From positions 1 through 64,000 of the forward strand of contig JAVUPY010000032.1 of NCBI GenBank assembly GCA_032252755.1: DNA of 64,000 bases, read 5' to 3'. How positions within the stretch are numbered: the first letter of the stretch is position 1; each line of letters begins with the position of its first letter. A program made the translations under genes and the position numbers. Origin of the DNA: Terriglobia bacterium (GTDB lineage Bacteria; Acidobacteriota; Terriglobia; Terriglobales; Acidobacteriaceae). This document shows, piece by piece, positions 1 through 64,000 of this stretch. The notes beneath the pieces are model-generated. The model was given only the letters and a program-made list of their open reading frames with translations. It ran no database searches and was not told where the DNA came from.

Positions 1-924
1 GTGCGGCTGAATCGCGTTACGAAGGGTATCGATGCGACGGTGGTCGCAAAATTGGAGAGCCAGAATCCGCTCAGCTCGGTTAAGGATCGCATCGGTGTGA
101 GCATGATTGAAGATGCGGAGAAAGCGGGGAGAATCTCGCCGGGGAAGACCGTGCTGGTGGAACCGACGAGCGGCAACACGGGAATCGCGCTGGCGTTTGC
201 GGCAGCGGTGAAGGGATACAGACTGGTTATCGTGATGCCGGACACGATGAGCCAGGAACGGCGAATCCTTCTGCGCGCGTTTGGCGCGGAGGTGATCCTG
301 ACGCCGGGACCGAAAGGCATGAAGGCGGCGATTGCCAAGGCAGAAGAAATTGTGCGCGACACGCCGAACGCTTACATGTTGCAACAGTTCAACAATCCGG
401 CGAATCCGAAGATTCATTTCGAAACGACCGGTCCGGAGATTTGGAACGACACCGACGGGAAAATTGACATTCTCGTCGCCGGCGTGGGCACCGGCGGAAC
501 CCTGACCGGCGTTGGCGAGTACATCAAGCCGAAGAAGCCGGGCTTCAAGATTGTTGCCGTGGAGCCCACTGACAGCGCGGTACTGAGCGGCGGAAAACCT
601 TCGCCACACAAGATACAGGGACTCGGTGCGGGCTTCATACCGGCGATCCTGGAGACGAAGCTGATCGACGAAGTTGTGACGGTCACGAACGACGAGGCGA
701 TCGAAATGGCTCGGCGGTTGCCGCGCGAGGAAGGACTGCTCGTAGGAATATCATCGGGAGCGGCGGTACACGCCGCGTTAAAAGTCGCAAGCAGGCCGGA
801 GAATAAAGGGAAGCTGATCGTCGTCGTAATACCGAGCTTCGGCGAACGGTACCTGAGTACGGTTCTGTTCGAGAATTTGCGAAAAGAAGCAATGGAAATG
901 GAAACCGTGGCAGTGCCTGCTTAG
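1..924 (+). CDS. cysK: Cysteine synthase (O-acetylserine sulfhydrylase), 5' end cut by the window edge
   Basis: PLP-dependent beta-replacement enzyme making L-cysteine from O-acetylserine and sulfide in the cytoplasm. The visible 307 codons carry the PLP-lysine region (NPLSSVKDR, Lys near residue 28), the substrate loop EPTSGNTG, the glycine-rich phosphate loop GTGGTLTG and the C-terminal GISSGAA. The family normally begins about 15 residues earlier with an IGNTPLVRLNR-type sequence. The first codon here (GTG) is the valine of that motif rather than a start, so the gene begins outside the window. It could be a cystathionine beta-synthase-like paralogue, but there is no CBS extension and the length fits CysK. 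A strong hairpin terminator follows 30 nt after the stop, so it ends its transcription unit. Confidence 0.9.
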
Positions 925-954
925 CGGCAGTTTCCACGGGACATCGGACCAACG

Positions 955-986
955 ATGCGGGAGCAACTTTGCTCCCGCATTTGCAT
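955..986 (+). terminator. Hairpin terminator after cysK
   Basis: A perfect 12-bp inverted repeat (955-966 with 969-980) with a two-base centre is followed by a T-rich stretch. It lies 30 nt beyond the cysK stop, as expected for an intrinsic terminator. Confidence 0.75.
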
Positions 987-1193
987 TTATGCGGTTTACA
1001 AACAATTTTCTCGCCCTGTTCTCTCACCCGCCCGCATAGTCCTCACTTAGTACTCTCAATACGAAAATCTGCGTCCAGCTCACTTTGTGCTTGAGGCGGA
1101 GTTGATGGGCGGTTTAAGTTGGCCGGTCGACGTTCGTGAGCTGAAGTTTCAGTCGCGAGCGCGGCGAAAATCAAATCCCCTGGAGTATCGCGA

Positions 1194-2189
1194 ATGTTTT
1201 TGTTGTTCCCCCGCACGATACGCACGATCACGCGCGCGACTGTCCTGACAATGCTTGCCTGCGGAACGGCCATGGCGGGATCTATCACTTACTATTCACC
1301 GAGCAGCGGGTCCACCGTTTCCTCGCCCATCCACGTTCACGCACAGGCAAGCTCGTCCACCTCTATTCAGTACACGAATCTCTACCTTGATGGAAAAAAG
1401 ATTGCTGGCGTTTCCGGCGGCAGCATCGACAAATATGTCAGCGCGGGAAGCGGTAGCCACCGAATCGTTGTGCAGGCCAAGGACAGTTCCGGCTCCCAGT
1501 TCTCGAAGGCAATCTATGTTACGGTCAGCAGTACCACAACAAGTTCAACCAGCACGAAGACGTATTCCAATATCGACCAGATGAGTTCCTGGTCGAGTTG
1601 TTCCGCATGCGCAGGCTCCGGCGGCAGCGGGCCCATCGCTTACTACAGTCAAACACTCTACATCTCTTCTCCGTCAATGGACGGCAACTCGAGCAAGTTC
1701 CATATCGGCGGAAGCACACCTTACGCGAATGCACTGTGGTGGAAGCAGCTGGGTGCCAATAGCAGCGCGCATAACTTCACCTACGATCTCTATTTCTACC
1801 TGAAGAACCCGTCGGCGGCGCAGGCGTTGGAATTCGACGTCAACCAGTCGGTTAACGGAAAGAAATACATCTTTGGCACGGAGTGTACCGCGGCCCGCGT
1901 CTGGATGGTCTATTCTGCAAGCCTGCGCTGGGTAAACACGGGAATCGGTTGCCCCAAGCCGACGGCCTACAAATGGCACCACCTCATCTGGGAGTTTCAG
2001 CGCACCAGCGGCGGCTACGTGCACTTTGTGGCCGTGACGCTGGACGGAGTGAAGCACTACGTCAACCGGTCGTACGCGCCGAAGAGCAGTTCGGCGAACG
2101 AGATCAATGTCGCGTTCCAGATGGACGGCAACAAGTACATGACCGACTACGATACGTGGCTGGATAAGGTAAAGCTCACGTACTGGTAA
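1194..2189 (+). CDS. Secreted Ig-like domain protein with a LamG-like C-terminal region
   Basis: 331 residues, exported. The N-terminus has basic residues, a hydrophobic stretch and a TAMA-G type cleavage site near residue 29. Residues about 30-112 form a bacterial Ig-like beta-sandwich (SSGSTVSSPIHVHAQ, then LYLDGKKIAG and HRIVVQAKDSSG), a pattern common in acidobacterial exported proteins. A Ser/Thr linker follows, then about 200 residues resembling a concanavalin/LamG-type lectin fold (WWKQLG, YDLYFYL, ALEFDVNQ, WHHLIWEF). The start is supported by GGAG 8 nt upstream of the ATG. No catalytic motif is visible. A role in extracellular carbohydrate binding is only an inference. Confidence 0.7.
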   Translation: MFLLFPRTIRTITRATVLTMLACGTAMAGSITYYSPSSGSTVSSPIHVHAQASSSTSIQYTNLYLDGKKIAGVSGGSIDKYVSAGSGSHRIVVQAKDSSGSQFSKAIYVTVSSTTTSSTSTKTYSNIDQMSSWSSCSACAGSGGSGPIAYYSQTLYISSPSMDGNSSKFHIGGSTPYANALWWKQLGANSSAHNFTYDLYFYLKNPSAAQALEFDVNQSVNGKKYIFGTECTAARVWMVYSASLRWVNTGIGCPKPTAYKWHHLIWEFQRTSGGYVHFVAVTLDGVKHYVNRSYAPKSSSANEINVAFQMDGNKYMTDYDTWLDKVKLTYW

Positions 2190-2331
2190 AAGCCGAGCCA
2201 TCGACCATCGTGCCATCGGATCATTGGCGAAGCATCTCTCAAGGACCCGATGGCGCGATTGTTTTCAATCTTCGCGGCCTCTCCGTTAATCCTTCCGCCT
2301 TTGTCGCTCGGTTCGTTATACTCGCTCTTTC

Positions 2332-3213
2332 ATGCTGAAAGACACTCTTATCCAGGGTCAGCAGGCTGCGGACGCGGCGCTGGAGCGTCTGCTGCCCGGC
2401 CCGAACGTTTATCCACCGAAGATTCACCAGGCCATGCGGCACAGCGTTTTTGCAGGCGGCAAGCGGCTGCGGCCCATTCTGTGCATGGAAGCGGCGCGCA
2501 TGGTCGCCGGAAAGCTTCCCGAGGGCGTCGAGGAACTGGGCGCGGCGATCGAGATGCTGCACACCTACTCGCTCATCCACGACGACCTCCCCGCGCTCGA
2601 CAACGACGATCTGCGTCGCGGACGGCCGACCTGCCACGTTGCTTTTGGCGAAGCCACGGCGATTCTCGCCGGCGACGCACTGCAGACGTACGCGTACGAA
2701 GTGCTGGCAAAGCTGAAGTGTCCGGCGGAAGCCAAGGTGCGCATCGTCGAGGAATTGGCGCATGGGACCGGAACGATCGAGGGGATGATCGGCGGGCAGG
2801 TGATGGATCTCGAGGCCGAGCACACTAAGCCCGACGCGAAGACGCTCGAGTACATCCATCGCTCGAAGACCGGGGCGCTGATCACTGCCTCGCTCGTGAC
2901 CGGCTGCTACTACGCGGGCGCAACCGCCGTTGAACTTCAGCGCGTGCGCGAATTCGGGCGCGCCTCGGGACTAGCTTTCCAGATCGCCGACGACATTCTC
3001 GACATGACGCAGACCAGTGAACAACTGGGCAAGACCGCCGGCAAAGATGCTAACGCCGAAAAGGTCACCTATCCCTCGCTCTACGGACTAGAAGCCTCGG
3101 AGAAGATGGCGATGAATCTGATCACGGTCGGCAGTAATGCGCTGGACAGCTTCGGGGCAAGAGCGGATACGTTGAAGGCGATTGCGAGATATTTAGTGGA
3201 GAGAAAGAAGTAA
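2332..3213 (+). CDS. ispA: Polyprenyl synthetase (farnesyl/geranylgeranyl diphosphate synthase)
   Basis: Condenses isopentenyl diphosphate with allylic diphosphates to give the C15/C20 precursor of quinones and undecaprenyl phosphate. 293 residues, the usual size. The first aspartate-rich motif DDLPALDNDD is at residues 84-93 and is followed by LRRGRPT. The second, DDILD, is at 220-224 after GLAFQIA. The GGKRLRP substrate motif is at 42-48. The insertion in the first motif (DDx4D) is typical of bacterial short-chain synthases, and product length cannot be fixed from sequence alone. No Shine-Dalgarno is visible. A TATACT box at 2317-2322 lies only 9 nt before the ATG, suggesting a leaderless or nearly leaderless message. 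Confidence 0.9.
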   Translation: MLKDTLIQGQQAADAALERLLPGPNVYPPKIHQAMRHSVFAGGKRLRPILCMEAARMVAGKLPEGVEELGAAIEMLHTYSLIHDDLPALDNDDLRRGRPTCHVAFGEATAILAGDALQTYAYEVLAKLKCPAEAKVRIVEELAHGTGTIEGMIGGQVMDLEAEHTKPDAKTLEYIHRSKTGALITASLVTGCYYAGATAVELQRVREFGRASGLAFQIADDILDMTQTSEQLGKTAGKDANAEKVTYPSLYGLEASEKMAMNLITVGSNALDSFGARADTLKAIARYLVERKK

Positions 3214-3245
3214 GAGTTCTCTGTGTCTCTGTGGTGGCCGCTTCT

Positions 3246-4001
3246 ATGGAAACTGTTGACATCCTCGCGATAGCCGCGCACCGCGATGACGTGGAGCAGA
3301 CGTGTGGCGGAACGCTGCTGAAGATGGCGGCGCTGGGGCATCGCACGGGCATTCTCGATCTCACGCAGGGAGAGATGGGCTCGCGCGGAACGGCCGATGA
3401 TCGCGCCCGTGAAGCGGAGGAAGCGGCACGCATCCTGAAGGTCTCGTGGCGCGGTGCGCTCGATATTCCGGACGGTCGCGTGGAGAACACGTGGGAGAAT
3501 CGGTTGAAGGTTGCGCGTGTCATTCGCGAGCGGCGGCCGCGGGTCGTAATACTTCCCTACTGGCAGGGACGGCATCCGGATCATTACACGTGTTCGACGC
3601 TGGGGTACGAGGCGTGTTTCCAGGCGGGATTATCGAAGCTCGGCAAGACACAGGGCTGGACGGAGCCTGACGATCTGGATGCCATTTCGCACCTGATTCC
3701 ACACCGGCCTTACAAGATCGTCTATGCATCGCTCTACTACGACATTCGGCCGACGTTCGTGGTCGATATCACAGAACACTTCGAGGCGCGGTTCCAGGCG
3801 CTGATGGCCTACAAGTCGCAGTACGAGAACCAGGAGGCGGGGTCGAAGAACTTCCCTCTCAAGGAAGAGATCCGGCTGCGGCTCGAGACCATGGCGAGTT
3901 TCTACGGCATGCTCGCAGGCGTGAAGTATGCCGAGCCGTTCATTCAGAAAGAAGTTGGGGTGGTGGACGATCTGTTGGCAATCCCGGTGAAAAGCATCTG
4001 A
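3246..4001 (+). CDS. bshB1: PIG-L family deacetylase, BshB1-like (bacillithiol biosynthesis)
   Basis: Zinc-dependent N-acetylglucosaminyl deacetylase. BshB1 members remove acetate from GlcNAc-malate in bacillithiol synthesis. 251 residues from the ATG at 3246; an in-frame GTG at 3231 is less likely. Probable metal ligands are His12 and Asp15 in AAHRDDVE and His113 in GRHPDH. The proline usual in the HPDD motif is arginine here. Further BshB1-like features are CGGTLLKM, DLTQGEMGSRG and LDIPDG near residue 75. The gene follows ispA by 32 nt and may be cotranscribed with it. bshA and bshC are not in the window, so the bacillithiol assignment rests on family resemblance only. Confidence 0.78.
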   Translation: METVDILAIAAHRDDVEQTCGGTLLKMAALGHRTGILDLTQGEMGSRGTADDRAREAEEAARILKVSWRGALDIPDGRVENTWENRLKVARVIRERRPRVVILPYWQGRHPDHYTCSTLGYEACFQAGLSKLGKTQGWTEPDDLDAISHLIPHRPYKIVYASLYYDIRPTFVVDITEHFEARFQALMAYKSQYENQEAGSKNFPLKEEIRLRLETMASFYGMLAGVKYAEPFIQKEVGVVDDLLAIPVKSI

Positions 4002-4070
4002 CGGAACCGAAGAACCGAAAATCGCGTAACCGAAGAACGTAAAAGCAACAGAATGAGGATCTGAAGGCGA

Positions 4071-4101
4071 TTGCAACCATGCGTCGCCGAACAGGTATGA
4101 T
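4071..4101 (+). promoter_or_regulatory. Candidate promoter of the TrmH-family gene
   Basis: TTGCAA (4071-4076) and TATGAT (4096-4101) are separated by 19 bp. The ATG at 4113 is 11 nt downstream of the -10 box, so the 5' leader would be only a few nucleotides long. Confidence 0.4.
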
Positions 4102-4112
4102 GTTCTCCGACC

Positions 4113-4916
4113 ATGCACGACACCGTTCGACTTCGCCTCGTTTCCAGCCGCCAGAACAGTTTCGTTAAGGACCTTCGCGGTGCGTTTCACCACGGCGAGT
4201 TGACTGCCCAGGGCGACTGCGCCGTCGAGGGAGTAAAAGCTGTTGAAGACGCCATCCGGAGCAGCGTCCGGATCAGTGCCCTGTTCGTCGCCGAATCCGC
4301 TCGCGAGCGGGCGAATAAGCTGTTGCCGCAAATCGGCAGCCACACGGAAACCCTCCTCCTCTCGGACGACGTTTTCCGCAGCGCTGTCACCTCGGAATCG
4401 CCCCAGGGAATCGCCGCGCTGGTTCGAGTGAAGCAGCACTCGCTGGACGATCTGCTGCGCGTAATTGAGCCGCTGATTGTCGTTGCCGCCGGAATTCAGG
4501 ATCCCGGGAATCTCGGAACAATCATCCGCTCCGCCGAAGCGTTCGGCGCTACCGGACTGGTGGCAGCCGAAGGGACTGTAAATCCTTATAACCCGAAGGT
4601 CGTGCGCGGCTCGGCAGGATCAATCTTCCGCTTCCCTGTTGCGAAGGTCGAAGGCGCCGCAACTGTTTCCGCTTTGCGCGAACGCGGCATCCGTATACTC
4701 GCCACGTCTTCGCACAAGAGCGTTCCTCTGCCCGAACTCGATCTGCGTGGTCCGCTGGCAATCCTCTTCGGGAACGAAGGGGCCGGGGTTCCTCGCGAAC
4801 TGCTGAAGGAAGCCGACCAGGTCATCGGTATACCGCACTCGGAGAAAGTGGAGTCGCTGAACGCGGGAATCGCGGCGTCGGTGGTGCTATATGAGTGTGC
4901 GAGGCAGAGGAAATAA
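4113..4916 (+). CDS. TrmH/SpoU-family RNA 2'-O-methyltransferase
   Basis: SAM-dependent ribose methyltransferase of the SPOUT fold acting on rRNA or tRNA. 267 residues. The N-terminal substrate-binding domain (residues about 5-105) is followed by the three SpoU motifs: motif 1 GIQDPGNLGTIIRSAEAFGA, motif 2 LFGNEGAGVPREL and motif 3 IPHSEKVESLNAGIAASVVL, where the knot binds SAM. The RNA position modified cannot be named, since 23S rRNA methyltransferases such as RlmB and tRNA enzymes share these motifs. There is no Shine-Dalgarno before the ATG, and a -10-like TATGAT lies 11 nt upstream, consistent with a near-leaderless message. Confidence 0.85.
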   Translation: MHDTVRLRLVSSRQNSFVKDLRGAFHHGELTAQGDCAVEGVKAVEDAIRSSVRISALFVAESARERANKLLPQIGSHTETLLLSDDVFRSAVTSESPQGIAALVRVKQHSLDDLLRVIEPLIVVAAGIQDPGNLGTIIRSAEAFGATGLVAAEGTVNPYNPKVVRGSAGSIFRFPVAKVEGAATVSALRERGIRILATSSHKSVPLPELDLRGPLAILFGNEGAGVPRELLKEADQVIGIPHSEKVESLNAGIAASVVLYECARQRK

Positions 4917-4997
4917 CCCTCGATATTCTTGCGTTTTAAGCCCACCTACCTTCGTGCCTTCGTGGTTTCTTTCTCCCGGTCGTGAAACAATACCGAC

Positions 4998-6365
4998 GTG
5001 AGTCTCTTCAATGCCATCCCGGATCCTGATGCTCCTGTTGATCGCTCACGACCGCTGGCGGATCGCATGCGTCCGCGCAATCTCGACGAGTTTGTTGGGC
5101 AGGAGCATATTCTCGCGCCGGGCAAACCGTTACGGGTGCAAATTGAGCGCGACGATACCGGTTCCATCATCTTCTGGGGGCCACCCGGCGTGGGCAAAAC
5201 CACGCTGGCACAGATCATTGCCAAGCGTACCCGGGCTGACTTCATCGAGTTCTCAGCTGTGCTCTCCGGCATTAAGGAAATTAAGCAGGTGATGGCCGAC
5301 GCCGAGCGGGCACGACAATATGGCACGCGCACGATCGTCTTCGTGGACGAAATTCACCGTTTCAATAAAGCGCAGCAGGACGCGTTCCTGCCGCACGTTG
5401 AGCGCGGAAACATCCGGCTGATCGGCGCGACGACAGAGAACCCGTCGTTCGAAATCATCTCCGCGCTGCTATCCCGCTGCCGCGTTTACACGCTTAATCA
5501 ACTGACGGAAGAGCAGATCGTGGAACTGCTCCGCCGCGCGCTCGCCGACAAAGATCGCGGACTGGGGTGGCTGGAGCTTCGCGCCGAGGACGATGCACTT
5601 GCACGGGTCGCCGCTTACGCCAGCGGCGACGCCCGCAGTGCGTACAACGTCCTCGAGATCGCCTCGACGCTGGCGACCGAAGCCAACGGCGGGGCGAACG
5701 GTGGGCTCATTACAAACGCCATAGTGCAGGATGCACTGCAGAAGCGCGTGCTCCGCTACGACAAAACCGGCGAGGAGCACTATAACCTGATCTCGGCGAT
5801 GCACAAGTCGGTCCGCAACAGCGATCCCGATGCGTCGCTGTACTGGCTGGGACGGATGATTGAGTCCGGCGAAGATCCGCTGTATCTTGCGCGACGCATT
5901 GTTCGCATGGCCGTGGAAGACGTTGGACTGGCGGACCCGCGAGCACTTGAAATCGCCGTCGCTGCGCGCGACGCCGTAGATTTCATCGGCATGCCAGAGG
6001 GTAATCTCGCGCTCGCAGAGGCGGTCGTTTATCTCGCCGTCGCGCCGAAATCGAATGCGCTATACACGGCGTACGGCGAGGTCCGGCGCGATGTCGAGCA
6101 GACCGCCGCCGATCCGGTGCCGCTGCATCTTCGTAATGCCCCGACAAGCCTGATGAAAGGAATGGGCTACGGCGCCGGCTATCAATACGCGCATAACCTC
6201 GAAGAGAAGGTCGCGGACATGCAGTGCCTGCCTGACAATCTCAAGGGCCGCATTTATTACCATCCTGGTGCCGAGGGAGTCGAGGCGCGTATCCGGCAGC
6301 GACTGCAGGAGATCAGAAAGTTGAAGGCGCAGAGGCGGAAGAGCGAGAAAACAAGTGACGAATGA
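4998..6365 (+). CDS. rarA: Replication-associated recombination protein A (MgsA/WRNIP1 family AAA+ ATPase)
   Basis: Clamp-loader-like AAA+ ATPase acting at stalled replication forks. 455 residues from a GTG start. The N-terminal family signature [18 protein letters not shown] precedes Walker [10 protein letters not shown] (residues 61-69). Walker [12 protein letters not shown] is at about 113-123 and sensor 1 [10 protein letters not shown] near 142. The C-terminal half has the RarA tetramerisation domain ([53 protein letters not shown]). It is transcribed alone and converges on the CoA-binding gene across a repeat-rich 70-bp interval. Confidence 0.93.
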
Positions 6366-6432
6366 CGAAATTTCGAAGACGAATGCTTTGGTTCACATTC
6401 GCCATTCTGACATTCGTCATTTCGACATTCTT
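6355..6432. repeat. Degenerate inverted/tandem ATTCGTC-type repeat between convergent genes
   Basis: The left half carries GACGAATGACGAAAT and GACGAATG. The right half carries CATTCGCC, ATTCGTCATTTCG and ACATTC, the imperfect reverse complement. It overlaps the last codons of rarA and ends just before the CoA-binding gene's stop, so it may fold as a bidirectional terminator. The arms are imperfect. Confidence 0.4.
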
Positions 6433-6433
6433 A

Positions 6434-6841
6434 CTATCGCAGCAGTCTACGGTGATATTTCAGGATGCACTTGTCCATGACAACGAAGATCCCGGCCTGC
6501 CGGGCTTTCTCGGCGGCGGCTTCGTTAACTACCGTTTCCTGTAGCCATAGGGCGGGCAGTTTTAAGGCGATCACCGTGTCCACCAGGTCGGGAACCGCAT
6601 CGGGACGGCGGAATACGTCGACGATATCTATCTTGATGTCGCTCGGAATGTCTCGCAGCGACCTGTATGACTTTTCCCCGAGCGACTGTTCGATGGTTGG
6701 GTTCACCGGGATGATCCTGTAGCCCTGCCGTTGCATGTATTCGGCAACGCCATAGCTAGGCCGCAGCGGACTGTTCGCCATTCCTACCACTGCGATGGTT
6801 TTCGCGTCTTGCAGTATCTGCCTGATCCGTTGGTCCGACAT
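6434..6841 (-). CDS. CoA-binding protein (CoA_binding_2 / YccU family)
   Basis: 135-residue single-domain Rossmann-fold protein. The nucleotide-binding loop is AVVGMANSPLRPSYGVAEYM (residues about 18-37), followed by GYRIIPVNPT, then IDIVDVFRRPD and LWLQETVVN, all typical of the small CoA-binding family related to the N-terminus of succinyl-CoA synthetase alpha. It has no catalytic residues of its own, and its cellular role is unknown even in well-studied bacteria. It probably binds CoA in the cytosol. It is monocistronic and convergent with rarA. Confidence 0.85.
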   Translation of the reverse strand: MSDQRIRQILQDAKTIAVVGMANSPLRPSYGVAEYMQRQGYRIIPVNPTIEQSLGEKSYRSLRDIPSDIKIDIVDVFRRPDAVPDLVDTVIALKLPALWLQETVVNEAAAEKARQAGIFVVMDKCILKYHRRLLR

Positions 6842-7049
6842 GAAGAGTGACTGGTTCCCCTCAGCGTGGACCTTCCCTTCCGAACGCGGAAGGCCGCCTA
6901 GAGTTAGAAGATAGAAACTACCAGAAAGTTTCGAGGAAAAGAATTATTCGCCGGAACTGGGGGCGGGTGTTTCCAAACGAAAAGCCCCGAAGAGCAGCGT
7001 ACCATCGACCTTGGAACCTTGCGCTTCGTGGGATTTTCGGCGAATCCAG

Positions 7050-7478
7050 CTACGCCGGGCAACACGCGAGTCGGCAACTCTCGACCAGGAGAGAGCTCAA
7101 CTCTTTCTCATTGGCGACGGCAAATTCAAAGCCATAGCGATACCCAGTCGACTGTCGCACGACGGCCGGCACGACCACTTCCTCGCTCTCGCCGCCCAGC
7201 GGACGATAAGCGAGTTGTACTTGCTCACCAGTCTGGAGTTCGCCCCAAACCAGGGCTGCGGCGCCTTCGCGGCTGAGGTTGCGGCAATATCCCTGGTAAC
7301 GTTCACCGTTCGCGCGTGTTGCGGTCAGCAGCATTTCCAGTTCGATCCGCGGGCTGCGCCGACGGTCGTCTCGTGAAACGTAACTCTCTAACGATTCCTT
7401 CGATCCTGCAACATCTGCCTGTACGGGGGAGAACAGGCGATTCCTGATCCTGGCCCCCATATTTCGCACATCCAACAC
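7050..7478 (-). CDS. PilZ domain protein (probable c-di-GMP receptor)
   Basis: 142 residues. The two c-di-GMP-binding motifs are present: the arginine motif RRRSPRIELE (residues about 39-48) and the downstream (D/N)xSxxG motif NLSREG (about 63-68). A beta-barrel pattern follows (GEQVQLAYRPLG, VVVPAVVRQSTGYRYGFEF). About 35 residues without recognised homology precede the domain. The GTG start at 7478 is chosen because a full AGGAGG lies 6 nt upstream. The gene is isolated, so the process it controls (motility, exopolysaccharide) cannot be read from context. Confidence 0.82.
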   Translation of the reverse strand: MLDVRNMGARIRNRLFSPVQADVAGSKESLESYVSRDDRRRSPRIELEMLLTATRANGERYQGYCRNLSREGAAALVWGELQTGEQVQLAYRPLGGESEEVVVPAVVRQSTGYRYGFEFAVANEKELSSLLVESCRLACCPA

Positions 7479-7645
7479 GGCAAGCCTCCTGGACTCGCTC
7501 TCATTTTGGGGCCCTCACAGCCACTATCGCCGTGACGGGTGCTGCTTCTGCAGCCTGGGCCTGATCGCATCCTAAGGTGAGTAGTACCGGACACCTAGGT
7601 CGAAAATTACAAACGCGTGTGAGAATCGTCACAAAACGAGCCGAG

Positions 7646-7661
7646 TTGGGAAGGTTCCCAA
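7646..7661. repeat. Near-palindrome TTGGGAA-GG-TTCCCAA
   Basis: Perfect 7-bp arms (7646-7652 and 7655-7661) separated by two bases. It could be a dimeric regulator site upstream of the thioredoxin operon or the PilZ gene. Confidence 0.4.
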
Positions 7662-7771
7662 GTTGGGTTTCGATGGCAACACGCAAACCGCGCCACCGCA
7701 CTTAGAAAGTAAGTTTCTTTGTAGCAGTAAACCATGTCGTTGGTCCGTACTTTCGGACGCCCCTGTTAATA

Positions 7772-7833
7772 CGAACGATGTAGTCGGCACAGCATCCTAA
7801 AGTTCAAGTATTCGACCCCACCGAACGATGTAG
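7772..7833. repeat. Pair of 12-base direct repeats CGAACGATGTAG spaced 50 bp
   Basis: Exact copies at 7772-7783 and 7822-7833, start to start 50 bp, close to five helical turns. They lie about 370 bp upstream of the thioredoxin-like gene and may be tandem regulator sites. Confidence 0.4.
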
Positions 7834-7842
7834 GCTGACCTG

Positions 7843-7876
7843 CGTCGAAAGGAACCTTCAATATCACCTTTCGACG
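7843..7876. repeat. 10-bp perfect inverted repeat with a 14-base loop
   Basis: CGTCGAAAGG at 7843-7852 pairs exactly with CCTTTCGACG at 7867-7876. No T-run follows on either strand, so it looks like a leader hairpin or operator rather than a terminator. Confidence 0.4.
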
Positions 7877-8195
7877 AATTGTTTACTCCAGAAATACCGC
7901 TAAACTCGCCTGAATCTCCCCCGTTGGCAGCAAGTAAGCCTCCCCCGGAAGAAAAAGGTTTAGCGTCGCGATCGTCTGCGACCTCTGGCCAACCCTCCCC
8001 CGCGGCAAACCTCGCAAGCGCAGTTGGAAACCGAGCGCTCCTTCGGATTCCGCACCACGCTCTGTTTCCCCAGACCCTCGCGCCGTACAGTTCATTGGTC
8101 TTGACGATTTCGGCTGAGCACTTTTCGGACGAACTCCCAGGTAGGCGAACGTCAGAACGAACTCTTTTAGAAACTGATCCTTCAGGAAACCGAAC

Positions 8196-9062
8196 ATGCC
8201 TTGTGAATCGAACCCGTTCCCGCACACCCTCGCGCCTCTCAGCGCGCGCCATTTCGCTGTGGCTCTGCTCGTTGCCTCCATCATCTTCGGAGCACTCGGA
8301 GTCACCCCTCCATGCTTGCAGGCACAGCAGGTCGGAAACGCCGCGCCGGCTGGATCGCAAAACGCTGCGCCGCCCCCGAAGGCGACAAATCCTCTCCCGG
8401 CAGAGTCCGCTGCCGAAGTCCTAGATCGCATCGCGAACTCGGGCCTTCCCGAACGCGGTGCTCACAGCGCCAAGGTCACCATCGTTTTCTTCGATGACTT
8501 CCAGTGCCCGTATTGCGCAAAGATGTACAGCACTCTGTTCGGCGAAGTGATGAAGAAGTACGGGGATCGCGTCAGAGTGGTGATCCAGCCTGTTGCAAAC
8601 ACCACCATCCATCCCTGGGCGAAACATGCCGCGGTCGATGCCGATTGCCTGGCGGCGCAAAACGCCGATGCCTACTGGGAGTTCTCTGACTACGTACACG
8701 CCAACCAGACCAGGCTCGGGACCGATGCCGACGTGGCACTCGATAAGCTCGCGATGGATGTGGCGAGCAGGTGGGCACTGGGAACCACTACTCTACAAAG
8801 CTGCCTCTCAGCACAATCAGACGCGGTGTTGAAGGAGTCATACACCTACCTCAAGGCGCTCAACGTCACTGCTGTTCCAACACTGTTTATCGGTCTCGAA
8901 AAACTGCATGGGGCCATTCCTTCTGCTGTTCTTGCGGATGCCATTGAACACGCACTCCGCGCCGGGCCCTTGTCAGGGGACTCACCGCTAAAGAACTCCG
9001 GCCCCCCGGCCACACCCAAGCTTGTTGCTGACAAGAAGATTTCAAAGGAGAATCCCAGATGA
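8196..9062 (+). CDS. Secreted DsbA-like thioredoxin-fold oxidoreductase
   Basis: 288 residues, exported thiol-disulfide oxidoreductase. A basic N-region is followed by a hydrophobic stretch (residues about 20-37) and a likely cleavage after QAQ near 44. An Ala/Pro-rich linker leads to a thioredoxin_4/DsbA-type domain (about 85-250). The active site is CPYC (104-107) in FFDDFQCPYC, the HPWAKHAA helix sits in the insertion domain, and the cis-proline loop is TAVPTLFIG. The start has AGGAAA 8 nt upstream. Its stop overlaps the next gene's ATG by 4 nt (ATGA), so the two are translationally coupled. The neighbour is a cysteine-rich exported protein and a likely substrate. Confidence 0.85.
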   Translation: MPCESNPFPHTLAPLSARHFAVALLVASIIFGALGVTPPCLQAQQVGNAAPAGSQNAAPPPKATNPLPAESAAEVLDRIANSGLPERGAHSAKVTIVFFDDFQCPYCAKMYSTLFGEVMKKYGDRVRVVIQPVANTTIHPWAKHAAVDADCLAAQNADAYWEFSDYVHANQTRLGTDADVALDKLAMDVASRWALGTTTLQSCLSAQSDAVLKESYTYLKALNVTAVPTLFIGLEKLHGAIPSAVLADAIEHALRAGPLSGDSPLKNSGPPATPKLVADKKISKENPR

Positions 9063-10852
9063 CTACAACACGAATCATCACACGCTGTCTGCTGGTCGCC
9101 GTTTTGCTGTGGACCGTCTCGGCTATGGCTCAGGCGCCGGCCACGATCTTCCAGCTCAATGGTGACCCAGCCAACGACAACTTAACTTGCGTTTATGGAA
9201 CTCCCTGCGACTATTGGGACCTGATTAACCAGAGCGGTTCTTCGGGAACTGGCCGCGGGCATTCCGCCATCAACTCGTTTGTCCTCGGAACTGCGACCAC
9301 CGAAAGCTTCACTGGTGGCGGTTCTAAGGACCCCAATGACCTGAACCAGTGGGCATGGTCAGGCGGCCCGACCCCCAACAAAGATACGCTGTTGGCTGGC
9401 TACGCCGCAGCATATAACATTAGCGATTTCGACGTGATTTTCGGCGCTGACCGTTTGTCTCCAAATGGCGATGCGAACATCGGAATCTGGTTCTTCCAAG
9501 AGTCGGTGTGCACCGGCAACACGGGCAACTTTGTCGTCTGCGGAACCACCAATGTGGCCCACCATGTCAACGGCGACGTTCTGGTCCTCTCGGCATTCAC
9601 CGGCGGCGGCGGCACCTCCACTGTCGCAGTATACAAGTGGGATAGTTCATGTTCCTCTGGGGTAAAGAACCCGCAGAATGGAGACTGCGCAGCCGCCCAC
9701 CTGCGTCAACTGTTTAACTCGTCTAGCGTCTGCGGCTCGGCGGCTGCTTGCGGCGTCACCAACGGCAGCACCGTATCCGCTAGCTGGGCGAGTTACAGTA
9801 GCGGCTCTATTGCTTCGCCTCTGTTCTTTGAGGGCGGGGTAGATATTACCTCGCTGTTCCCTGGTGGCTCACAACCGTGCTTCGCCAGTTTCCTGGAGGA
9901 AACGCGATCCTCGCAATCGCCGACCGCTGTCCTCAAGGACTTCCTGCTGGGCGGGTTTCCCGTATGCGGCATGAGCATTACAAAGAATTGCGGCACCACT
10001 GGAGTTAGCTCAGATGGCACGTCTTTCGTCTATCCGGTGAACGGTGTTGTCACAAACACAGGTATCGGAAACTTGTACAACGTTGCGGTGCAGGACTGCA
10101 TCAACGGTCCGAACAACACGTGCACTCCAACGGGTAATTCCCCCATCAGCGTTACCAACAATACCGTTGTGAACAATGTTAACTCTCCCAATTTCGGTAC
10201 AAGTACATTGGGGCCGGGTGAAACTGGTACTTGGAGCGATTCGTCAACGAGCAGTGCGACATCTCAGTCGGATCAGGCGTACGCAATCGCAGCCGAGACA
10301 CCGAACGGTTCACAGACCCTGCAGTCCACCAACACCGCCTCGACAACATGTACCGCGCAGGCGAACTCGACACTAACGGTGAGCAAATCCTGCTCGACCA
10401 GTCTCACGACTTCCGCAGCCGTTCAGGTCAGTTACGGTGGACAAGTCTGCAACACCGGTCCAAGCCAGGTCACTGGCATCGCGTTGACGGATTATCCGAA
10501 CTCTGTCGCTATCACGAATGGCACAAACGGAACGGTCGTGAAGAGCGGCATCACCTTGGGTCCGGGAACCACAAATAGCCCAACTTGCGTCCCCTACGGT
10601 CCGTATACCTATAACCCAACCGCAGTTGACGAAACGATCAACGGCGGTACCGGAGCGGGCCGTTACTACTTCGACGATCTGGTCACCATCTCGTCGGCAA
10701 CGCCTTCGGTTGGAACTCTGACGCAGTTCCAAAACACCAATCCTAATGGCGCAAACTACAACCCCGATGCGCGGATCAATGGAACATATGGATTTGGCAC
10801 AGCCAGATGCCCGATCTGTGATCTGAATGAGTGCCCGGTCGCTGGTCAGTAA
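9059..10852 (+). CDS. Secreted cysteine-rich protein with DUF11-like repeats
   Basis: 597 residues, function not recognised. The signal peptide ends at about AMAQA (residue 26). The mature chain contains 20 cysteines spread along its length and ends with a CPICDLNEC cluster. The N-terminal part (30-300) is Gly/Ser/Asn-rich with beta-structure features (DVIFGADRLSPNGDANIGIWFF). Residues about 305-545 contain two DUF11-type, Ig-like repeats: SITKNCGTTG...VTNTGIGNLYNVAVQDC and TVSKSCSTSL...VCNTGPSQVTGIALTDY. Overlap with the upstream DsbA-like gene implies dependence on disulfide formation. A strong terminator follows 24 nt after the stop. No membrane anchor or sorting signal is evident. Confidence 0.75.
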   Translation: MTTTRIITRCLLVAVLLWTVSAMAQAPATIFQLNGDPANDNLTCVYGTPCDYWDLINQSGSSGTGRGHSAINSFVLGTATTESFTGGGSKDPNDLNQWAWSGGPTPNKDTLLAGYAAAYNISDFDVIFGADRLSPNGDANIGIWFFQESVCTGNTGNFVVCGTTNVAHHVNGDVLVLSAFTGGGGTSTVAVYKWDSSCSSGVKNPQNGDCAAAHLRQLFNSSSVCGSAAACGVTNGSTVSASWASYSSGSIASPLFFEGGVDITSLFPGGSQPCFASFLEETRSSQSPTAVLKDFLLGGFPVCGMSITKNCGTTGVSSDGTSFVYPVNGVVTNTGIGNLYNVAVQDCINGPNNTCTPTGNSPISVTNNTVVNNVNSPNFGTSTLGPGETGTWSDSSTSSATSQSDQAYAIAAETPNGSQTLQSTNTASTTCTAQANSTLTVSKSCSTSLTTSAAVQVSYGGQVCNTGPSQVTGIALTDYPNSVAITNGTNGTVVKSGITLGPGTTNSPTCVPYGPYTYNPTAVDETINGGTGAGRYYFDDLVTISSATPSVGTLTQFQNTNPNGANYNPDARINGTYGFGTARCPICDLNECPVAGQ

Positions 10853-10876
10853 ATAGTCTGCCAGTCTGATTCTTTC

Positions 10877-10910
10877 AGGCGCCCCCGATCTGGGGGCGCC
10901 TTCTTTGTTT
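10877..10910 (+). terminator. Strong intrinsic terminator of the thioredoxin/Cys-rich operon
   Basis: Perfect 10-bp GC-rich stem (10877-10886 with 10892-10901), loop GATCT, followed by TCTTTGTTT. Confidence 0.85.
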
Positions 10911-10921
10911 AGTGTATGTCC

Positions 10922-13390
10922 TTAGTGAACCGTGAAACTCACGGTATTGCTGCTCACGGGTTGTGCAGGACTCGAACTCGTCGAACTCAAGACGGCTTGA
11001 GCGCTGACCGAATATGTTCCCGTGGGAGATTTCGGGCCCAGCTTATAGTTCCACGTGGCCGTCCCCTTAGAGCCGGTAGTCGCTGACTGCGTCACCTTGT
11101 TTCCTGTAGCCGTAATCAATGTGAACGTAACGCTCGCTCCGGCGGCTGGGGTTCCGCCGTTCAACACCGAGGCTGTAATAGGAACCGTGCTTTTTCGTGT
11201 GTAGCTGGAGGAAGATACAGAAACGTTCACACTCACGGACGGCGCACTTATGACCGTGATGTTGGCGGTACCTGATCCGGAGTGGGAATTATTCGCCGCA
11301 ACCGCATTCACCGCGTAGGTCCCAGGCGACGTACTGGACGGTCCTGTTACAGTCATCGTGCTCGAGCCCGACTGTCCCGGACTGATTGTGATGGATCCGG
11401 CAGAGAAACTGACCGGCCATCCCGAAGGTTGCGTTGAACTCAAGCTGAAAGTGCTGGGCGAACATCCGGAGGAGTCATTGTTCGTTACCGACAGGTTGTA
11501 GCCAGCGCTGTTGCCCGGGTAGATACTCGGGTCCAGCGGTGAAAGTGTCACCGTCGGGTTCGCCGACGTGCAGGACGAGGCACCATAATTGACATTGACC
11601 GTGAGCCCAGCGCTAGTCGCACTCACTACTGACAGCGACAGATTGGTATACGGGTCGGCCCAGGTCTGGCCAGCGGCGAGCGGAGAGTTGTAACCAGTAG
11701 TAACGCTGGGAGTGAAATTGGGTAGATAGCTGTGCGCCGTACTACCCATTTGGCCTGGCTCCTCATAGTGAATGAGTGCACCGCTATAAGCACTCGCAAG
11801 CAAAGTGGAATCGTAACCATTGTCAGGCTGACGATATTCAACCCACAGGTAATATCCGGGGTTGTTGCTCCCGCGCTGGATCTTTAGTGCCTGGATACCG
11901 GAGGTGCCAATTTCAAGAGGTTGGACTGTATACGTTCCGCTGGTGTTCACCGCCTGCACTTTATTTGCAACCCAGCCCAGTGTCTCTGCATTCTGGGGGG
12001 CCGTGTACAGGCCGAGCGATCCACTCATCGTCGTCCAGTAGTCGCCCAGATCGTTCTCGGTGCCCGGAGCAGAAAGGGGCCCTATCACATCAGTAGCTAT
12101 TGCTGGAACTAGCGTGCCCGAGTGCAACAACCCGAGGTTGTGACCAATTTCATGCGAGGCGAGTTGCACGCCTGACGACCGAGGCGTCGCATACGCAGCA
12201 GAAATAAACGATGGACTCCAATTATAGTTAACTCCGCCCGTGGTGTAGCCGCAACCAACTGATGCAAACCCCTGCCAACCGCAACTAAGGATGTCGGGAA
12301 AAACCAAGACGACCCGGCTGTAATTATTGGAGTTGTATCCGGCCGCTTGCGCGGCAGCCAGTGCATCCGAAAGGACTGCGCCGCTGACGTCTGAGCATGA
12401 GGTATAAGTTCCACTCAGGTTCAGAGGCCCGACAACGTCACCAGTGGCCCAAGTTTGGCCATACGACGCCTCTCGCAAGAACCCGTCCAGCGAAATCCCC
12501 GGGGTATTCGTTCCAAAGAAAACATCCTGCATCGCAGACTGAGTAACACCGGACGGCAAAGAGCCGTTGGGCAGATTCACCAGGAGAACAAGCGTGTTCT
12601 GCGCGCCACTCGTGCCGCAACTTGCGCTCTGTGCATAGCTCGTGGAAATCGCTGTTACGAACAGCACCACAACTACGCATACCACAATCTGTTTCGACAC
12701 TTCACGGAGGCGGCGCAAGCTACGGAGGCCGCCTATGAAGGGCAGAAACATGCCGCCGAGTACGATCAGCGGCATCGTGGTCCCCTGTTGCTCCGTTCCG
12801 ACTTTGGCGGATGGCGAACTCGAGACAACACTGCTGCTTTCAACCGCCATGTCGTAACCAATAACAATGCCAGTCACCGCCAGCACATCGTTGTTGTCGC
12901 CGAGGCTCGGTTCCGGTCCGGCAAAGTGCAGCCTCAATGGCTGCTGCCCCAATCTCATCAAGTAAAGTGACTGAGCTTTATGATTTGGATAGTCGGCAAT
13001 CCAGTGCTCGACTCCGCCCATCATCGCCACGTGCTCTTCCAGGAGCGCTGTCGATTCGGGAAAATTCGTGCCCAGCTGTTCCAGCACTTCTGGTGAAAAC
13101 GCGAAGGTCAGTGCGGTTCTTGCGTTTTCTTGCATGAGCGCAACTAACGCCGTCTGCCGGGTCTTTAGAACTTGCAAGGCTTGTCCGCGCAGCAGTTTGC
13201 GGCTCGACGGATTCGTGGCCATCTGCATCTGGGCGTGGAGGTTCAAAACCTTGTTGTTCAGTTGCCGCATCTGCGCGGCTTTCGCGCTTTCCTTGACCGC
13301 ACTGGTTGGGTTCTGGGCAAAGCTGGTAAGCGATAAGAGCAATACAAATACGAGAATTCCGATTCTTGTTCCGGGGGAGGTCCTTACCAT
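10922..13390 (-). CDS. Secreted zinc metalloprotease (HExxHxxGxxH, M11/gametolysin-like) with C-terminal Ig-like domains
   Basis: 822 residues from the ATG at 13390, which has AAAGGA upstream; an upstream in-frame extension to 13546 is unlikely. Signal peptide about 1-25. Residues 25-200 are a mostly helical N-domain. At about 205-255 a hydrophobic/basic segment (MPLIVLGGMFLPFIGG, RSLRRLR, then QIVVCVVVVLFVTAIS and an AQSA site) looks like a sorting tail followed by a second signal peptide. The catalytic domain (about 260-640) carries SHEIGHNLGLLHSG near residue 412 (metzincin-type zinc ligands) and a downstream Met-turn candidate YWTTMSGS. The C-terminus (about 660-822) holds two Ig-like/filamin-type domains, the last ending TVSFTVH. 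It faces the thioredoxin operon tail to tail. Confidence 0.8.
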   Translation of the reverse strand: MVRTSPGTRIGILVFVLLLSLTSFAQNPTSAVKESAKAAQMRQLNNKVLNLHAQMQMATNPSSRKLLRGQALQVLKTRQTALVALMQENARTALTFAFSPEVLEQLGTNFPESTALLEEHVAMMGGVEHWIADYPNHKAQSLYLMRLGQQPLRLHFAGPEPSLGDNNDVLAVTGIVIGYDMAVESSSVVSSSPSAKVGTEQQGTTMPLIVLGGMFLPFIGGLRSLRRLREVSKQIVVCVVVVLFVTAISTSYAQSASCGTSGAQNTLVLLVNLPNGSLPSGVTQSAMQDVFFGTNTPGISLDGFLREASYGQTWATGDVVGPLNLSGTYTSCSDVSGAVLSDALAAAQAAGYNSNNYSRVVLVFPDILSCGWQGFASVGCGYTTGGVNYNWSPSFISAAYATPRSSGVQLASHEIGHNLGLLHSGTLVPAIATDVIGPLSAPGTENDLGDYWTTMSGSLGLYTAPQNAETLGWVANKVQAVNTSGTYTVQPLEIGTSGIQALKIQRGSNNPGYYLWVEYRQPDNGYDSTLLASAYSGALIHYEEPGQMGSTAHSYLPNFTPSVTTGYNSPLAAGQTWADPYTNLSLSVVSATSAGLTVNVNYGASSCTSANPTVTLSPLDPSIYPGNSAGYNLSVTNNDSSGCSPSTFSLSSTQPSGWPVSFSAGSITISPGQSGSSTMTVTGPSSTSPGTYAVNAVAANNSHSGSGTANITVISAPSVSVNVSVSSSSYTRKSTVPITASVLNGGTPAAGASVTFTLITATGNKVTQSATTGSKGTATWNYKLGPKSPTGTYSVSAQAVLSSTSSSPAQPVSSNTVSFTVH

Positions 13391-13758
13391 GAGATCTGAT
13401 TCCTTTCCGGTATACGTGGGGCGAAGCGGGCAGAGAGTTCGACTTGCGGAGCCCGGTGTACCCATTGAGAAATGCATGAGTACTCTCCTGCTGGGGCCAA
13501 AATGTGAGGAACGAGTTAGAACCAGAGTAGGTGTTGTGATGTGCAAGAACTACTGGTCACGAGGACAGATTAAGTACAGGTAGCACCTGTACCTTCTTAA
13601 CGACTTACGACTTGTTCCAGATTTTCGAAAAATCTTTGTCAAGAGCCAGAATTTGTCATTTTCGCCGCAAAATATTCAGAGCACTGCAAATATAGTTTTC
13701 GCCCGGATGTCACAGTACCCACCCTCAATCTGTTATTCTGAAAATAGAGTAGAAAAAC

Positions 13759-13788
13759 AAAGGCGTCCGTCATGCGCGGACGCCTTTT
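13759..13788. terminator. Perfect 11-bp hairpin with T-runs on both sides
   Basis: AAAGGCGTCCG (13759-13769) pairs exactly with CGGACGCCTTT (13777-13787), loop TCATGCG. TTTTCT follows on the plus strand and TTTGTTTTTCT on the minus strand, so it could work in both directions. No gene ends immediately beside it. Confidence 0.6.
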
Positions 13789-13812
13789 CTGTCTCTCGGC
13801 TTCGTGCGCTAT

Positions 13813-13839
13813 CCTTATCGCCCGCTGTGGGCGATAGGG
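13813..13839. repeat. Hairpin repeat of the GGGTGGG family (copy 1)
   Basis: An 11-bp stem with one G-T pair (13813-13823 with 13829-13839) and loop GCTGT, followed by TGGGACCGTTGTTCTTT. It resembles the hairpin at 38749-38781 in the AGGGTGGG flank and the TTGTT tail. Confidence 0.45.
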
Positions 13840-14050
13840 TGGGACCGTTGTTCTTTATCCCATCTCGACCGTCAGTTCTGATCGCGAAACATGAATTGCG
13901 AGTTTTACGTCCGATAACGCACCAGGAGTCACATTTTTCGTGCGCAAATTATTGAATCAGAAAGAAGAGTCGGTGTTTTTAGATTTAACATCTTTGTTTT
14001 CATAGCTCCACACGGGAAATTTCCGTAAGTATTTGAAAACAGAGATTCGC

Positions 14051-14084
14051 AAAACAAGGGGTGGGTACTTTCTGAAAGGTACCC
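14051..14084 (-). terminator. Candidate terminator of the IorAB-like operon
   Basis: GGGTAC (14063-14068) pairs with GTACCC (14079-14084), extended by TTT/AAA with one bulged G. Read on the minus strand it is followed by CCCCTTGTTTT. It lies 5 nt after the stop of the molybdopterin subunit gene. Confidence 0.45.
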
Positions 14085-14088
14085 GCAG

Positions 14089-16206
14089 CTATCCCCCGAT
14101 CGGCAAGTTGTAAGGTCTCACGCCGCTGGCCGCGAAGACCGCGTTCGCTATTGCTGGTGCGATGCCGACGATCGGAGTCTCGCCGGCGCCGGCGGATGGC
14201 TGATCTTTCCGGTCGATGATTATGATCTCAATCTGTGGGACGTCGGCGAATCGGGGCACACGGTATTCGTTGAAGCTCGCGTTTAGAATCTTTCCATCGG
14301 CAAACTTCACTTGCTCAAAGAGTGCTCCCCCGAGTCCCTGGATGATCGCCCCCATAATCTGGTTCTCGAGTCCGTTCGGATTCACGACGCGACCGCACTC
14401 GAACGCCTCAACAACGCGGAGAAGACGGAAACCTTTCGTACTGGGATCAGTCGCGATCTCGACGAAAGTCGCTACACGACCGCCCTTCTCGATTCCACCC
14501 GCGAGACCAAATGCTCGCTCTGCGCTCGGTTTCTGCTTGCTCCAGCCGAAGCGTTCCGCCGCGGCTTCGAACACCGCTCGCAAACGCTCGTCCTTGAGGT
14601 TCTTGATACGGAATTCCAGCGGATCCATCTGCAACTCGTGCGCAATTGCGTCCATATGCGACTCGCGCGCGAAGTGGTTCGCGGTTGCGGCGAGTCCGCG
14701 ATACGAGCCTTGCCGCAGCGGCGACTTCGCAGGATGGTACTGGATCCGTTGGTTCGGAACGTCATAAGGAGTAATCATCGCCGCAGGTCCCGAATTGTAG
14801 TTCTGGAAGTCCCACGCGACTAGCGTTCCGTCGCGCTGCACGCCGCTATTCACGGTGATGATTCCGGCGGGACGGAAATACGCCCACGTAAATTCCTCCT
14901 CGCGCGTCCACACGACACGAACTGGTTTGCCTGCCGCTTTGGCGAGTCGAGCCGCTTCGATGGCCGCATCGCCCTGATGCTTGCCACCGTAGCCGGAACC
15001 CATGTCGGGCATGAGCACGCGGACGTGCGAGGGATCGAGGCGGAACGCGTCCGCGAGTTGGTCGCGAACCCCGAATGGCCGCTGCGTTCCAGTCCAAACC
15101 GTCAGGTGATCGCCATTCCACTCCGCGACGGCTGCGCGCGGTTCCAGCGGCGCATGCGCGATGTACTGAACGGTGTAGGTATGATCGACCTTAATGTCTG
15201 CGATGGGCATCGCGTTCTCGACCGAACCGACCAGATGCTCGTCGCTCATCTGGGTCGCGTCGAGATTCTTCATCAGGTAGTCGAAGAGCGTTTTGTTCGA
15301 CGGCTGATCCGGAATCTTCCATTCGGCATTAATAGCGCCGAGGGCGTGTTTCGCTAATGCGAGGTCGGGCGCTACGACTCCGACGAAATCTCCGTCGCGG
15401 ACGACTTGCACTCCGGCAAGTTTCTCCGCGGCCTTGGAATCCAGTTTGCTCAGCTTGGCTTCGAAACCGGATGGACGAACGACCATTCCGTAGAGCATTC
15501 CTGGACGCGAAATATCGGCGGGATAAAGATGTTTTCCGGTAACAATTTCCCGGCCGTTCACTTTCGTCAGCGGCTTGCCCACGAACTGATAGCCAGGATC
15601 AACATTGTCCGGCGGATCTGCGGCGATGGTCTCGACGAGTTTCGTGCCGCGGGTCAGTTCCCCGTAGGTGAGCGTGTGTTTCGTGCGCGGATTGGTGACT
15701 CGCCCGCCCGCGACAGTTAGCAGTTTTGGATCTTCCTTCCAGCGATCGGCCGCCATCTGCACCAGTACCTGGCGAGCGGTCGCCGCAGCGGCACGCAGTT
15801 GCGGAGCCATGGTGGGCGTTGTTCGGCTTCCAAAAGTGCCCATATCGAACGGAACGTGGGCGGTGTCGCCCATCAACATCGTCACGGATGCTATTGGCAC
15901 CCGCAACTCTTCGGCGATTTGCTGCGCGAGCGAGGTGCGGATGTTCTGGCCCAGTTCCACCTTGCCCGTGAACCCGGTGATTCGGCCGTCTTCGCCGATG
16001 TGCAGCCAGGCGGCAAGGTCCCTGGGAAGTTCGTGTTCGCGGAAGGCGCGGCCGGATTCCTGCGCGACGGCCCGTGCCCCGGCGACGCAGATGACCAGAC
16101 CGCCACCGAGCAGTTGCAGAAATCCGCGACGGTCCATATCGAACCAGTGGAGCGTGCCATCAATCTCGTGCTGGCGAATTTCGTGGAGCAAGGTTTCATC
16201 TTTCAT
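14089..16206 (-). CDS. iorB: Molybdopterin-binding subunit of a xanthine dehydrogenase-family oxidoreductase (IorB-like)
   Basis: 705 residues. Large subunit of a two-subunit molybdenum hydroxylase of the isoquinoline 1-oxidoreductase/aldehyde dehydrogenase type. It hydroxylates N-heterocycles or oxidises aldehydes; the substrate cannot be named. The N-terminus has a twin-arginine-like sequence MDRRGFLQLLGGGLVI (residues about 24-39) and a likely cleavage after AVAQ, implying Tat export. Family features are GKVELGQNIRTSLAQQIAEEL, FGSRTTPTM, the moco-binding MGSGYGGKHQGDAA, RQGSYRGLAATANHFARES, and the catalytic glutamate motif GAGETPIVGIAPAIANAV near the C-terminus. Its start overlaps the stop of the iron-sulfur subunit by 4 nt. 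No FAD subunit or XdhC-like maturation gene is nearby. Confidence 0.85.
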   Translation of the reverse strand: MKDETLLHEIRQHEIDGTLHWFDMDRRGFLQLLGGGLVICVAGARAVAQESGRAFREHELPRDLAAWLHIGEDGRITGFTGKVELGQNIRTSLAQQIAEELRVPIASVTMLMGDTAHVPFDMGTFGSRTTPTMAPQLRAAAATARQVLVQMAADRWKEDPKLLTVAGGRVTNPRTKHTLTYGELTRGTKLVETIAADPPDNVDPGYQFVGKPLTKVNGREIVTGKHLYPADISRPGMLYGMVVRPSGFEAKLSKLDSKAAEKLAGVQVVRDGDFVGVVAPDLALAKHALGAINAEWKIPDQPSNKTLFDYLMKNLDATQMSDEHLVGSVENAMPIADIKVDHTYTVQYIAHAPLEPRAAVAEWNGDHLTVWTGTQRPFGVRDQLADAFRLDPSHVRVLMPDMGSGYGGKHQGDAAIEAARLAKAAGKPVRVVWTREEEFTWAYFRPAGIITVNSGVQRDGTLVAWDFQNYNSGPAAMITPYDVPNQRIQYHPAKSPLRQGSYRGLAATANHFARESHMDAIAHELQMDPLEFRIKNLKDERLRAVFEAAAERFGWSKQKPSAERAFGLAGGIEKGGRVATFVEIATDPSTKGFRLLRVVEAFECGRVVNPNGLENQIMGAIIQGLGGALFEQVKFADGKILNASFNEYRVPRFADVPQIEIIIIDRKDQPSAGAGETPIVGIAPAIANAVFAASGVRPYNLPIGG

Positions 16207-16712
16207 CGCCGCACTCCTCCCGGTTCCCCGGGCACCGACGCCGTCTCATGCGAATTTCGAAGGGTTGCAGATGCATCCTTGATGGCTGCAATGATTCTGG
16301 GATAGGTTCCGCAGCGGCAGATGTTGCCGTTCATGTAGCGAACGATGTGCGCGTCGGTGGGATTCGGGTCGCTGCGAAGGAGGCCGACGGCGCTCATGAT
16401 CATGCCCGCGGTGCAGTAGCCGCACTGCATGGCGTCATGTTTGAGGAACGCAGCCTGCACGGCGTGAAGCTGGCCATTTCGCTCCAATCCTTCGATGGTG
16501 GTGATCTTCTTTTGCGCCGCAGCGCTGGCGGGCGTGATGCACGACCTCACGGGAGTGCCATCGAGCAGCACGGTGCAGGCGCCGCATTGACCTTCGCCGC
16601 AGCCGTACTTAGTCCCAGTCAGTTGGAGATGATTGCGCAGGACATCTAAAAGAGGTTCGCCGGCGGATTTGTCGTCGACGCGGTGGTCCTTGCCATTGAT
16701 ACTGAGGATCAT
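16203..16712 (-). CDS. iorA: (2Fe-2S)-binding subunit of the molybdenum hydroxylase (IorA-like)
   Basis: 169 residues from the ATG at 16712, which has TTGGAGCG upstream; an in-frame extension to 16814 has no support. An N-terminal plant-type ferredoxin domain has CGEGQCGAC and a following cysteine (VRSC). A C-terminal helical domain has the second cluster site, CGYCTAGM and CRCGTYPRI. This arrangement is diagnostic for the small subunit of CO dehydrogenase/IorA-type hydroxylases. It passes electrons from the molybdopterin subunit encoded directly downstream (ATGA overlap). The missing flavin subunit suggests electrons go to an external acceptor such as a cytochrome, as known for IorAB-type enzymes. 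Confidence 0.9.
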   Translation of the reverse strand: MILSINGKDHRVDDKSAGEPLLDVLRNHLQLTGTKYGCGEGQCGACTVLLDGTPVRSCITPASAAAQKKITTIEGLERNGQLHAVQAAFLKHDAMQCGYCTAGMIMSAVGLLRSDPNPTDAHIVRYMNGNICRCGTYPRIIAAIKDASATLRNSHETASVPGEPGGVRR

Positions 16713-16956
16713 GGCTAACGCTCCAATCGGGAGATTATAGAACTGTAAGGGGTGCGAGGCTGCGGTAAGCGCAAAGGTGCCATTCGGGTGTCCGGCCGGG
16801 CAAAGCGGCGCCACGCTCTAAGAAAAAGCTACAAGCCAACCGCGGAAGTACCACTTATGATTTTGGCTGGAAGTTGCTGAACACTAGAAACTTACTTTGC
16901 ATCCAATTCTGGAAGCTAAGTTGCTCGTACCCTCTCAGGTTGTGGTGGAGGAGATC

Positions 16957-17748
16957 ATGGACGACCGACCCTCGCGTTCAAGTGCCGGGTGGCACTTTGC
17001 TGTTGTCATACTCACGGCAGCCCTGGTGGCAACGGGCGCCTTCTCGTTTCATCAACATAGGCTGGGAAAGCAGTCGGCCGATCGCACTGCCCAAGTGGCG
17101 GCCTCGCTCGACCAGACCAATGCACAGGTTCAGCAACTGACCGCGAAGCTCAACGAGATGACGGCGCCGAAGCCGGCTCCGGCGCCTCAAAGCATTCCAA
17201 AGCACAAGGCCGTCAGGACGCACATGGTCAGGATGGAGGACGGGCGCTGGAAGAAGATCCAGTCGCAGATCGATGCGCAGGGGAAAGCGATCGATGCGAC
17301 GCGACAAGACCTTTCCAGCACACGGACGGAGCTGCAGGGCTCCATTGCGCGGACACACGACGAACTCTTGGTTCTGGAAAAGAAGGGCGAGCGCAACTAC
17401 GTTGAGTTCGACCTGAACAAAGCGAAGCAGTTCCAGGAAGAAGGGCCCATCGGGCTCAAGTTACGGAAGGCGAATGTGAAGCATCAGTTCGCGGACCTGT
17501 AGCTGCTGGTGGATGACAAGTCACTGACGAAGAAGCATGTGAATCTGTATGAGCCGGCTATCTTTTACCCAGCCGACAGCGATCAACCGGTGCAACTCGT
17601 GATCAACGAGATCTCGAAGAATCACATTCACGGTTACGTGAGCTCGCCGAAATATGGGCGCGGAGAGTTGGCGGCAATGTCGCAACAAGGCTCGCAGAGC
17701 ACCGGTACGGCAAGCAAGCCGCGGCAGAAGCTGAGCGTACCGCAATAA
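16957..17748 (+). pseudogene. Single-pass membrane coiled-coil protein interrupted by an in-frame TAG
   Basis: The ATG at 16957 has a strong GGAGGAG upstream. The first part encodes 181 residues: a short cytoplasmic N-terminus, one membrane helix (WHFAVVILTAALVATGAF, about 11-28), and coiled-coil segments (about 40-65 and 90-145, heptads such as IDATRQDLSSTRTELQGSI). It ends at a TAG at 17500-17502. The same frame stays open for another 82 codons to TAA at 17748 with plausible sequence (LLVDDKSLTKKHVNLYEP, QPVQLVINEISKNHIHGYVS). That part has no start codon with a ribosome-binding site. I read both parts as one gene broken by a point mutation, or subject to readthrough. Function unknown; possibly an envelope protein. 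Confidence 0.65.
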
Positions 17749-17800
17749 GAGTTGCAGAAACCTGTTCACTCCGGGACGCTTAACCAATAAACTCGGCCAT

Positions 17801-17822
17801 GGGCGGTGCCACGGCACCGCCC
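17801..17822 (+). repeat. Perfect 10-bp GC-rich hairpin just before the permease start
   Basis: GGGCGGTGCC (17801-17810) pairs with GGCACCGCCC (17813-17822) around two bases. It ends 7 nt before the ATG at 17830, where it could mask the ribosome-binding site. Alternatively it is a weak terminator of the upstream gene, though no T-run follows. Confidence 0.45.
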
Positions 17823-17829
17823 TGCTTAT

Positions 17830-19140
17830 ATGCCGAATATCCTTCAGTACTTCCAGATTCATAAGCGCGGGTCGACGGTTTCGCGCGAGATCGTCGCCGG
17901 GCTCACCACCTTCACCACAATGTCGTACATCATTTTGGTGAATCCGGCCATCCTGCGGAATGCCGGCATTCCCGTCGAACCGGAGACGGTTGCGACCGTG
18001 CTGGCAGCGGTGCTCGGCTGCCTGTTGATGGCGTTCTATGCAAACCGCCCGTTCGCGATTGCGCCTTACATGGGTGAAAACGCGTTCATCGCGTTCACCG
18101 TCTGCCAAGCTCTGGGCTACAAATGGCAAACAGCTCTCGGTGCCATCTTCATCGCCGGAGTTGTCTTCATCATTCTCACGGTTCTGCGCATTCGGTCGTG
18201 GCTGGTCCAGGCTATTCCCACCTCCCTGCGCTACAGTTTCGCGGTCGGCATCGGGCTGTTCCTGACATTCATCGGACTGACCCAGACGGGGATCGTGACG
18301 CTGGGCTCTCCGGGAGCCCCGGTTAGAACCGGCGCATTGACGTCGCACTCGGTTTTGGTGGCGATTTTCGGATTCCTGCTTATCAGCGTTCTGACGATTC
18401 GCAAGTTCCCCGGCGCGATCCTGAGCGGGATCGTGATAACGGCGTTCGTGGCATTTCTTACCGGCGTTGCGCCATGGCCACACCAGTTCGTGAGTTTGCC
18501 GCCTTCCATCGCGCCGATTGTGGGCCAGATCGACTTACGCGGAGCGTTTTCCTGGAGTTCGTTCCCGATAGTGCTCACGATCTTCATCATGGCGTTCGTA
18601 GACACGATGGGAACGCTGATCGGGCTTTCCGCTCGCGCAGGTTTTCTCGATGAGAACGGAAATCTGCCGGAGATTGAGCGGCCCATGCTAGTTGATGCGT
18701 TGACCACTACGCTTTCGCCAGTGATCGGGACTTCGACATCGGGCGCGTTCGTCGAATCCGCGACGGGGATCGAGGCTGGCGGGCGAACCGGCCTGACGGC
18801 GCTGGTTGTGGCGATCTGCTTCGCGGGCGCCCTATTCTTCTCACCGTTTGTTGGGGCCATCCCACCCCAGGCATACGGACCGGCACTGATCATCGTGGGA
18901 CTATTCATGCTCACGCCTATCGTGAAGATCGACTTCAGCGACTTCACCGAATCCATTCCGGCGTTTGCGGTGGTTTCACTCATGTGCTTCACATTCAATA
19001 TCGCTGTTGGGATCAGCGCCGGGTTCGTTCTCTATCCGCTGTGCAAGTTGGTGGCCGGGAAACATCGTCAACTCAAGTCCGGGATTTGGGTACTTACCGG
19101 CCTCTCGCTTTTGTTCTTCATCTTCTATCCGTATGGATAA
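17830..19140 (+). CDS. NCS2-family purine permease (AzgA/PbuG type)
   Basis: 436 residues from the ATG at 17830; an upstream in-frame GTG at 17806 lies inside a hairpin. It is an integral membrane protein with about 12-14 predicted helices importing hypoxanthine, guanine or adenine, probably with protons. AzgA-type signatures are REIVAGLTTFTTMSYIILVNP near the N-terminus, APYMGENAFIAFTV, FVDTMGTLIGLS and SATGIEAGGRTGLTAL. These separate it from the UraA/PbuX branch. Substrate choice within purines cannot be read. It is monocistronic and converges on the exopolysaccharide operon. Confidence 0.9.
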   Translation: MPNILQYFQIHKRGSTVSREIVAGLTTFTTMSYIILVNPAILRNAGIPVEPETVATVLAAVLGCLLMAFYANRPFAIAPYMGENAFIAFTVCQALGYKWQTALGAIFIAGVVFIILTVLRIRSWLVQAIPTSLRYSFAVGIGLFLTFIGLTQTGIVTLGSPGAPVRTGALTSHSVLVAIFGFLLISVLTIRKFPGAILSGIVITAFVAFLTGVAPWPHQFVSLPPSIAPIVGQIDLRGAFSWSSFPIVLTIFIMAFVDTMGTLIGLSARAGFLDENGNLPEIERPMLVDALTTTLSPVIGTSTSGAFVESATGIEAGGRTGLTALVVAICFAGALFFSPFVGAIPPQAYGPALIIVGLFMLTPIVKIDFSDFTESIPAFAVVSLMCFTFNIAVGISAGFVLYPLCKLVAGKHRQLKSGIWVLTGLSLLFFIFYPYG

Positions 19141-19181
19141 ACAAAAATGCGCCGGTCCGCTTCTGAAATCGGACCGGCGCA
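19141..19181 (-). terminator. Intrinsic terminator of the exopolysaccharide operon
   Basis: A perfect 12-bp stem (19148-19159 with 19170-19181, 10-base loop) is followed on the minus strand by ATTTTTGT. It lies 45 nt beyond the stop of the last gene of the minus-strand operon. No T-run follows on the plus strand. Confidence 0.75.
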
Positions 19182-19225
19182 CACGCCGCAGGGTTGATCA
19201 TCCTTCTTGAGGATGGCCAAACAGT

Positions 19226-20635
19226 CTACCGGGGCACGAGGTGAACCCAGGGGACTTCTTTCTGAGAGAAATAGTCGCGACGCTCTTTGAAGATGAAAGG
19301 CGGCGCGTGGTCGCCGACAATGACGAACTCCGTGTTCGGGAGATCGGGGCGCATGACCATTTCAGCGATGGAGCGTGTTGCGCGCAGTTGCAAACCAATG
19401 AGATCGCACGAAGCGTTGTCGGCGATAAGAGCCGCCGCGGTGCCGCACTTTAGCAGGTTGGATGCTTCGGGATCACGGGTCACAGGCAAGTGCGAATTCA
19501 GGGTCAACCAGTAAATGAATTTTCGGTGGCCGGGATCTGCGACGAGTTGATCGCCGATCCAGTGCGCGATGCTGGCGTCGCATATACCGCGAAAAGCTCC
19601 GCCGCAGTCCGGCAGGCCCATGTCGTGCAATTGCGGATGAAAGAGTTCCTCGTCGAAACCAAGGCCCCCGACCCAGTCACGTCGATTGAACATTTCTGAT
19701 GCGAAGCCGTGGACATAGAGAGTTTTCATTCCGGCGCGCTTCATTTGCCACGGTAAGCAGTTGTTCATGACCGCGGGATCGTCTGTGGGTTTTTCTATGA
19801 CAGCGCTTACAACGCCACACAACTCGCGAAACTCTCCCGGAACGGTTGCGCCCGTGAACGGCACGGCACCAGTCGAAACACGGTATTTTTCTTGAAGCTT
19901 AGGATCGGACCAGACGGAACCGAGCACCGACTTCCATTGCGGGTTGATTGCTTCGCCGCCTGATTCGAGGACAATCAGAACGATGTCGTGCGTTTTCGGA
20001 ACCCCGGTAAACCAGCCGGCTTCCCGAGTGGCTGAGTCGACGGCGATCGGCTGGAGGCGATCGTGTTCTCGAAACATCGCCGATGCAATCGTCTTCGCCA
20101 TACTCGCTCCAGCCGAGGTGCAGAGGTTCAAGCCAACGGCTTCGTCTCGCAGGCGCAGTGAACTGTTTCCGCCCCAGACTCCGACCGCGCTGAGTACCAC
20201 GAGAAGACAGGCCATCCACGCGGTCTTCTGCCGCAAAACGAGCCTGGACCCACCGAGCGACACCAGCGCCCAACCAAGAAGGATTGCAGGTGCGACGACA
20301 ACAACTGTACTGAGAAGCACGTGCGAGAGCGAAACCTCACGCAGGAAGACGATCGCGGTGAGAGCGTCTCGCTGACTGAAGTAGTACAGCGGCCCGAGGC
20401 AGCGTGCGACATCAACCAGGAGAGCGAGGGTCATCAGGGCGGTCGCTTGCCATTTCTTGAGAAATGGAGCGAGGACGGCGACGAGGAGATAGTCGAGGTT
20501 GATGGCGGCGCGCGGTAAAGTCTCGAGGACGTGCCCGGCGAGCCAGAAAAGCAGGTTGGGGACGACCAGGTAGGCGCAGAGAACGCGCACCCCGGCGAAG
20601 CGGCGTGGTTTGGTTTCAGAACCAGAAGATTTCAT
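19226..20635 (-). CDS. Membrane-bound sulfatase-like/LTA-synthase-like transferase, last gene of the polysaccharide operon
   Basis: 469 residues from the ATG at 20635, which overlaps the WecG stop by one base (TGATG). Four or five membrane helices (about 15-165) precede a soluble extracytoplasmic domain of the alkaline phosphatase/sulfatase superfamily. Metal and active-site features are IVLIVLESGGEA (Glu ligand), a probable nucleophilic threonine in FTGATVPGEF, WLTLNSHLPV, and the C-terminal VGDHAPPF. This resembles LtaS and phosphoethanolamine transferases more than soluble sulfatases. As part of the cluster it probably adds a phospho-substituent (phosphoglycerol or phosphoethanolamine) to the exported glycan, which is an inference. 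Confidence 0.72.
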   Translation of the reverse strand: MKSSGSETKPRRFAGVRVLCAYLVVPNLLFWLAGHVLETLPRAAINLDYLLVAVLAPFLKKWQATALMTLALLVDVARCLGPLYYFSQRDALTAIVFLREVSLSHVLLSTVVVVAPAILLGWALVSLGGSRLVLRQKTAWMACLLVVLSAVGVWGGNSSLRLRDEAVGLNLCTSAGASMAKTIASAMFREHDRLQPIAVDSATREAGWFTGVPKTHDIVLIVLESGGEAINPQWKSVLGSVWSDPKLQEKYRVSTGAVPFTGATVPGEFRELCGVVSAVIEKPTDDPAVMNNCLPWQMKRAGMKTLYVHGFASEMFNRRDWVGGLGFDEELFHPQLHDMGLPDCGGAFRGICDASIAHWIGDQLVADPGHRKFIYWLTLNSHLPVTRDPEASNLLKCGTAAALIADNASCDLIGLQLRATRSIAEMVMRPDLPNTEFVIVGDHAPPFIFKERRDYFSQKEVPWVHLVPR

Positions 20636-21357
20636 CAGGCGTATTGAAGGAATCGGAATGCGCGCAGCAGGCGACGAAAGCGCAGCCTTGGTTGTAATGC
20701 CAGGCGCCACAGGGATTCGAGACCCGCGCGCTGGATAAACAAAGGGGCTCGCGGCAAGGTACCGGCAATGAAGTCGAGCGTGCCGCCGGCGCCGATGATC
20801 CAGCGAATGCCAAGTGCTCTCAGCGGTTCGAGATGAGCGTCGGCCCAGAATTCCTGCTTGGGCGCGCCGAATGCGATAACCAGAACGGACGGGCGGAACT
20901 CCGCGATGCGGTCGAGAATTTTCGAGTCGGCGCTTTCGGGGAAAGGAAAGCTCATCAGCGGCGGCGAGTACCCGTCGATTTCAACGCCAAATTCCCGGCG
21001 GAGATTTGCGCGGGCCATGCGATTCACATCCGCTTCGGCGCCGAGTAGAAACATACGCAGGCCGTGCTGCGCCGCCATGCCACTCAACTCGTACACGAAG
21101 TCAGAGCCGGAGATTTTCTCAATATCGCGGCGACCTGAACGAAGTCGAGCAGCAACGTAGGGCCATTGGCCATCGAGAGTCGCCCAGTTCTCGTTGATGA
21201 TGCGTCCCAGGTTCGGATCACGATTTGCCTGTTCAATGATCTCGGCATTGACGGTGACGATCAGTTTCAACTCGCTATCATCGCGGAGAAGGTCCTCCCT
21301 GCGCAGACCGCGAAAGGTAAGGTTCGCAAACTGTAGAGCGTAAAGATCAGTCGCCAA
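20635..21357 (-). CDS. wecG: WecG/TagA/CpsF-family glycosyltransferase (GT26)
   Basis: 240 residues from a TTG at 21357 with GAGG 8 nt upstream; a longer in-frame extension would run through the preceding gene. GT26 enzymes add the second sugar (ManNAcA, ManNAc or glucose) to an undecaprenyl-diphosphate-linked primer at the cytoplasmic membrane face. Signatures: IVTVNAEIIEQA, ATLDGQWPYVAARL, the GSDF motif, MFLLGAEADV, LVIAFGAPKQEFW, IGAGGTLDFIAGTLPRAP and the C-terminal LESLWRLALQPRLRFRRL. The length is the family norm. It overlaps the upstream GT2 gene by 11 nt and the downstream transferase gene by 1 nt. Confidence 0.85.
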   Translation of the reverse strand: MATDLYALQFANLTFRGLRREDLLRDDSELKLIVTVNAEIIEQANRDPNLGRIINENWATLDGQWPYVAARLRSGRRDIEKISGSDFVYELSGMAAQHGLRMFLLGAEADVNRMARANLRREFGVEIDGYSPPLMSFPFPESADSKILDRIAEFRPSVLVIAFGAPKQEFWADAHLEPLRALGIRWIIGAGGTLDFIAGTLPRAPLFIQRAGLESLWRLALQPRLRFRRLLRAFRFLQYA

Positions 21358-22372
21358 GGGCAGAAACCTCGCGGGCCCAACTGGGACGTAGTTCCCAGTA
21401 TTCGCGCACCGCAGCACACAAAACCTTCGGCTTGCCGAAGTCGCCGAAAGCACAATGGCGAAGGCACTCGTAGATGTTGAAGAGCAGCACGGTGGTGAGC
21501 CAGAACGGGTACCGCGTTTCCGTAAACAGCAGGCTGTTTCGGACGACATAGCGAAACGAGAGATCGCTGAGGGCACGGAAATGCGATGCAGCGCCGGTAG
21601 ACTTTCCTTCCTTGTGAACCAGACGCGCAGCAGGCACCCAGACGAGATCAATTCCGCGGGCGCGAGCACGAGCGCACCATTCTGTCTCTTCGAAATAAAT
21701 AAAAAAGTATTCCGGCAGAAAACCTATCTCGGCGAGAACCTTTCGTGAGAAGAACATGGCAGCACCGACGATGTAATCGAACTGCGGTGCGCTCTGGACC
21801 AGTTCATCAACCCGGCTTCTCTTGCCGTAATGACGTGAGCGCCCGAACGCTGGGAAATAAACTGCGCCACCGGCGGCCTGAACCAGCGTTGGATCGTCCA
21901 TATAGACCAACGTCGCGCCGTAAATTGCGGGTGGGCGGTCCTGACTTGCGGTCAAGAGACACGCAAGCGACAGTGGATCGAGGATCAGATCGCTGTTCAG
22001 CACCCAGAAATCGGAGATACCTTGGTCTGGCTCGACGAAGCGAACGCCAAGGTTGGCGCCTGCGGCATAGCCACGATTCTCTGCGGCGCGTAACAGAACT
22101 ATCTCCCAACCGCCTTCAGACAGTCGATGGGAACTCGCCTCCGCGGCACCGACTGGCAATTCCTCAGCCGTGAATTCGCGGGACCATAGGCAAGACCTGG
22201 CATTGCGCCATGCAAGCAACTCTTCCCACGAATCGTCATCGGAGCCATTGTCAACGACGATGAGGCGGCGCGCTGTCTCAGGGGGGACATCGAGCGCCAG
22301 AATGCTCTCGATGCACTCAAGAGTGTCCCTCAGAGTGCGGTAGTGAACCACGATGAGAGCTACGCCGCGCAC
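21347..22372 (-). CDS. Glycosyltransferase family 2 (rhamnosyltransferase-like)
   Basis: 341 residues. GT-A fold inverting transferase: the N-terminal nucleotide-binding strand is VALIVVHYRTLRDTLECIESIL, followed by LIVVDNGSDDDSWE. The metal-binding NSD (in FWVLNSDLILDP) sits near the middle, followed by IVGAAMFFSRKVLAEIGFLPEYFFIYFEETEWCARARARG, which is written here as the family ED-motif region (EETEW). This is typical of rhamnosyl/WcaA-like GT2 enzymes. The C-terminus has one hydrophobic helix (FWLTTVLLFNIY). It likely adds one sugar of the repeat unit; donor and acceptor are unknown. It overlaps the polymerase gene upstream by 13 nt. Confidence 0.85.
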   Translation of the reverse strand: MRGVALIVVHYRTLRDTLECIESILALDVPPETARRLIVVDNGSDDDSWEELLAWRNARSCLWSREFTAEELPVGAAEASSHRLSEGGWEIVLLRAAENRGYAAGANLGVRFVEPDQGISDFWVLNSDLILDPLSLACLLTASQDRPPAIYGATLVYMDDPTLVQAAGGAVYFPAFGRSRHYGKRSRVDELVQSAPQFDYIVGAAMFFSRKVLAEIGFLPEYFFIYFEETEWCARARARGIDLVWVPAARLVHKEGKSTGAASHFRALSDLSFRYVVRNSLLFTETRYPFWLTTVLLFNIYECLRHCAFGDFGKPKVLCAAVREYWELRPSWAREVSALGD

Positions 22373-23682
22373 GACAGCCTCAACTCAGCCGTCTTCTGGG
22401 GCCGCGACAGCACGAACAGTGAAAGTGCGAGCGTGATGCCCCACCATTGCCCATTGAGAATGTTGAATACTCCGGCGGCAAGGAAGGTGGAGTAAAAGGC
22501 GGTTATTCCGACGGCCAGGGGATCCCAGGTTTCCTGCGTACGTTTCAACAGGCGTTTCCAGATGATCCACCACAGAAGCACGAATATGAGAAGGCCGACG
22601 ACTCCCTGCAGGAGGAAAAGGTTCACGAAGCTATTGTCGATGAAGAGGCCCTCGGCTCTTGCCGGGTACAGATTGCGATAGTCGGAGGCCTGACCGGCCT
22701 GCGTGATTCCATAACCGAATAACGAGTCGAGCAGCGATCCGCGCAGCACGATGTCATGCCATGCCTGCTGCCAACTCGAGACACGCGCCCAAGTCGATGA
22801 TGCGTCGGCAAGGTCGCCGGTCTTAGTCATGTCGGAGCCGAGAAAGTGAATGACCGCATATACCATCATTCCCACGGAGCCGAGCATGTAAGCGAAAGGC
22901 GCGAAGCGGAATAGTCTCATCCTGCCGCCTCGTTTCCGCCAGCGCACCAGAAATGCAAGCGAAGTCGCGCAGCAGAGGGCACAGAGAAACACGTTGCGTG
23001 TTTGAGAGAGGGCGACACCGCTAAGTGCCAGCATCGAGAGTATCCATGCGAGTACACCGCTGCGGCCGAAGACTGCATGCGAGAATGCGATGCAGAAGGC
23101 CAGAACTGAAAAGAGACCAAATTGAAACGAGGATGCAAAAACGGATGAAGGGCGAAAGGTTCCCAGGACATTCGCCGCGACCATCTTTGAAACGTTGTCG
23201 GCATTCGCAACTTCGAGAATGGGGTCGCCGACGAGGTATTGCATCCAGCCAAAGAGGAGGATCGCAATCGCACCCCAGAGTATCCAGTTCGGGATACCTG
23301 CTGGACCGGTTGCATCGTGCGGCCTCGCACAGCCAATCATCAGCAGCGCCGTCGCCGGATAGAAGACTAGCGTGTGAATGATTAATGCGACGTACGCCGG
23401 ACCAATATCACCAAAGCGAAGGAGGAATACGGAACTGACAATCGTGTAGAGCAGGGAAATCAGGAGGAATCTGAATACAGTGGAGTCGATGGTTCTGCGC
23501 GCGCCGAAGCTCAGGAGCACGACACAGAATTGTGTTCCGCAGAGGCAAAGCAGAATTGCCTCGACATGGTAGAACGCAAAGCCTTGCACGCCAACCGCTG
23601 CCAGGAACGCGCTTATGACGTTGCTCATCAGCAGCAGGAAAAGTCCCGAGAGATACCACTGGCGGGCGGAATTCGAGTTCAT
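22360..23682 (-). CDS. wzy: O-antigen ligase/polymerase-like membrane protein (Wzy candidate)
   Basis: 440 residues, about 11-12 predicted membrane helices with a large extracytoplasmic loop (about 270-350: GSDMTKTGDLADASSTWARV, then SLLDSLFGYGITQAG). This matches the Wzy_C/O-antigen ligase domain, where the RVSSWQQAW and GYGI segments are typical. Wzy proteins polymerise lipid-linked repeat units in the periplasm, and position next to wzx supports this over a lipopolysaccharide ligase. The sequence is weakly conserved, as usual for the family. The ATG at 23682 overlaps the upstream stop (ATGA). Confidence 0.78.
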   Translation of the reverse strand: MNSNSARQWYLSGLFLLLMSNVISAFLAAVGVQGFAFYHVEAILLCLCGTQFCVVLLSFGARRTIDSTVFRFLLISLLYTIVSSVFLLRFGDIGPAYVALIIHTLVFYPATALLMIGCARPHDATGPAGIPNWILWGAIAILLFGWMQYLVGDPILEVANADNVSKMVAANVLGTFRPSSVFASSFQFGLFSVLAFCIAFSHAVFGRSGVLAWILSMLALSGVALSQTRNVFLCALCCATSLAFLVRWRKRGGRMRLFRFAPFAYMLGSVGMMVYAVIHFLGSDMTKTGDLADASSTWARVSSWQQAWHDIVLRGSLLDSLFGYGITQAGQASDYRNLYPARAEGLFIDNSFVNLFLLQGVVGLLIFVLLWWIIWKRLLKRTQETWDPLAVGITAFYSTFLAAGVFNILNGQWWGITLALSLFVLSRPQKTAELRLSCAA

Positions 23683-24746
23683 AGCGCCGGAACCGTAGCG
23701 GCATGAGTTTGCACTGTTCGAAGAGATTCGTCAGAGAGCAACGCAGACCACTGGTCGGCGATTCGCTCCCAGCCATACTGGGAAGCGGTTTGCGAGCCAG
23801 CGCGAAGAAACGGCGTCCGGTCGCGGAGCGCAAAGACCTTCTCCATGGCTTCGCAGATGCTCTCGCTCGAGTTGGCGAGGATTGGGATGTGATCGACGCC
23901 TGGCAATCCGAAATCCATGGGTGTTGCCACGCATAATGCTCCGGAAGCCATCGCCTCGAGAGGTGGGTAGCCAAAACCCTTCTGCGTGACGGTGCTCACC
24001 AGCACGTCGAGGCCAGCGTAGTATTCAGCAAGTTCCGCTTCGTTCCTGGGGTGCACGGATTCGTATTCGAAGCCGTTGGTTTCCTCGCAGAGGTCATACG
24101 CGATCCGGACGCGGAACTTATGGCCGCGCGCACGAAGCTTTGTCATGGCGCGAAAGAAGTGACGGCTTCCCTTCCAAGCTTCCCGGCGACTGATGTGGCC
24201 CACGATAAGTCCCTGGTTGGGGTGCGGCCGCGGGCGATAAAGACCGAGGTCGATGCCTGGGGGGATTTCTGCGACGCGGGTGCGATCTCCCGCGGTGAGA
24301 CCGCGCATGGAGCCAGCGCAGTTGACGATCTTCTCCAACGGAAGCAGGTAGGATGTTGCGGCGACAAGCATCATTGGCCAGCGGCGCACAAGGTGAAGGA
24401 TAGAATCGGAGTAGAAGTCGGGCTCATACGCCTGGACGTAATAAAGCTTCCGGCCCTGGAACAAGTGGTTCAGATGCAGGGCCAGTGCAGTGGGATGAGC
24501 TGTTGCAATCGCGACGTCCGCACCGATCGTCACGCCAGCAAGCCACGCGATCCGGCCGAGCGCATTAGGGTAGTGTTTTGGCGCGAAAACGAATTCGCAG
24601 GAGGTTGGAAACGGCAATTCGCGGCGCGTCTCCGCGACGTAGTTCGTGACCTCGAGTCCGCGGGCCTGCAGGAGATTCCCGATGCGGAACACGACCTTGA
24701 CACCGCCGTTCTGCGGGATGCCATACAAAAGGAATGCTATCTTCAC
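23679..24746 (-). CDS. Glycosyltransferase family 4
   Basis: 355 residues from the GTG at 24746, overlapping the flippase stop by 4 nt (GTGA). It is a retaining GT-B enzyme: the N-terminal Rossmann domain begins [20 protein letters not shown] with the glycine-rich acceptor loop. The C-terminal nucleotide-sugar domain has IPPGIDLGLYRP, VGHISRREAWKG and the E-x7-E region KGFGYPPLEAMASGALCVATP near residue 270. Related to the rhamnosyltransferase/mannosyltransferase branch. It probably builds the repeat unit; donor unknown. Confidence 0.88.
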   Translation of the reverse strand: MKIAFLLYGIPQNGGVKVVFRIGNLLQARGLEVTNYVAETRRELPFPTSCEFVFAPKHYPNALGRIAWLAGVTIGADVAIATAHPTALALHLNHLFQGRKLYYVQAYEPDFYSDSILHLVRRWPMMLVAATSYLLPLEKIVNCAGSMRGLTAGDRTRVAEIPPGIDLGLYRPRPHPNQGLIVGHISRREAWKGSRHFFRAMTKLRARGHKFRVRIAYDLCEETNGFEYESVHPRNEAELAEYYAGLDVLVSTVTQKGFGYPPLEAMASGALCVATPMDFGLPGVDHIPILANSSESICEAMEKVFALRDRTPFLRAGSQTASQYGWERIADQWSALLSDESLRTVQTHAATVPAL

Positions 24747-26242
24747 GCTTCCGCTCCCGTAGCGCACGCTGCAAGGCGAGAATCACGTGCGGAGCGAATC
24801 AGCACCCAGGCTTGTAGCGCGCTGCCAATAGCTGCAAGCGACACTCCCGCACTGGAAACTGTTGTTGCCTCCCAGCTGATTGCGCTGACTACCGCCAGGA
24901 CTACGATCCCGAACACCAGGGGCAAGATCAGGTGTCGTGGAAAATTCCAGTTCAATTTTCGGCGGCAATATTGCCACGCGTAGCCAAGATAACCGAGGTA
25001 CGCCACCGCGAAAATTACCCCGAGCCATTCGAGGCCAAGTCCAGCCCGCAGTATCACCTGTGTTGCTCCGATCATGGCAAGGTTCCATCCGAGTTCGCCG
25101 ACGAGGAAGGCGCGCGTGTCGGCAAAGGCGATCATCGGCATGGCCACGACGAAGCTCACGATCTTAAAGAAGTCACCGAGGAGCATCCATCGCATCATCT
25201 GTGTGGCGGGTAAAAATTCACGGGAATAGAGGAGCGTAACGATCATTGGGCGAAACGCCATGATGGCTGCGATCAGCGGCACAACAAGCAACAGTGACGT
25301 CCTCAGCACATCGTCGATCAGTTTCTTGCGGTTGTCAGTCTCCGCGGCAAGCGTTGGCAGATAGTAGGTGGAAAACGATCCGAGCACGAGCATCACGTAG
25401 ACCATGCTGATGGTCCATGCGACGTCGAAGAGTCCCGCTGAACGCAAGCCAAGACGTGCACTGACGGAGCCCCGCAATACGAGCACGGTCCAGCCCTGCA
25501 TGGTTGCGGCGGCGAAGGTCGCGAAGGCGAGAGCCGTAAACTGACGGGTAGAGTTGCGGTCAAAACTGCCAGGCCAGATTTGAATCCGCTCACGTAGAAG
25601 GAAGAAACCGCCAATTACCAATCCCGGCAATTGCGATACGGTGAGGACCGCTGCAAATCGCTCGGGCCGCAGGAGGCCAAGTCGCGGCAGTAGGAACCAA
25701 ACCAGCGCGGCGAGTGCCACCGCGTTCGAACTCTGCGCGATCGCCAGGCGTCCAATCCGGCGAATGCCGTTCAGTGACCCAAAGACGAATGCCGTCGCAC
25801 CCGCGACTATGACCGCAACACCTGCCAGGCTCACGGCGTCGCCTGCCGGTCCCTGCACACCGGGCAGCAGCTTTGGCGCAAGCCAGCGAGCGGAGAGCAT
25901 CATAACTACGCCGACCAGCAGGGACCCGCCGCAGAGTAACACCAGGGCGGTACCGAGAAAGCGCCGGCGGTCTTCGCCGGTTCGCGTCGACATACCCTGA
26001 ACAAGCGCTGTCTGGCCGCCGGTGATGAACATGGCGGACCCGGCAGTGATCGTCTGCTTGACCAGGGAAAATGAACCCAAGGCTTCGACACCGAGGCGAG
26101 CGGCAATCAGCTTGATTGCCAGCATGCCGAACAGCACGCTCACAAGGGAACCGGTGCCGGTCTTCAGAATTGCTTTGAGAAGATTGCGCAAACGAGCTTC
26201 AGGTAGTTTCGGGGAGGAGGCCGGTGTCGACCCCGGCCGCAA
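24743..26242 (-). CDS. wzx: Polysaccharide flippase (Wzx/MATE-like lipid-linked oligosaccharide translocase)
   Basis: 499 residues from a TTG at 26242. A second TTG at 26191, right after the stop of the previous gene, would give 482 residues and is a real alternative. About 12-14 membrane helices; the MVF-type N-terminus reads [32 protein letters not shown]. The overall pattern matches the WzxE/polysaccharide_synt family, which moves undecaprenyl-diphosphate-linked repeat units to the periplasmic face. Linkage to a sugar 3-aminotransferase gene, as wzxE is linked to wecE, agrees with this. It overlaps fdtB by up to 44 nt. Confidence 0.85.
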
Positions 26243-27359
26243 TTTGCAGCGTGGCCGACGACGGGAGAATTTCTGTTATGACCTCAATGACACGGTCCTG
26301 CTGCGCGAGAGTAAGGTGAGGACCGATAGGAATGCTCAGGACCTCGGATGCGAGTTGCTCGGCAATTGGCAGGGCACCACGTTTGATGTCGTGTGCAGCA
26401 TAAGCTCCGGAGAGGTGCGGCGGAATCGGATAATGAATGAGGGTCTGAACTCCGCGACGCTCCAGTTCCTGGCGGAGCCAGTCCCGCCGGGGGTGACGAA
26501 CGACGAAGAGGTGCCACACCGGTTCGGAGCCCTCGACGACGCATGGAAGCTCAAGGCCCGGGATTCGATCGAGTGCCTGCTGATAGCGTGCTGCCAGTTG
26601 TCGACGACGGCTGTTCCATTTGTCGACCACTCCTAAACGAACTCGCAAGAGTGCTGCCTGTAACTCGTCGAGACGCGAATTCACGCCGCGAACCTCGTTG
26701 CAGTACTTTTCGCGCGAGCCGTAATTACGAAGGACTCGAACGGCGTCCGCAAGCCGATCGTCACTGGTGACTACCGCGCCACCATCGCCGTAGCACCCGA
26801 GATTCTTGCCTGGATAGAAGCTGAAGCCGGCGGCGTCACCCAACGAACCGACACGCCTTCCCTGCCATCGGCCTCCGTGGGCCTGCGCAGCGTCCTCGAT
26901 GACCGCCAGGCCATGTTTCCTGCCGATCTCGCAAATCATATCCATCTCGGCCGGTTGCCCGTAGAGGTGCACGGCGAGGATGGCTTTTGTCCGCTTGGTG
27001 ATGGCCGCTTCAATTCCCTGCGGATCGAGATTCGCGGTGTGGAGCCGTGGCTCGACCGGAACAGGTCTCGCGCCAGTCTCGCTTACCGCGAGCCAAGTCG
27101 CTATGTAGGTATTGGAAGGAACGATGACCTCGTCGCCTGGGCCGATTCGATATGCGCGCAGGATGAGGTGCAGGGCCTCGAGGCCATTGGCGACTCCGAT
27201 GCAGTGCTTCGCGCCGCAGTATGCCGCGAACTCCTGCTCAAAGGTTTGCACCTCGGCTCCCATGATGTAGCGGCCTGAGTTCATCACCCGGTGCCATGCG
27301 GCGTCGAGTTCGGTACGCAGTTCGCGATAGCTCGCCTGCAGATCAAGAAATGGGATCAC
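26199..27359 (-). CDS. fdtB: dTDP-3-oxo-6-deoxyhexose aminotransferase (DegT/DnrJ/EryC1 family, FdtB/QdtB-like)
   Basis: 386 residues, PLP-dependent sugar aminotransferase. The PLP lysine is Lys185 in [19 protein letters not shown]. Other family features are [63 protein letters not shown] and [12 protein letters not shown]. The GCYGDGGAV variant and the adjacent ketoisomerase gene point to C3 transamination (Fuc3N or Qui3N) rather than C4. The product would be dTDP-3-amino-3,6-dideoxyhexose, acetylated by the neighbouring GNAT protein. It overlaps fdtA by 4 nt. Confidence 0.85.
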
Positions 27360-27781
27360 ACGCTACCCTCCATCGTCAGCGCAGCAGAGCGAAATTCTTC
27401 GTAGACTCGGTAGTAGTCCCTCTCGTCGTAAAGGGCCGATGCCAGAACCATGCACACTGAGCCGGGATTGAAATCGACCTCGGCGGCCCAGATCATCGGC
27501 GGGACGTGTAAGCCTCGCCATGGGCGGTTCAGGGTTACGCGCCGACTCCGGCGACCATCGTCCAGGGTGACGCCGAAGCTGCCCGCGAGACAGATGAGGC
27601 ACTGGTGCAGCGCGCGATGCGCATGCGCTCCGCGATCGGCACCCGTTGGCACGTCATATAAGTAGAAGACGCGCTTGATGTCGAACGGCACGTGCCTGGA
27701 ACTCTCAATGAAAGTGAGGTTGCCGCGGGGGTCGGCAATCTTTGGCAGTTCGATTATTTGGCAATCGTCGATGGAGGCCAT
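27356..27781 (-). CDS. fdtA: dTDP-4-oxo-6-deoxy-glucose-3,4-ketoisomerase (FdtA/QdtA-like cupin)
   Basis: 141 residues, single-domain cupin (WxcM-like family). Features: [29 protein letters not shown], here split as PRGNLTFIE and [13 protein letters not shown], then [11 protein letters not shown] with the paired histidines of the active site, [10 protein letters not shown] and HVPPMIWA. These match FdtA/TylM3-type isomerases that turn the 4-keto sugar made by RmlB into a 3-keto sugar. FdtA gives the galacto (Fuc3N) and QdtA the gluco (Qui3N) product; I cannot separate them by eye. It overlaps the acetyltransferase stop by one base and fdtB by four. Confidence 0.85.
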
Positions 27782-28362
27782 TAGTCGAGATAGGGGTCTC
27801 CACCCCGATGTAACTGTCGCAATACTTCGCGATTGTCTTCCAGCGCTTTCGCCCAGCGTTCCAGATTCATGGAAAGCCCCAGTTCCGACATTTCGAGTCC
27901 GTCGAGTTTCGTGAAGCCGTCGTACCGAAGGTCATGCTGCCAACCGCTGCGCAGGTAAAATCCGAGAGCTGACTTATTCTCCGCAACGACGGTGCAATAG
28001 ACTTCCATGACCTGCAGCACTTCAAACGCAAACGAGAGGCAAAGGAACTCTGCCGCGATCGCGTAGACACGCCGGTCGTCCTTCGGCATGGCAATTCGTC
28101 CAAACTCGCACTTCGAGCCCGCGGCAATGTTGTAGAGCGATGCGGTGCCGGCAAAACAATCCTCGATCAGTATGACGAAATTCAATGAGTCGCGACGCAT
28201 CGACTCGCCTTTCAGCCAGCGTTCGTGCGCCTCGGGCGTCAGGTGATCGTGGTGAATGTAGCGGTTCACCTTGGGGTCATTGCGCAGCTTCACTATGTTC
28301 TCCGTGTAACGTGAGTCGGAGAGCACAAGGCAGCAGGCGTCCGTTCCGTACCGCAATGGCAT
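27781..28362 (-). CDS. GNAT-family N-acetyltransferase (PseH/WecD-like, sugar-amine acetylation)
   Basis: 193 residues from the ATG at 28362. A TTG at 28449, 4 nt after the rmlD stop with AAGGG upstream, would add 29 Ser-rich residues and cannot be excluded. The GNAT fold is visible: IVKLRNDPKVNRYIHHDHLT near the N-terminus, FVILIEDCFAGTASLYNI, then GRIAMPKDDRRVYAIAAEFL (acetyl-CoA loop region) and VVAENKSALGFYLRSGW, the typical A/B motif ending. The LRND motif is shared with PseH and WecD-type enzymes that acetylate nucleotide-linked amino sugars. Known FdtC/QdtC-type acetyltransferases can be of the hexapeptide-repeat class, so a GNAT here would be a substitute. Confidence 0.75.
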   Translation of the reverse strand: MPLRYGTDACCLVLSDSRYTENIVKLRNDPKVNRYIHHDHLTPEAHERWLKGESMRRDSLNFVILIEDCFAGTASLYNIAAGSKCEFGRIAMPKDDRRVYAIAAEFLCLSFAFEVLQVMEVYCTVVAENKSALGFYLRSGWQHDLRYDGFTKLDGLEMSELGLSMNLERWAKALEDNREVLRQLHRGGDPYLD

Positions 28363-28453
28363 GCGCCTGGTATTGACAGATTGAAGCCAGGTACGAGAGC
28401 TCGTGGAGTTCGTCGAGCAAGTCGATATCGAATTCAGGCTATTTTTCAATGTG

Positions 28454-29374
28454 TCACCCTTCTGTCATTCCCAGCACGCTTTGCTCCATGCAACTACGCC
28501 AGTGCGGCAACTCGATGGCAAATCGTGCGTTAAGCTTTTCTGTTGCCAGTACGGAGTAGGCTGGTCGTTTTGCTTTCGAAGGAAACTGGTCACTGCTAAT
28601 GGGCACGACACGTTCGACGCGGAGCCCATCGCGCAACGGTGTCGAGCGCGCGAACTCGACGATAGCCGAAGCGAAGTCATGCCAGGTTCCATGCCCCGCA
28701 CAAACGGCGTTATAGATGCCGGAGGCTTTTTTCGCCGCGGTGTAGAACCGCATCCTGCGGTAACGGGCGTCTTTCTGCAGTTTCTGCAGGACGCCCCGGG
28801 TTGCCTGGGCAAGAGCGGATGCCGAAGTCGGCACTCCTACCTGGTCGTTTACAACCGTCAGTTCTTTCTTTTCCTGGGCGCGCCGCAGGATCTTCTGCAG
28901 AAAGTTTTCGCCGCGTTCGCTGAACACCCAACTGGTACGGAAAATGAGGTAGGCTCCACCGACCTCCTCGATCGCTTCCTCGCCCAGCAACTTGGTCTCG
29001 CCATAGGTATTGAGCGGTGCGGTGGTATCGCGCTCGAGATAAGGCTCTCGCTTCTGACCGTCGAAGACGTAGTCCGTTGAGAAGTGGAACAACACGGCTT
29101 GCGCCCGCAGAGCCTCTTCGGCAATTATGCCCGGAGCGACTCCGTTGACGATCTTTGCGCGACGTGGCTCAGTTTCCGCACGGTCTACATTGGTATAAGC
29201 TGCCGCGTTGACGATCACGTCCGGCGTCATAGAACGCAGATAGCGTCGCAACTGTTTTGGGTTTTCGAGGTCGGCGCTCTCCCGGCCCACTGCTATTACA
29301 AGCCCGCAGCGCCCAAGTTCACGCTGTAGAGCACAACCAAGCTGGCCGTTTCTGCCAATCACGACGATTCTCAT
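28454..29374 (-). CDS. rfbD: dTDP-4-dehydrorhamnose reductase
   Basis: 306 residues, short-chain dehydrogenase (RmlD family), the last step to dTDP-L-rhamnose. N-terminal NAD(P)-binding GRNGQLGCALQREL, then VIVNAAAYTNVDRAE, FHFSTDYVFDGQ, the catalytic YGETK and RTSWVFSERG. All are diagnostic of RmlD and the length is normal. It needs the product of RmlC (3,5-epimerase), which is not in this operon or elsewhere in the window. It lies 42 nt downstream of rfbA. Confidence 0.92.
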   Translation of the reverse strand: MRIVVIGRNGQLGCALQRELGRCGLVIAVGRESADLENPKQLRRYLRSMTPDVIVNAAAYTNVDRAETEPRRAKIVNGVAPGIIAEEALRAQAVLFHFSTDYVFDGQKREPYLERDTTAPLNTYGETKLLGEEAIEEVGGAYLIFRTSWVFSERGENFLQKILRRAQEKKELTVVNDQVGVPTSASALAQATRGVLQKLQKDARYRRMRFYTAAKKASGIYNAVCAGHGTWHDFASAIVEFARSTPLRDGLRVERVVPISSDQFPSKAKRPAYSVLATEKLNARFAIELPHWRSCMEQSVLGMTEG

Positions 29375-29416
29375 TTTCGTATCCGTAGGTACAAGGAAAT
29401 CCGGAGGAGTGGAAGA

Positions 29417-30310
29417 TTACGAGCCGCGCACCTCGGAGAAACGGGCCTCGCGGACCAGGTCCATCAGGTACTCTCCATACCCATTTTTCACCATCGGATC
29501 AGCAAGCCTTTGCAACTGTTCGGCATCGATGTATCCGTTGCGGAATGCGATCTCCTCCGGGCAGGAGATTTTGAGGCCCTGGCGGCGTTCGACTGTCTGT
29601 ATGAAATTTGTCGCATCACAAAGCGAATCATGTGTCCCGGTATCGAGCCATGCCATGCCTCGCCCGAGCCGTTCTACGACAAGTTTTCCTGCGTTGAGGT
29701 AGTGCCGATTTACATCGGTAATCTCCAATTCGCCCCGCGCCGATGGCCTCAGGTTCGCCGCGATTTCGACGATCTCATGGTCATAGAAGTACAATCCCGT
29801 GACTGCATAGCGAGAGCGAGGGCGCGCCGGTTTCTCCTCCAGACTGATTACCCGTCCCTGCGAGTCGAACTCGACGACGCCGTAACGTTGCGGATCGACC
29901 ACCGGATACGCAAAGACGGTGGCGCCTGATTCGCGGGCCACCGCACGTCGTAGCAAAAGAGTTAATTCGCCACCAAAGAAAATGTTGTCGCCCAAAACGA
30001 GGGCGCAGGCGTCTGTGCCTATGAACTCGCGTCCAAGCACAAATGCCTGCGCCAGTCCGTCCGGGGAGGGCTGGACTGCGTATTGAAAACTGAGACCCCA
30101 CTGCGAGCCGTCGCCCAGCAGTTCGGCGAAGCGGGGTGTGTCCTGAGGAGTCGAGATGATAAGGATGTCGCGAATGCCCGCCAGCATAAGCGTGCTCAGC
30201 GGGTAATAGATCATGGGCTTGTCGTAGACCGGGAGCAACTGCTTAGAGACTGCCTGGGTGACCGGATAGAGGCGGGTTCCCGCGCCGCCGGCCAGGATTA
30301 TGCCTCGCAT
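29417..30310 (-). CDS. rfbA: Glucose-1-phosphate thymidylyltransferase
   Basis: 297 residues. Forms dTDP-glucose from dTTP and glucose-1-phosphate. The N-terminus [18 protein letters not shown] carries the nucleotide-binding G-x-G-T-R-L motif, followed by [48 protein letters not shown] and the C-terminal LDTGTHDSL. It is the canonical RmlA length. The start overlaps the end of rfbB by 13 nt. It feeds both the rhamnose and the 3-amino-sugar branches. Confidence 0.95.
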
Positions 30311-31380
30311 GAGGTCTCCCGGTGTTCATAGTTGAGCGCGACCCATTGCTGGTATGCGCCGCTCCGAATCTCCTGCACCCACGCCTCGTGATCGAGATAC
30401 CACTCCACAGTCTTTCGAAGTCCCGACTCGAAGGTCTCCGACGCCTCCCAGCCCAGTTCCTCTTTGATCTTGTTCGCTCCAATCGCGTAACGGCGGTCGT
30501 GTCCAGGGCGATCTTTTACAAACTCGATCAATTCTTTGTGTGGCATCCGCGCCGGCCGGAATTCATCGAGCAGCTCGCAGATGGAGTGCACCACGTCAAG
30601 ATTGTTGCGCTCGTTTCCACCGCCGATGTTGTATGTCTCGCCGGGTGTTCCCTTTTTCAGAACAGTGCGAATGGCGGCGCAATGATCTCGAACGTACAGC
30701 CAGTCGCGCACATTCTGTCCATCGCCGTAAATGGGGAGCGCTTCGGAGCGAAGGCCGTTCATGATGATGAGAGGGATCAGCTTCTCCGGAAACTGATACG
30801 GTCCGTAATTGTTAGAACAGTTCGTGGTGAGCGTCGGGAGGCCGTAAGTGTGGTGATATGCGCGAACCAGGTGATCAGCCGCGGCCTTCGACGCCGAATA
30901 TGGACTGTTTGGCGCATATGGTGACAGTTCCACGAACGGATCATCCTCGGGGCCTAGTGATCCGTACACCTCGTCTGTAGATACATGGAGGAACCGGAAA
31001 GCCCGTTTCTCGGGCTGGTCCAAGGTGAGCCACCAATTCTTGGTTTCATCCAGCAGCCGAAACGTGCCCTCGACATTGGTCCGTATGAACTCACCCGGCC
31101 CAAGAATGGAGCGGTCGACATGGCTTTCTGCCGCAAAGTGCACCACCGCCCTCGGTTCGTAGAGCGACAGGACCTGGCTGAGGATTGCGCGGTCGCCAAT
31201 GTCGCCGAGCACGAAGGTATGCCGCCGGTCGTTGCGAAGCGCCTGCAGGTTACGGAGATTTCCGGCGTAGGTGAGCTTGTCGAGATTGATTACGGGCGAG
31301 CCTTCGTGGCGCATCCACTCCAGTACGAAGTTGGAGCCGATGAACCCAGCACCGCCGGTTACAAGAATGGTATCGCTCAT
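30298..31380 (-). CDS. rfbB: dTDP-glucose 4,6-dehydratase
   Basis: 360 residues, extended short-chain dehydrogenase. NAD-binding [10 protein letters not shown] near the N-terminus, AESHVDRSI, the catalytic region [10 protein letters not shown], and [20 protein letters not shown] with Tyr-x3-Lys. These match RmlB, which makes dTDP-4-keto-6-deoxyglucose, the branch point for RmlD-type and FdtA/FdtB-type products. It begins the sugar-nucleotide part of the operon 52 nt after wzz, the largest gap within the operon. Confidence 0.95.
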
Positions 31381-31432
31381 TGATCCCTGATCAGGAAGTA
31401 AGTGGGGTATTTTGCGAACAACGGTTCACGAT

Positions 31433-32641
31433 TTACCGTCGCAACCGCCAGCTATTTTGGAGTTCCTCGAGTTTGCCGGAGCGTACGGGATCGTTGAAAG
31501 CGCGTTTGCGTGAATCCTGCAATACTGTTCCGAGGACTGCACAAAATCCAAAGAAAACGATGCTTGCGGCGACGATCAACAGTCGCGGCGGCCTGGATGG
31601 CTTTTCCGGCGGCGCCGCGGAATCGACAACCTGGAACACGGTTCCTTCTCTGGCTTCATCGAGGCGAGCGGACTCGTATTGGGCTGATAACAACTCGAAG
31701 AGCGTCTGCTGATATTTCACTTCGCGCCACTTGCTCGCGTACTCCACCGCTCCGGCGCTTAGCTTTCCCGTACTGCCGCTCTCTCCGTCGCCTGCGCCCC
31801 GCTCCAGTTTTGCCAGTTGCACGCGGAGCGCCGCCGCCTGTTCCTCCGCAAAGCGCAAATCCGGATTGCCTTTGGCGGCGAAGGCGCGCATCGACTGCGC
31901 TTCAGCTTCCTTTGCCGCCAACTGGCCGCGTACGATGCCAATCTGCTCGAGTAGTACCTTGGCGTTCGCTTCGATGTCTATTACGCCGGTACGTCGCTGC
32001 GTTTCTGCCAGGGCCACCTCCGCCGCGTCAAGGTCTTGTCTGCATTTGCGGATCTGCTGCTCAAAGAACAGCCGCCGCTGTCCGGCCTCTGTCAGCGCAA
32101 GTTCCTGGCTCAACCGCTGTAGTTCTTCGACGTAACCATTCGCGAGCGCTGCCGCGCGTTTCGGATCACGATCGTCAACGGTGATGTTGATAAGCCCGTC
32201 TTTACCAGAACTGATGTCACTGAGTTTAGCGAGCCTGGTACGGGCATCGACCAAGCGACGTTTCTTGTAGACCTGTTGTAGTTGGAATCTCTGGATCAGT
32301 GCATTGGCGACGGTATCGCTCTTCAGGAGGCCGACGTACAGGTCGTTCTGATTCTTGATTCCGAGGTCCCGAGGACTGATCCCGGCCAGCGCCGTCAATT
32401 GTCCGGCGAGCAGGTTGGCGCTTTGCTGGTTCGACTGCGGCGGAAGCAGCGTCGTCTTCCCCTTGTAGTACCGCGGCAGAAGCAAAACCAGCAGCACGGA
32501 CAAGACCGCCGCTCCACCGACAATCCAGGCTATGCGCTTTCTCGCGCGCGTCAGGACGAGGAGGACGTCGAGGAAGTCCACGGCTCCGCTCAGTTCGAGC
32601 GGTTCAAGCCGTTCTTCGGATTTTTCCAGTGTATCTTGCAT
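31433..32641 (-). CDS. wzz: Wzz-type chain-length determinant/polysaccharide co-polymerase
   Basis: 402 residues from the ATG at 32641, overlapping the wza stop (TGATG). Two membrane helices flank a periplasmic region: WIVGGAAVLSVLLVLLLP near residues 37-55 and LLIVAASIVFFGFCAVLG near 355-372. Long coiled-coil segments lie between them (RLFFEQQIRKCRQDLDAAEV; EQIGIVRGQLAAKEAEAQSM). The proline-rich segment PPEKPSRPPR before the second helix is typical of PCP proteins. There is no C-terminal Walker motif, so it is not a fused BY-kinase. It likely sets polymer length with Wzy and Wza. Confidence 0.85.
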   Translation of the reverse strand: MQDTLEKSEERLEPLELSGAVDFLDVLLVLTRARKRIAWIVGGAAVLSVLLVLLLPRYYKGKTTLLPPQSNQQSANLLAGQLTALAGISPRDLGIKNQNDLYVGLLKSDTVANALIQRFQLQQVYKKRRLVDARTRLAKLSDISSGKDGLINITVDDRDPKRAAALANGYVEELQRLSQELALTEAGQRRLFFEQQIRKCRQDLDAAEVALAETQRRTGVIDIEANAKVLLEQIGIVRGQLAAKEAEAQSMRAFAAKGNPDLRFAEEQAAALRVQLAKLERGAGDGESGSTGKLSAGAVEYASKWREVKYQQTLFELLSAQYESARLDEAREGTVFQVVDSAAPPEKPSRPPRLLIVAASIVFFGFCAVLGTVLQDSRKRAFNDPVRSGKLEELQNSWRLRR

Positions 32642-35037
32642 CATTGATTCAGGACATGAACAGCTGCGACGCCTAGTGCAAATTGCGAAATGACTTGGCT
32701 CCAATCCTTCAAGTTACGCATGAAGTTCGCGCGTTCCAGGCGGAGAGGGAGAACGATGGTGTCCCCCGGCAGAACACCGGAGAAGCCGCTCTTGCGTCCC
32801 ATCCAGCCCTCGCGCGAAACCAGCGATCCGTCGGCGCGAATGATGAATGTCTTCTTCTCGTCCGCGTCCCGGGTTCCGCCGCCGGCGCGCTGAAGGTACG
32901 ACTTAACCGATTGATGCTGCGCGAACAGAAACGCGTTCTCGTTGTAAACGGCTCCCATTACATTGACGGTCGCTGGTTGCCGCGGAATGAACAACCTGTC
33001 CCCGTCTTCGAGCTCCACATTTGGAAAATCATCGATGGAATGGGCGTCCGGGTTCAGGCCCAATACGATGCGGCCCGTCGGCTGGATCTTTCTGAGTTCT
33101 GCGACCATTCGCTTCTGCCGTTCTGTCTCCAGCGCACGTTCTTCGGCGTCCTGCTTGTCCTGCCCCGGATCGGCGGCATGACGTGAGAGTTCCTGATCGA
33201 GTTGGTCCAGATATTTCTCGTAGCGCTCTGTCTGCTCCTCTTTCACCGATTCGCGGTCAAACTGCGCCGCAAACAAATAAGCCTCCGCCGTTGGACCACC
33301 GGCACGTCGCAACAGATCGCGGAGGGTCTCGCCGGGATTGACGCGATACACACCCGCGGCATTGACCTCACCTTCAATGCGGACGTAGCGGCTCTGGCGG
33401 TTTGCCGGAACCGCGATGTCGGCCTGCGAAAAAATCGTAATGACGTCCCCGGGCTGCAATTCGAGGTTATCCGCCGCGTCGCCGTTCAACGCGCGGGCCA
33501 GGTTGAAGGGCAACAGTTCGGTGGAGAGGTCCGGCTTCATGCGCTGCACCAGCGCATAAGCCCAGTTGATATCGGCTCCGTTCCTCTGAACTTCATTCCG
33601 AAGTTGCGTTTCGTCGGTCGGCTTCTGCGGAGAATCCTGGGAAGAGGTATTGTCCGGCGAATCTCCGGCGCGTGCGTAGGAGCGGGAAGAAGAAGTATCG
33701 ATAGTGTTTACCGAATCGTTCGTCGATTGTGATTGCGATTGCGTTTCATCCAAGGGTTCAACGCGAGCAACGAGCCTGTTCTGACGCTGCCAGTAATCGC
33801 GAGTGACAAGGAACTCGCGGGAAGGAATGATGTCACGGATACGCATTCCACTCTTGAACGCGTATCGTCCAGGATTGGCGACATTACCGCGCAGGGTGAT
33901 TGTGTCGTCGAACTTCGGAGATACCGAATCGATCCGAATGACATCGCCGTTATTAATGGTCTGTCGCAGACCCTGGTCGTCCAGGCCACATTCGAGGACG
34001 CGCCTGGATTCCCTTCCCTCAATTCTTTCGATGACGACGCGCCTGGTTGACGCCGTGGGCGCAAGACCGCCGGCCAGATTGACCACATCGCCTAGCGTAG
34101 ATCCTCCGCGGAGTTCGTAAATGCCAGGTACCTGCACACTGCCGTCAACGGCGACAACGTGGGCGACGGGAGGAACGTAAACGACGTCTCCCGGCAGAAG
34201 CGGAACATCTTTGGATTTATCGCCGTGAAGCAAGTCGTAGAGATCGAATTCGACTACTATTTTTGCTCCGCGCCGGAGTTGAATGTGCCGCATCGAGCCT
34301 CTTGCGGTCGGGCCACCGGCATCGAACACGGCGTTGACCAGCGTGCTCAATGAACTTACGGTGTACGATCCGGGACGTTTGACATTCCCGACAACGAACA
34401 CCTGGATACTGCGAAGCTGCCCAAGCGTCACGGTCATGTCGAAACCACGAAATACTCGTTCCATGGAAGTCCGAACATAACCCGGCAGCTGCTCATAGCG
34501 AAGGCCCGCGACGGTCAAGGAACCGACCTTCGGAATTTGGACCTGCCCATTGCGATCGACAACCAATTGGAGATCAACGTCGACGGCACCCCATGCACGC
34601 AATAAAAGTTCGTCGCCGGGTCCGATGACGTAGTCGGCCGTGACTGGAATCTGATCTACCGGTGCAAATGTAGACGGCACATCGACGAAGAGTTCGTGGC
34701 CGAAAACTGGCAGTTCGTGTCCGAGGGATTCCTGGACGAACTTTTGGAATTCCGTTTGAGTTTCGGGCTCAGGTTCGGCAGGCCGGGTCTCTTCCGGCCA
34801 TTGCCGCTCCGGCGATCGCTTGTCCGACCATTGCTTTTCGTTTTGCAGCCTGTCTGTGTCGCGTGTCCGCGATGGCAAAGAGGGATTCCTGCGCAGGTCT
34901 CTCGTCTCGCGGTTGTCGATCTCAGGACGAGTAACCGCAGGCTGCGGAGTTGGCGGTACCGTCCGTTGATCATTGGCGGACTGTGCCAGCGCTCCCAGCG
35001 AGACGAGCGCGCTTAATATCAAAAGCCAGATTCTCAT
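32641..35037 (-). CDS. wza: Outer-membrane polysaccharide export protein (Wza-like, multiple SLBB domains)
   Basis: 798 residues, about twice the length of E. coli Wza. Signal peptide 1-18 (cleavage after ALAQ, no lipobox cysteine), then a charged Arg/Pro linker (20-95). The polysaccharide-export domain is at about 130-215 (ADYVIGPGDELLLRAWG, QVQIPKVGSLTVAGL). Several SLBB beta-grasp repeats follow (VFVVGNVKRPGSYTV, VDGSVQVPGIYELRGG, LRGNVANPGRYAF, IEGEVNAAGVYRV, VMGAVYNENAF), with an acidic/basic coil near 650. The long multi-SLBB form is common in Acidobacteria and Bacteroidetes. It starts 21 nt after the UpxY stop. Confidence 0.9.
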   Translation of the reverse strand: MRIWLLILSALVSLGALAQSANDQRTVPPTPQPAVTRPEIDNRETRDLRRNPSLPSRTRDTDRLQNEKQWSDKRSPERQWPEETRPAEPEPETQTEFQKFVQESLGHELPVFGHELFVDVPSTFAPVDQIPVTADYVIGPGDELLLRAWGAVDVDLQLVVDRNGQVQIPKVGSLTVAGLRYEQLPGYVRTSMERVFRGFDMTVTLGQLRSIQVFVVGNVKRPGSYTVSSLSTLVNAVFDAGGPTARGSMRHIQLRRGAKIVVEFDLYDLLHGDKSKDVPLLPGDVVYVPPVAHVVAVDGSVQVPGIYELRGGSTLGDVVNLAGGLAPTASTRRVVIERIEGRESRRVLECGLDDQGLRQTINNGDVIRIDSVSPKFDDTITLRGNVANPGRYAFKSGMRIRDIIPSREFLVTRDYWQRQNRLVARVEPLDETQSQSQSTNDSVNTIDTSSSRSYARAGDSPDNTSSQDSPQKPTDETQLRNEVQRNGADINWAYALVQRMKPDLSTELLPFNLARALNGDAADNLELQPGDVITIFSQADIAVPANRQSRYVRIEGEVNAAGVYRVNPGETLRDLLRRAGGPTAEAYLFAAQFDRESVKEEQTERYEKYLDQLDQELSRHAADPGQDKQDAEERALETERQKRMVAELRKIQPTGRIVLGLNPDAHSIDDFPNVELEDGDRLFIPRQPATVNVMGAVYNENAFLFAQHQSVKSYLQRAGGGTRDADEKKTFIIRADGSLVSREGWMGRKSGFSGVLPGDTIVLPLRLERANFMRNLKDWSQVISQFALGVAAVHVLNQ

Positions 35038-35058
35038 GAGAAAAATCGGTGGTGCACG

Positions 35059-35613
35059 TCAGATTATTTCGAGGTCGCAGAGATCTATCTCGACGGCGAC
35101 GGATTGCTGAATCAAGTCCATAGAAAGGATGACGCGGAACTTTTCGCGGTAGCGTTCGAGGATCCCGGTGGCTCCGGACAAAGGTCCGGATTTAACACGT
35201 ACCGTTTGTCCGAGCTTCAGAAAGGGATGTGGTTCGGCCCGCAGCGTCGCGAGGCCCTGTCTCAGGCGCTCAATATCGAGATCGTCTAGCGCAACCGGCA
35301 GACCGCCAAAGCCGACCAGGCGTGACACGCCGGGCAGAACCTGGACACGCAAGCGCTCCAGCAGAGGAATCCGAACGAACAGATAGCCGGGGAAAAGCGG
35401 GAGTGTGATCGTCTTGCGGCGATCTTTCCAGCGGTGTACCTCATCGTACAGCGGGAGAAAACATTCGATAGCACGACCAGCCAGTTGCGCCGCGACCTGC
35501 TTCTCGTGGCGGGCCATGGTACATGCGACGTACCATCTGGGAACGAACCCGTCCGCGGCTTCATCCGCGGCACTTGAGCCGGCAAGGGTCTGCCGCTCAC
35601 GGTACTGCAGCAT
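35059..35613 (-). CDS. UpxY-family NusG-like processive antiterminator
   Basis: 184 residues from the ATG at 35613, which has GGAGGAG 6 nt upstream; an in-frame extension to 35646 is unsupported. The NusG N-terminal domain is at about 25-120 (RWYVACTMARHEKQVAAQLAGR, CFLPLYDEVHRWKDRRKTITLPLF in part, FPGYLFVRI). The C-terminal KOW domain is at about 130-184 (LGQTVRVKSGPLSGATGILERYREKF). UpxY/RfaH/LoaP proteins bind paused RNA polymerase and prevent early termination in long polysaccharide operons. Being the first of 15 genes fits this exactly. The leader upstream would hold its recruitment signal. Confidence 0.88.
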   Translation of the reverse strand: MLQYRERQTLAGSSAADEAADGFVPRWYVACTMARHEKQVAAQLAGRAIECFLPLYDEVHRWKDRRKTITLPLFPGYLFVRIPLLERLRVQVLPGVSRLVGFGGLPVALDDLDIERLRQGLATLRAEPHPFLKLGQTVRVKSGPLSGATGILERYREKFRVILSMDLIQQSVAVEIDLCDLEII

Positions 35614-36043
35614 TGCACTCCTCCGACGATAGCTTCGCCCTGTCACTCACAACTGCCGAGTAACTTGGCTTCCATTTGCGATTTCCAGGTTGCTATCGCG
35701 CTTCGGGGAGCGCGTCTCTGCCGAGGTAGAATCCTGGTCCGCACTTCACAGTGTCGAACAGAACACCTGGGCAGAACCCGATGTGTCTGGGACAACTGTA
35801 GTTTGTGCCTGAAGTTCTCAAGACGCCGTGATGCAGGTCACTTTAGTGTGGTATTTGGCACACGTTTCGATGAACTTATCGTTCCCGCCTTGGAACAGAG
35901 TTTCGAAACGGCAGTAACAAGCGGTACTCCTGATCGTGTTTCCTTCTTAGACTTGATGACGGTCAGATGTGTTGTCGGATGCGAATAGCCGTCGATGGCA
36001 ATTTCATGGACACGCATTCCAGGCCGCACAAGGTTCCCAACGC
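35614..36043. promoter_or_regulatory. 430-bp divergent control region of the polysaccharide operon and surface protein
   Basis: No gene is visible. On the minus strand the leader contains a short hairpin: CGCGCT (35697-35702) pairs with AGCGCG (35709-35714) over a six-base loop, about 85 nt before the upxY start. I find no clear ops/JUMPStart sequence. A TGGCAC element near 35859 lacks a proper -12 half. Promoters for both directions must lie here, but I cannot place them with confidence. Confidence 0.4.
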
Positions 36044-38722
36044 ATGCCATTATCGCTCCCAAATCCTTTCGTACATCGGTTTCTATCGCTTGTCTTCTTT
36101 CTTTTTCTCATTGGCACGACGGTGTTTGCGCAGGAATCGAATTTTCCCCGCCTGGTTCGTTATGCGGGTTCGCTACCTGCTGCCTCAACTACGTCCGCAC
36201 CTTATGTGATCAATCTCACATTCTCTTTGTTCAGTGATCAGCAGGGAGGCACCGCGTTATGGAGCGAGCGTCAGAACGTGCAGGTCGATGCCAACGGAAA
36301 ATATGAAGTCCGCCTGGGAGCCTCTTCGAACGACGGACTCCCGCCGCAGTTGTTCAGCGCAAATCAGGCTCGATGGCTCTCCGTCACCACCGAAGAAGGC
36401 GTAGAACTGCCGCGCGTGCTCCTCACGGCCGTTCCGTACGCAGCCAAGGCCTCCGACGCCGAAACCCTCGGCGGTCATCCGGCCACAGCATTTGTATTGC
36501 AGGACCAATCCGCGTCCAAGTCACTGGCTTCAGCGTCGACGTCCGGGTCATCGAGCATTAGTTCGAATATTACGATAAATCCCGGCACTCCCAACTACCT
36601 GGCGAAATTCCTCGATGCCTCGACGATTGCGAGCTCCAGCGTCTCGGAGAACTCCACGGGGCTTGGGCTCGACGTACCCTCTCCCACTCAGCGCTTCGAC
36701 GTTTATGGGAGGATCAAGCTTCGCGCCCGCGGATCGGCGACGTCAGGACTGTGGCTCACGGATCAGACGGGAAATCAACAGCTATTCCTTGGTCAAATTG
36801 GCCTCGATGCGGCATCTCCCATCGGATTTTGGCACGGGGGTGCGTGGCGATTCGCGATGACCAATGCCGGCAATGTCGGAATCGGTGTCGGAATTGCTCC
36901 GACGGCACGGCTCGACCTCGGTGGCCGGGCCGTTATCCGGGCCAGCAGCGAGGGAAGCTCGGGAATCTGGTTCACGAGCGCGAACGGGACTCGCGTTCTT
37001 TTCATCGGACAAAAAGGAATTTCGTCCACTGACGCACTCGGTGTCTGGCACAACAACGCCTGGAGATTCACCGTGGACATGAATGGCAATGTTGGGATCG
37101 GCGTCGATCCGCAGTTCCGTCTCGATGTCGCTGGCCGCGTGCGCCTCCGCGCCTCCGGGACCCAGCCATCTGGTACATGGTACAGCGGTGAAAGTGACGC
37201 TCCGCAGTTGTTTATTGGCCAAACTGATACGGTCGCCGCTGCACCGTTCGGAATCATGCACGGCGGCAGTTGGCGTTTCATCGTTCAGTCGGACGGCAAG
37301 ATTGGTATCGGAACAACAGCGCCGACTGCACCCCTGGAGGTGGCCGGAAACTTGAAGCTCTCCAGCGGCGGCAAACTTGTGTTTCCCGACGGTACTGCGC
37401 TTTCGACGGCCGGCGCCGCCACGCAGCAGACGATTACATCGAACGATCCCGCCCTCGTGGTCACTACCTCTGGTTTGACGACGCAATTGGCACTCGCGAA
37501 CGGAGGTATCAGTTCAACGAAACTCGCGGACGGTTCTGTAACGACGGACAAACTTGCCGACGGCTCTATCACTTCAGCGAAGCTGGGGACAGCTCTTTCG
37601 CCAACGGTTATCGCGGGTGTTGCCGCCACTATTGGGTCGAACACGTTCACGGGATCACAGCTGGTCCAGGGCTCCCTCACTACGACAATCAGCGACCCGG
37701 TAAACGACACCCTTATTGCGCGCAACACCTCCGGGACTGGAGTAGCCGTGGCACTTCGCGCAGAGTCCAGCAGCACGGTGGGAACGGCGGTCTCCGCGAT
37801 CGCTCTCTCCTCGACGGGAACAGCGATGGGAGTAAACGCGAGGACCGGCGCCACCGAGGGCCAGGCTGTTTACGGCGAGGCATCGAGCTCGACCGGACTC
37901 AACATCGGCGTGCATGGGGTCTCTAGAAGCTCGCAGGGCGTTGGCGTACAGGGCGACGCCACATCAACCCAGGGAACCAACTATGGCGTTGTCGGCATCG
38001 CCTCCGCCGGCAACTCTTCCGCGGGGGTATACGCTCAGAACAATGCCATATCGACTGCCTCAACGAATTACGCCCTGATGGCTCGTAACCAGGGTAATAA
38101 CGGAGTCGGAGTGTTCGGCTACGCAACCAGTCTCAGCGGTGCTACGTACGGGGTTTACGGCCGCGTAGATTCTGCGAACGGCGTGGCCGGTATGTTTGTC
38201 AGCTCTGTGCAGACCGGCAATGTACTCGTAGCCGGCAATCTGAGTCGGAAAGTTTTCCGCGTGGATACGACTGGAACGGTGTTCGCGCTAGGGTCCTTCA
38301 ATCCGAATGGGGCGGATTACGCCGAGTCTGTTTCTGTCCGCGGCGCAAAACAGGAATACCGACCGGGTGACGTGCTCGTCGTTAATAGCGACGCCGATCG
38401 CAGTTTCGCGCTCTCGGCGGAACCTTACTCAACCGCCGTCGCCGGGGTGTTCTCCTCAAAACCGGGTATCGTCGGTTCGCGACATCCACTCGAATCCAGT
38501 ACCGATGAAATTCCCCTCGCAATGGTCGGGATAGTTCCCTGCCGCGTCTCTGCGGAAAACGGACCGATTCGGCGCGGCGACCTCCTTGTCACTTCATCAA
38601 CACCTGGTCATGCGATGCGTGGCACCGACCGCTCGCGTATGCCGGGTGCGATTGTCGGAAAAGCTCTCCAAAACCTGGAGAAAGGAACAGGCGTAATCGA
38701 AATCCTCGTCTCGCTTCAATAA
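36044..38722 (+). CDS. Large repeat-rich secreted surface protein with a G2-peptidase-like C-terminal domain
   Basis: 892 residues from the ATG at 36044. Signal peptide about 1-27 (FLSLVFFLFLIGTTVFAQ). Residues about 30-145 form a conserved N-terminal beta domain (LVRYAGSLPA, PYVINLTFSLFSDQQGG, LPRVLLTAVPYAAKASDAETLGG). Residues about 205-425 contain three 70-residue repeats, each with RxDVxGRxxxRA, LFxGQ, WR(F) and GNVGIG/GKIGIG. Parallel-beta-like repeats follow (GTNYGVVGIA, GATYGVYGRV). The end, from about 745 (NPNGADYAESVSV, PGDVLVVN, AVAGVFSSKPGIVG), resembles the autocatalytic chaperone/peptidase G2 domain of tail-spike-like trimeric proteins. It is divergent from the polysaccharide operon; a surface adhesin or fibre role is inference. 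Confidence 0.72.
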   Translation: MPLSLPNPFVHRFLSLVFFLFLIGTTVFAQESNFPRLVRYAGSLPAASTTSAPYVINLTFSLFSDQQGGTALWSERQNVQVDANGKYEVRLGASSNDGLPPQLFSANQARWLSVTTEEGVELPRVLLTAVPYAAKASDAETLGGHPATAFVLQDQSASKSLASASTSGSSSISSNITINPGTPNYLAKFLDASTIASSSVSENSTGLGLDVPSPTQRFDVYGRIKLRARGSATSGLWLTDQTGNQQLFLGQIGLDAASPIGFWHGGAWRFAMTNAGNVGIGVGIAPTARLDLGGRAVIRASSEGSSGIWFTSANGTRVLFIGQKGISSTDALGVWHNNAWRFTVDMNGNVGIGVDPQFRLDVAGRVRLRASGTQPSGTWYSGESDAPQLFIGQTDTVAAAPFGIMHGGSWRFIVQSDGKIGIGTTAPTAPLEVAGNLKLSSGGKLVFPDGTALSTAGAATQQTITSNDPALVVTTSGLTTQLALANGGISSTKLADGSVTTDKLADGSITSAKLGTALSPTVIAGVAATIGSNTFTGSQLVQGSLTTTISDPVNDTLIARNTSGTGVAVALRAESSSTVGTAVSAIALSSTGTAMGVNARTGATEGQAVYGEASSSTGLNIGVHGVSRSSQGVGVQGDATSTQGTNYGVVGIASAGNSSAGVYAQNNAISTASTNYALMARNQGNNGVGVFGYATSLSGATYGVYGRVDSANGVAGMFVSSVQTGNVLVAGNLSRKVFRVDTTGTVFALGSFNPNGADYAESVSVRGAKQEYRPGDVLVVNSDADRSFALSAEPYSTAVAGVFSSKPGIVGSRHPLESSTDEIPLAMVGIVPCRVSAENGPIRRGDLLVTSSTPGHAMRGTDRSRMPGAIVGKALQNLEKGTGVIEILVSLQ

Positions 38723-38748
38723 GATCCTGCTCCCCCTCAATGCAGGTA

Positions 38749-38792
38749 CCCCATCCTAGCCGCGTCTTGGCTAGGGTGGGGTTGTTGCTTTA
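38749..38792 (+). terminator. Terminator hairpin of the GGGTGGG repeat family (copy 2)
   Basis: A 13-bp stem with one mismatch (38749-38761 with 38769-38781), loop GCGTCTT, is followed by TTGTTGCTTT. It lies 27 nt after the surface-protein stop. It resembles the hairpin at 13813-13839. Confidence 0.65.
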
Positions 38793-38847
38793 CTGCTCTC
38801 CTTGTCTCAGTTATTCGGTTCAGCGAATCTTCAGTTCTTCGGTTGCT

Positions 38848-40761
38848 TTACACGTTCGTTTGCAGAAACTGTGAGACCTCTTCCCATTCCTGCATCAGCG
38901 ACGCAACCCGCTTGCGCTGATCCTCCAATTCCGAACTCAGGCGCTGCGTCTCTTCTACGCTGACGAAATTTGCCAAGCCCGTCTCGCACTCGGCGATCTT
39001 CTGCTCGGAGGCCTCGATCGCCTTCTCCAATTCCGAGCAGCGCTCCTCCATCTGCCGCATCTTGATCGGATTTACCCGTTTCTTTCCGTCCGGTCTTTCT
39101 GGCATCGGCACATCATCCAGCGTCGGCTCGGTCCTGCGAATCTCTGCGCGAGGCGCATTTCCCTGCTTGCTCCAGAGATAGTCTTCGTAGTTCCCGGGAA
39201 ATACCGTGACATGGCCGTCGCCGACTTCGAAGATGCGGGTCGCGAGTTTATCGATGAAGTAGCGGTCGTGCGAAACGAATACCACCGTTCCCGTGAACTT
39301 CTGCAAGGATTCGAGTAATACGTCTTTGGCGCGCAGGTCGAGATGGTTAGTCGGTTCGTCCATCAGCAGGAAGTTCGAAGGATGCATGAGCATTCGCGCG
39401 AGGGCATAGCGATTCCGCTCGCCCCCGCTCAGCACCCCAATTGGCTTAAAGACGTCGTCATCCGAAAACAGGAAACATCCCAGCAGGCTGCGCAACTCGG
39501 TGTTGCTCGCGCCTGGAGCCAGAGTGCCGAGGTCGTCCAGGACCCTCGCTTCCTGATCGAGCACCTTGTACTGATCCTGGGCAAAATGATCCGGCTCGAC
39601 GTTGTGTCCCAGGCGCAACGATCCAGTCGTGGGCTTCTCGATCCCCGCCAGCAACTTAATTAGCGTCGACTTCCCTGCCCCATTCACACCGACCAGGGCG
39701 ATCCGTTCGCCACGCTCAATAATGAAGCTCGCGTTCGAAAAGACCTGCTTCTCGCCATAATTCTTTCCAACGCCGTCGAACTCCGCGACGATCCTTCCGC
39801 TCGGCTTTGGCTGCGGAAACTTGAAGTGGATGGTCTTTTCTTCCGGCGGGATTTGAATTCGCTCGATCTTTTCCAATTCCTTAATACGACTCTGCACCTG
39901 CTTCGCCTTCGTCGCCTGGTAGCGAAAGCGATTGATGAACGCTTCCAACTGCTCGATTCGCTCGCGCTGGTTGTTGTAGGCGGCTACCAGCGAATCCCGG
40001 CGCTGCTGCTTTTCGCGCAGATACTTCTCGTAATTGCCCGTATAGAAATGGACGTCCTTGTTCCATATCTCGGCAATCTTCTTTACCGTCACATCGAGGA
40101 AGTAGCGGTCGTGCGAGATCAGCACATAGGCGTACGGGTACTCCGATAGGTAGTCTTCGAGCCAATTGCGGGTTTCAAGGTCAAGATGGTTTGTGGGTTC
40201 GTCCAGCAGCAGCAGGTTCGGCTTTTGCAGCAGCAGCTTGGCAAGCGAAATCCGCATCTGCCACCCGCCGCTGAATTCTTCCGTCCGCCGCTCCCAGTCC
40301 TCCTTGCGAAAACCGAGCCCCGACAGTACCGTCCCGATCTGCGCCTCGATGGTGTACGCATCGCGCGTGTGGAACTCGGACTGAACGCGATGGAACCGGT
40401 CCGCCACGTCAGCATATTCCGCACTCTCGTGGTCCAAGTCCGACATTCGGTTCATCAACGACTCTAGCTCGCTCTCCATCGCATCGATGTCGGCGAAAAC
40501 CGTGCGGCACTCCTCCCTCACGGTCCGCCCCTCGAGCCGCAGACCGTCCTGAGGCAGATACCCCGTGCTCGTGCCCTTGGTCACCGCCATCGACCCGTAT
40601 TCGAGCGTCTCCATCCCGCCGAGGATCTTCAGCAGCGTAGACTTCCCCGTGCCGTTCGCCCCCACCAGTCCAACGCGGTCCTGGGGCGTGATCAGCCAGT
40701 TCAAATTCTCAAAAAGGAGTTTTGGGCCAAAACGCTTTCCGGCCCCCGACAACTGAATCAT
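38848..40761 (-). CDS. ABC-F family ATPase (YdiF/Uup-like)
   Basis: 637 residues with two ATPase domains and no membrane segment. Domain 1: GANGTGKST, signature FSGGWQMRISLAKLLLQ, Walker B LLLLDEPTNHLD. Linker (P-site tRNA interaction motif) at about 235-320, rich in charged residues (NNQRERIEQLEAFINRFRYQ). Domain 2: GVNGAGKST, LSGGERNRYALARML, LLMDEPTNHLD. A C-terminal coiled coil (about 560-630) resembles Uup. ABC-F proteins act on translating ribosomes; resistance members exist, but nothing here marks it as one. Monocistronic, convergent with the surface-protein gene. Confidence 0.9.
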   Translation of the reverse strand: MIQLSGAGKRFGPKLLFENLNWLITPQDRVGLVGANGTGKSTLLKILGGMETLEYGSMAVTKGTSTGYLPQDGLRLEGRTVREECRTVFADIDAMESELESLMNRMSDLDHESAEYADVADRFHRVQSEFHTRDAYTIEAQIGTVLSGLGFRKEDWERRTEEFSGGWQMRISLAKLLLQKPNLLLLDEPTNHLDLETRNWLEDYLSEYPYAYVLISHDRYFLDVTVKKIAEIWNKDVHFYTGNYEKYLREKQQRRDSLVAAYNNQRERIEQLEAFINRFRYQATKAKQVQSRIKELEKIERIQIPPEEKTIHFKFPQPKPSGRIVAEFDGVGKNYGEKQVFSNASFIIERGERIALVGVNGAGKSTLIKLLAGIEKPTTGSLRLGHNVEPDHFAQDQYKVLDQEARVLDDLGTLAPGASNTELRSLLGCFLFSDDDVFKPIGVLSGGERNRYALARMLMHPSNFLLMDEPTNHLDLRAKDVLLESLQKFTGTVVFVSHDRYFIDKLATRIFEVGDGHVTVFPGNYEDYLWSKQGNAPRAEIRRTEPTLDDVPMPERPDGKKRVNPIKMRQMEERCSELEKAIEASEQKIAECETGLANFVSVEETQRLSSELEDQRKRVASLMQEWEEVSQFLQTNV

Positions 40762-41085
40762 TGCAGAACACCGGGCTCTCTGAGATCACCGCTTACAGCA
40801 TTCGTGCCAATTTATTGAGCCTTTCTAATCGTAACAGTATTCACGCCTGAATCCGAAGCCCCGGCAGATCAGGTGGTTGTGACAACGCCACCAGCTGGTC
40901 TCGTCCGCCGAAATGCGTTATTAGCGATCCCAAACTGTTGGAATTTCTGCAGCACGCTAGACACTGGCGCCGGGATTTGAGACCTTCGAACGCACGGCCT
41001 TCTTTTCCCGACGTTACTGTCGGGAACCAGCCTGAATACTTCGTCATCCGGGTGCCAGCGTCGGAGTTGCTCTATACTTTGCGAA
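40762..41085. other. 324-bp divergent intergenic region
   Basis: It separates the divergent ABC-F and GT87 genes. It contains a perfect 8-bp inverted repeat, TTCCCGAC (41005-41012) with GTCGGGAA (41019-41026), without a T-run. A TATACT box at 41073-41078 lies 7 nt before the GT87 ATG. No gene is seen. Confidence 0.4.
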
Positions 41086-42390
41086 ATGAAATTGAGGCAG
41101 CATCTTCCTAAGCTCCTGGTGGCGATTGCTTTTCTGTTCTTCCTGGTCCGCGGCCCATTGCGTGCGATCCACTCGACCGGGTACAACGATTTTGCAGGTT
41201 CGTTCACCATTGCTCACGTCTGGCTGCGGGGCCTCAATTGTTATTCGCCCAGCGTGGTGGTCGATCAGTGGGTCAAGGACGGCCGTCCCGCACTGGAATT
41301 TGTTCTGCGAGCTGCTAAGGACACATCGATGGGTGGGTCGGGAACGGGCCTGCCACCCTGCATCCCTTTCATCGCACCATTCACACTGCTGCCTGCCTTG
41401 GTCGCCGACCAGGTCTGGATCTGGTTCACAGGCGCGATAGTGTTCGCAATGCTGCTGTTGCTCTTTCGCTCCAGGAACCTTCTTTTTCTCGCCCTCGCAC
41501 TGTCGCTCGCGAATCTGCATACCGGGATCAAGGGTGGCAATGCGTCTACGCTCGTTATCGCCTGTCTCGGCTTCAGCTACCTCTGGCGTTTCGAACGCCC
41601 GATCTTCGCCGGAATACTGCTTGGTATAGCGGGATGCTTTAAGCCGCACTTGGCCGGTGCTGGGCTGCTATTTTTTATTTTTGAGCGCACCTGGGGGCCG
41701 GTGATGGTTTCCGTGCTGACAGGTCTGGCTGCTACTGCGATGTTTGCGCTACGTCTTGAATTCACTGCTATTGGCAGCTCGTGGATCCCCGAGCTGCTCA
41801 CCAGGACTGTGGCCATCGGTTACACGGGTGGTCCCGACGATTTCTCGCTCGCGAACCCCGCGCGCTATGAACTGGTGAACCTGCAGGTAATTCTCGGGTC
41901 GGTTCTCTCCGATCGCGCCGTCATCAATACCATTGCGATCGGTATCGTGGTGGTCCTCGTGGCGCTGTGGGCCTACTGGATGATTCGTCGCGAAGTATCG
42001 CCCCTGCTTGGCTTCGCTGCCATTAATGTCATACTCCTGCTCCCCAGTTACCACCGCATTAACGACGCCGGAGTGATCGTCTTCGCCGTCGCAGCCGCCG
42101 CGACCATGCGGTACGGCTGGGCGATCGCGGTGGCATTCATTCCTTTCATTGCGCCGGTTCCTTCCGCAATCATGCGTTTCATCGCCACTGGCCGACTCCC
42201 GGCCTCATTGCTGCAGAACAAGCCGTTCATCGTTTTGGTGCTCTGTCACGAAATCTGGATAATCCTTGCTGTGGCCTTGTTCTTGCTGGCAAAGATGCAG
42301 AAATCTCCGGGCCGAAGTTACCGCGAAAAGGACGAAGCCGTGGTCATTGACGGGGTCTCTTCAGGAGCACAGTCTCAGGCTTCGGCATAG
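41086..42390 (+). CDS. GT87-family membrane glycosyltransferase (DUF2029)
   Basis: 434 residues, GT-C fold with about 10-11 predicted helices. The N-terminal extracytoplasmic loop after helix 1 contains GYNDFAGSFTIAHVWLRGLNCYS, given here as NDF plus the following helix; it holds the acidic residue typical of polyprenyl-phosphate-sugar transferases. GNASTLVIACLGFSYLW and GCFKPHLAGAGLLFF match the family core. GT87 includes mycobacterial PimE-type mannosyltransferases, but the acceptor here is unknown. It has no polysaccharide neighbours and is not in the main exopolysaccharide operon. No Shine-Dalgarno precedes the ATG. A -10-like TATACT ends 7 nt upstream, suggesting a leaderless message. 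Confidence 0.8.
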   Translation: MKLRQHLPKLLVAIAFLFFLVRGPLRAIHSTGYNDFAGSFTIAHVWLRGLNCYSPSVVVDQWVKDGRPALEFVLRAAKDTSMGGSGTGLPPCIPFIAPFTLLPALVADQVWIWFTGAIVFAMLLLLFRSRNLLFLALALSLANLHTGIKGGNASTLVIACLGFSYLWRFERPIFAGILLGIAGCFKPHLAGAGLLFFIFERTWGPVMVSVLTGLAATAMFALRLEFTAIGSSWIPELLTRTVAIGYTGGPDDFSLANPARYELVNLQVILGSVLSDRAVINTIAIGIVVVLVALWAYWMIRREVSPLLGFAAINVILLLPSYHRINDAGVIVFAVAAAATMRYGWAIAVAFIPFIAPVPSAIMRFIATGRLPASLLQNKPFIVLVLCHEIWIILAVALFLLAKMQKSPGRSYREKDEAVVIDGVSSGAQSQASA

Positions 42391-42451
42391 CCATCAGATT
42401 GCTGCCGAGATTGACTCTCAGGCCAAAGAGCTATTTCTTAAAAAAAAGAAG

Positions 42452-42479
42452 TTGCAGGAAACAACTTTCGTACTATCAT
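42452..42479 (+). promoter_or_regulatory. Candidate promoter of the MarR-Hdr-hydrogenase operon
   Basis: TTGCAG (42452-42457) and TATCAT (42474-42479) are separated by 16 bp. The predicted start of transcription, about 42486, lies immediately before the palindromic operator. Confidence 0.45.
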
Positions 42480-42489
42480 TTGGTCATAC

Positions 42490-42514
42490 AACTACGTTAA
42501 CAATTAACGTGGTT
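42490..42514. promoter_or_regulatory. Palindromic operator, probably for the MarR protein
   Basis: Arms AACTACGTTAA (42490-42500) and TTAACGTGGTT (42504-42514) are inverted with a single mismatch around CAA; the inner 7 bp are perfect. The site ends 6 nt before the marR ATG and follows the candidate promoter. Size and symmetry fit a dimeric winged-helix repressor, hence autoregulation. Confidence 0.6.
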
Positions 42515-42520
42515 AACCGT

Positions 42521-43102
42521 ATGCAAGGGCCGAACAGAACATTGATGGATCTTCTTGGAAGCGCTCATGTTTTTGCTTCGGCGCTCACGAATGTGCTGGA
42601 GCGAAAACTGATTGGACAGTTGTCCGAGGGGCTGCTCACTCCGACTCAGATTAAGGTCTTGCAACTCATATCTCGCACTGAAACTCATTGCATTGGAGAC
42701 GTCGCCGTTTTTCTTGACGTGAGCGATGCCGCGGCAAGCAAGACTGTCGAAAAGCTCGTAAGAGGCGGCTGGGTCAGAAGAATCGAGGCCAAGCCAGACC
42801 GTCGTGCGACAGACCTGTTCTTGACCAGTTCGGGAAAGAAGTTGCTGAAGGCCTATGACGCGGCCCGACTGCGAAGCATCTCTGCGATTTGCAGGGACAT
42901 GCGTAGCACCGAGATTCTCGAATTATCAAAGCGCCTGGATGTGCTATCGGCCCGGATCGTGAAGCACGTTGTACGCTCCGAGGATATCTGCCTGCAGTGC
43001 GGCATTCATTTGCGGGAGCGTTGCGTAATTCGTGAAGAGAGTGGAGACGTTTGCGCTTACCGTCGGACGAGGAATAAAGAGGAGTCGGTACAAAGGGCCT
43101 AG
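42521..43102 (+). CDS. MarR-family regulator with a C-terminal four-cysteine cluster
   Basis: 193 residues from the ATG at 42521. A winged helix-turn-helix of MarR type is at about 35-115 (LTPTQIKVLQLISR, HCIGDVAVFLDVSDAAASKTVEKLVRGGWVRRI, written in parts; the wing is KPDRRATDLFLTSSGKKLL). The dimerisation helices are at about 1-30 and 115-150. The tail adds Cys157, Cys160, Cys168 and Cys178 (CxxC-x7-C-x9-C), unusual for MarR and suitable for zinc, an iron-sulfur cluster or disulfide sensing. It is the first gene of the Hdr/hydrogenase operon, 28 nt before osmC, with a palindrome over its leader. I infer a redox- or metal-responsive repressor of this operon. Confidence 0.82.
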   Translation: MQGPNRTLMDLLGSAHVFASALTNVLERKLIGQLSEGLLTPTQIKVLQLISRTETHCIGDVAVFLDVSDAAASKTVEKLVRGGWVRRIEAKPDRRATDLFLTSSGKKLLKAYDAARLRSISAICRDMRSTEILELSKRLDVLSARIVKHVVRSEDICLQCGIHLRERCVIREESGDVCAYRRTRNKEESVQRA

Positions 43103-43130
43103 TTTCCAGAGATATGAACCGGAGGGCCTT

Positions 43131-43565
43131 ATGGAGAGATCGTCAGAAGCGCTCTGGAAGGTTGATTCGGTGATGGTGCACGCCGGAAGTGCGGAAGACG
43201 GCGCATCTTTCTTCTGTACGGGTGCCGGGTACTATCACTCCCTCTGCGAATACGCATGTGAGTCGCTGGCGCGTGCGGTTGCCTCGTGCATGTGTGTCGT
43301 CACCATGAAAGTGCTTAGCGGGCGGAGCCTCGCCCCCGACCAGTTGAAGGTAAAGGCCCGGGTACGTTTCGCTGAAGCTTCCCGCGAAGCCGAACTGGAT
43401 TCGATATACGTGAATGTAGTTGCAAGCGGTAGTGCCCTGACAGCCGATACGTTTCGAGAGATCGTTGAAGACGCACGGGCACATTGCCCGATTTGTCGTT
43501 TGTTGGAACAAAGAGTCTCCATTGAAGCGATGGTAGAACCGGAGCTTCAGCAAGCAAGAACGTAG
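43131..43565 (+). CDS. OsmC-family protein
   Basis: 144 residues from the ATG at 43131, which has GGAGGG upstream. OsmC/Ohr fold: the helix with the first active-site cysteine is LARAVASCMCVVTMKVL (Cys53). Beta strands follow (DQLKVKARVRF, DSIYVNVVASG), and the second cysteine is in the late helix ARAHCPICRLLE (Cys119). The pair Cys53/Cys119 matches the peroxidatic and resolving cysteines of OsmC-like thiol peroxidases, but the extra Cys55 and Cys122 are not standard. It lies in a redox operon between a thiol-rich regulator and heterodisulfide reductase genes. It may detoxify peroxides or handle a small thiol; inference. Confidence 0.75.
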   Translation: MERSSEALWKVDSVMVHAGSAEDGASFFCTGAGYYHSLCEYACESLARAVASCMCVVTMKVLSGRSLAPDQLKVKARVRFAEASREAELDSIYVNVVASGSALTADTFREIVEDARAHCPICRLLEQRVSIEAMVEPELQQART

Positions 43566-43721
43566 TCCAAATTGGACGCGCCTGCCAGTTCATCGGCACA
43601 GCACGAACACTCTCGCGTCCCAGGCCCCTTGGGTCGTCTTCCTTTTACGAAGCATTACGACTCGACGGTGCGGAATCTCTCGCCCGGTCGTCTTCGAGCG
43701 TCCGTCGACCAAGGACCGCCA

Positions 43722-44312
43722 ATGAAAATCCAACGGATCGTGAAGTTCGAGGTTGAACGTGACCCGAAGTTCGCCAAGTGGGTCAGCCAGACAGTCGGTG
43801 GCGAACGGATCCGCCATTGCCTCCAGTGTGGACTGTGTAGCGGCAGTTGCCCGCTCTCCCTCTACATGGATTACACCCCGCGCCGATTGATGCACCTCTC
43901 ACGCGAAGGTTTCAAAGAAGAGGTTTTGAGCAGCCTCACCATCTGGCTCTGCACTTGCTGCTACGCGTGCATGGTGGAGTGTCCGAAGAAGATCAATATC
44001 ACCCACATGATGTATGCCCTCAAAGAGCGTGCGATTACCGAGGGCTTCTATCCCAAGCGACTTCCAATGCCGGTGTTGGCACGGTCATTCGCACGCAGCA
44101 TTCGCAGGCATGGCCGAATCACCGAGAGCTGGCTGATTATGCGAGTCTTCCTCCAGACCGCGATTTTCAGGCTATTTGGCATGTCCAAGCTGGGGTTGCG
44201 CTTGATGCGTGCCGGCCGCATGCCTCTTATCCACGACAACGTCGCCAAAGTTGGTGACGTACGGAAGATGCTGGACACAGTCGTTGCTGCCGAGGAGGAG
44301 CTGGCCATATGA
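43722..44312 (+). CDS. hdrC: Heterodisulfide reductase subunit C (two [4Fe-4S] clusters)
   Basis: 196 residues from the ATG at 43722 with AAGGA upstream; a longer in-frame start at 43572 has none. Two ferredoxin-type cluster sites are present: CLQCGLCSGSCP (Cys33, 36, 39, 43) and CTCCYACMVECP (Cys77/79/80, 83, 87). The remainder is helical (HMMYALKERAITEG, then RRHGRITESWLIMRVFLQ), as in HdrC. It carries electrons between HdrA and the HdrB active site. It follows osmC by 156 nt and overlaps hdrB by 4 nt. A stand-alone ferredoxin-like protein is possible but the context argues for HdrC. Confidence 0.88.
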   Translation: MKIQRIVKFEVERDPKFAKWVSQTVGGERIRHCLQCGLCSGSCPLSLYMDYTPRRLMHLSREGFKEEVLSSLTIWLCTCCYACMVECPKKINITHMMYALKERAITEGFYPKRLPMPVLARSFARSIRRHGRITESWLIMRVFLQTAIFRLFGMSKLGLRLMRAGRMPLIHDNVAKVGDVRKMLDTVVAAEEELAI

Positions 44313-45187
44313 CCTACGCATACTTCCCCGGATGTTCGCTGCGCGGCACGGGCAAGGCATACGACGAATCCCTCGTAGCCGTGTTCCGTGCGCTAGATAT
44401 CGAAATGGAAGAGTTGCCGGACTGGAATTGCTGCGGCGCCACGACTTACATGTCGTTCGACGAGATTCAGTCTTACGCGCTCGCGGGGCGAAACCTTGCG
44501 ATCGCCGGTAAGATGAAACAGGATATCGTCGCTCCCTGCGCCGCTTGTTACCTGGTCCTCAATAAGACTCACTACTATGTGCACGACTACCCGCACATTC
44601 GTTACACCGTAGATAAAGCGCTGGCAAGCATCGGGTTGGAATACCAGGGGCAGGTCAAAGTCTTGCACCCATTGGAAATCCTCTTGAACGATTTCGGGTT
44701 GGCGAAGCTCAAATCGAAGGTGAAACGCCCGTTGCGGGAGTTCAAGGTTGCGCCCTATTACGGGTGCCAGATCGTGCGTCCTTATTCATTATTCGACAAC
44801 CAGCGAAATCCCACCTCGATGGACAAACTGCTCGAAGCATGCGGCGCCAAGGTCGTTTACTACCCGGTCAAGACACGTTGCTGCGGCGGCAGCCAGAAGG
44901 GCAGCCTGCCGGAGATCGGTTTGGACCTGATTTACTACCTGCTCAAGACAGCGGTGGACAACGGCGCCAACATTATTTCTGTTGCATGTCCGCTCTGCCA
45001 ATTCAACCTGGAAGCGTTCCAGAAGGAGGCGGCCCGGGATCGAGTCCGCCAGCCTCTCCCCATTGTTTACTTCACGCAGCTCATAGGCTTGGCTCTGGGA
45101 ATCGACGAACGGGCCTTGGGCCTGAATCGCGCACTCATCCCGTTGTCTGCAGCTCTGACCCGAAAGGAGGAGCTGGCACATGTCTGA
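44309..45187 (+). CDS. hdrB: Heterodisulfide reductase subunit B (CCG-domain catalytic subunit)
   Basis: 292 residues with two cysteine-rich CCG domains. The first has Cys9, Cys41-Cys42 and Cys77-x2-Cys80 (C-x31-CC-x34-CxxC). The second has GCQ, CCGG and CPLC. In methanogens these bind two non-cubane [4Fe-4S] clusters where the CoM-S-S-CoB disulfide is reduced. Bacteria lack those thiols, so the natural substrate here is unknown. It starts inside the end of hdrC (4-nt overlap) and ends 8 nt inside hdrA, consistent with a tightly coupled complex. Confidence 0.92.
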   Translation: MTYAYFPGCSLRGTGKAYDESLVAVFRALDIEMEELPDWNCCGATTYMSFDEIQSYALAGRNLAIAGKMKQDIVAPCAACYLVLNKTHYYVHDYPHIRYTVDKALASIGLEYQGQVKVLHPLEILLNDFGLAKLKSKVKRPLREFKVAPYYGCQIVRPYSLFDNQRNPTSMDKLLEACGAKVVYYPVKTRCCGGSQKGSLPEIGLDLIYYLLKTAVDNGANIISVACPLCQFNLEAFQKEAARDRVRQPLPIVYFTQLIGLALGIDERALGLNRALIPLSAALTRKEELAHV

Positions 45188-47174
45188 TCCGGGACTGGAT
45201 TGTCGGATTGGTGTTTACCTCTGCCATTGCGGAAGCAACATTGCCGCGACGGTCGATGTGATGGCACTCGCAGAGTATGCGCGAACCCTGCCGAACGTGG
45301 TGGTCGCCCGGGAATACAAATACATGTGTTCGGACCCGGGCCAGGAGCTCATCTGCACTGATATTGCTGATAAGAAGCTGAACCGCATCGTTGTTGCCGC
45401 GTGCTCGCCGATGCTGCACGAGAAGACGTTCCACAATGTCTTGAGCAGGGCCGGACTCAATCCGTTCTATCTGCAGTTCGTAAACATTCGGGAACACGTC
45501 TCATGGGTGCATCAGGACCACAAGGCCGCAACGGCGAAGGCTATGGACCTCGTACGCGCGGCGACGAGGCGTGTTGCACTTCATAAGAGTCTCGAAAAAC
45601 GGCGCGTACCGATCAATCCGAACGTTCTCGTGGTTGGTGGCGGGATTGCCGGAATTCACGCTGCACTCACCATGGCCGATGCCGGCAAACATGTGTACCT
45701 GGTGGAACGGGAGCCCACGATCGGCGGGCACATGGCAATGTTCGACAAAACCTTTCCGACCCTCGACTGCGCCGCCTGCATCCTCACGCCAAAGATGACG
45801 AGTGTCGGCTCCCATCCGAATATCTCGCTTTGGGCGTATTCGGAGGTCACGCAGGTGGAAGGCTACGTCGGCAACTATAAGGTTACGGTGTGCCGAAAGC
45901 CCCGCTACATTATCGAGGACTTGTGCGTCGGATGCCAGGAATGCATTACAGCCTGCATCTACAAAGAGGGCAAAACACCCGACGCTTTCAATCAAGGACT
46001 GAGTAAGCGCAAGCCCGTCTATCTTCCCTTCCCTCAGGCCATACCGCAGAAGGTCCTTATCGATCCTGATGCGTGCATCGAGTTCAAGACTGGGAAGTGC
46101 AAGAAGACATGCGTGGAGGCCTGCGCCGAACGCAACGCCATCGACTTCAAACAGCAAGAGAGCATCGAGGAGATCGACGTCGGGGCCATCATTCTCGCGA
46201 CCGGATTCCGGACCTTCGACGCACAACGAAATGCCTATTACGGGTACGGGCAGTACAAGAACGTATATACGTCGCTGGAAATCGAGCGTCTGATCAATGC
46301 CTCCGGGCCGACCAGTGGTGTGCTTCAGATGCGGGATGGACGCCAGCCACAATCGGTGGGGATTGTTCACTGCGTCGGTTCGCGCGATCAGAACACGAAT
46401 CGCTGGTGCTCGAAGGTGTGCTGCATGTACTCGCTCAAGTTGGCGCACCTTATCAAGGAGCGTACCGGGGCCGAGGTCTACAACTTCTATATCGACATGC
46501 GAACTCCCGGTAAGGGATATGAGGAGTTCTATGACAGGCTGCTCGATGAGGGTGTCCACTTTGTGCGGGGACGGGTAGCCGAGATATCCGATTGGCCGGC
46601 GCATCCGTCAGAAGAGGGCAAGCTCATCATTCGGGCCGAGGACACGCTGGCTGGCTTTGTCCGCCGCATTCCGGTGGACATGGTAGTGCTATCGGTCGGT
46701 CTTGAGCCGAAAGCCGACGCGCGAGATGTCGCCCGACTCTTCAACATGAGCTGCGCCAGCGAAGGCTGGTTCCTCGAGCGCCATCCGAAGCTGGCTCCGG
46801 TCAGCACCTTTACGGACGGCGTATTTATTGCGGGAGCCTGCCAGGGCCCGAAGGATATTCCCGAGACCGTCGCACAGGCGGGAGCCGCCGCCGCAGAAGT
46901 CATGGCACTGATCGATGCCGGCGAGATCGAACTCGATCCCTACACGGCATATGTGCTCGAAGAACACTGCTCGGGCTGCAAGACATGTATCCCAATGTGC
47001 CCGTACGGCGCAATTGCGTTCGATTCAGTGAAATCAAAGGCGAGCGTCAACGAGATACTCTGCAAGGGATGTGGAACTTGCGTTTCCGCGTGCCCGTCCG
47101 GATCGATCAACCAGAACTTTTTCGAAGACGAAGAGGTGTTTGCCGAGACAGAAGGAGTGCTGCTCCATGCCTAA
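45180..47174 (+). CDS. hdrA: Heterodisulfide reductase subunit A (FAD, multiple [4Fe-4S], bifurcating subunit)
   Basis: 664 residues, the typical HdrA length. The N-terminal domain has VYLCHCGSNIA, and the FAD-binding Rossmann motif is VLVVGGGIAGIHAAL near residue 145. It is followed by GGHMAMFDKTFPTLDCAACILTPKM, summarised as the DCAAC cluster region. Inserted ferredoxin domain: CVGCQECITAC. C-terminal ferredoxins: CSGCKTCIPMCP and CKGCGTCVSACP. No selenocysteine codon is needed. In known complexes HdrA is where hydrogen- or formate-derived electrons bifurcate to ferredoxin and HdrB. It overlaps both neighbours by 8 nt. Confidence 0.93.
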   Translation: MSDPGLDCRIGVYLCHCGSNIAATVDVMALAEYARTLPNVVVAREYKYMCSDPGQELICTDIADKKLNRIVVAACSPMLHEKTFHNVLSRAGLNPFYLQFVNIREHVSWVHQDHKAATAKAMDLVRAATRRVALHKSLEKRRVPINPNVLVVGGGIAGIHAALTMADAGKHVYLVEREPTIGGHMAMFDKTFPTLDCAACILTPKMTSVGSHPNISLWAYSEVTQVEGYVGNYKVTVCRKPRYIIEDLCVGCQECITACIYKEGKTPDAFNQGLSKRKPVYLPFPQAIPQKVLIDPDACIEFKTGKCKKTCVEACAERNAIDFKQQESIEEIDVGAIILATGFRTFDAQRNAYYGYGQYKNVYTSLEIERLINASGPTSGVLQMRDGRQPQSVGIVHCVGSRDQNTNRWCSKVCCMYSLKLAHLIKERTGAEVYNFYIDMRTPGKGYEEFYDRLLDEGVHFVRGRVAEISDWPAHPSEEGKLIIRAEDTLAGFVRRIPVDMVVLSVGLEPKADARDVARLFNMSCASEGWFLERHPKLAPVSTFTDGVFIAGACQGPKDIPETVAQAGAAAAEVMALIDAGEIELDPYTAYVLEEHCSGCKTCIPMCPYGAIAFDSVKSKASVNEILCKGCGTCVSACPSGSINQNFFEDEEVFAETEGVLLHA

Positions 47175-47646
47175 CGGTCAAGAAGATGCCACAACGGTGT
47201 TTGAGCCCAGGATCGTAGCGTTCTTCTGCAACTGGTGTACGTACCTGGCGTCCGATCTGGCGGGCAGTTCCCGAATGAAGTATCCGCCGAATTCGTGCGT
47301 CATCCGCCTGATGTGTTCCGGCAGGGTGGATCCGCAATTCATTCTGAATGCATTTGCGCACGGGGCTGACGGTGTCCTGATCGGCGGGTGCCATCCCGGC
47401 GATTGTCACTACCGCGAAGGCAATTACAAGGCACTTCGCCGGTTCCGGCTGTTGCGCAGGATGCTCGTCAAGATGGGGATTGAAGAGGAGCGGGTCCGAC
47501 TGGAATGGATTTCGGCGGCGGAAGCGGATCGTGTTCGTGATGTCATTCGTGAAATGGTCGGCAAGATCCGCGAACTTGGCCCGCTGAAGCTTGACCTCGT
47601 TCCAAAAGCAGAAATGACAAAAGCGGAGGAACTGATCCATGCCTGA
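47167..47646 (+). CDS. mvhD: MvhD-like hydrogenase iron-sulfur subunit (electron link to HdrA)
   Basis: 159 residues from the ATG at 47167, inside the end of hdrA. MvhD motifs: FFCNWCTYLASD, VIRLMCSGRVDPQFIL, GADGVLIGGCHPGDCHY and GNYKALRRFRLLRRML. The cysteines bind the [2Fe-2S] cluster that passes electrons from MvhG to HdrA. It is separate from HdrA rather than fused as in some sulfate reducers. It overlaps the next gene by 8 nt. Confidence 0.92.
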   Translation: MPNGQEDATTVFEPRIVAFFCNWCTYLASDLAGSSRMKYPPNSCVIRLMCSGRVDPQFILNAFAHGADGVLIGGCHPGDCHYREGNYKALRRFRLLRRMLVKMGIEEERVRLEWISAAEADRVRDVIREMVGKIRELGPLKLDLVPKAEMTKAEELIHA

Positions 47647-48610
47647 CAAGCCGAAGATCGCTCTGTACTGGTGCGCGTCGTGTGGAGGATGTGACGAGGC
47701 GGTCGTGGATCTCGCCGAGGGCGTATTGACGCTGACGGATGCTGTTGACATTGCTTTCTGGCCGGTGGCTCTCGATGGCAAACGGAGCGATGTTGAAAAT
47801 CTTGCCGACGGAGGCTTGCTGGCAACTCTGATCAACGGGGCTGTCCGTAATTCCGAGCAGGAAGAAATGGCGCATCTCCTTCGTGCCAAATCGCAGTACA
47901 TAATTGCGTTCGGGGCATGCGCTCACCTGGGAGGAATTCCCGGGTTGGCGAATCTCTATTCGAGCCAGGACATCCTCTCAGCGGCCTTCAACGATTCACC
48001 AACCACGGAGCCAGACGCGGTGTTGCCGCGCACGAACACACTCGACGAGATGCACGCGCTGGGCCTGCCCGAGTTCCGCGAAACGGTAAAGACGCTCGAC
48101 CAGGTTATTGCGGTGGACTACTACATCCCCGGATGCCCTCCCAGCCGAAAAGTCGTATCCGAGGCCTTGCGGGCGCTCGTCTCCGGCGAACTGCCCGATC
48201 GGGGAACTGTTCTCGCTCCCAATATTGCCCTTTGCGAAGAGTGCCCGCGGAAAGAGAGTAAGCCGGAGAAACTCTCGCTGGAATCGCTTCACCGAACCTA
48301 TGGAATCGAGATCGATCCGGAGAAGTGCCTGCTTGCGCAAGGGATCGTGTGCCTGGGGATGGGTACACGCGCCGGGTGCGATGCGGCATGTATTCGCGGA
48401 AATATGCCGTGCACGGGATGTTTCGGCCCCAGCGACAGGGTGCGAGACCAAGGGGCAAAACTTTTGTCGGCATTGGCGTCGAGTTTGTCCGCGACCGAGA
48501 CAGAAGCTATCGATTTGGCGCTCGCTGAACTTCCCGACGAGGTCGGAACATTCTATCGGTATAGCTTGCCGGGATCCTTGCTGCAGAGAGCGTTAGTGCA
48601 TTCGAAATAG
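47639..48610 (+). CDS. mvhG: [NiFe] hydrogenase small subunit, MvhG-like
   Basis: 323 residues without a signal peptide, so cytoplasmic. The proximal cluster region starts CASCGGCDEAV near residue 12. FGACAHLGGIPGLANL and IPGCPPSRKVVSEALRALV complete the small-subunit core. The C-terminal clusters use CEECPRK, KCLLAQGIVC, GCDAAC and CTGC. This is the F420-non-reducing (group 3c, Mvh) type, relaying electrons from the Ni-Fe site to MvhD. It lies 23 nt before the large-subunit gene. Confidence 0.9.
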   Translation: MPDKPKIALYWCASCGGCDEAVVDLAEGVLTLTDAVDIAFWPVALDGKRSDVENLADGGLLATLINGAVRNSEQEEMAHLLRAKSQYIIAFGACAHLGGIPGLANLYSSQDILSAAFNDSPTTEPDAVLPRTNTLDEMHALGLPEFRETVKTLDQVIAVDYYIPGCPPSRKVVSEALRALVSGELPDRGTVLAPNIALCEECPRKESKPEKLSLESLHRTYGIEIDPEKCLLAQGIVCLGMGTRAGCDAACIRGNMPCTGCFGPSDRVRDQGAKLLSALASSLSATETEAIDLALAELPDEVGTFYRYSLPGSLLQRALVHSK

Positions 48611-48633
48611 CCGTTGAATCGTGGAGGGTGGAA

Positions 48634-50157
48634 ATGTCTCACGCAACGATCGAGCCCGTTGGAAAAGGCGAGAAGAAGACGATCACCATCGACCCCATTA
48701 CCCGTCTTGAAGGCCACGGAAAAATATCTATATTTCTTGACGATGCCGGAGAAGTCGAACGAGCGTACTTCCAGGTTCCCGAGCTTCGTGGGTTCGAGAA
48801 GTTCGTCCAGGGGCGACCGGCAGAGGAGATGCCGCAGATCACGTCAAGGATTTGCGGGGTGTGTCCGATGGCGCATCACATGGCCGCAACGAAGGCTTTG
48901 GATGCTGTTTTCCACGTTACGCCACCCCGTGCTGCGCACCTGATTCGGGAACTCGCGTACTCCATCTTCTACATCGAAGACCACCTGCTGCACTTCTTCT
49001 TCCTCGGAGGACCGGACCTGATCGTCGGCCCGGACGCGCCTTCGGCAGAACGCAACGTCCTTGGGGTAATAAAGGTGCTGGGGATCGATGCTGCCAGGAA
49101 GGTTATTTCGACCCGCCAGCAATTGCGGGATTTGAACGTTGAGATTGCTGGAAAGGCGATTCACCCCGTGTTCGGGTTGCCGGGTGGAGTGTCAAAGGCT
49201 CTGGGTGCCGAAACTATCGCCAAGGCTAAAGAACTCGCGCGCGAAGCCAAAGATTTCACGTTGAGTGTTCTGGATATCTTCGAGAACAAACTCTTCCCGG
49301 TTTATGCGGACGCGATCAAGTCTGACGGTTACACACACGCAACCTATTACATGGGCCTGGTTGACCATGAGAATCGGCCGAACTTCTACGACGGCGAAGC
49401 GCGAATCGTCGGTCCCGATGGACGGGAATGGAAACGGTTCCGCGGCATGGATTACCTGAACGTCGTTGCCGAGCACGTCGAGCCCTGGAGTTACGTCAAG
49501 TTCTGCTACCTGAAGCCCATTGGCTGGAAAGGTTTTCAGGATGGCGCAGAAAGCGGAGTTTACAGTGTGGCCCCACTGGCGCGACTCAATGTCGCGGAGA
49601 AGATGGCGACGCCACTTGCACAGGCAGCACTCGAACGGTACCGGTCGACATTTGGGGCAAGGATCGTTCATCACACGCTTGCCAACCACTGGGCACGGCT
49701 GATCGAAACTATCTATGCGTCGGAACGGATGGCCGAAATAGCCGCCGATCCGGAGATCGCCGATCGCCACGTCCGTACTATCCCAACGGAGAAGCCGACT
49801 GAAGGTGTGGGAATCGTCGAAGCGCCGAGAGGAACATTAATTCATCACTACAAGACCGACGAGCGCGGCATCATAACCAACGCCAACCTTATTGTTGCGA
49901 CGCAGCACAATGCCGCACGAATTGCCATGAGCGTCGACAGGGCCGCGAAGGACCTTATTCATAGAGGAATCGTGACCGACGGGATCCTGAACCGAGTCGA
50001 GATGGCGTTCCGCGCCTACGACCCGTGTAATGGGTGCGCAACTCACGCCATCGGTCAGGCAATGCCAATCTTTATAGAGGTCAGGGGCAAACATGGGAAC
50101 CTGATCGAGACTCTGGAACGTGATGTGAACGGGACGGTCCGCAGGACTATATTTTAG
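48634..50157 (+). CDS. mvhA: [NiFe] hydrogenase large subunit, MvhA-like (group 3c)
   Basis: 507 residues from the ATG at 48634 with GGAGGG upstream. The nickel ligands are in L1 RICGVCPMAHH (Cys74, Cys77) and L2 DPCNGCATH (Cys465, Cys468, His471). RLEGHGK near residue 25 is the conserved N-terminal motif. L2 more often reads DPCxSCxxH, and here the serine position is glycine. A 36-residue tail follows His471; large-subunit tails are normally removed by a maturation protease. No such protease or hyp gene lies in the window. With MvhD/G and HdrABC it should oxidise H2 in the cytoplasm. Confidence 0.92.
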   Translation: MSHATIEPVGKGEKKTITIDPITRLEGHGKISIFLDDAGEVERAYFQVPELRGFEKFVQGRPAEEMPQITSRICGVCPMAHHMAATKALDAVFHVTPPRAAHLIRELAYSIFYIEDHLLHFFFLGGPDLIVGPDAPSAERNVLGVIKVLGIDAARKVISTRQQLRDLNVEIAGKAIHPVFGLPGGVSKALGAETIAKAKELAREAKDFTLSVLDIFENKLFPVYADAIKSDGYTHATYYMGLVDHENRPNFYDGEARIVGPDGREWKRFRGMDYLNVVAEHVEPWSYVKFCYLKPIGWKGFQDGAESGVYSVAPLARLNVAEKMATPLAQAALERYRSTFGARIVHHTLANHWARLIETIYASERMAEIAADPEIADRHVRTIPTEKPTEGVGIVEAPRGTLIHHYKTDERGIITNANLIVATQHNAARIAMSVDRAAKDLIHRGIVTDGILNRVEMAFRAYDPCNGCATHAIGQAMPIFIEVRGKHGNLIETLERDVNGTVRRTIF

Positions 50158-50187
50158 TCCTGAACGTACCCGTTCCAAGGAGGCCTC

Positions 50188-51276
50188 ATGCTGGCAAAGA
50201 TGAAAGGCCTGAGCTTTTGGCGAGTCTTCCTCGTCGTGGTCGTCCTTGCCGGCACTGCGGCATACATCGTCGATCGCGTTCGCGGCTATCCATTCCATCT
50301 CTATGAAGTGTTTCCGTGGGATATCTCCGCGACACTGAACATCTTCTGCGGTCTCTCACTCGCCGCAGCGGGCATGACCATTGCGGCGGTGCTCGCAGTT
50401 CTGGAACTCTCCGAATATCGATTGCTGCGAACAACCAGCCTGGTCATCGCTTATCTCGGTTTTGTGTGCGCACTGATCGCAAGCATTCTGCGATATCGCC
50501 TGGACTGGAATACTGTCTGGAGTCTGTGGTCGCCGCATTCGATTCCTGCCGGCGCTGGGGTAGCCCTCGTGCTGTATTCCGTCATCCTCCTGGACGACAT
50601 CTACTCGGCGCGTCGGAACCGGCCCGGGAGCGAATTTGTACGACTTCCCGCGGTTCGCTACGTGGCGATGTTATTGACGTGTATTGCCGCATTCGTGGCT
50701 GGTCTCCAGGAATCCGCCTTCCTCAACGTCATGGCAGTCGCGCCAGACCGCTTTTCTCCCATCTGGGTGAGCGCCATGTTACCCGTGAATGCGTTTCTCT
50801 CTGGCGTATCTGCCTGTCTCGCGCTGATGGTCTTCTCTTTCTGGCGTTTCGGTAGCTCGACAAGCAAAGTGGCAGAACCGCTGACGGTCGCCGCCATCGC
50901 TCTTCGTGTCGTTTTGATTGTGACGATCGGGATGCGAATACTTGAGCTCACCGATATGCACCAGTGGCACAATCTGGCAAGCAATCACTTGTATGGTTAC
51001 CTGTTCGGGCTGGAACTCGTCCTCTTTCTCACGCCCGCCCTGTTTCTTCTGAACGCACGAAAGGGCGAGTATCGACTGGTGTCGGAAAGCAGCCTGATGG
51101 TGATTGCTGGATTTGTCACGAATCGCCTCAACACGACCATCACCTCTCGCGAGATCGTGACAGGCACATCCTTCGAGCCGAGATTCTCCGACATGATCTT
51201 CGCGCTCGCATTGATCGCCCTGGCCACAGCCGCATTCGTGTACACGATGAAGCGCCGGTTGGAATCCCACGCGTAA
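50188..51276 (+). CDS. NrfD/HybB-like integral membrane protein
   Basis: 362 residues with about 9-10 predicted membrane helices, beginning FWRVFLVVVVLAGTAAYIVD. The pattern of small-residue helices and the segment FCGLSLAAAGMTIAAVLAVLEL, here the second helix, fits the NrfD/PsrC/HybB family. That family transfers electrons or protons between iron-sulfur subunits and the quinone pool. The ATG has AAGGAGG 7 nt upstream, and the gene is 30 nt after mvhA, so it belongs to the same operon. Mvh-Hdr complexes are usually soluble, so a membrane partner is notable. Similarity is by topology and a few motifs, so the assignment is tentative. Confidence 0.65.
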   Translation: MLAKMKGLSFWRVFLVVVVLAGTAAYIVDRVRGYPFHLYEVFPWDISATLNIFCGLSLAAAGMTIAAVLAVLELSEYRLLRTTSLVIAYLGFVCALIASILRYRLDWNTVWSLWSPHSIPAGAGVALVLYSVILLDDIYSARRNRPGSEFVRLPAVRYVAMLLTCIAAFVAGLQESAFLNVMAVAPDRFSPIWVSAMLPVNAFLSGVSACLALMVFSFWRFGSSTSKVAEPLTVAAIALRVVLIVTIGMRILELTDMHQWHNLASNHLYGYLFGLELVLFLTPALFLLNARKGEYRLVSESSLMVIAGFVTNRLNTTITSREIVTGTSFEPRFSDMIFALALIALATAAFVYTMKRRLESHA

Positions 51277-51441
51277 ACGATGCACCCTGTCGTGCACTCG
51301 GCAAAAGAAAGGCGCGCTGGATCGCCACCGTTTGAAAGATCCGATCGTGGCGCACGCCGAGAGCCGTCCTGGAGTTGTTACATCACACCTTCCCGGCGAG
51401 GGCGGGTGATAAGATCAAGAAAACAAGATATATGGTTTTGT

Positions 51442-51530
51442 GCCGGGATGGCGAAACTGGCAGACGCAGCGGACTTAAAATCCGCAGGCCCGAAAGGGCT
51501 GTGGGGGTTCAAGTCCCCCTCCCGGCACCA
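51442..51530 (+). tRNA. tRNA-Leu (anticodon TAA)
   Basis: 89 nt including an encoded CCA end. Acceptor GCCGGGA pairs with TCCCGGC. The anticodon stem GCGGA/TCCGC encloses loop CTTAAAA with anticodon TAA, reading UUA. A long variable arm (GGCCCGAAAGGGCTGT region) marks a class II tRNA, and the T arm is GGGGGTTCAAGTCCCCC. It stands alone, on the same strand as the upstream operon. Confidence 0.95.
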
Positions 51531-51633
51531 ATTACGAACGAGTCTGCCTACTCCAGGCGTAATACACGCACGCGCGGTTATGACTTGCGGGCGCTCAAAT
51601 CGGCTATAAGTCCCACCATCGTTATTGAGGCCA

Positions 51634-52608
51634 TCACTGCACGGGCCTCTGCCCATCCAGTCCACGAGGAAGATGGGGATTTCTGTGCAGTTCGTTCGAG
51701 CGCCGAATGAACTCGGCGATGCGCTGGATTGATTGCTCCAGAACCTCAATGTAGTGTGCCGATTGTTGATCACAGGACGCCTTCAAAATGTGAGCGGCGC
51801 CACTGGCGGCCTCCAGCGGGTTATTGATTTCGTGTGCCATTTCTCCAAGCAGTTTCGCCTTGGCCTCCCAGGCGCGCGCAATCTCCAGCGCCCTACGTTG
51901 CGAAAGATCAAAGTTGCTTTCCAGCACGAACTCACTGCCGTCAGCGTCGAACCTTCGCCAGCGACTCGCAACATGAATGTAGTGGCCGCTCTGGGTGCGG
52001 TGAACCAATTCGCCTTCCCAGGAACCTGTCGCCTTTAGTTGCGACTCAATCTCCGCCAAACTAGCCGGAAATTTGGTATCCAGTAATTCGTGGCTCCGCC
52101 GGTCTTTGGCTTCTTTCCACGTATAGCCGTACAGCAGTTCCGCTCCGTTGTTCCAATACACGATTCGGTCTTCCGGGTCCCGAACCAAGATGGGTTCGTA
52201 AGCTAGATCAAGTAATCTAGCCTGCGCGCGAAGCTTGATCTCTCGGCGCTTGGTATCGGTTATGTCCCTGCTGACGCCGATCATGATTTGTCCCGGCCGT
52301 CTCTCTTGCGCCAGGCACCCGTTGGAGACGAGCCATCTGGTTTCACCACCAGGCAGATCAACTCGAAACTCGACGGAATAGTTCTTGCCCGAAGACACAG
52401 AATCGCGAACGCATTCCTTCACCCGCTCACGATCCGCCGCCGAGACACACTCGAAGAATCGTTCACCCGTTGTCAGTTCCGCAATCGGGCGGCTGAATAA
52501 TTCGACGCTTCCCGGCTGCCACCGGAGTTCGTCGGTGTCGACGAACCACTCCCAGATGGCAAGTTGTGCGGCCTCTTGCGCCAGCCGGAGTTCTTCGGCT
52601 CTGAACAT
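51634..52608 (-). CDS. PAS-PAS-HisKA sensor protein lacking an ATPase domain
   Basis: 324 residues from the ATG at 52608, which has GGAG upstream; an ATG at 52623 is also possible. Two PAS domains: about 1-115 (AIWEWFVDTDELRWQPGSVELF ... VSRDITDTKRREI) and about 120-245 (EPILVRDPEDRIVYWNNGAELLYGYTWKEA ... SNFDLSQRRALE). A HisKA helix follows with the phospho-acceptor motif EMAHEINNPLEAA near residue 260. The protein ends about 60 residues later, where a HATPase_c domain should begin. No further kinase sequence is found downstream in any frame. It is either naturally short (phosphotransfer or dominant partner) or truncated. The soluble architecture suggests cytoplasmic sensing. Confidence 0.8.
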   Translation of the reverse strand: MFRAEELRLAQEAAQLAIWEWFVDTDELRWQPGSVELFSRPIAELTTGERFFECVSAADRERVKECVRDSVSSGKNYSVEFRVDLPGGETRWLVSNGCLAQERRPGQIMIGVSRDITDTKRREIKLRAQARLLDLAYEPILVRDPEDRIVYWNNGAELLYGYTWKEAKDRRSHELLDTKFPASLAEIESQLKATGSWEGELVHRTQSGHYIHVASRWRRFDADGSEFVLESNFDLSQRRALEIARAWEAKAKLLGEMAHEINNPLEAASGAAHILKASCDQQSAHYIEVLEQSIQRIAEFIRRSNELHRNPHLPRGLDGQRPVQ

Positions 52609-52789
52609 GATCGTAAACTCCATGAGTTGTGGGTAAACAACAACGAGGACGACAACCTTTGATCTGTCGCAACGAAATTAGATGCGAACTACGGTTTGGC
52701 AACATTCAAATGCAGAGACTTGCACTATCCCAGTGTGTATCAATTGCTTAGAGACAACTCCTGCCCATGGGACTAAGGGTTTCCTGATG

Positions 52790-52817
52790 TTGCTGCCTCA
52801 GCAGCTCTCGTTATAAA
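52790..52817 (+). promoter_or_regulatory. Candidate promoter of the response-regulator gene
   Basis: TTGCTG (52790-52795) and TATAAA (52812-52817) are spaced 16 bp. The leader to the ATG at 52911 would be about 87 nt. A small GCTGC/GCAGC hairpin overlaps the spacer. Confidence 0.4.
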
Positions 52818-52910
52818 GTGATAAACACTGGAAGTCATTTCTCAGAGTTCCTCAAGAACCTCTGTGGTGGCAGGGTTCGCACCGAAACCTGCGATCAAGG
52901 AAAGTTGCTT

Positions 52911-53522
52911 ATGAGCAGCAAGAAGTCAATTTTGCTTGTCGATGACGAGCCGAACATTAGATTGGTTCTCGGCGCAATACTGGAACGCGCCGGCTTTGCG
53001 GTTACTGCTGCCGAGGACGGATTTGCGGCTCTCCGGGCGATTCAGCGGTGCCGACCGGACCTGGTGATCACCGATCTGCGAATGCCAGACATGAACGGCT
53101 TCGAGTTGCTCTCTGTTCTCCGCGCCAGATTTCCAGAGCTACCGACAGTCGCGATAAGCGGCGAGTTCCTGACCATCGATGTAACGCAAGGGCCGATTGC
53201 AGACGCTTTCTTCCAGAAAGGTAACTACGCACTTTCCGACTTCCTCGATAAGATATCGCAGTTGGTTGAAGCGCCCAGAAACAAAGATGCCGAGTGCGCT
53301 GTCAGGAGCAGCACGCTCTGGACCCCGACGGGTGATGCCCCAGTGATGCTTACATGCACCAACTGTCTCCGCACGTTTCCCATCGACCCGTGTGAGGGAC
53401 ACATGCAATCCAGGGCGACGAACTGCATTTTTTGCGGATCGGCCCTCGAGATTCAACTTGTAGCCATTGGATTAGCTCAACCGTCTACTCCACCCGGTGC
53501 ACAATCGGAAGCCGCTGATTAG
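52911..53522 (+). CDS. Response regulator receiver with a C-terminal zinc-ribbon-like domain
   Basis: 203 residues from the ATG at 52911 with AAGGAAA upstream. Receiver domain about 5-125: the acidic pair DDE at 11-13, the phospho-acceptor Asp55 in LVITDLRMPDMNG, and the conserved lysine in FFQKGNY. Instead of a DNA-binding domain, the tail has CTNC and CIFC pairs (MLTCTNCLRTFPIDPCEGHM; TNCIFCGSALE), a probable zinc ribbon for protein or nucleic-acid contact. It diverges from the PAS/HisKA gene, so they may be partners. No output enzyme is visible. Confidence 0.8.
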   Translation: MSSKKSILLVDDEPNIRLVLGAILERAGFAVTAAEDGFAALRAIQRCRPDLVITDLRMPDMNGFELLSVLRARFPELPTVAISGEFLTIDVTQGPIADAFFQKGNYALSDFLDKISQLVEAPRNKDAECAVRSSTLWTPTGDAPVMLTCTNCLRTFPIDPCEGHMQSRATNCIFCGSALEIQLVAIGLAQPSTPPGAQSEAAD

Positions 53523-53897
53523 TGGCAAAAGAGGCCTGCAGGAACTCCCGTTCCAACGACATTATTTCTACCACTTTTTGGGTAAGCACATACTTATATA
53601 ATTCGGCGAAGATGCTTGTTTTCAGTTACTTACTTCGTGTACAACCGAAATCTGCATATGCTCGCTCCATATTTTCCACTGATGTTTTCCGTTGCTCCAT
53701 CCTTTTTTTCAGGGTAAAGTAAACAGTTTGATAAGTGAGTCGGGAACCCCGCTGTACGTATCTAATGAGATGTAGGCTCTCGTAGGTAACTCAAGAGGCT
53801 TTTCTCGGGTTCGGTACGTCTATATCAGTAAAGGCAGTTGGAGACCCTCAAGTTTTCCCGCCACAAAAAACTCATCGCAGAGGTAGGACACTTACTC
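53523..53897. other. 375-bp AT-richer intergenic region or long leader
   Basis: Base composition is visibly more AT-rich than its surroundings from 53560 to 53730. The second half (53740-53830) contains GTACGT twice (near 53754 and 53812) and a short CGGG-AAC-CCCG hairpin. No supported gene is seen. It may be a structured 5' leader of the small protein at 53898. Confidence 0.35.
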
Positions 53898-54125
53898 ATG
53901 GCAAAAAGACGCGGCAATCCTAACTGGGGAAAGCCGGAGCCCATCGGTCCGGTTACCCCCACCATCACCGAGTTCGAGCAGGTGGTTCGGGAGTTCAAAC
54001 TGACTCCTGATCAGTACATTCGCTCGACTCGTCTGCGCGAGTGGGCTCGTCGCAACAAGAACTCGAAGTACGTGCCCGAGCCACTCCTGGAAGCCTGGGG
54101 CTTCGAAATCGAATCGACGCTCTAA
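53898..54125 (+). CDS. Small basic protein of unknown function
   Basis: 75 residues from the ATG at 53898, preceded by AGAGG about 15 nt upstream; an earlier in-frame start at 53838 is less likely. The N-terminus is basic (MAKRRGNPNWGKPEP) and the rest is predicted helical with amphipathic segments (TEFEQVVREFKLTPDQYIRS; LREWARRNKNSKYVPEPLLE). There is no signal peptide, cysteine or known motif. The charge pattern and TPDQYIRSTRLREWA give it the look of a nucleic-acid- or ribosome-associated protein, which is conjecture. A strong UUCG-loop terminator follows 20 nt after the stop, which supports real expression. Confidence 0.6.
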   Translation: MAKRRGNPNWGKPEPIGPVTPTITEFEQVVREFKLTPDQYIRSTRLREWARRNKNSKYVPEPLLEAWGFEIESTL

Positions 54126-54145
54126 GCTGCTACGTCCGTTTCACC

Positions 54146-54172
54146 AAAGGCCGCCTTCGGGCGGCCTTTAAA
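54146..54172 (+). terminator. UUCG-tetraloop terminator
   Basis: AAAGGCCGCC (54146-54155) pairs exactly with GGCGGCCTTT (54160-54169) around TTCG, followed by AAACTTT. It is stable and lies 20 nt after the small-protein stop. Confidence 0.8.
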
Positions 54173-54217
54173 CTTTGCCGCGTTGTCGTTTTGCCGTTTT
54201 AAAATACCCCGATTGCA

Positions 54218-54832
54218 ATGCCTTTCTCCGCCGCCCAAATCGTTCCCCTGATCATCGCCACGAGCTTTGCTGCCGGTCTCAACGTCTACGCAACGGTGGC
54301 GACCCTCGGACTTTTGGGCCGATTCCATGCTGTCGCTCTTCCCGGCAGTCTGACGCTGCTGCAGGACTGGCGCATAATCGCCGTTGCCGCCGCGCTTTTC
54401 GTTCTCGAACTCTTCGCCGACAAGATTCCCTATTTCGATCTCCTCTGGAACGCCGTTCACACTTTCATACGTGTGCCTGTCGCCGCACTCCTCGCCTACT
54501 CCGCCAGCAACCAACTCTCTCCCGAATGGCACTTCGCCAGCGTCGCTCTTGCATCTGGTGTGGCCCTCGCGGCTCATGGGGGAAAGACCGCGCTACGGGC
54601 CGGCGTGACTCCCTCTCCCGAACCTTTCTCCAACATAGCGCTGAGCGCCTCGGAAGATGTGCTCGCGATATTCCTTACCTGGCTCGCAACGCAGCATCCT
54701 TTTATAGCTGCCGCTCTCGCGCTCGTCCTCGTCGCTTTGCTGATCCTCGCGATCCGGTGGATCTGGCGCATGCTCCGCGCCGTCATTCGTCGCCTTCGCC
54801 GAGGCCCGTCACCTGCGCCGGCCCAAACCTAG
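54218..54832 (+). CDS. DUF4126 family membrane protein
   Basis: 204 residues with about five predicted helices. The family core is recognisable: FAAGLNVYATVATLGLLGRF near the N-terminus, then FVLELFADKIPYFDLLWNAVHTFIRVP, here cited as the ELFADKIPYFD motif, and LALVLVALLILAIRWIWRML at the end, followed by a basic tail. No function is established for the family. No Shine-Dalgarno is visible, and a TAAAAT box (54200-54205) ends 12 nt before the ATG, again suggesting a very short leader. Confidence 0.8.
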   Translation: MPFSAAQIVPLIIATSFAAGLNVYATVATLGLLGRFHAVALPGSLTLLQDWRIIAVAAALFVLELFADKIPYFDLLWNAVHTFIRVPVAALLAYSASNQLSPEWHFASVALASGVALAAHGGKTALRAGVTPSPEPFSNIALSASEDVLAIFLTWLATQHPFIAAALALVLVALLILAIRWIWRMLRAVIRRLRRGPSPAPAQT

Positions 54833-55018
54833 CTCCGTGCCCGGTTTCGGCCTTGAATTTGGCTTGAGACTTTCAGCTTTTCGACTTTCAGCGTTTTGCT
54901 CTTCGGTTGTTTTGTTGACCCTCTCTCCCTCGGATGAGATAGTTAAACGTTTGAGGTGTTTATACCGCGCCGTTCCGGGAGCCGATTCCTGCCGGTGCGT
55001 TCCTACGGAGTCCAATAG

Positions 55019-55636
55019 ATGGTTCGCCTTGTTCCGCGCGAAACCAAATTTTTCGACATGTTTGCCGAAATGGCCAGCAATCTTACCGAAGGCGCTGTGA
55101 CTTTGCGCGGCCTTTTGCAGAACTATAAGAACGTTCCCGAGACGGTTCAGAAGATCAAGGACATTGAGCACAAGGGCGACGACCTGACTCATGCCGTCGT
55201 GGTCAAACTGAACCAGACCTTTATTACACCTTTCGACCGCGAGGACATTCACGCTCTCGCCAGCGCGCTTGACGACGTCCTCGATTACATCAACTCCGCT
55301 GCCGACCGCCTCCTGATGTACAAAGTCAATTCGGCGCCGCAATCCGCTGCCAAACTCGCCGACGTCATCGTCCGCCAAAGCCAGGAACTCTCCAAGGCCG
55401 TTTTACTTCTCGAGAAAAACCAGCAGAAGGTTCTCGATCACTGCGTCGAGGTCAATCGCCTCGAAAACGAGGCCGACGCCATCTCCCGCGACGCCATCGG
55501 CAAGCTCTTCCAGGAAGAGAAGGATCCCATCCAGCTCATCAAGATCAAGGAGCTGATGGAAGTTCTGGAGACCGCGACCGACAAGGCCGAAGACGCCGCC
55601 AATGTCATGGAATCGGTAATTCTCAAGAGCGCATAG
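55019..55636 (+). CDS. DUF47 family protein (PhoU-like, phosphate transport accessory)
   Basis: 205 residues, all-helical. It begins MVRLVPRETKFFDMFAEMASNL, followed by KDIEHKGDDLTHAVVVKLNQ and TPFDREDIHALASALDDVLDYINSAADR, quoted in part; these are signature features of the DUF47/YkaA family. The ExxxD metal-binding helices resemble PhoU. Such proteins are encoded beside PiT transporters and are thought to modulate them. It lies 38 nt before the PiT gene in the same orientation, with GGAG before the ATG. Confidence 0.9.
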   Translation: MVRLVPRETKFFDMFAEMASNLTEGAVTLRGLLQNYKNVPETVQKIKDIEHKGDDLTHAVVVKLNQTFITPFDREDIHALASALDDVLDYINSAADRLLMYKVNSAPQSAAKLADVIVRQSQELSKAVLLLEKNQQKVLDHCVEVNRLENEADAISRDAIGKLFQEEKDPIQLIKIKELMEVLETATDKAEDAANVMESVILKSA

Positions 55637-55674
55637 TCATGCGCCGTTTTCCGCATTCTTAAGGAATTCAACGA

Positions 55675-56724
55675 GTGGACACAGGACTCATACTTCTACT
55701 CATCACCGTTGCCGTAGCCCTGGTATTCGACTTCCTCAACGGCTTCCACGATGCAGCCAACAGCATCGCTACCGTAGTTTCCACCCGCGTCCTGTCGCCG
55801 AAAATCGCAGTCGTCTGGGCCGCGTTCTTCAACTTCGTCGCCGCCTTCCTGCTCGGAACCGCCGTCGCGCACACCATTGGCAAGGGCATGATCCAGCTCG
55901 ACATCGTGACGCAGTACGTTGTTCTTGCCGGACTCGGCGGCGCAATCGTTTGGGATCTACTGACGTGGTGGTGGGGGCTTCCGACATCCTCTTCCCACGC
56001 CCTCATCGGCGGCTATGCCGGTGCTGCCATCGCTCGCGCGGCCATCCTGCGCGGTTGGGGGACCGCCTTCAACGTCATCATTGCTTCCGGATGGATCAAG
56101 ACCGTCGCATTTATCTTCATCGCCCCCATCATGGGCCTGATCCTCGGCTGGATCTTCATGATCAGCATGTACTGGATCCTGCGCAGCCGCGCACCGCGCA
56201 CCGTCGACAAATGGTTCCGGAAATTACAGCTTCTCTCCGCCGCCGCATATTCCATCGGCCACGGCGGCAACGACGCGCAGAAGACGATGGGGATCGTCGC
56301 CGGCGCGCTCTACACCGGCGGACTCATGAGCAAGGCGGACATGGCGGGTAACTGGGGCATCTATCACTACCCCATTATTCTTGCCGCGAACGGTGCCATC
56401 GCTCTTGGAACCTACTTCGGGGGTTGGCGCATCGTCCATACCATGGGATCGAAGATCACGAAGCTGAAACCCGTCGGCGGCTTCTGCGCCGAAACCGCCG
56501 GAGCCATTACGCTCTTCGGCACCGCGCTCGCCGGAATCCCAGTCTCGACCACTCACACCATTACGGGCGCAATAGTTGGTGTCGGCACCACGCACCGTAT
56601 CTCCGCGGTGCGCTGGGGTGTCGCCACCCGTATCGTCTGGGCATGGGTTCTGACGATCCCGGCGTCAGCGGCGGTCTCAGCAATCGCCTTCTGGCTCATC
56701 CGGCTCGTGAACCACAACGCATAG
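55675..56724 (+). CDS. pit: PiT-family inorganic phosphate transporter
   Basis: 349 residues from a GTG at 55675 with AAGGAA upstream. About 10 membrane helices. Both PiT signature repeats are present: GFHDAANSIATVVSTRVL near residue 22 and SIGHGGNDAQKTMGIV near 200. The second half ends with VSTTHTITGAIVGVG. It imports metal-phosphate coupled to protons or sodium at low affinity. It is paired with the DUF47 gene. No PHO-box-like sequence was found upstream. Confidence 0.93.
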   Translation: MDTGLILLLITVAVALVFDFLNGFHDAANSIATVVSTRVLSPKIAVVWAAFFNFVAAFLLGTAVAHTIGKGMIQLDIVTQYVVLAGLGGAIVWDLLTWWWGLPTSSSHALIGGYAGAAIARAAILRGWGTAFNVIIASGWIKTVAFIFIAPIMGLILGWIFMISMYWILRSRAPRTVDKWFRKLQLLSAAAYSIGHGGNDAQKTMGIVAGALYTGGLMSKADMAGNWGIYHYPIILAANGAIALGTYFGGWRIVHTMGSKITKLKPVGGFCAETAGAITLFGTALAGIPVSTTHTITGAIVGVGTTHRISAVRWGVATRIVWAWVLTIPASAAVSAIAFWLIRLVNHNA

Positions 56725-56766
56725 CTGGCCCGTGCAATAAAACGGTCTCGCGGAATAACAAAACCC

Positions 56767-56809
56767 GTCATCCTGAGCGGAGTCGCGAAGCGACTTAGTC
56801 GAAGGACCC
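56767..56809. repeat. 43-bp dispersed repeat (GTCATCCTGAGCG type), intergenic copy
   Basis: Starts GTCATCCTGAGCGG and ends GTCGAAGGACCC. The internal stem GTCGC/GCGAC (56782-56786 with 56790-56794) has loop GAA. It matches the copy at 58361-58403 in 38 of 43 positions. It lies between the convergent pit and amylase genes. Confidence 0.8.
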
Positions 56810-56878
56810 GCATTTCTCTCTCAATCGGTCCCCCCTGCTTTTTCGCTTCGTCATCACTGACAATCAAGAGGAAGGCCC

Positions 56879-58780
56879 CTATTTCACTTCGTAGATCTCC
56901 ACTCCATACCTCGGTGCCGCAATCGTCACGGTTTCATTCGCAATCGCTGCCGACTGCGCCCCCATCAGTGGCTCCAACCCGTGCACCGACTCCATCGGTG
57001 TATCTTTGAGATCCAGTTTGATCGACTCCGCACCCTCATTGAAGATGATGAGCACCTTCTCCTTCCCATCGTCCCGCAGATACGCGAAGAACTTCTCCGC
57101 CGCCCCAATCGTCCACTGATGCCCATCTTCGAGTGCCGGGTGAGTCTTCCGCAGCGCGATCAGGCTGCGCAGGTATTCGAAAATATCCTTCTGCTGCTGA
57201 GTTCTTCCCTGTTGGGAGAACGCATCCTGCGGGTCTCCCTCCCACCCTCCCGGAAAATCATGCCGGTTGTCCGGATCGTCTCCGCCGGTCATCCCAATCT
57301 CGTCGCCGTAATAAAGTTGCGGAATACCACGCAGCGTCATCAGCAATCCGAGCGCTGCCTTCAACTTTCCCGGCGTCGCTCCCGGTTCACTCAGGAATCG
57401 CTTTATGTCGTGATTCCCCACGAACGTCACCAGGTCGTCCGGCCTGAGATAGAGATCGTCATACCGCATAATCTTCTGCAGGGCGTCCGCAGGCTTGCCC
57501 CTCACCAGCACCTCGCGAATCGTGCTCTCCACCGGGAAATCGAACATCGTCCACAGCCCATCGTCGATTCCGTCCCACTCCTTGCGGCCGCCTTCAAAGA
57601 ACGAATTGATCGTCGGGTCAGTATTATTGACTTCCCCAATCGTGTTCACCTGCGGATAGATCCTGAACAGTTTGCGATGCCAGTAGCTCCAGAATTTCCG
57701 CGACGAATACGGAAACGTATCCAACCGAAACCCATCCAGCCCGCCCGTTTCCATCCACCACACAGCGTTATCCAGCAGATACTTCGCCACGTGCGGATCG
57801 TCCACGTTCAAATCCGGCAGCACGTCCGCAAACCATCCTTCGAGAATGTCCTTCTGCTGCTGAAAACTCGCGTGCGGATCGACGAGGTATTCGAAGTGAT
57901 AATCGAATGGCGGATGATCCTGCGGCGTACCATGCAACCACGTCGGCAGCGGCGGATGCTTCGCCCAGGCGTGATCCGGCCCAACATGGTTCACAACGTA
58001 ATCGAAGAAGAACTTGATACCGTCCGCGTGCGCTACCGCGGCCAGCCGCTCGAAATCCTGCAACGTCCCGAAGTGCGGGTCGACCGCGTACATGTCGATC
58101 ACGCCGTACCCGTGATAATCGTTGGCGTTCTTCCAGAACGGCGTCAGCCATAGCGCCGTGACCCCCAGCTCTTTCAAGTACGGCAAGTGATCCGCTATCC
58201 CTTTCAAATCGCCGCCATGGAATCCGCGCGGCTTACTCCGATCGTAATAACCCTTCGCGCCCGCCGGATCGTCATTCGACGTATCCCCGTTCGCAAACCG
58301 GTCCGGCATGATCAGGTACAGCACATCGGTTTTCTTTAGCCCGAAATGACATACCGCCGTGTCATCCTGAGCGGAGCCGCGTAGCGGCGTAGCCGAAGGA
58401 CCCTTTGTTTCTGTCTGTGCTGCGCACGGCTCTCGCTTCAGTATTGGAAACTCAAACTCCGCTCTTCCCTTCTCCCCCGCAACCACGAACTTCGCCGTCC
58501 CCGACTTCACATCCGGGGCCAGTTTCAGCCACACGAATAGATACCCTTCGTTTCCGGGCTCAACCCGGTCCACGCTCACGCCCGGATAATCCGTCGTAAC
58601 TTTCGCCCCGTCGAACCCCGCCCCACACACCAGCAGCATCGGATTCTCCGGCAGACCCGCCCACCAGTTCGGCGGCTCCACCTTGCTGATGCTCAACGCT
58701 CCTTGAGCGACTGCTTGCACCGCAAAAACAACCGCGAGGAAAAAAAGAACCGCTGCCCGTTGCCATTGCGCTCTGCGCAT
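56879..58780 (-). CDS. GH13 alpha-amylase family enzyme (cyclomaltodextrinase/neopullulanase-like), exported
   Basis: 633 residues. Signal peptide about 1-26. An N-terminal Ig-like domain (about 27-115: ISKVEPPNWWAGLPENPMLLV) is as in SusA/cyclomaltodextrinase-type enzymes. The GH13 barrel has conserved regions FFFDYVVNHVG (I), GLDGFRLDTF (II, nucleophile Asp), TIGEV (III, acid/base Glu) and FVGNHD (IV). A C-terminal beta domain follows. It hydrolyses alpha-1,4 links in maltodextrins or starch, probably in the periplasm. A 43-bp dispersed repeat lies in frame at the linker (residues about 126-140, GPSATPLRGSAQDD), so this stretch is probably not ancestral. It is followed upstream by the TonB receptor gene on the same strand. 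Confidence 0.9.
   Translation of the reverse strand: MRRAQWQRAAVLFFLAVVFAVQAVAQGALSISKVEPPNWWAGLPENPMLLVCGAGFDGAKVTTDYPGVSVDRVEPGNEGYLFVWLKLAPDVKSGTAKFVVAGEKGRAEFEFPILKREPCAAQTETKGPSATPLRGSAQDDTAVCHFGLKKTDVLYLIMPDRFANGDTSNDDPAGAKGYYDRSKPRGFHGGDLKGIADHLPYLKELGVTALWLTPFWKNANDYHGYGVIDMYAVDPHFGTLQDFERLAAVAHADGIKFFFDYVVNHVGPDHAWAKHPPLPTWLHGTPQDHPPFDYHFEYLVDPHASFQQQKDILEGWFADVLPDLNVDDPHVAKYLLDNAVWWMETGGLDGFRLDTFPYSSRKFWSYWHRKLFRIYPQVNTIGEVNNTDPTINSFFEGGRKEWDGIDDGLWTMFDFPVESTIREVLVRGKPADALQKIMRYDDLYLRPDDLVTFVGNHDIKRFLSEPGATPGKLKAALGLLMTLRGIPQLYYGDEIGMTGGDDPDNRHDFPGGWEGDPQDAFSQQGRTQQQKDIFEYLRSLIALRKTHPALEDGHQWTIGAAEKFFAYLRDDGKEKVLIIFNEGAESIKLDLKDTPMESVHGLEPLMGAQSAAIANETVTIAAPRYGVEIYEVK
58361..58403. 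repeat. 43-bp dispersed repeat, copy inside the amylase coding sequence
   Basis: Same 43-bp length as the copy at 56767. Stem GCCGC/GCGGC (58376-58380 with 58384-58388), loop GTA. Two of the five differences from the other copy change both sides of the same stem pair (T-A to C-G). Confidence 0.85.
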
Positions 58781-58847
58781 AGAAGTGATCGTCCCCCGAA
58801 AAGAAAAAGGGGAACAGGTCGCCCTGCTCCCCGCGGTGAATGAAAGG

Positions 58848-61800
58848 TTAGAACATCAATCGAACTGCAATCTGCATGCGACGTTCAGATGACAGTTTGG
58901 TCGTGTTCTGTACCCCGAAGTTGCCGTTTGTCCAGGTCGGACCTCCAAAATTCGAATCCGGGTTCTGGAACTGTGGCGTATTGGTCACGTTGAACATTTC
59001 AAGACGCAGTTGCGACTTGAAGTTTTCGTAGATCGGGATGTCCTTGAAGATCGACATATCCCAAACATGGCTTCCCGGCCCATGGAAATAGTTACGTGCC
59101 AGGTTGCCGATCTGTCCGGCAGGTGCCGAAGTGAACGCACCGGCCGGGCAAACCAACCAATACGGGTTGCCATTTGAATCATGGCTTCCCGGGTTGACCT
59201 TGCAGCCGCCATTGTAGACAGTTGTCAACCGGCTGTTGTTGTAGAACACGTTGATCGGCGAGCCGCTCTGGAGGGTGACAATGTTGTTCCACTGCCATCC
59301 GCCAAGGACGTAATCGACCGCGGTCGGAGCGCCGCTTAACCACCGGCGTCCTTTACCCCACGGCAGTTCATAAAGGACTGAAGCGACAAGAGCGTGCCGG
59401 ATGTCAGTATCCGAGTTGCCCTTGTTGTAGCTGAGCAACGGGACTCCGTCCGGACCGACAGAGATGCCGCCGCCGTTGTTGGTGCTGGAAGTGCTGAATG
59501 CACTGTTGGAGTTGTCCAGCGTATGCGACCAGGTATACGAAACCGTGTACTGCAAACCGCTCGACATGTTACGTCGAATACTGGCCTGCAGGCCGTTGTA
59601 CATTCCGGTACCAACGTTTGCCATCTCCGTAATTTGGCCAACCGTCGGGAACCACTGCACTCCGGTACCAAATGCTCCCTGGTTCGCCTGGAACCGCGTG
59701 GACAGGTGGTCCATCTTGGTCCCGATATATCCAACTGACACTGCCGTGTTCTTGAATAGTTCGTGCTGTACCTGCAAGTTCCACTGCTGTACCGACGAGT
59801 TCTGGTTGTTCCTCGGCCAGTACAGAATGTTTGCAGCCGTGCTCAGGTTTTTCGGATCAATTGAGGGGACTGCCGGAGGCAGCGCACCTGTCGCACCCAC
59901 CGGATTGTTGCTCCCGGGGGCAGCAGCGCCGCTCAACGTAATGCGATATCCCGTCGAGCAGGTAGTTGGAGTCGGACAAGCCCAGTAGGACGAATATCCA
60001 TTGAAGTCTGGGTTGTTCGGCAACTGGTTATCAACACCGCCACGGTCGAGGAAGTAGAACATTCCATAACCGCCGCGAAGGACAGTCTTGCCCGTTCCGA
60101 AAACGTCGTAGGCAAATCCGAAACGCGGAGCAATGTTGTTCTTGTCCGTGTTAATCAGCGAGCGAGGCTGCCCAGCATCCGTCGGGCGGACCAGGGTACC
60201 CGTCGCAGGGTCGAAGTTCGACATCCGGTCGCTCACTTCGAACGGCCAGGTGAACAGGTCGTAGCGAATTCCGAGATTCAACGTCAGTCGACTGGAGATG
60301 CGCCAGTCGTCTTGGGCAAAGTAACCGGTCTCCCAGTTCCTTGTCTTGTAGTAACCGCTCATGTCGCCAACCTGGTAACCGCCCATGAACCCGGCTTCCA
60401 GTTCGGCAACCTGCGCACCCGTGAAGGTACCCTGTCCGGAATAGCCCCAAGGCATACCTCCGCAGCCCGGTCCGCAGTTGTTGTCATCGATCCAGAAGTA
60501 GCCTTTCGCGCGGTTACCCTGCACAAAATCCAGCTTCCGGTTGATGATGTTGAACCCGAACTTGAAAGTGTGCCGGCCCTCGCTGTAGCTCACCGTGTCG
60601 GTGAATTGCAAAGGTTTCTGTGGCACTGAGTAGAGTCCATAGTCACCCGTGTACTCCAGTTGCCGGCTTGCTCCCCAGCCACCGATCAGCGGCATTCCCC
60701 CGAGAAGGCTGTTGCGGTTCGCGTTGGGAATACCCAGGTTCTCTCCCATCGGTGTTCCTTGGAACGGCGGCTCATAGGCATACAAATCGCGGGTATATCC
60801 GAACCGGAATTCATTGATGACCCTGGCTCCAAAACTGTGAGTCCAACCTACAGCAATAGCACGAGGATGCGTCGGGTTGTTGCCTGAGCCCCAGCCCGAA
60901 GGCAGGTCATGATTCGCATCTCTCAGAAGGTCGCTTACGGTCATCGCATCCTGAGCGTAGCTGCCACGCACAAAGATGGTGTCCTTGGCGCCTACGACGT
61001 AATCCAACCGCGCATCGGCATCGTCGTAGTTACGAAGCTGTTGGCGTGACGGCTGGAAGTTTGCGGCATTGATTGCCACACCGGTGATGTTCGGAAGCGG
61101 ATAGGCGTTCACCAGCGCCACGCCGACCGAATTCTGATACATAGGATCGATTATGTTGATATTCGGTCCTCGCGAGCCAGTCGCTGCGTCACCGACCCAG
61201 CCGAATGGCAGACAAGTCTGTGGATTAAACACATAACCCTGACTCGTCGCCAGCGGCGTGCCGACCAGGTTCGGACAAATCTGGGCAACGGGCACCGTCG
61301 TCATGCTGGGTCCACCCGGGCCCAGCAGCTCGGTGAAATTGCCTTCCCGCATCAGCGGAGTGGGAACCCACGTCGGGCCATCGCTCGTCGGAATCTTCTG
61401 CCGCAGTCCCTGGTAATCCATGAACAGAAACAGCTTGTTCTTTACCAGCGGACCACCCAAAGTTCCGCCGAACTGGTTACGAATGAATGTATTGTCGTTG
61501 TTGTGCCATGCCCTTGCGTTGAATTCACCGGACTGACGGAACCAGAAAGCCGAGCCGTGAAAAGCGTTCGTGCCCGACTTGATGGAGGCCTGAACTACCG
61601 CTCCGCCCGCGCGCCCGATTTCTGCCGGGGCAACGCTGGTGTTGACTTTGAATTCCTGGATAGCTTCGACCGGCGGGAAGAAGACGATCGAATTGATCAT
61701 TGAATCGTTATTGTCTACGCCGTCGAGAATGTAGTTGTTGGCTTGCTGGCGCAGTCCGTTGGCGGACAGTGAAGCGCCGCCCGTATCAGAGTTGCGCCAA

Positions 61801-62342
61801 CCTTCTGAACCAGTTCCGCTTCCGCCGCCCATCGACGTGTCGCCGTAGTTGCCGCGCGTAACGCCCGGTGTCAACAACGCGAGCTGGGTGAAGTTGCGGC
61901 CGTTAAGCGGAAGTTCCGTTACTTGGCGGCCCTGGATCACTTCCCCTGTTCCCGAAGTCGTAGTTTCGACCAGAGGAATTTCGTCGGTTACGTTGACTAC
62001 TGTTTCGACGCTTCCCGGCTCAAGTTTCAGGCTGATTTCCTGCACCTGTGAAACTTCCAGGGTGATATCCGCCGTGGCGGTTTTGAAGCTCTGCTGCTTT
62101 ACTTCAACGTGGTACTTTCCTGCCGGCAGAGCGGCTACAACATACGAGCCGCTTCCATCGGTTTCTACGGTTACGGCTCTCGCGGTTCCAACGTTCGTTA
62201 CTGTTACGGTCGCGTTCGGAATCGCTGCGCCGCTCTGATCTGTGATTGTTCCAACTAGGCGTGCGGTGTCGCTCTGTGCAAAAGCTGCAACGGTGAACAG
62301 AACGAGCGCAGCCAGACACAAGACGATTGTAATTCGCCTCAT
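58848..62342 (-). CDS. TonB-dependent receptor with carboxypeptidase-regulatory-like N-terminal domain (Oar/SusC-like)
   Basis: 1164 residues from the ATG at 62342 with GAGAGGGG upstream. Signal peptide about 1-22. A CarboxypepD_reg-like beta-sandwich is at about 27-110 (ARLVGTITDQSGAAIPNATVTVTN, in part; GKYHVEVKQQSF). The plug domain is at about 115-250 (ELPLNGRNFTQLALLTPGV, YILDGVDNNDSM, VEAIQEFKVNTS). A 22-strand-type barrel follows, ending in VRLMF with the C-terminal phenylalanine needed for outer-membrane insertion. Located between a GH13 and a GH31 gene, it probably imports maltodextrins. It contrasts with Bacteroidetes PULs in lacking a SusD gene here. Confidence 0.92.
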   Translation of the reverse strand: MRRITIVLCLAALVLFTVAAFAQSDTARLVGTITDQSGAAIPNATVTVTNVGTARAVTVETDGSGSYVVAALPAGKYHVEVKQQSFKTATADITLEVSQVQEISLKLEPGSVETVVNVTDEIPLVETTTSGTGEVIQGRQVTELPLNGRNFTQLALLTPGVTRGNYGDTSMGGGSGTGSEGWRNSDTGGASLSANGLRQQANNYILDGVDNNDSMINSIVFFPPVEAIQEFKVNTSVAPAEIGRAGGAVVQASIKSGTNAFHGSAFWFRQSGEFNARAWHNNDNTFIRNQFGGTLGGPLVKNKLFLFMDYQGLRQKIPTSDGPTWVPTPLMREGNFTELLGPGGPSMTTVPVAQICPNLVGTPLATSQGYVFNPQTCLPFGWVGDAATGSRGPNINIIDPMYQNSVGVALVNAYPLPNITGVAINAANFQPSRQQLRNYDDADARLDYVVGAKDTIFVRGSYAQDAMTVSDLLRDANHDLPSGWGSGNNPTHPRAIAVGWTHSFGARVINEFRFGYTRDLYAYEPPFQGTPMGENLGIPNANRNSLLGGMPLIGGWGASRQLEYTGDYGLYSVPQKPLQFTDTVSYSEGRHTFKFGFNIINRKLDFVQGNRAKGYFWIDDNNCGPGCGGMPWGYSGQGTFTGAQVAELEAGFMGGYQVGDMSGYYKTRNWETGYFAQDDWRISSRLTLNLGIRYDLFTWPFEVSDRMSNFDPATGTLVRPTDAGQPRSLINTDKNNIAPRFGFAYDVFGTGKTVLRGGYGMFYFLDRGGVDNQLPNNPDFNGYSSYWACPTPTTCSTGYRITLSGAAAPGSNNPVGATGALPPAVPSIDPKNLSTAANILYWPRNNQNSSVQQWNLQVQHELFKNTAVSVGYIGTKMDHLSTRFQANQGAFGTGVQWFPTVGQITEMANVGTGMYNGLQASIRRNMSSGLQYTVSYTWSHTLDNSNSAFSTSSTNNGGGISVGPDGVPLLSYNKGNSDTDIRHALVASVLYELPWGKGRRWLSGAPTAVDYVLGGWQWNNIVTLQSGSPINVFYNNSRLTTVYNGGCKVNPGSHDSNGNPYWLVCPAGAFTSAPAGQIGNLARNYFHGPGSHVWDMSIFKDIPIYENFKSQLRLEMFNVTNTPQFQNPDSNFGGPTWTNGNFGVQNTTKLSSERRMQIAVRLMF

Positions 62343-62619
62343 TTGCCCCTCTCTTTTTTTAAAAGCAACTGACTTGATTACGGGAAGAACCCGCAATGGC
62401 TTACGTACGTCAGAGCCGACGCGAAACCGACTATGGGGTTCGGATTATGGCTAAATCGGTCTTCTTATTTTCGCGCTCGGCAAAATCCGCTGAATGGGGT
62501 TGCGGATATTCGTAAACCGATTTCTATTCTGCTCCATGCCTAAACGATTTACAACGGGTTGACAAAAGCTTTTCCACAGGTAGACGCTTCTATTTTCATC
62601 TTCAGGAGCCTACTTTCAT
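62343..62619. promoter_or_regulatory. Divergent control region with four related AACCGATTT-like sites
   Basis: Divergent promoter region of the receptor and alpha-glucosidase genes. Related short elements are CGAAACCGACT (62422-62432), CTAAATCGGTC (62451-62461, inverted), TAAACCGATTT (62513-62523) and TAAACGATTTA (62541-62551, palindromic). They resemble half or full sites of a LacI-family sugar regulator. TTGACA lies at 62559-62564, followed by the palindrome AAAAGCTTTT, but no well-spaced -10 was found. Confidence 0.45.
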
Positions 62620-64000
62620 ATGTCTTCTCGCCCGCTGCGGCTTTCACTCTGCACCTTAATACTGATTACTTTCTCGATTCCGCTTTTCGCCCTCGCGGAA
62701 ACCCGCACGACTGGCCCGGTCAGCGCCGTGCGCGAAATCTCCGACGGGGCGCAGTTCCGCGCCGGCGATGCCCTCGTCCGCATCACGATGGTCGCTCCCG
62801 GAATCTGGCGTCTGCGCTACGCAATTCAGCCGAGTTTCCCGCCCGACCACTCCTTCGCCGTCGTCCCGCAGCCCAAGCTTCCAGCCAACTCCGTTCGCAT
62901 GACTCAATCGGCAACCGCGCTGAAGCTGACTGACGGCAACGTCAACCTCACAGTCAACAAATCCAACGGCATCATCTCCATCTTGCAGGCTACCGGCGAA
63001 ACCCTTCTTGCCGATCAACCGGATCATCCCGCGACCTGGAGCGGCACTGGCTTTCGCATCTACAAGACGATGACTCCGCTCGAGGCCTTCTTCGGCCTCG
63101 GCGACAAGTCCGATGGCATGAACCACCGCGGCTACGCTTACACCAACTGGAACACCGACGCCTTCGACTGGCAGCAAGGCACAGATCCGCTCTACAAATC
63201 CATTCCCTTCTTCATCGGCATGACCGCGAACGGCACCGCCTTCGGCGTTTTCCTCGACAACACCTACCGAACCAGCTTCGACTTCGGCAAGGAATCCAAC
63301 TCCTACTTCTCCTTCGGCGCCGACGGCGGCGAACTCAACTACTACTTCATCGCCGGACCGACTCCCAGGCAGGTCGTCGAACGTTACACCTCGCTCACCG
63401 GACGCACTCCGCTTCCGCCGCTCTTTGCGCTCGGATTTCAGCAGTCGCGCTACAGCTACTATCCCGAAGCGCGCGTCCGCCAGATCGCCGACGAGTTCCG
63501 CACGCGCAAGATTCCTTGCGACGTCCTCTATCTCGACATCGATTACCAGCAGGGATACAAAGCGTTCACCATAAACCGCGACTACTTCCCGACTTTCGAG
63601 CAGATGGTGAAGGATCTCGACCAGCAGGGCTTCAAGACGGTACTCATCTCCGATCTCCACCTGAAGAAGGAGGTCGGCTACAAGCCCTACGACCAAGGCA
63701 CCGCCCGCGACTACTTCGTCAAGAATCCTGACGGCTCGCAGTACGTTGGCCGGGTTTGGCCCGGGCCTAGCGTCTTCCCCGATTTCACGCTCACTCCCGT
63801 GCGCAAGTGGTACGGCTCGCTTTACAAGATGTTCACCGACATGGGCGTCGCGGGTTTCTGGAACGACATGAACGAGCCTGCGGTGTTCCGATATCCCGAG
63901 AAGACGATGCCGCTCAACACAGTCCATCGCGTCGATGCCGAGACTGAGAACCGCAATCCCGGAGGACCAGTCCGCACGACCGATCACCGCGAGATTCACA
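62620..64000 (+). CDS. GH31 alpha-glucosidase, exported, 3' end beyond the window
   Basis: 460 codons are visible and open to the window end. The ATG at 62620 has AGGAG 11 nt upstream and begins a signal peptide (LRLSLCTLILITFSIPLFALA). The N-terminal beta-sandwich (about 30-240) includes FFGLGDKSDGMNHRG and TPLEAFFG-type GH31 features. The barrel starts near 265 (LPPLFALGFQQSRYSYYPEARV), with DVLYLDIDY (substrate-binding Asp) and the nucleophile motif GFWNDMNEPAVF near residue 415. It hydrolyses terminal alpha-glucosides from maltooligosaccharides, finishing starch breakdown begun by the GH13 enzyme. Confidence 0.92.
   Translation, partial: MSSRPLRLSLCTLILITFSIPLFALAETRTTGPVSAVREISDGAQFRAGDALVRITMVAPGIWRLRYAIQPSFPPDHSFAVVPQPKLPANSVRMTQSATALKLTDGNVNLTVNKSNGIISILQATGETLLADQPDHPATWSGTGFRIYKTMTPLEAFFGLGDKSDGMNHRGYAYTNWNTDAFDWQQGTDPLYKSIPFFIGMTANGTAFGVFLDNTYRTSFDFGKESNSYFSFGADGGELNYYFIAGPTPRQVVERYTSLTGRTPLPPLFALGFQQSRYSYYPEARVRQIADEFRTRKIPCDVLYLDIDYQQGYKAFTINRDYFPTFEQMVKDLDQQGFKTVLISDLHLKKEVGYKPYDQGTARDYFVKNPDGSQYVGRVWPGPSVFPDFTLTPVRKWYGSLYKMFTDMGVAGFWNDMNEPAVFRYPEKTMPLNTVHRVDAETENRNPGGPVRTTDHREIH

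Follow-up and report, generated by a model that had tools for sequence, protein, structure and literature searches.

Which molecule accepts the high-potential electrons of a bacterial HdrABC-Mvh complex? To our knowledge, the physiological acceptor is an unsettled question in the field, and CoM-S-S-CoB, the disulfide used by methanogens, is not one that we would expect in a bacterial host. The question is raised here by an operon of a soil-type acidobacterium, found in a stretch of 64,000 nt (hereafter the window), where a marR gene is followed by eight genes on the + strand, the last of them encoding a membrane protein.

The hdr-mvh operon

The features of the locus, with the matches on which their names are based, are:
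42490-42514, no strand: imperfect palindrome, possible MarR operator (11-nt arms, 91% complementary, 3-nt spacer, 6 nt 5' of the marR start)
42521-43102, +: marR-family regulator whose C-terminal tail has the pattern C-x2-C-x7-C-x9-C (PF01047, 39.6 bits)
43131-43565, +: OsmC-like protein (PF02566, 37.4 bits, E 3.6e-9)
43722-44312, + (from the ATG; or from TTG 43572, where the ORF opens): hdrC, two 4Fe-4S motifs (CoB_CoM_SS_C, 78.7 bits; Fer4_8, 38.8)
44309-45187, +: hdrB, two CCG domains for non-cubane clusters (CoB_CoM_SS_B, 181.1 bits; PF02754 in two stretches; alignment with 5odc_B)
45180-47174, +: hdrA, putative bifurcating FAD subunit with inserted and C-terminal ferredoxin domains (HdrA2, 840.8 bits; 705 bits to 5odc_A)
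47167-47646, +: mvhD, [2Fe-2S] linker (PF02662 / FlpD (MvhD), 181.2 bits)
47639-48610, +: mvhG, hydrogenase small subunit (PF01058, 79.8 bits; VhuG, 210.8 bits)
48628-50157, +: mvhA, [NiFe] hydrogenase large subunit, group-3c-like (PF00374, 116.9 bits; VhuA, 369 bits; 48-row tree)
50188-51276, +: NrfD/HybB/HmcC-type membrane protein, presumed quinone-interacting subunit (HmcC, E 8.2e-22; AlphaFold2 fold)

A first-pass annotation had described eight same-strand genes after marR, and the gene calls (43131-51276) confirm the count; the two non-core members that it left unnamed are the OsmC-like gene, which opens the run, and the NrfD/HybB/HmcC-type gene, which closes it. Between them, the six core genes follow one another on one strand in the order hdrC-hdrB-hdrA-mvhD-mvhG-mvhA. 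Their junctions are tight, with overlaps of 4, 8, 8 and 8 nt and one gap of 17 nt before mvhA (23 nt if the start is the ATG at 48634 rather than 48628). The membrane-protein gene starts 30 nt past mvhA, and AAGGAGG can be read immediately 5' of it, while the gap from osmC to the hdrC ATG, about 156 nt, is wider than the core junctions. Promoter and terminator scans gave no excess over shuffled sequence.

We named the subunits from the best NCBIfam and Pfam profile scores, ten window proteins being scanned. All six have profile matches, in agreement with the full Mvh-Hdr set proposed at first pass. The operon is real and encodes the complete HdrABC-MvhAGD set together. The NCBIfam scores of every subunit are below the curated equivalog cut-offs, and therefore the CoB-CoM reductase and Vhu names are not claimed as such.

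Cofactor sites and type of hydrogenase

We compared the window with the HdrABC-MvhAGD complex of Methanothermococcus thermolithotrophicus (PDB 5ODC). HdrA, HdrB and MvhA align with their counterparts, and MvhD, MvhG and HdrC were matched by profile. The alignment of HdrB with 5odc_B spans residues 1-277, and in the two CCG motifs every one of the ten cysteines is kept. HdrA aligns full-length with 5odc_A (residues 8-660) and carries the FAD, inserted-ferredoxin and C-terminal-ferredoxin motifs; its K420 is the equivalent of Lys409, the lysine that adjoins the bifurcating flavin (excerpt of PMC10734219). MvhA keeps the NiFe ligand motifs RICGVC and DPCNGC(ATH). The cofactor sites, already called intact in the first-pass annotation, hold on alignment. 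Read from the sequence, the operon is predicted to provide a NiFe site in MvhA, an Fe-S relay through MvhG and MvhD, a FAD-bifurcating HdrA and, in HdrC/HdrB, the ligands of two non-cubane clusters. Unlike the 5ODC complex, that of the window is bacterial and accompanied by OsmC-like and NrfD genes, its MvhA belongs to a separate bacterial clade, and its HdrA insert has the spacing C-x7-C-x3-C-x3-C, a spacing that a pattern search recovers from 60 of 69 HdrA rows, a count that includes the window and in which some contigs appear twice.

The sulfur-oxidising Hdr (sHdr) type comes as a gene set with a lipoate-binding protein. The operon does not show this set: none of the ten window proteins scanned with profiles contains a lipoate-binding domain, and the window HdrA matches the full-length HdrA2, as judged by profiles rather than against sHdr sequences.

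A phylogeny of MvhA against group 3c hydrogenases had been suggested at first pass. In our tree of 48 rows, whose references are five PDB segments and not a HydDB set, the window protein lies in a bacterial clade of 20 rows (support 100/99). On a shared branch (88/98) this clade joins the archaeal Mvh sequences 5odc and 9sw2, to the exclusion of 7t2r and 5xf9; the join is only moderate, since long-branched distant paralogues are placed among the archaeal rows. By its sequence, MvhA thus falls with the bacterial group-3c-like hydrogenases. A second NiFe hydrogenase of the genome, NuoF-linked and carried on contig C17, groups with 7t2r (100/99), away from the window MvhA, for which the tree rules out an NAD-linked type; the VhuA model does not separate the two types (369 bits for the window protein vs 412.6 bits for the C17 protein). 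In 17 of the 20 Terriglobia loci the gene after mvhA is a maturation-protease ORF, and none stands there in the window.

The NrfD-type membrane protein

The last gene scores best with HmcC (78 bits) and HybB (54.5 bits), both under the equivalog cut-offs, so that neither name is claimed for it. No Pfam profile matched the protein, nor did any PDB sequence. Its AlphaFold2 model (mean pLDDT 77.6, pTM 0.78) matches the fold of ActC of ACIII (TM 0.71) and of ActF, and more weakly that of PsrC with menaquinone. By profile and predicted fold, it belongs to the NrfD family, in the HybB/HmcC branch.

The partner of E. coli HybB is an Fe-S protein, HybA (excerpt of PMC8076601). By contrast, no HybA-type gene or other partner 4Fe-4S ferredoxin-like subunit was found in the 16 kb around the window nrfD. 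Five NrfDs are linked to mvh genes (window, L031, L034, L038 and L165), and they form one group against 23 others (100/100, 28 rows) and again against 20 others when the ten next-best class matches are added (97/98, 25 rows). A HybA-like Fe-S gene lies beside or is fused with NrfD in 26 of 26 and 10 of 10 of the other loci, and in none of the five mvh-linked ones, an absence that is firm for the window, L031 and L165, the contigs of L034 and L038 ending near the operon. As these NrfDs have no Fe-S partner, the electron donor of all five would most simply be the Hdr-Mvh complex. The window protein is very divergent (31% identity to its nearest relative), and its placement is unsure because its end branch (3.4 and 4.9 in the two trees) was flagged as long. 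The histidine of the NrfD-family LHQSS stretch is kept in L031 and L165; it is replaced by Q in the window, Y in L038 and C in L034.

Related operons and exchange of the HdrBC module

Among 80 comparison loci (L030-L109, mostly MAGs, 20 of them too short to judge the operon), HdrABC-MvhDGA operons occur in Acidobacteriota, Gemmatimonadota, Verrucomicrobiota, Armatimonadota, Ignavibacteriota and others, many with the order hdrCBA-mvhDGA of the window. Being widespread in uncultured bacteria, the core is not new. One difference lies in the added genes, NrfD being linked in only 3 of the 80 loci and OsmC in 5. Such low counts would fit a plainer explanation, namely an ordinary bacterial HdrABC-MvhDGA with the acceptor of other bacterial 3c complexes, NrfD and OsmC being unrelated neighbours, and both flanking gaps are indeed looser than the core junctions. 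On the other hand, the mvh-linked NrfDs cluster together and all lack an Fe-S partner, and the window nrfD lies on the same strand, close behind mvhA and preceded by AAGGAGG; we judge this explanation quite improbable. NrfD was called in two of 20 Terriglobia mvh neighbourhoods and not in the remaining 18; in one of the two, L175, it lies upstream and its score resembles that of ordinary NrfDs. Since most Terriglobia loci are devoid of NrfD, the complex can work without it.

In 8 of the 20 Terriglobia loci, HdrC-HdrB is replaced by HdrX-EtfB-EtfA and a membrane CCG/4Fe-4S protein; HdrB is kept in 7, both modules are present in 2, and 3 loci are too short. At L034, NrfD follows an operon that carries the HdrX-EtfB-EtfA module, and the membrane CCG/4Fe-4S protein matches 9ojn_A (252.7 bits, best stretch 320-649). 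9OJN is the EtfD of M. smegmatis, a presumed carrier of electrons from ETF to menaquinone with a soluble part that shares homology with HdrBC (excerpt of PMC13083937). Likewise, the flavin bifurcator EtfABCX can take menaquinone (-74 mV) as its high-potential acceptor (excerpt of PMC10734219). The window differs from both in having HdrCB and NrfD and no ETF. Among the literature matches listed, none describes, in its title or abstract opening, NrfD or OsmC as part of an mvh-hdr operon.

A possible route from H2 to ferredoxin and quinone

For the acceptor of HdrB, called unknown in the first-pass annotation, the operon holds a candidate that was not named there: a quinone route by way of NrfD. 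We propose, at little short of an even chance, an H2-driven bifurcating Mvh-Hdr complex whose low-potential branch would lead to ferredoxin and whose high-potential branch would lead to the quinone pool through NrfD. The complex would be cytoplasmic, reversible and of the bacterial group-3c type. Electrons from H2 would be split at the HdrA flavin, one branch reducing ferredoxin (POR-family genes are present in the genome), the other passing through HdrC/HdrB and NrfD to the (mena)quinone pool, at least in part. NrfD would dock the complex, which is normally soluble, to the membrane, and the resulting quinol could feed oxygen or sulfate respiration. Against this route, HdrB keeps all the disulfide-reductase cluster ligands and the genome encodes DsrC. 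The Terriglobia loci devoid of NrfD, the divergence of the window NrfD with its Q in LHQSS, and the subunit scores under the NCBIfam cut-offs count against it too.

It is also conceivable, with the balance leaning against it, that a new class of energy-converting hydrogenase exists in this facultative Dsr-bearing acidobacterium and its relatives: an NrfD-anchored Mvh-Hdr driving H2 to ferredoxin and menaquinone together, with possible ion movement via NrfD, HdrB-HdrC and EtfAB-EtfD being exchangeable quinone-facing modules on an HdrA-MvhDGA core. Through the added membrane protein, electrons may enter the respiratory chain rather than go to the methanogen disulfide and, if so, soil and peat Acidobacteriota could gain low-potential ferredoxin from H2 while respiring. 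The operon-borne quinone-type subunit and the sister operons with the ETF/EtfD swap make the question directly testable: does H2 reduce both ferredoxin and quinone?

Sulfate-reduction genes of the host and the disulfide alternatives

The background had been described as apparently aerobic; this does not hold, the genome encoding dissimilatory sulfate-reduction genes besides its COX1-type oxidases. They comprise sat, aprBA, dsrAB, dsrC, dsrM, dsrK and Qmo-like genes (the QmoC score is under its cut-off; QmoB was called from HdrA2/VhuD matches), together with genes that we take, by eye, to be those of QmoA, DsrO, DsrP and DsrN. An 85-aa ORF on C17 resembled DsrD; it was matched by neither NCBIfam nor Pfam, and dsrD is not claimed. 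The dsr genes lie on a contig other than that of the operon. Tetranucleotide correlations between three C17 pieces and the two window flanks are 0.88-0.94, while five other acidobacterial loci give 0.71-0.85; the dsr pieces also correlate at 0.87-0.88 with L031, L167 and L172, and the operon at 0.82-0.90 with ten other pieces of its own genome. These values, which are weak evidence, show no sign of contamination as the origin of the dsr genes. Searches for hyp genes and ferredoxin-dependent enzymes, both suggested at first pass, yielded hypD and a hydrogenase protease, as well as presumed hypF and hypE recognised by eye, and four POR_N matches.

The main rival to the quinone route is DsrC or another disulfide at HdrB. 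In its first form, a DsrC trisulfide/disulfide would be the high-potential acceptor, as has been suggested for FlxABCD-HdrABC of Desulfovibrio, and H2 would drive the reduction of ferredoxin and of DsrC in support of sulfite reduction. Besides the sulfate-reduction genes named above, the host encodes a DsrC with two C-terminal cysteines. Across 399 Terriglobia-class genomes, mvhA (counted at 60% identity or more) occurs in 23, dsrA in 20 and both in 6, above expectation by a Fisher test that ignores kinship (P 0.0004; 0.002 without the own genome). A precedent is the Flx-Hdr complex, described as reducing ferredoxin and DsrC (excerpt of PMC10553843), a title cited there reporting direct interaction of DsrC with FlxABCD-HdrABC. 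As in Desulfovibrio, HdrABC is found here in a DsrC-encoding host; unlike there, the donor would be H2 through Mvh and not NADH through Flx. However, dsrA over the cut-off is absent from 17 of the 23 mvhA genomes, some of them incomplete. Two that lack it, G290 and G343, are 100 and 99% complete and carry operons very similar to that of the window, their HdrB and HdrC being among the six most similar found. DsrC therefore cannot be the general acceptor, and we reject it as such; for the host, where operon and dsr genes lie on different contigs, we keep it as a rival, and a rather unlikely one.

In its second form, HdrB would reduce another disulfide, that of bacillithiol or of the OsmC-like protein, and the operon would be a thiol or peroxide defence system driven by H2. 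OsmC-like genes accompany the operon at L030, L031, L032, L033, L048 and L165, hence in five of the six loci whose HdrB exceeds 405 bits (L030, L031, L033, L048 and L165, not L164). At L032, whose contig seems to be that of L163, such a gene stands instead beside an operon where HdrX-EtfBA-EtfD replaces HdrB. Both OsmC cysteines are present in the window protein, but the first is a serine in L030 and L033; the two-Cys peroxidase cycle is therefore not conserved, which weakens OsmC as a canonical peroxidase of this kind. The bacillithiol idea of the first-pass annotation gains bshC, present in the genome, and stays weak, nothing tying the bsh genes to the operon. We consider this second form quite improbable. 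Under the quinone route, OsmC could be a thiol protein, possibly engaged in oxidative protection or disulfide shuttling.

The MarR regulator

By reading the sequence, we saw TTAACGTGGTT again just upstream of marR in the Gemmatimonadales operon L041. A palindrome search 5' of marR returned nothing at L041, L031 and L177, and an unlike palindrome at L036. The four tail cysteines are kept in all five operon-linked MarRs aligned (window, L031, L036, L041 and L177). The Cys-tailed MarR is a possible metal or Fe-S sensor, which may switch the operon according to the redox state.

The Core Complex and Its Hydrogenase

We recovered the gene run of the first-pass annotation as described: HdrC, HdrB, HdrA, MvhD, MvhG and MvhA are encoded in (nearly) overlapping frames and match the expected profiles. 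The cofactor sites of HdrA, HdrB and MvhA, which it had called intact, proved to be so on alignment with the HdrABC-MvhAGD structure of Methanothermococcus thermolithotrophicus (5odc). Indeed, HdrA aligns with 5odc_A over residues 8-660 (705 bits), K420 of the window protein corresponding to Lys409, the lysine beside the bifurcating flavin (excerpt of PMC10734219); HdrB keeps both sets of five cluster cysteines in its CCG domains (5odc_B), and MvhA keeps both CxxC pairs. Such a core is of a known kind and is unsurprising in itself. These residues support H2 oxidation with an Fe-S relay and, together with the solved homologue, bifurcation at HdrA, by which ferredoxin may be reduced; HdrB, with its cluster ligands kept, would act on a putative substrate.

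The MvhA phylogeny against group 3c, which the annotation had proposed as a check, was run as a 48-row tree. Window MvhA falls within a 20-row bacterial clade (support 100/99) that shares a branch with archaeal Mvh (88/98); its own branch is rather long (0.58), and its nearest rows are Terriglobia. A second NiFe hydrogenase of the same genome stands apart from it, grouped with 7t2r (100/99), and is encoded on contig 17 at 7621-14034 (L125) with a 1053-aa NuoF/glutamate-synthase-like fusion. The maturation protease gene found directly after mvhA in 17 of 20 Terriglobia loci is absent from that place in the window; the genome has a hydrogenase protease in a hyp cluster. The proposed search for hyp genes found hypD, and the genes beside the protease, read by eye, are presumably hypF and hypE.

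Exchange of HdrBC for EtfAB-EtfD

A scan of a genome collection found 131 places that encode an MvhA relative, and 80 loci were retained. Many phyla share this core and its gene order. By machine classification, HdrB is nearby in 39 of the 80 loci, an EtfD-like protein stands in its stead in 7, both are present in 2 and neither in 12, the remaining 20 being too short to classify. In the class sample (399 genomes of the window's class, own genome included), 23 genomes have an MvhA match of at least 60% identity. Twenty Terriglobia mvh neighbourhoods with such a match divide into HdrB (7), HdrX-EtfB-EtfA-EtfD (8), both (2) and too short (3), counts that are not independent of the 80-locus ones, since some loci are apparently the same contigs (e.g., L163 and L032).

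In L034 and L032, EtfB and EtfA are ETF subunits. HdrX combines 4Fe-4S with two CCG stretches, and both 4Fe-4S and CCG domains occur in the EtfD-like membrane protein. This membrane protein matches 9ojn_A (252.7 bits), the M. smegmatis EtfD structure; mycobacterial EtfD has a soluble part homologous to HdrBC and is thought to reduce menaquinone (both from passages of PMC13083937). HdrX-EtfB-EtfA-EtfD replaces HdrC-HdrB ahead of HdrA-MvhDGA in L032/L163, L034, L036, L043/L170, L167, L175, L176, L181 and others; this H2-linked ETF variant was seen in Terriglobia and one Acidimicrobiia MAG.

A Dedicated NrfD without Its Usual Donor

The last of the eight genes, which the annotation had left unnamed, encodes an NrfD-family membrane protein, whose nearest profiles, HmcC and HybB, both score below cut-off. 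Its AlphaFold2 model (mean pLDDT 77.6, pTM 0.78) resembles two subunits of alternative complex III, ActC and ActF (TM-score up to 0.71, E 1.7e-6); its match to menaquinone-bound PsrC is weaker (E 1.4e-3). NrfD-like subunits are described as quinone-interacting and without a redox cofactor of their own (excerpt of PMC8076601).

Among 28 NrfD-like proteins, the five adjoining mvh genes (window, L031, L034, L038, L165) form one group (100/100, in 99% of bootstrap trees), which persists (97/98) once the ten proteins ranking next in the class sample are included; the window protein is only 29-31% identical to the other four and has a long branch. With a profile of this group, only G290, whose HdrB/HdrC are among the most similar found, and the own genome reach at least 500 bits in the 399-genome sample, the next match scoring 385. 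A HybA-like Fe-S protein is encoded beside or fused with NrfD in 26/26 other loci (L004-L029, of which three belong to the own genome) and in 10/10 more (L192-L201). It is found at none of the five mvh-linked loci, an absence that is firm for the window, L031 and L165 and less so for L034 and L038, where the sequence ends close to the operon. NrfD is thus seldom linked to mvh, and where it is, the protein that normally supplies it with electrons is missing, so that the simplest remaining donor would be the Hdr-Mvh complex. This reading is weakened by the lack of an NrfD call in 18 of the 20 Terriglobia mvh neighbourhoods. GcvH-domain proteins (PF01597) are also encoded beside NrfD in all ten loci L192-L201 and at two places where the protein has a hydrophobic N-terminal stretch:

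L031, 13747-14535
L132, 9081-9800, minus strand

The Host Genome and the Electron Acceptor

The own genome (5.39 Mb; completeness 99.98%, contamination 3%), in which the window lies on contig 32, had been described as an apparently aerobic-type background. It has two COX1 matches; the description is incomplete, as the genome also has dissimilatory sulfate-reduction genes.

Sulfur-metabolism genes on contig 17, all over cut-off
dsrA, 588.2 bits
dsrB, 516.6 bits
dsrC, 121.2 bits, two C-terminal Cys
dsrM, 471.7 bits
dsrK (start of gene only), 515.8 bits on 387 residues
aprA, 903.4 bits
aprB, 203.4 bits
sat, 477.5 bits

Their QmoB- and QmoC-like neighbours score below cut-off. The contig (L126, L127) carries sat, qmo-like genes, aprBA, dsrABC, a dsrL-like NAD(P)-binding protein gene and dsrMK, a sulfate- or sulfite-reduction island. 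With such genes, the host probably reduces sulfate or sulfite facultatively. Parts of PMC6018796 describe a similar gene set in peatland Acidobacteria, joining dissimilatory sulfur metabolism to oxygen respiration, and report group 1, group 3 and group 4 NiFe hydrogenases in these genomes; a passage of the later PMC9448743 specifies 3b and/or 3d for them, and one of PMC11245096 mentions group 3c for Acidobacteriota. The window's genome also has four POR_N matches (ferredoxin-dependent enzymes) and bshC.

DsrC could be the high-potential acceptor in this host: Flx-Hdr is reported to reduce DsrC and to interact with it (excerpt of PMC10553843). Genomes with window-type mvhA have dsrA over cut-off in 6/23 cases (20/399 overall), a co-occurrence above expectation (Fisher P 0.0004, or 0.002 when the own genome is excluded; no correction for kinship). 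However, G290 and G343, 100 and 99% complete and with operons very similar to the window's, have no dsrA over cut-off. With dsrA in so few mvhA genomes and in neither of these two, DsrC cannot be the general acceptor. NrfD follows both kinds of operon, with HdrB in L165 and L031 and with EtfD in L034. Considering this, the replacement of HdrBC by EtfAB-EtfD and the exclusion of DsrC as a general acceptor, we consider the quinone pool the likeliest destination of the high-potential branch; linkage, grouping and the missing partner suggest that NrfD would hand the electrons over to quinone. A dedicated NrfD without Fe-S partner in a Dsr-bearing acidobacterium is not described among the literature matches listed, and this operon variant makes the acceptor question testable.

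Regulator and Accessory Genes

Two features flank the operon:

42521-43102, marR with a four-cysteine tail
51442-51530, tRNA-Leu(TAA), 3' of the operon; no other tRNA was found in the window

MarR genes with such a tail likewise precede the mvh-hdr operons of L031, L036, L041 and L177, and an alignment of the five operon-linked MarRs shows the C-terminal C-x2-C-x7-C-x9-C conserved throughout. A palindrome lies directly 5' of the marR start. The first of the eight genes, likewise unnamed in the annotation, is OsmC-like. Besides the window, six loci carry a linked OsmC-like gene, and several of these loci are closely related to one another; the first OsmC cysteine is Ser in two of them.
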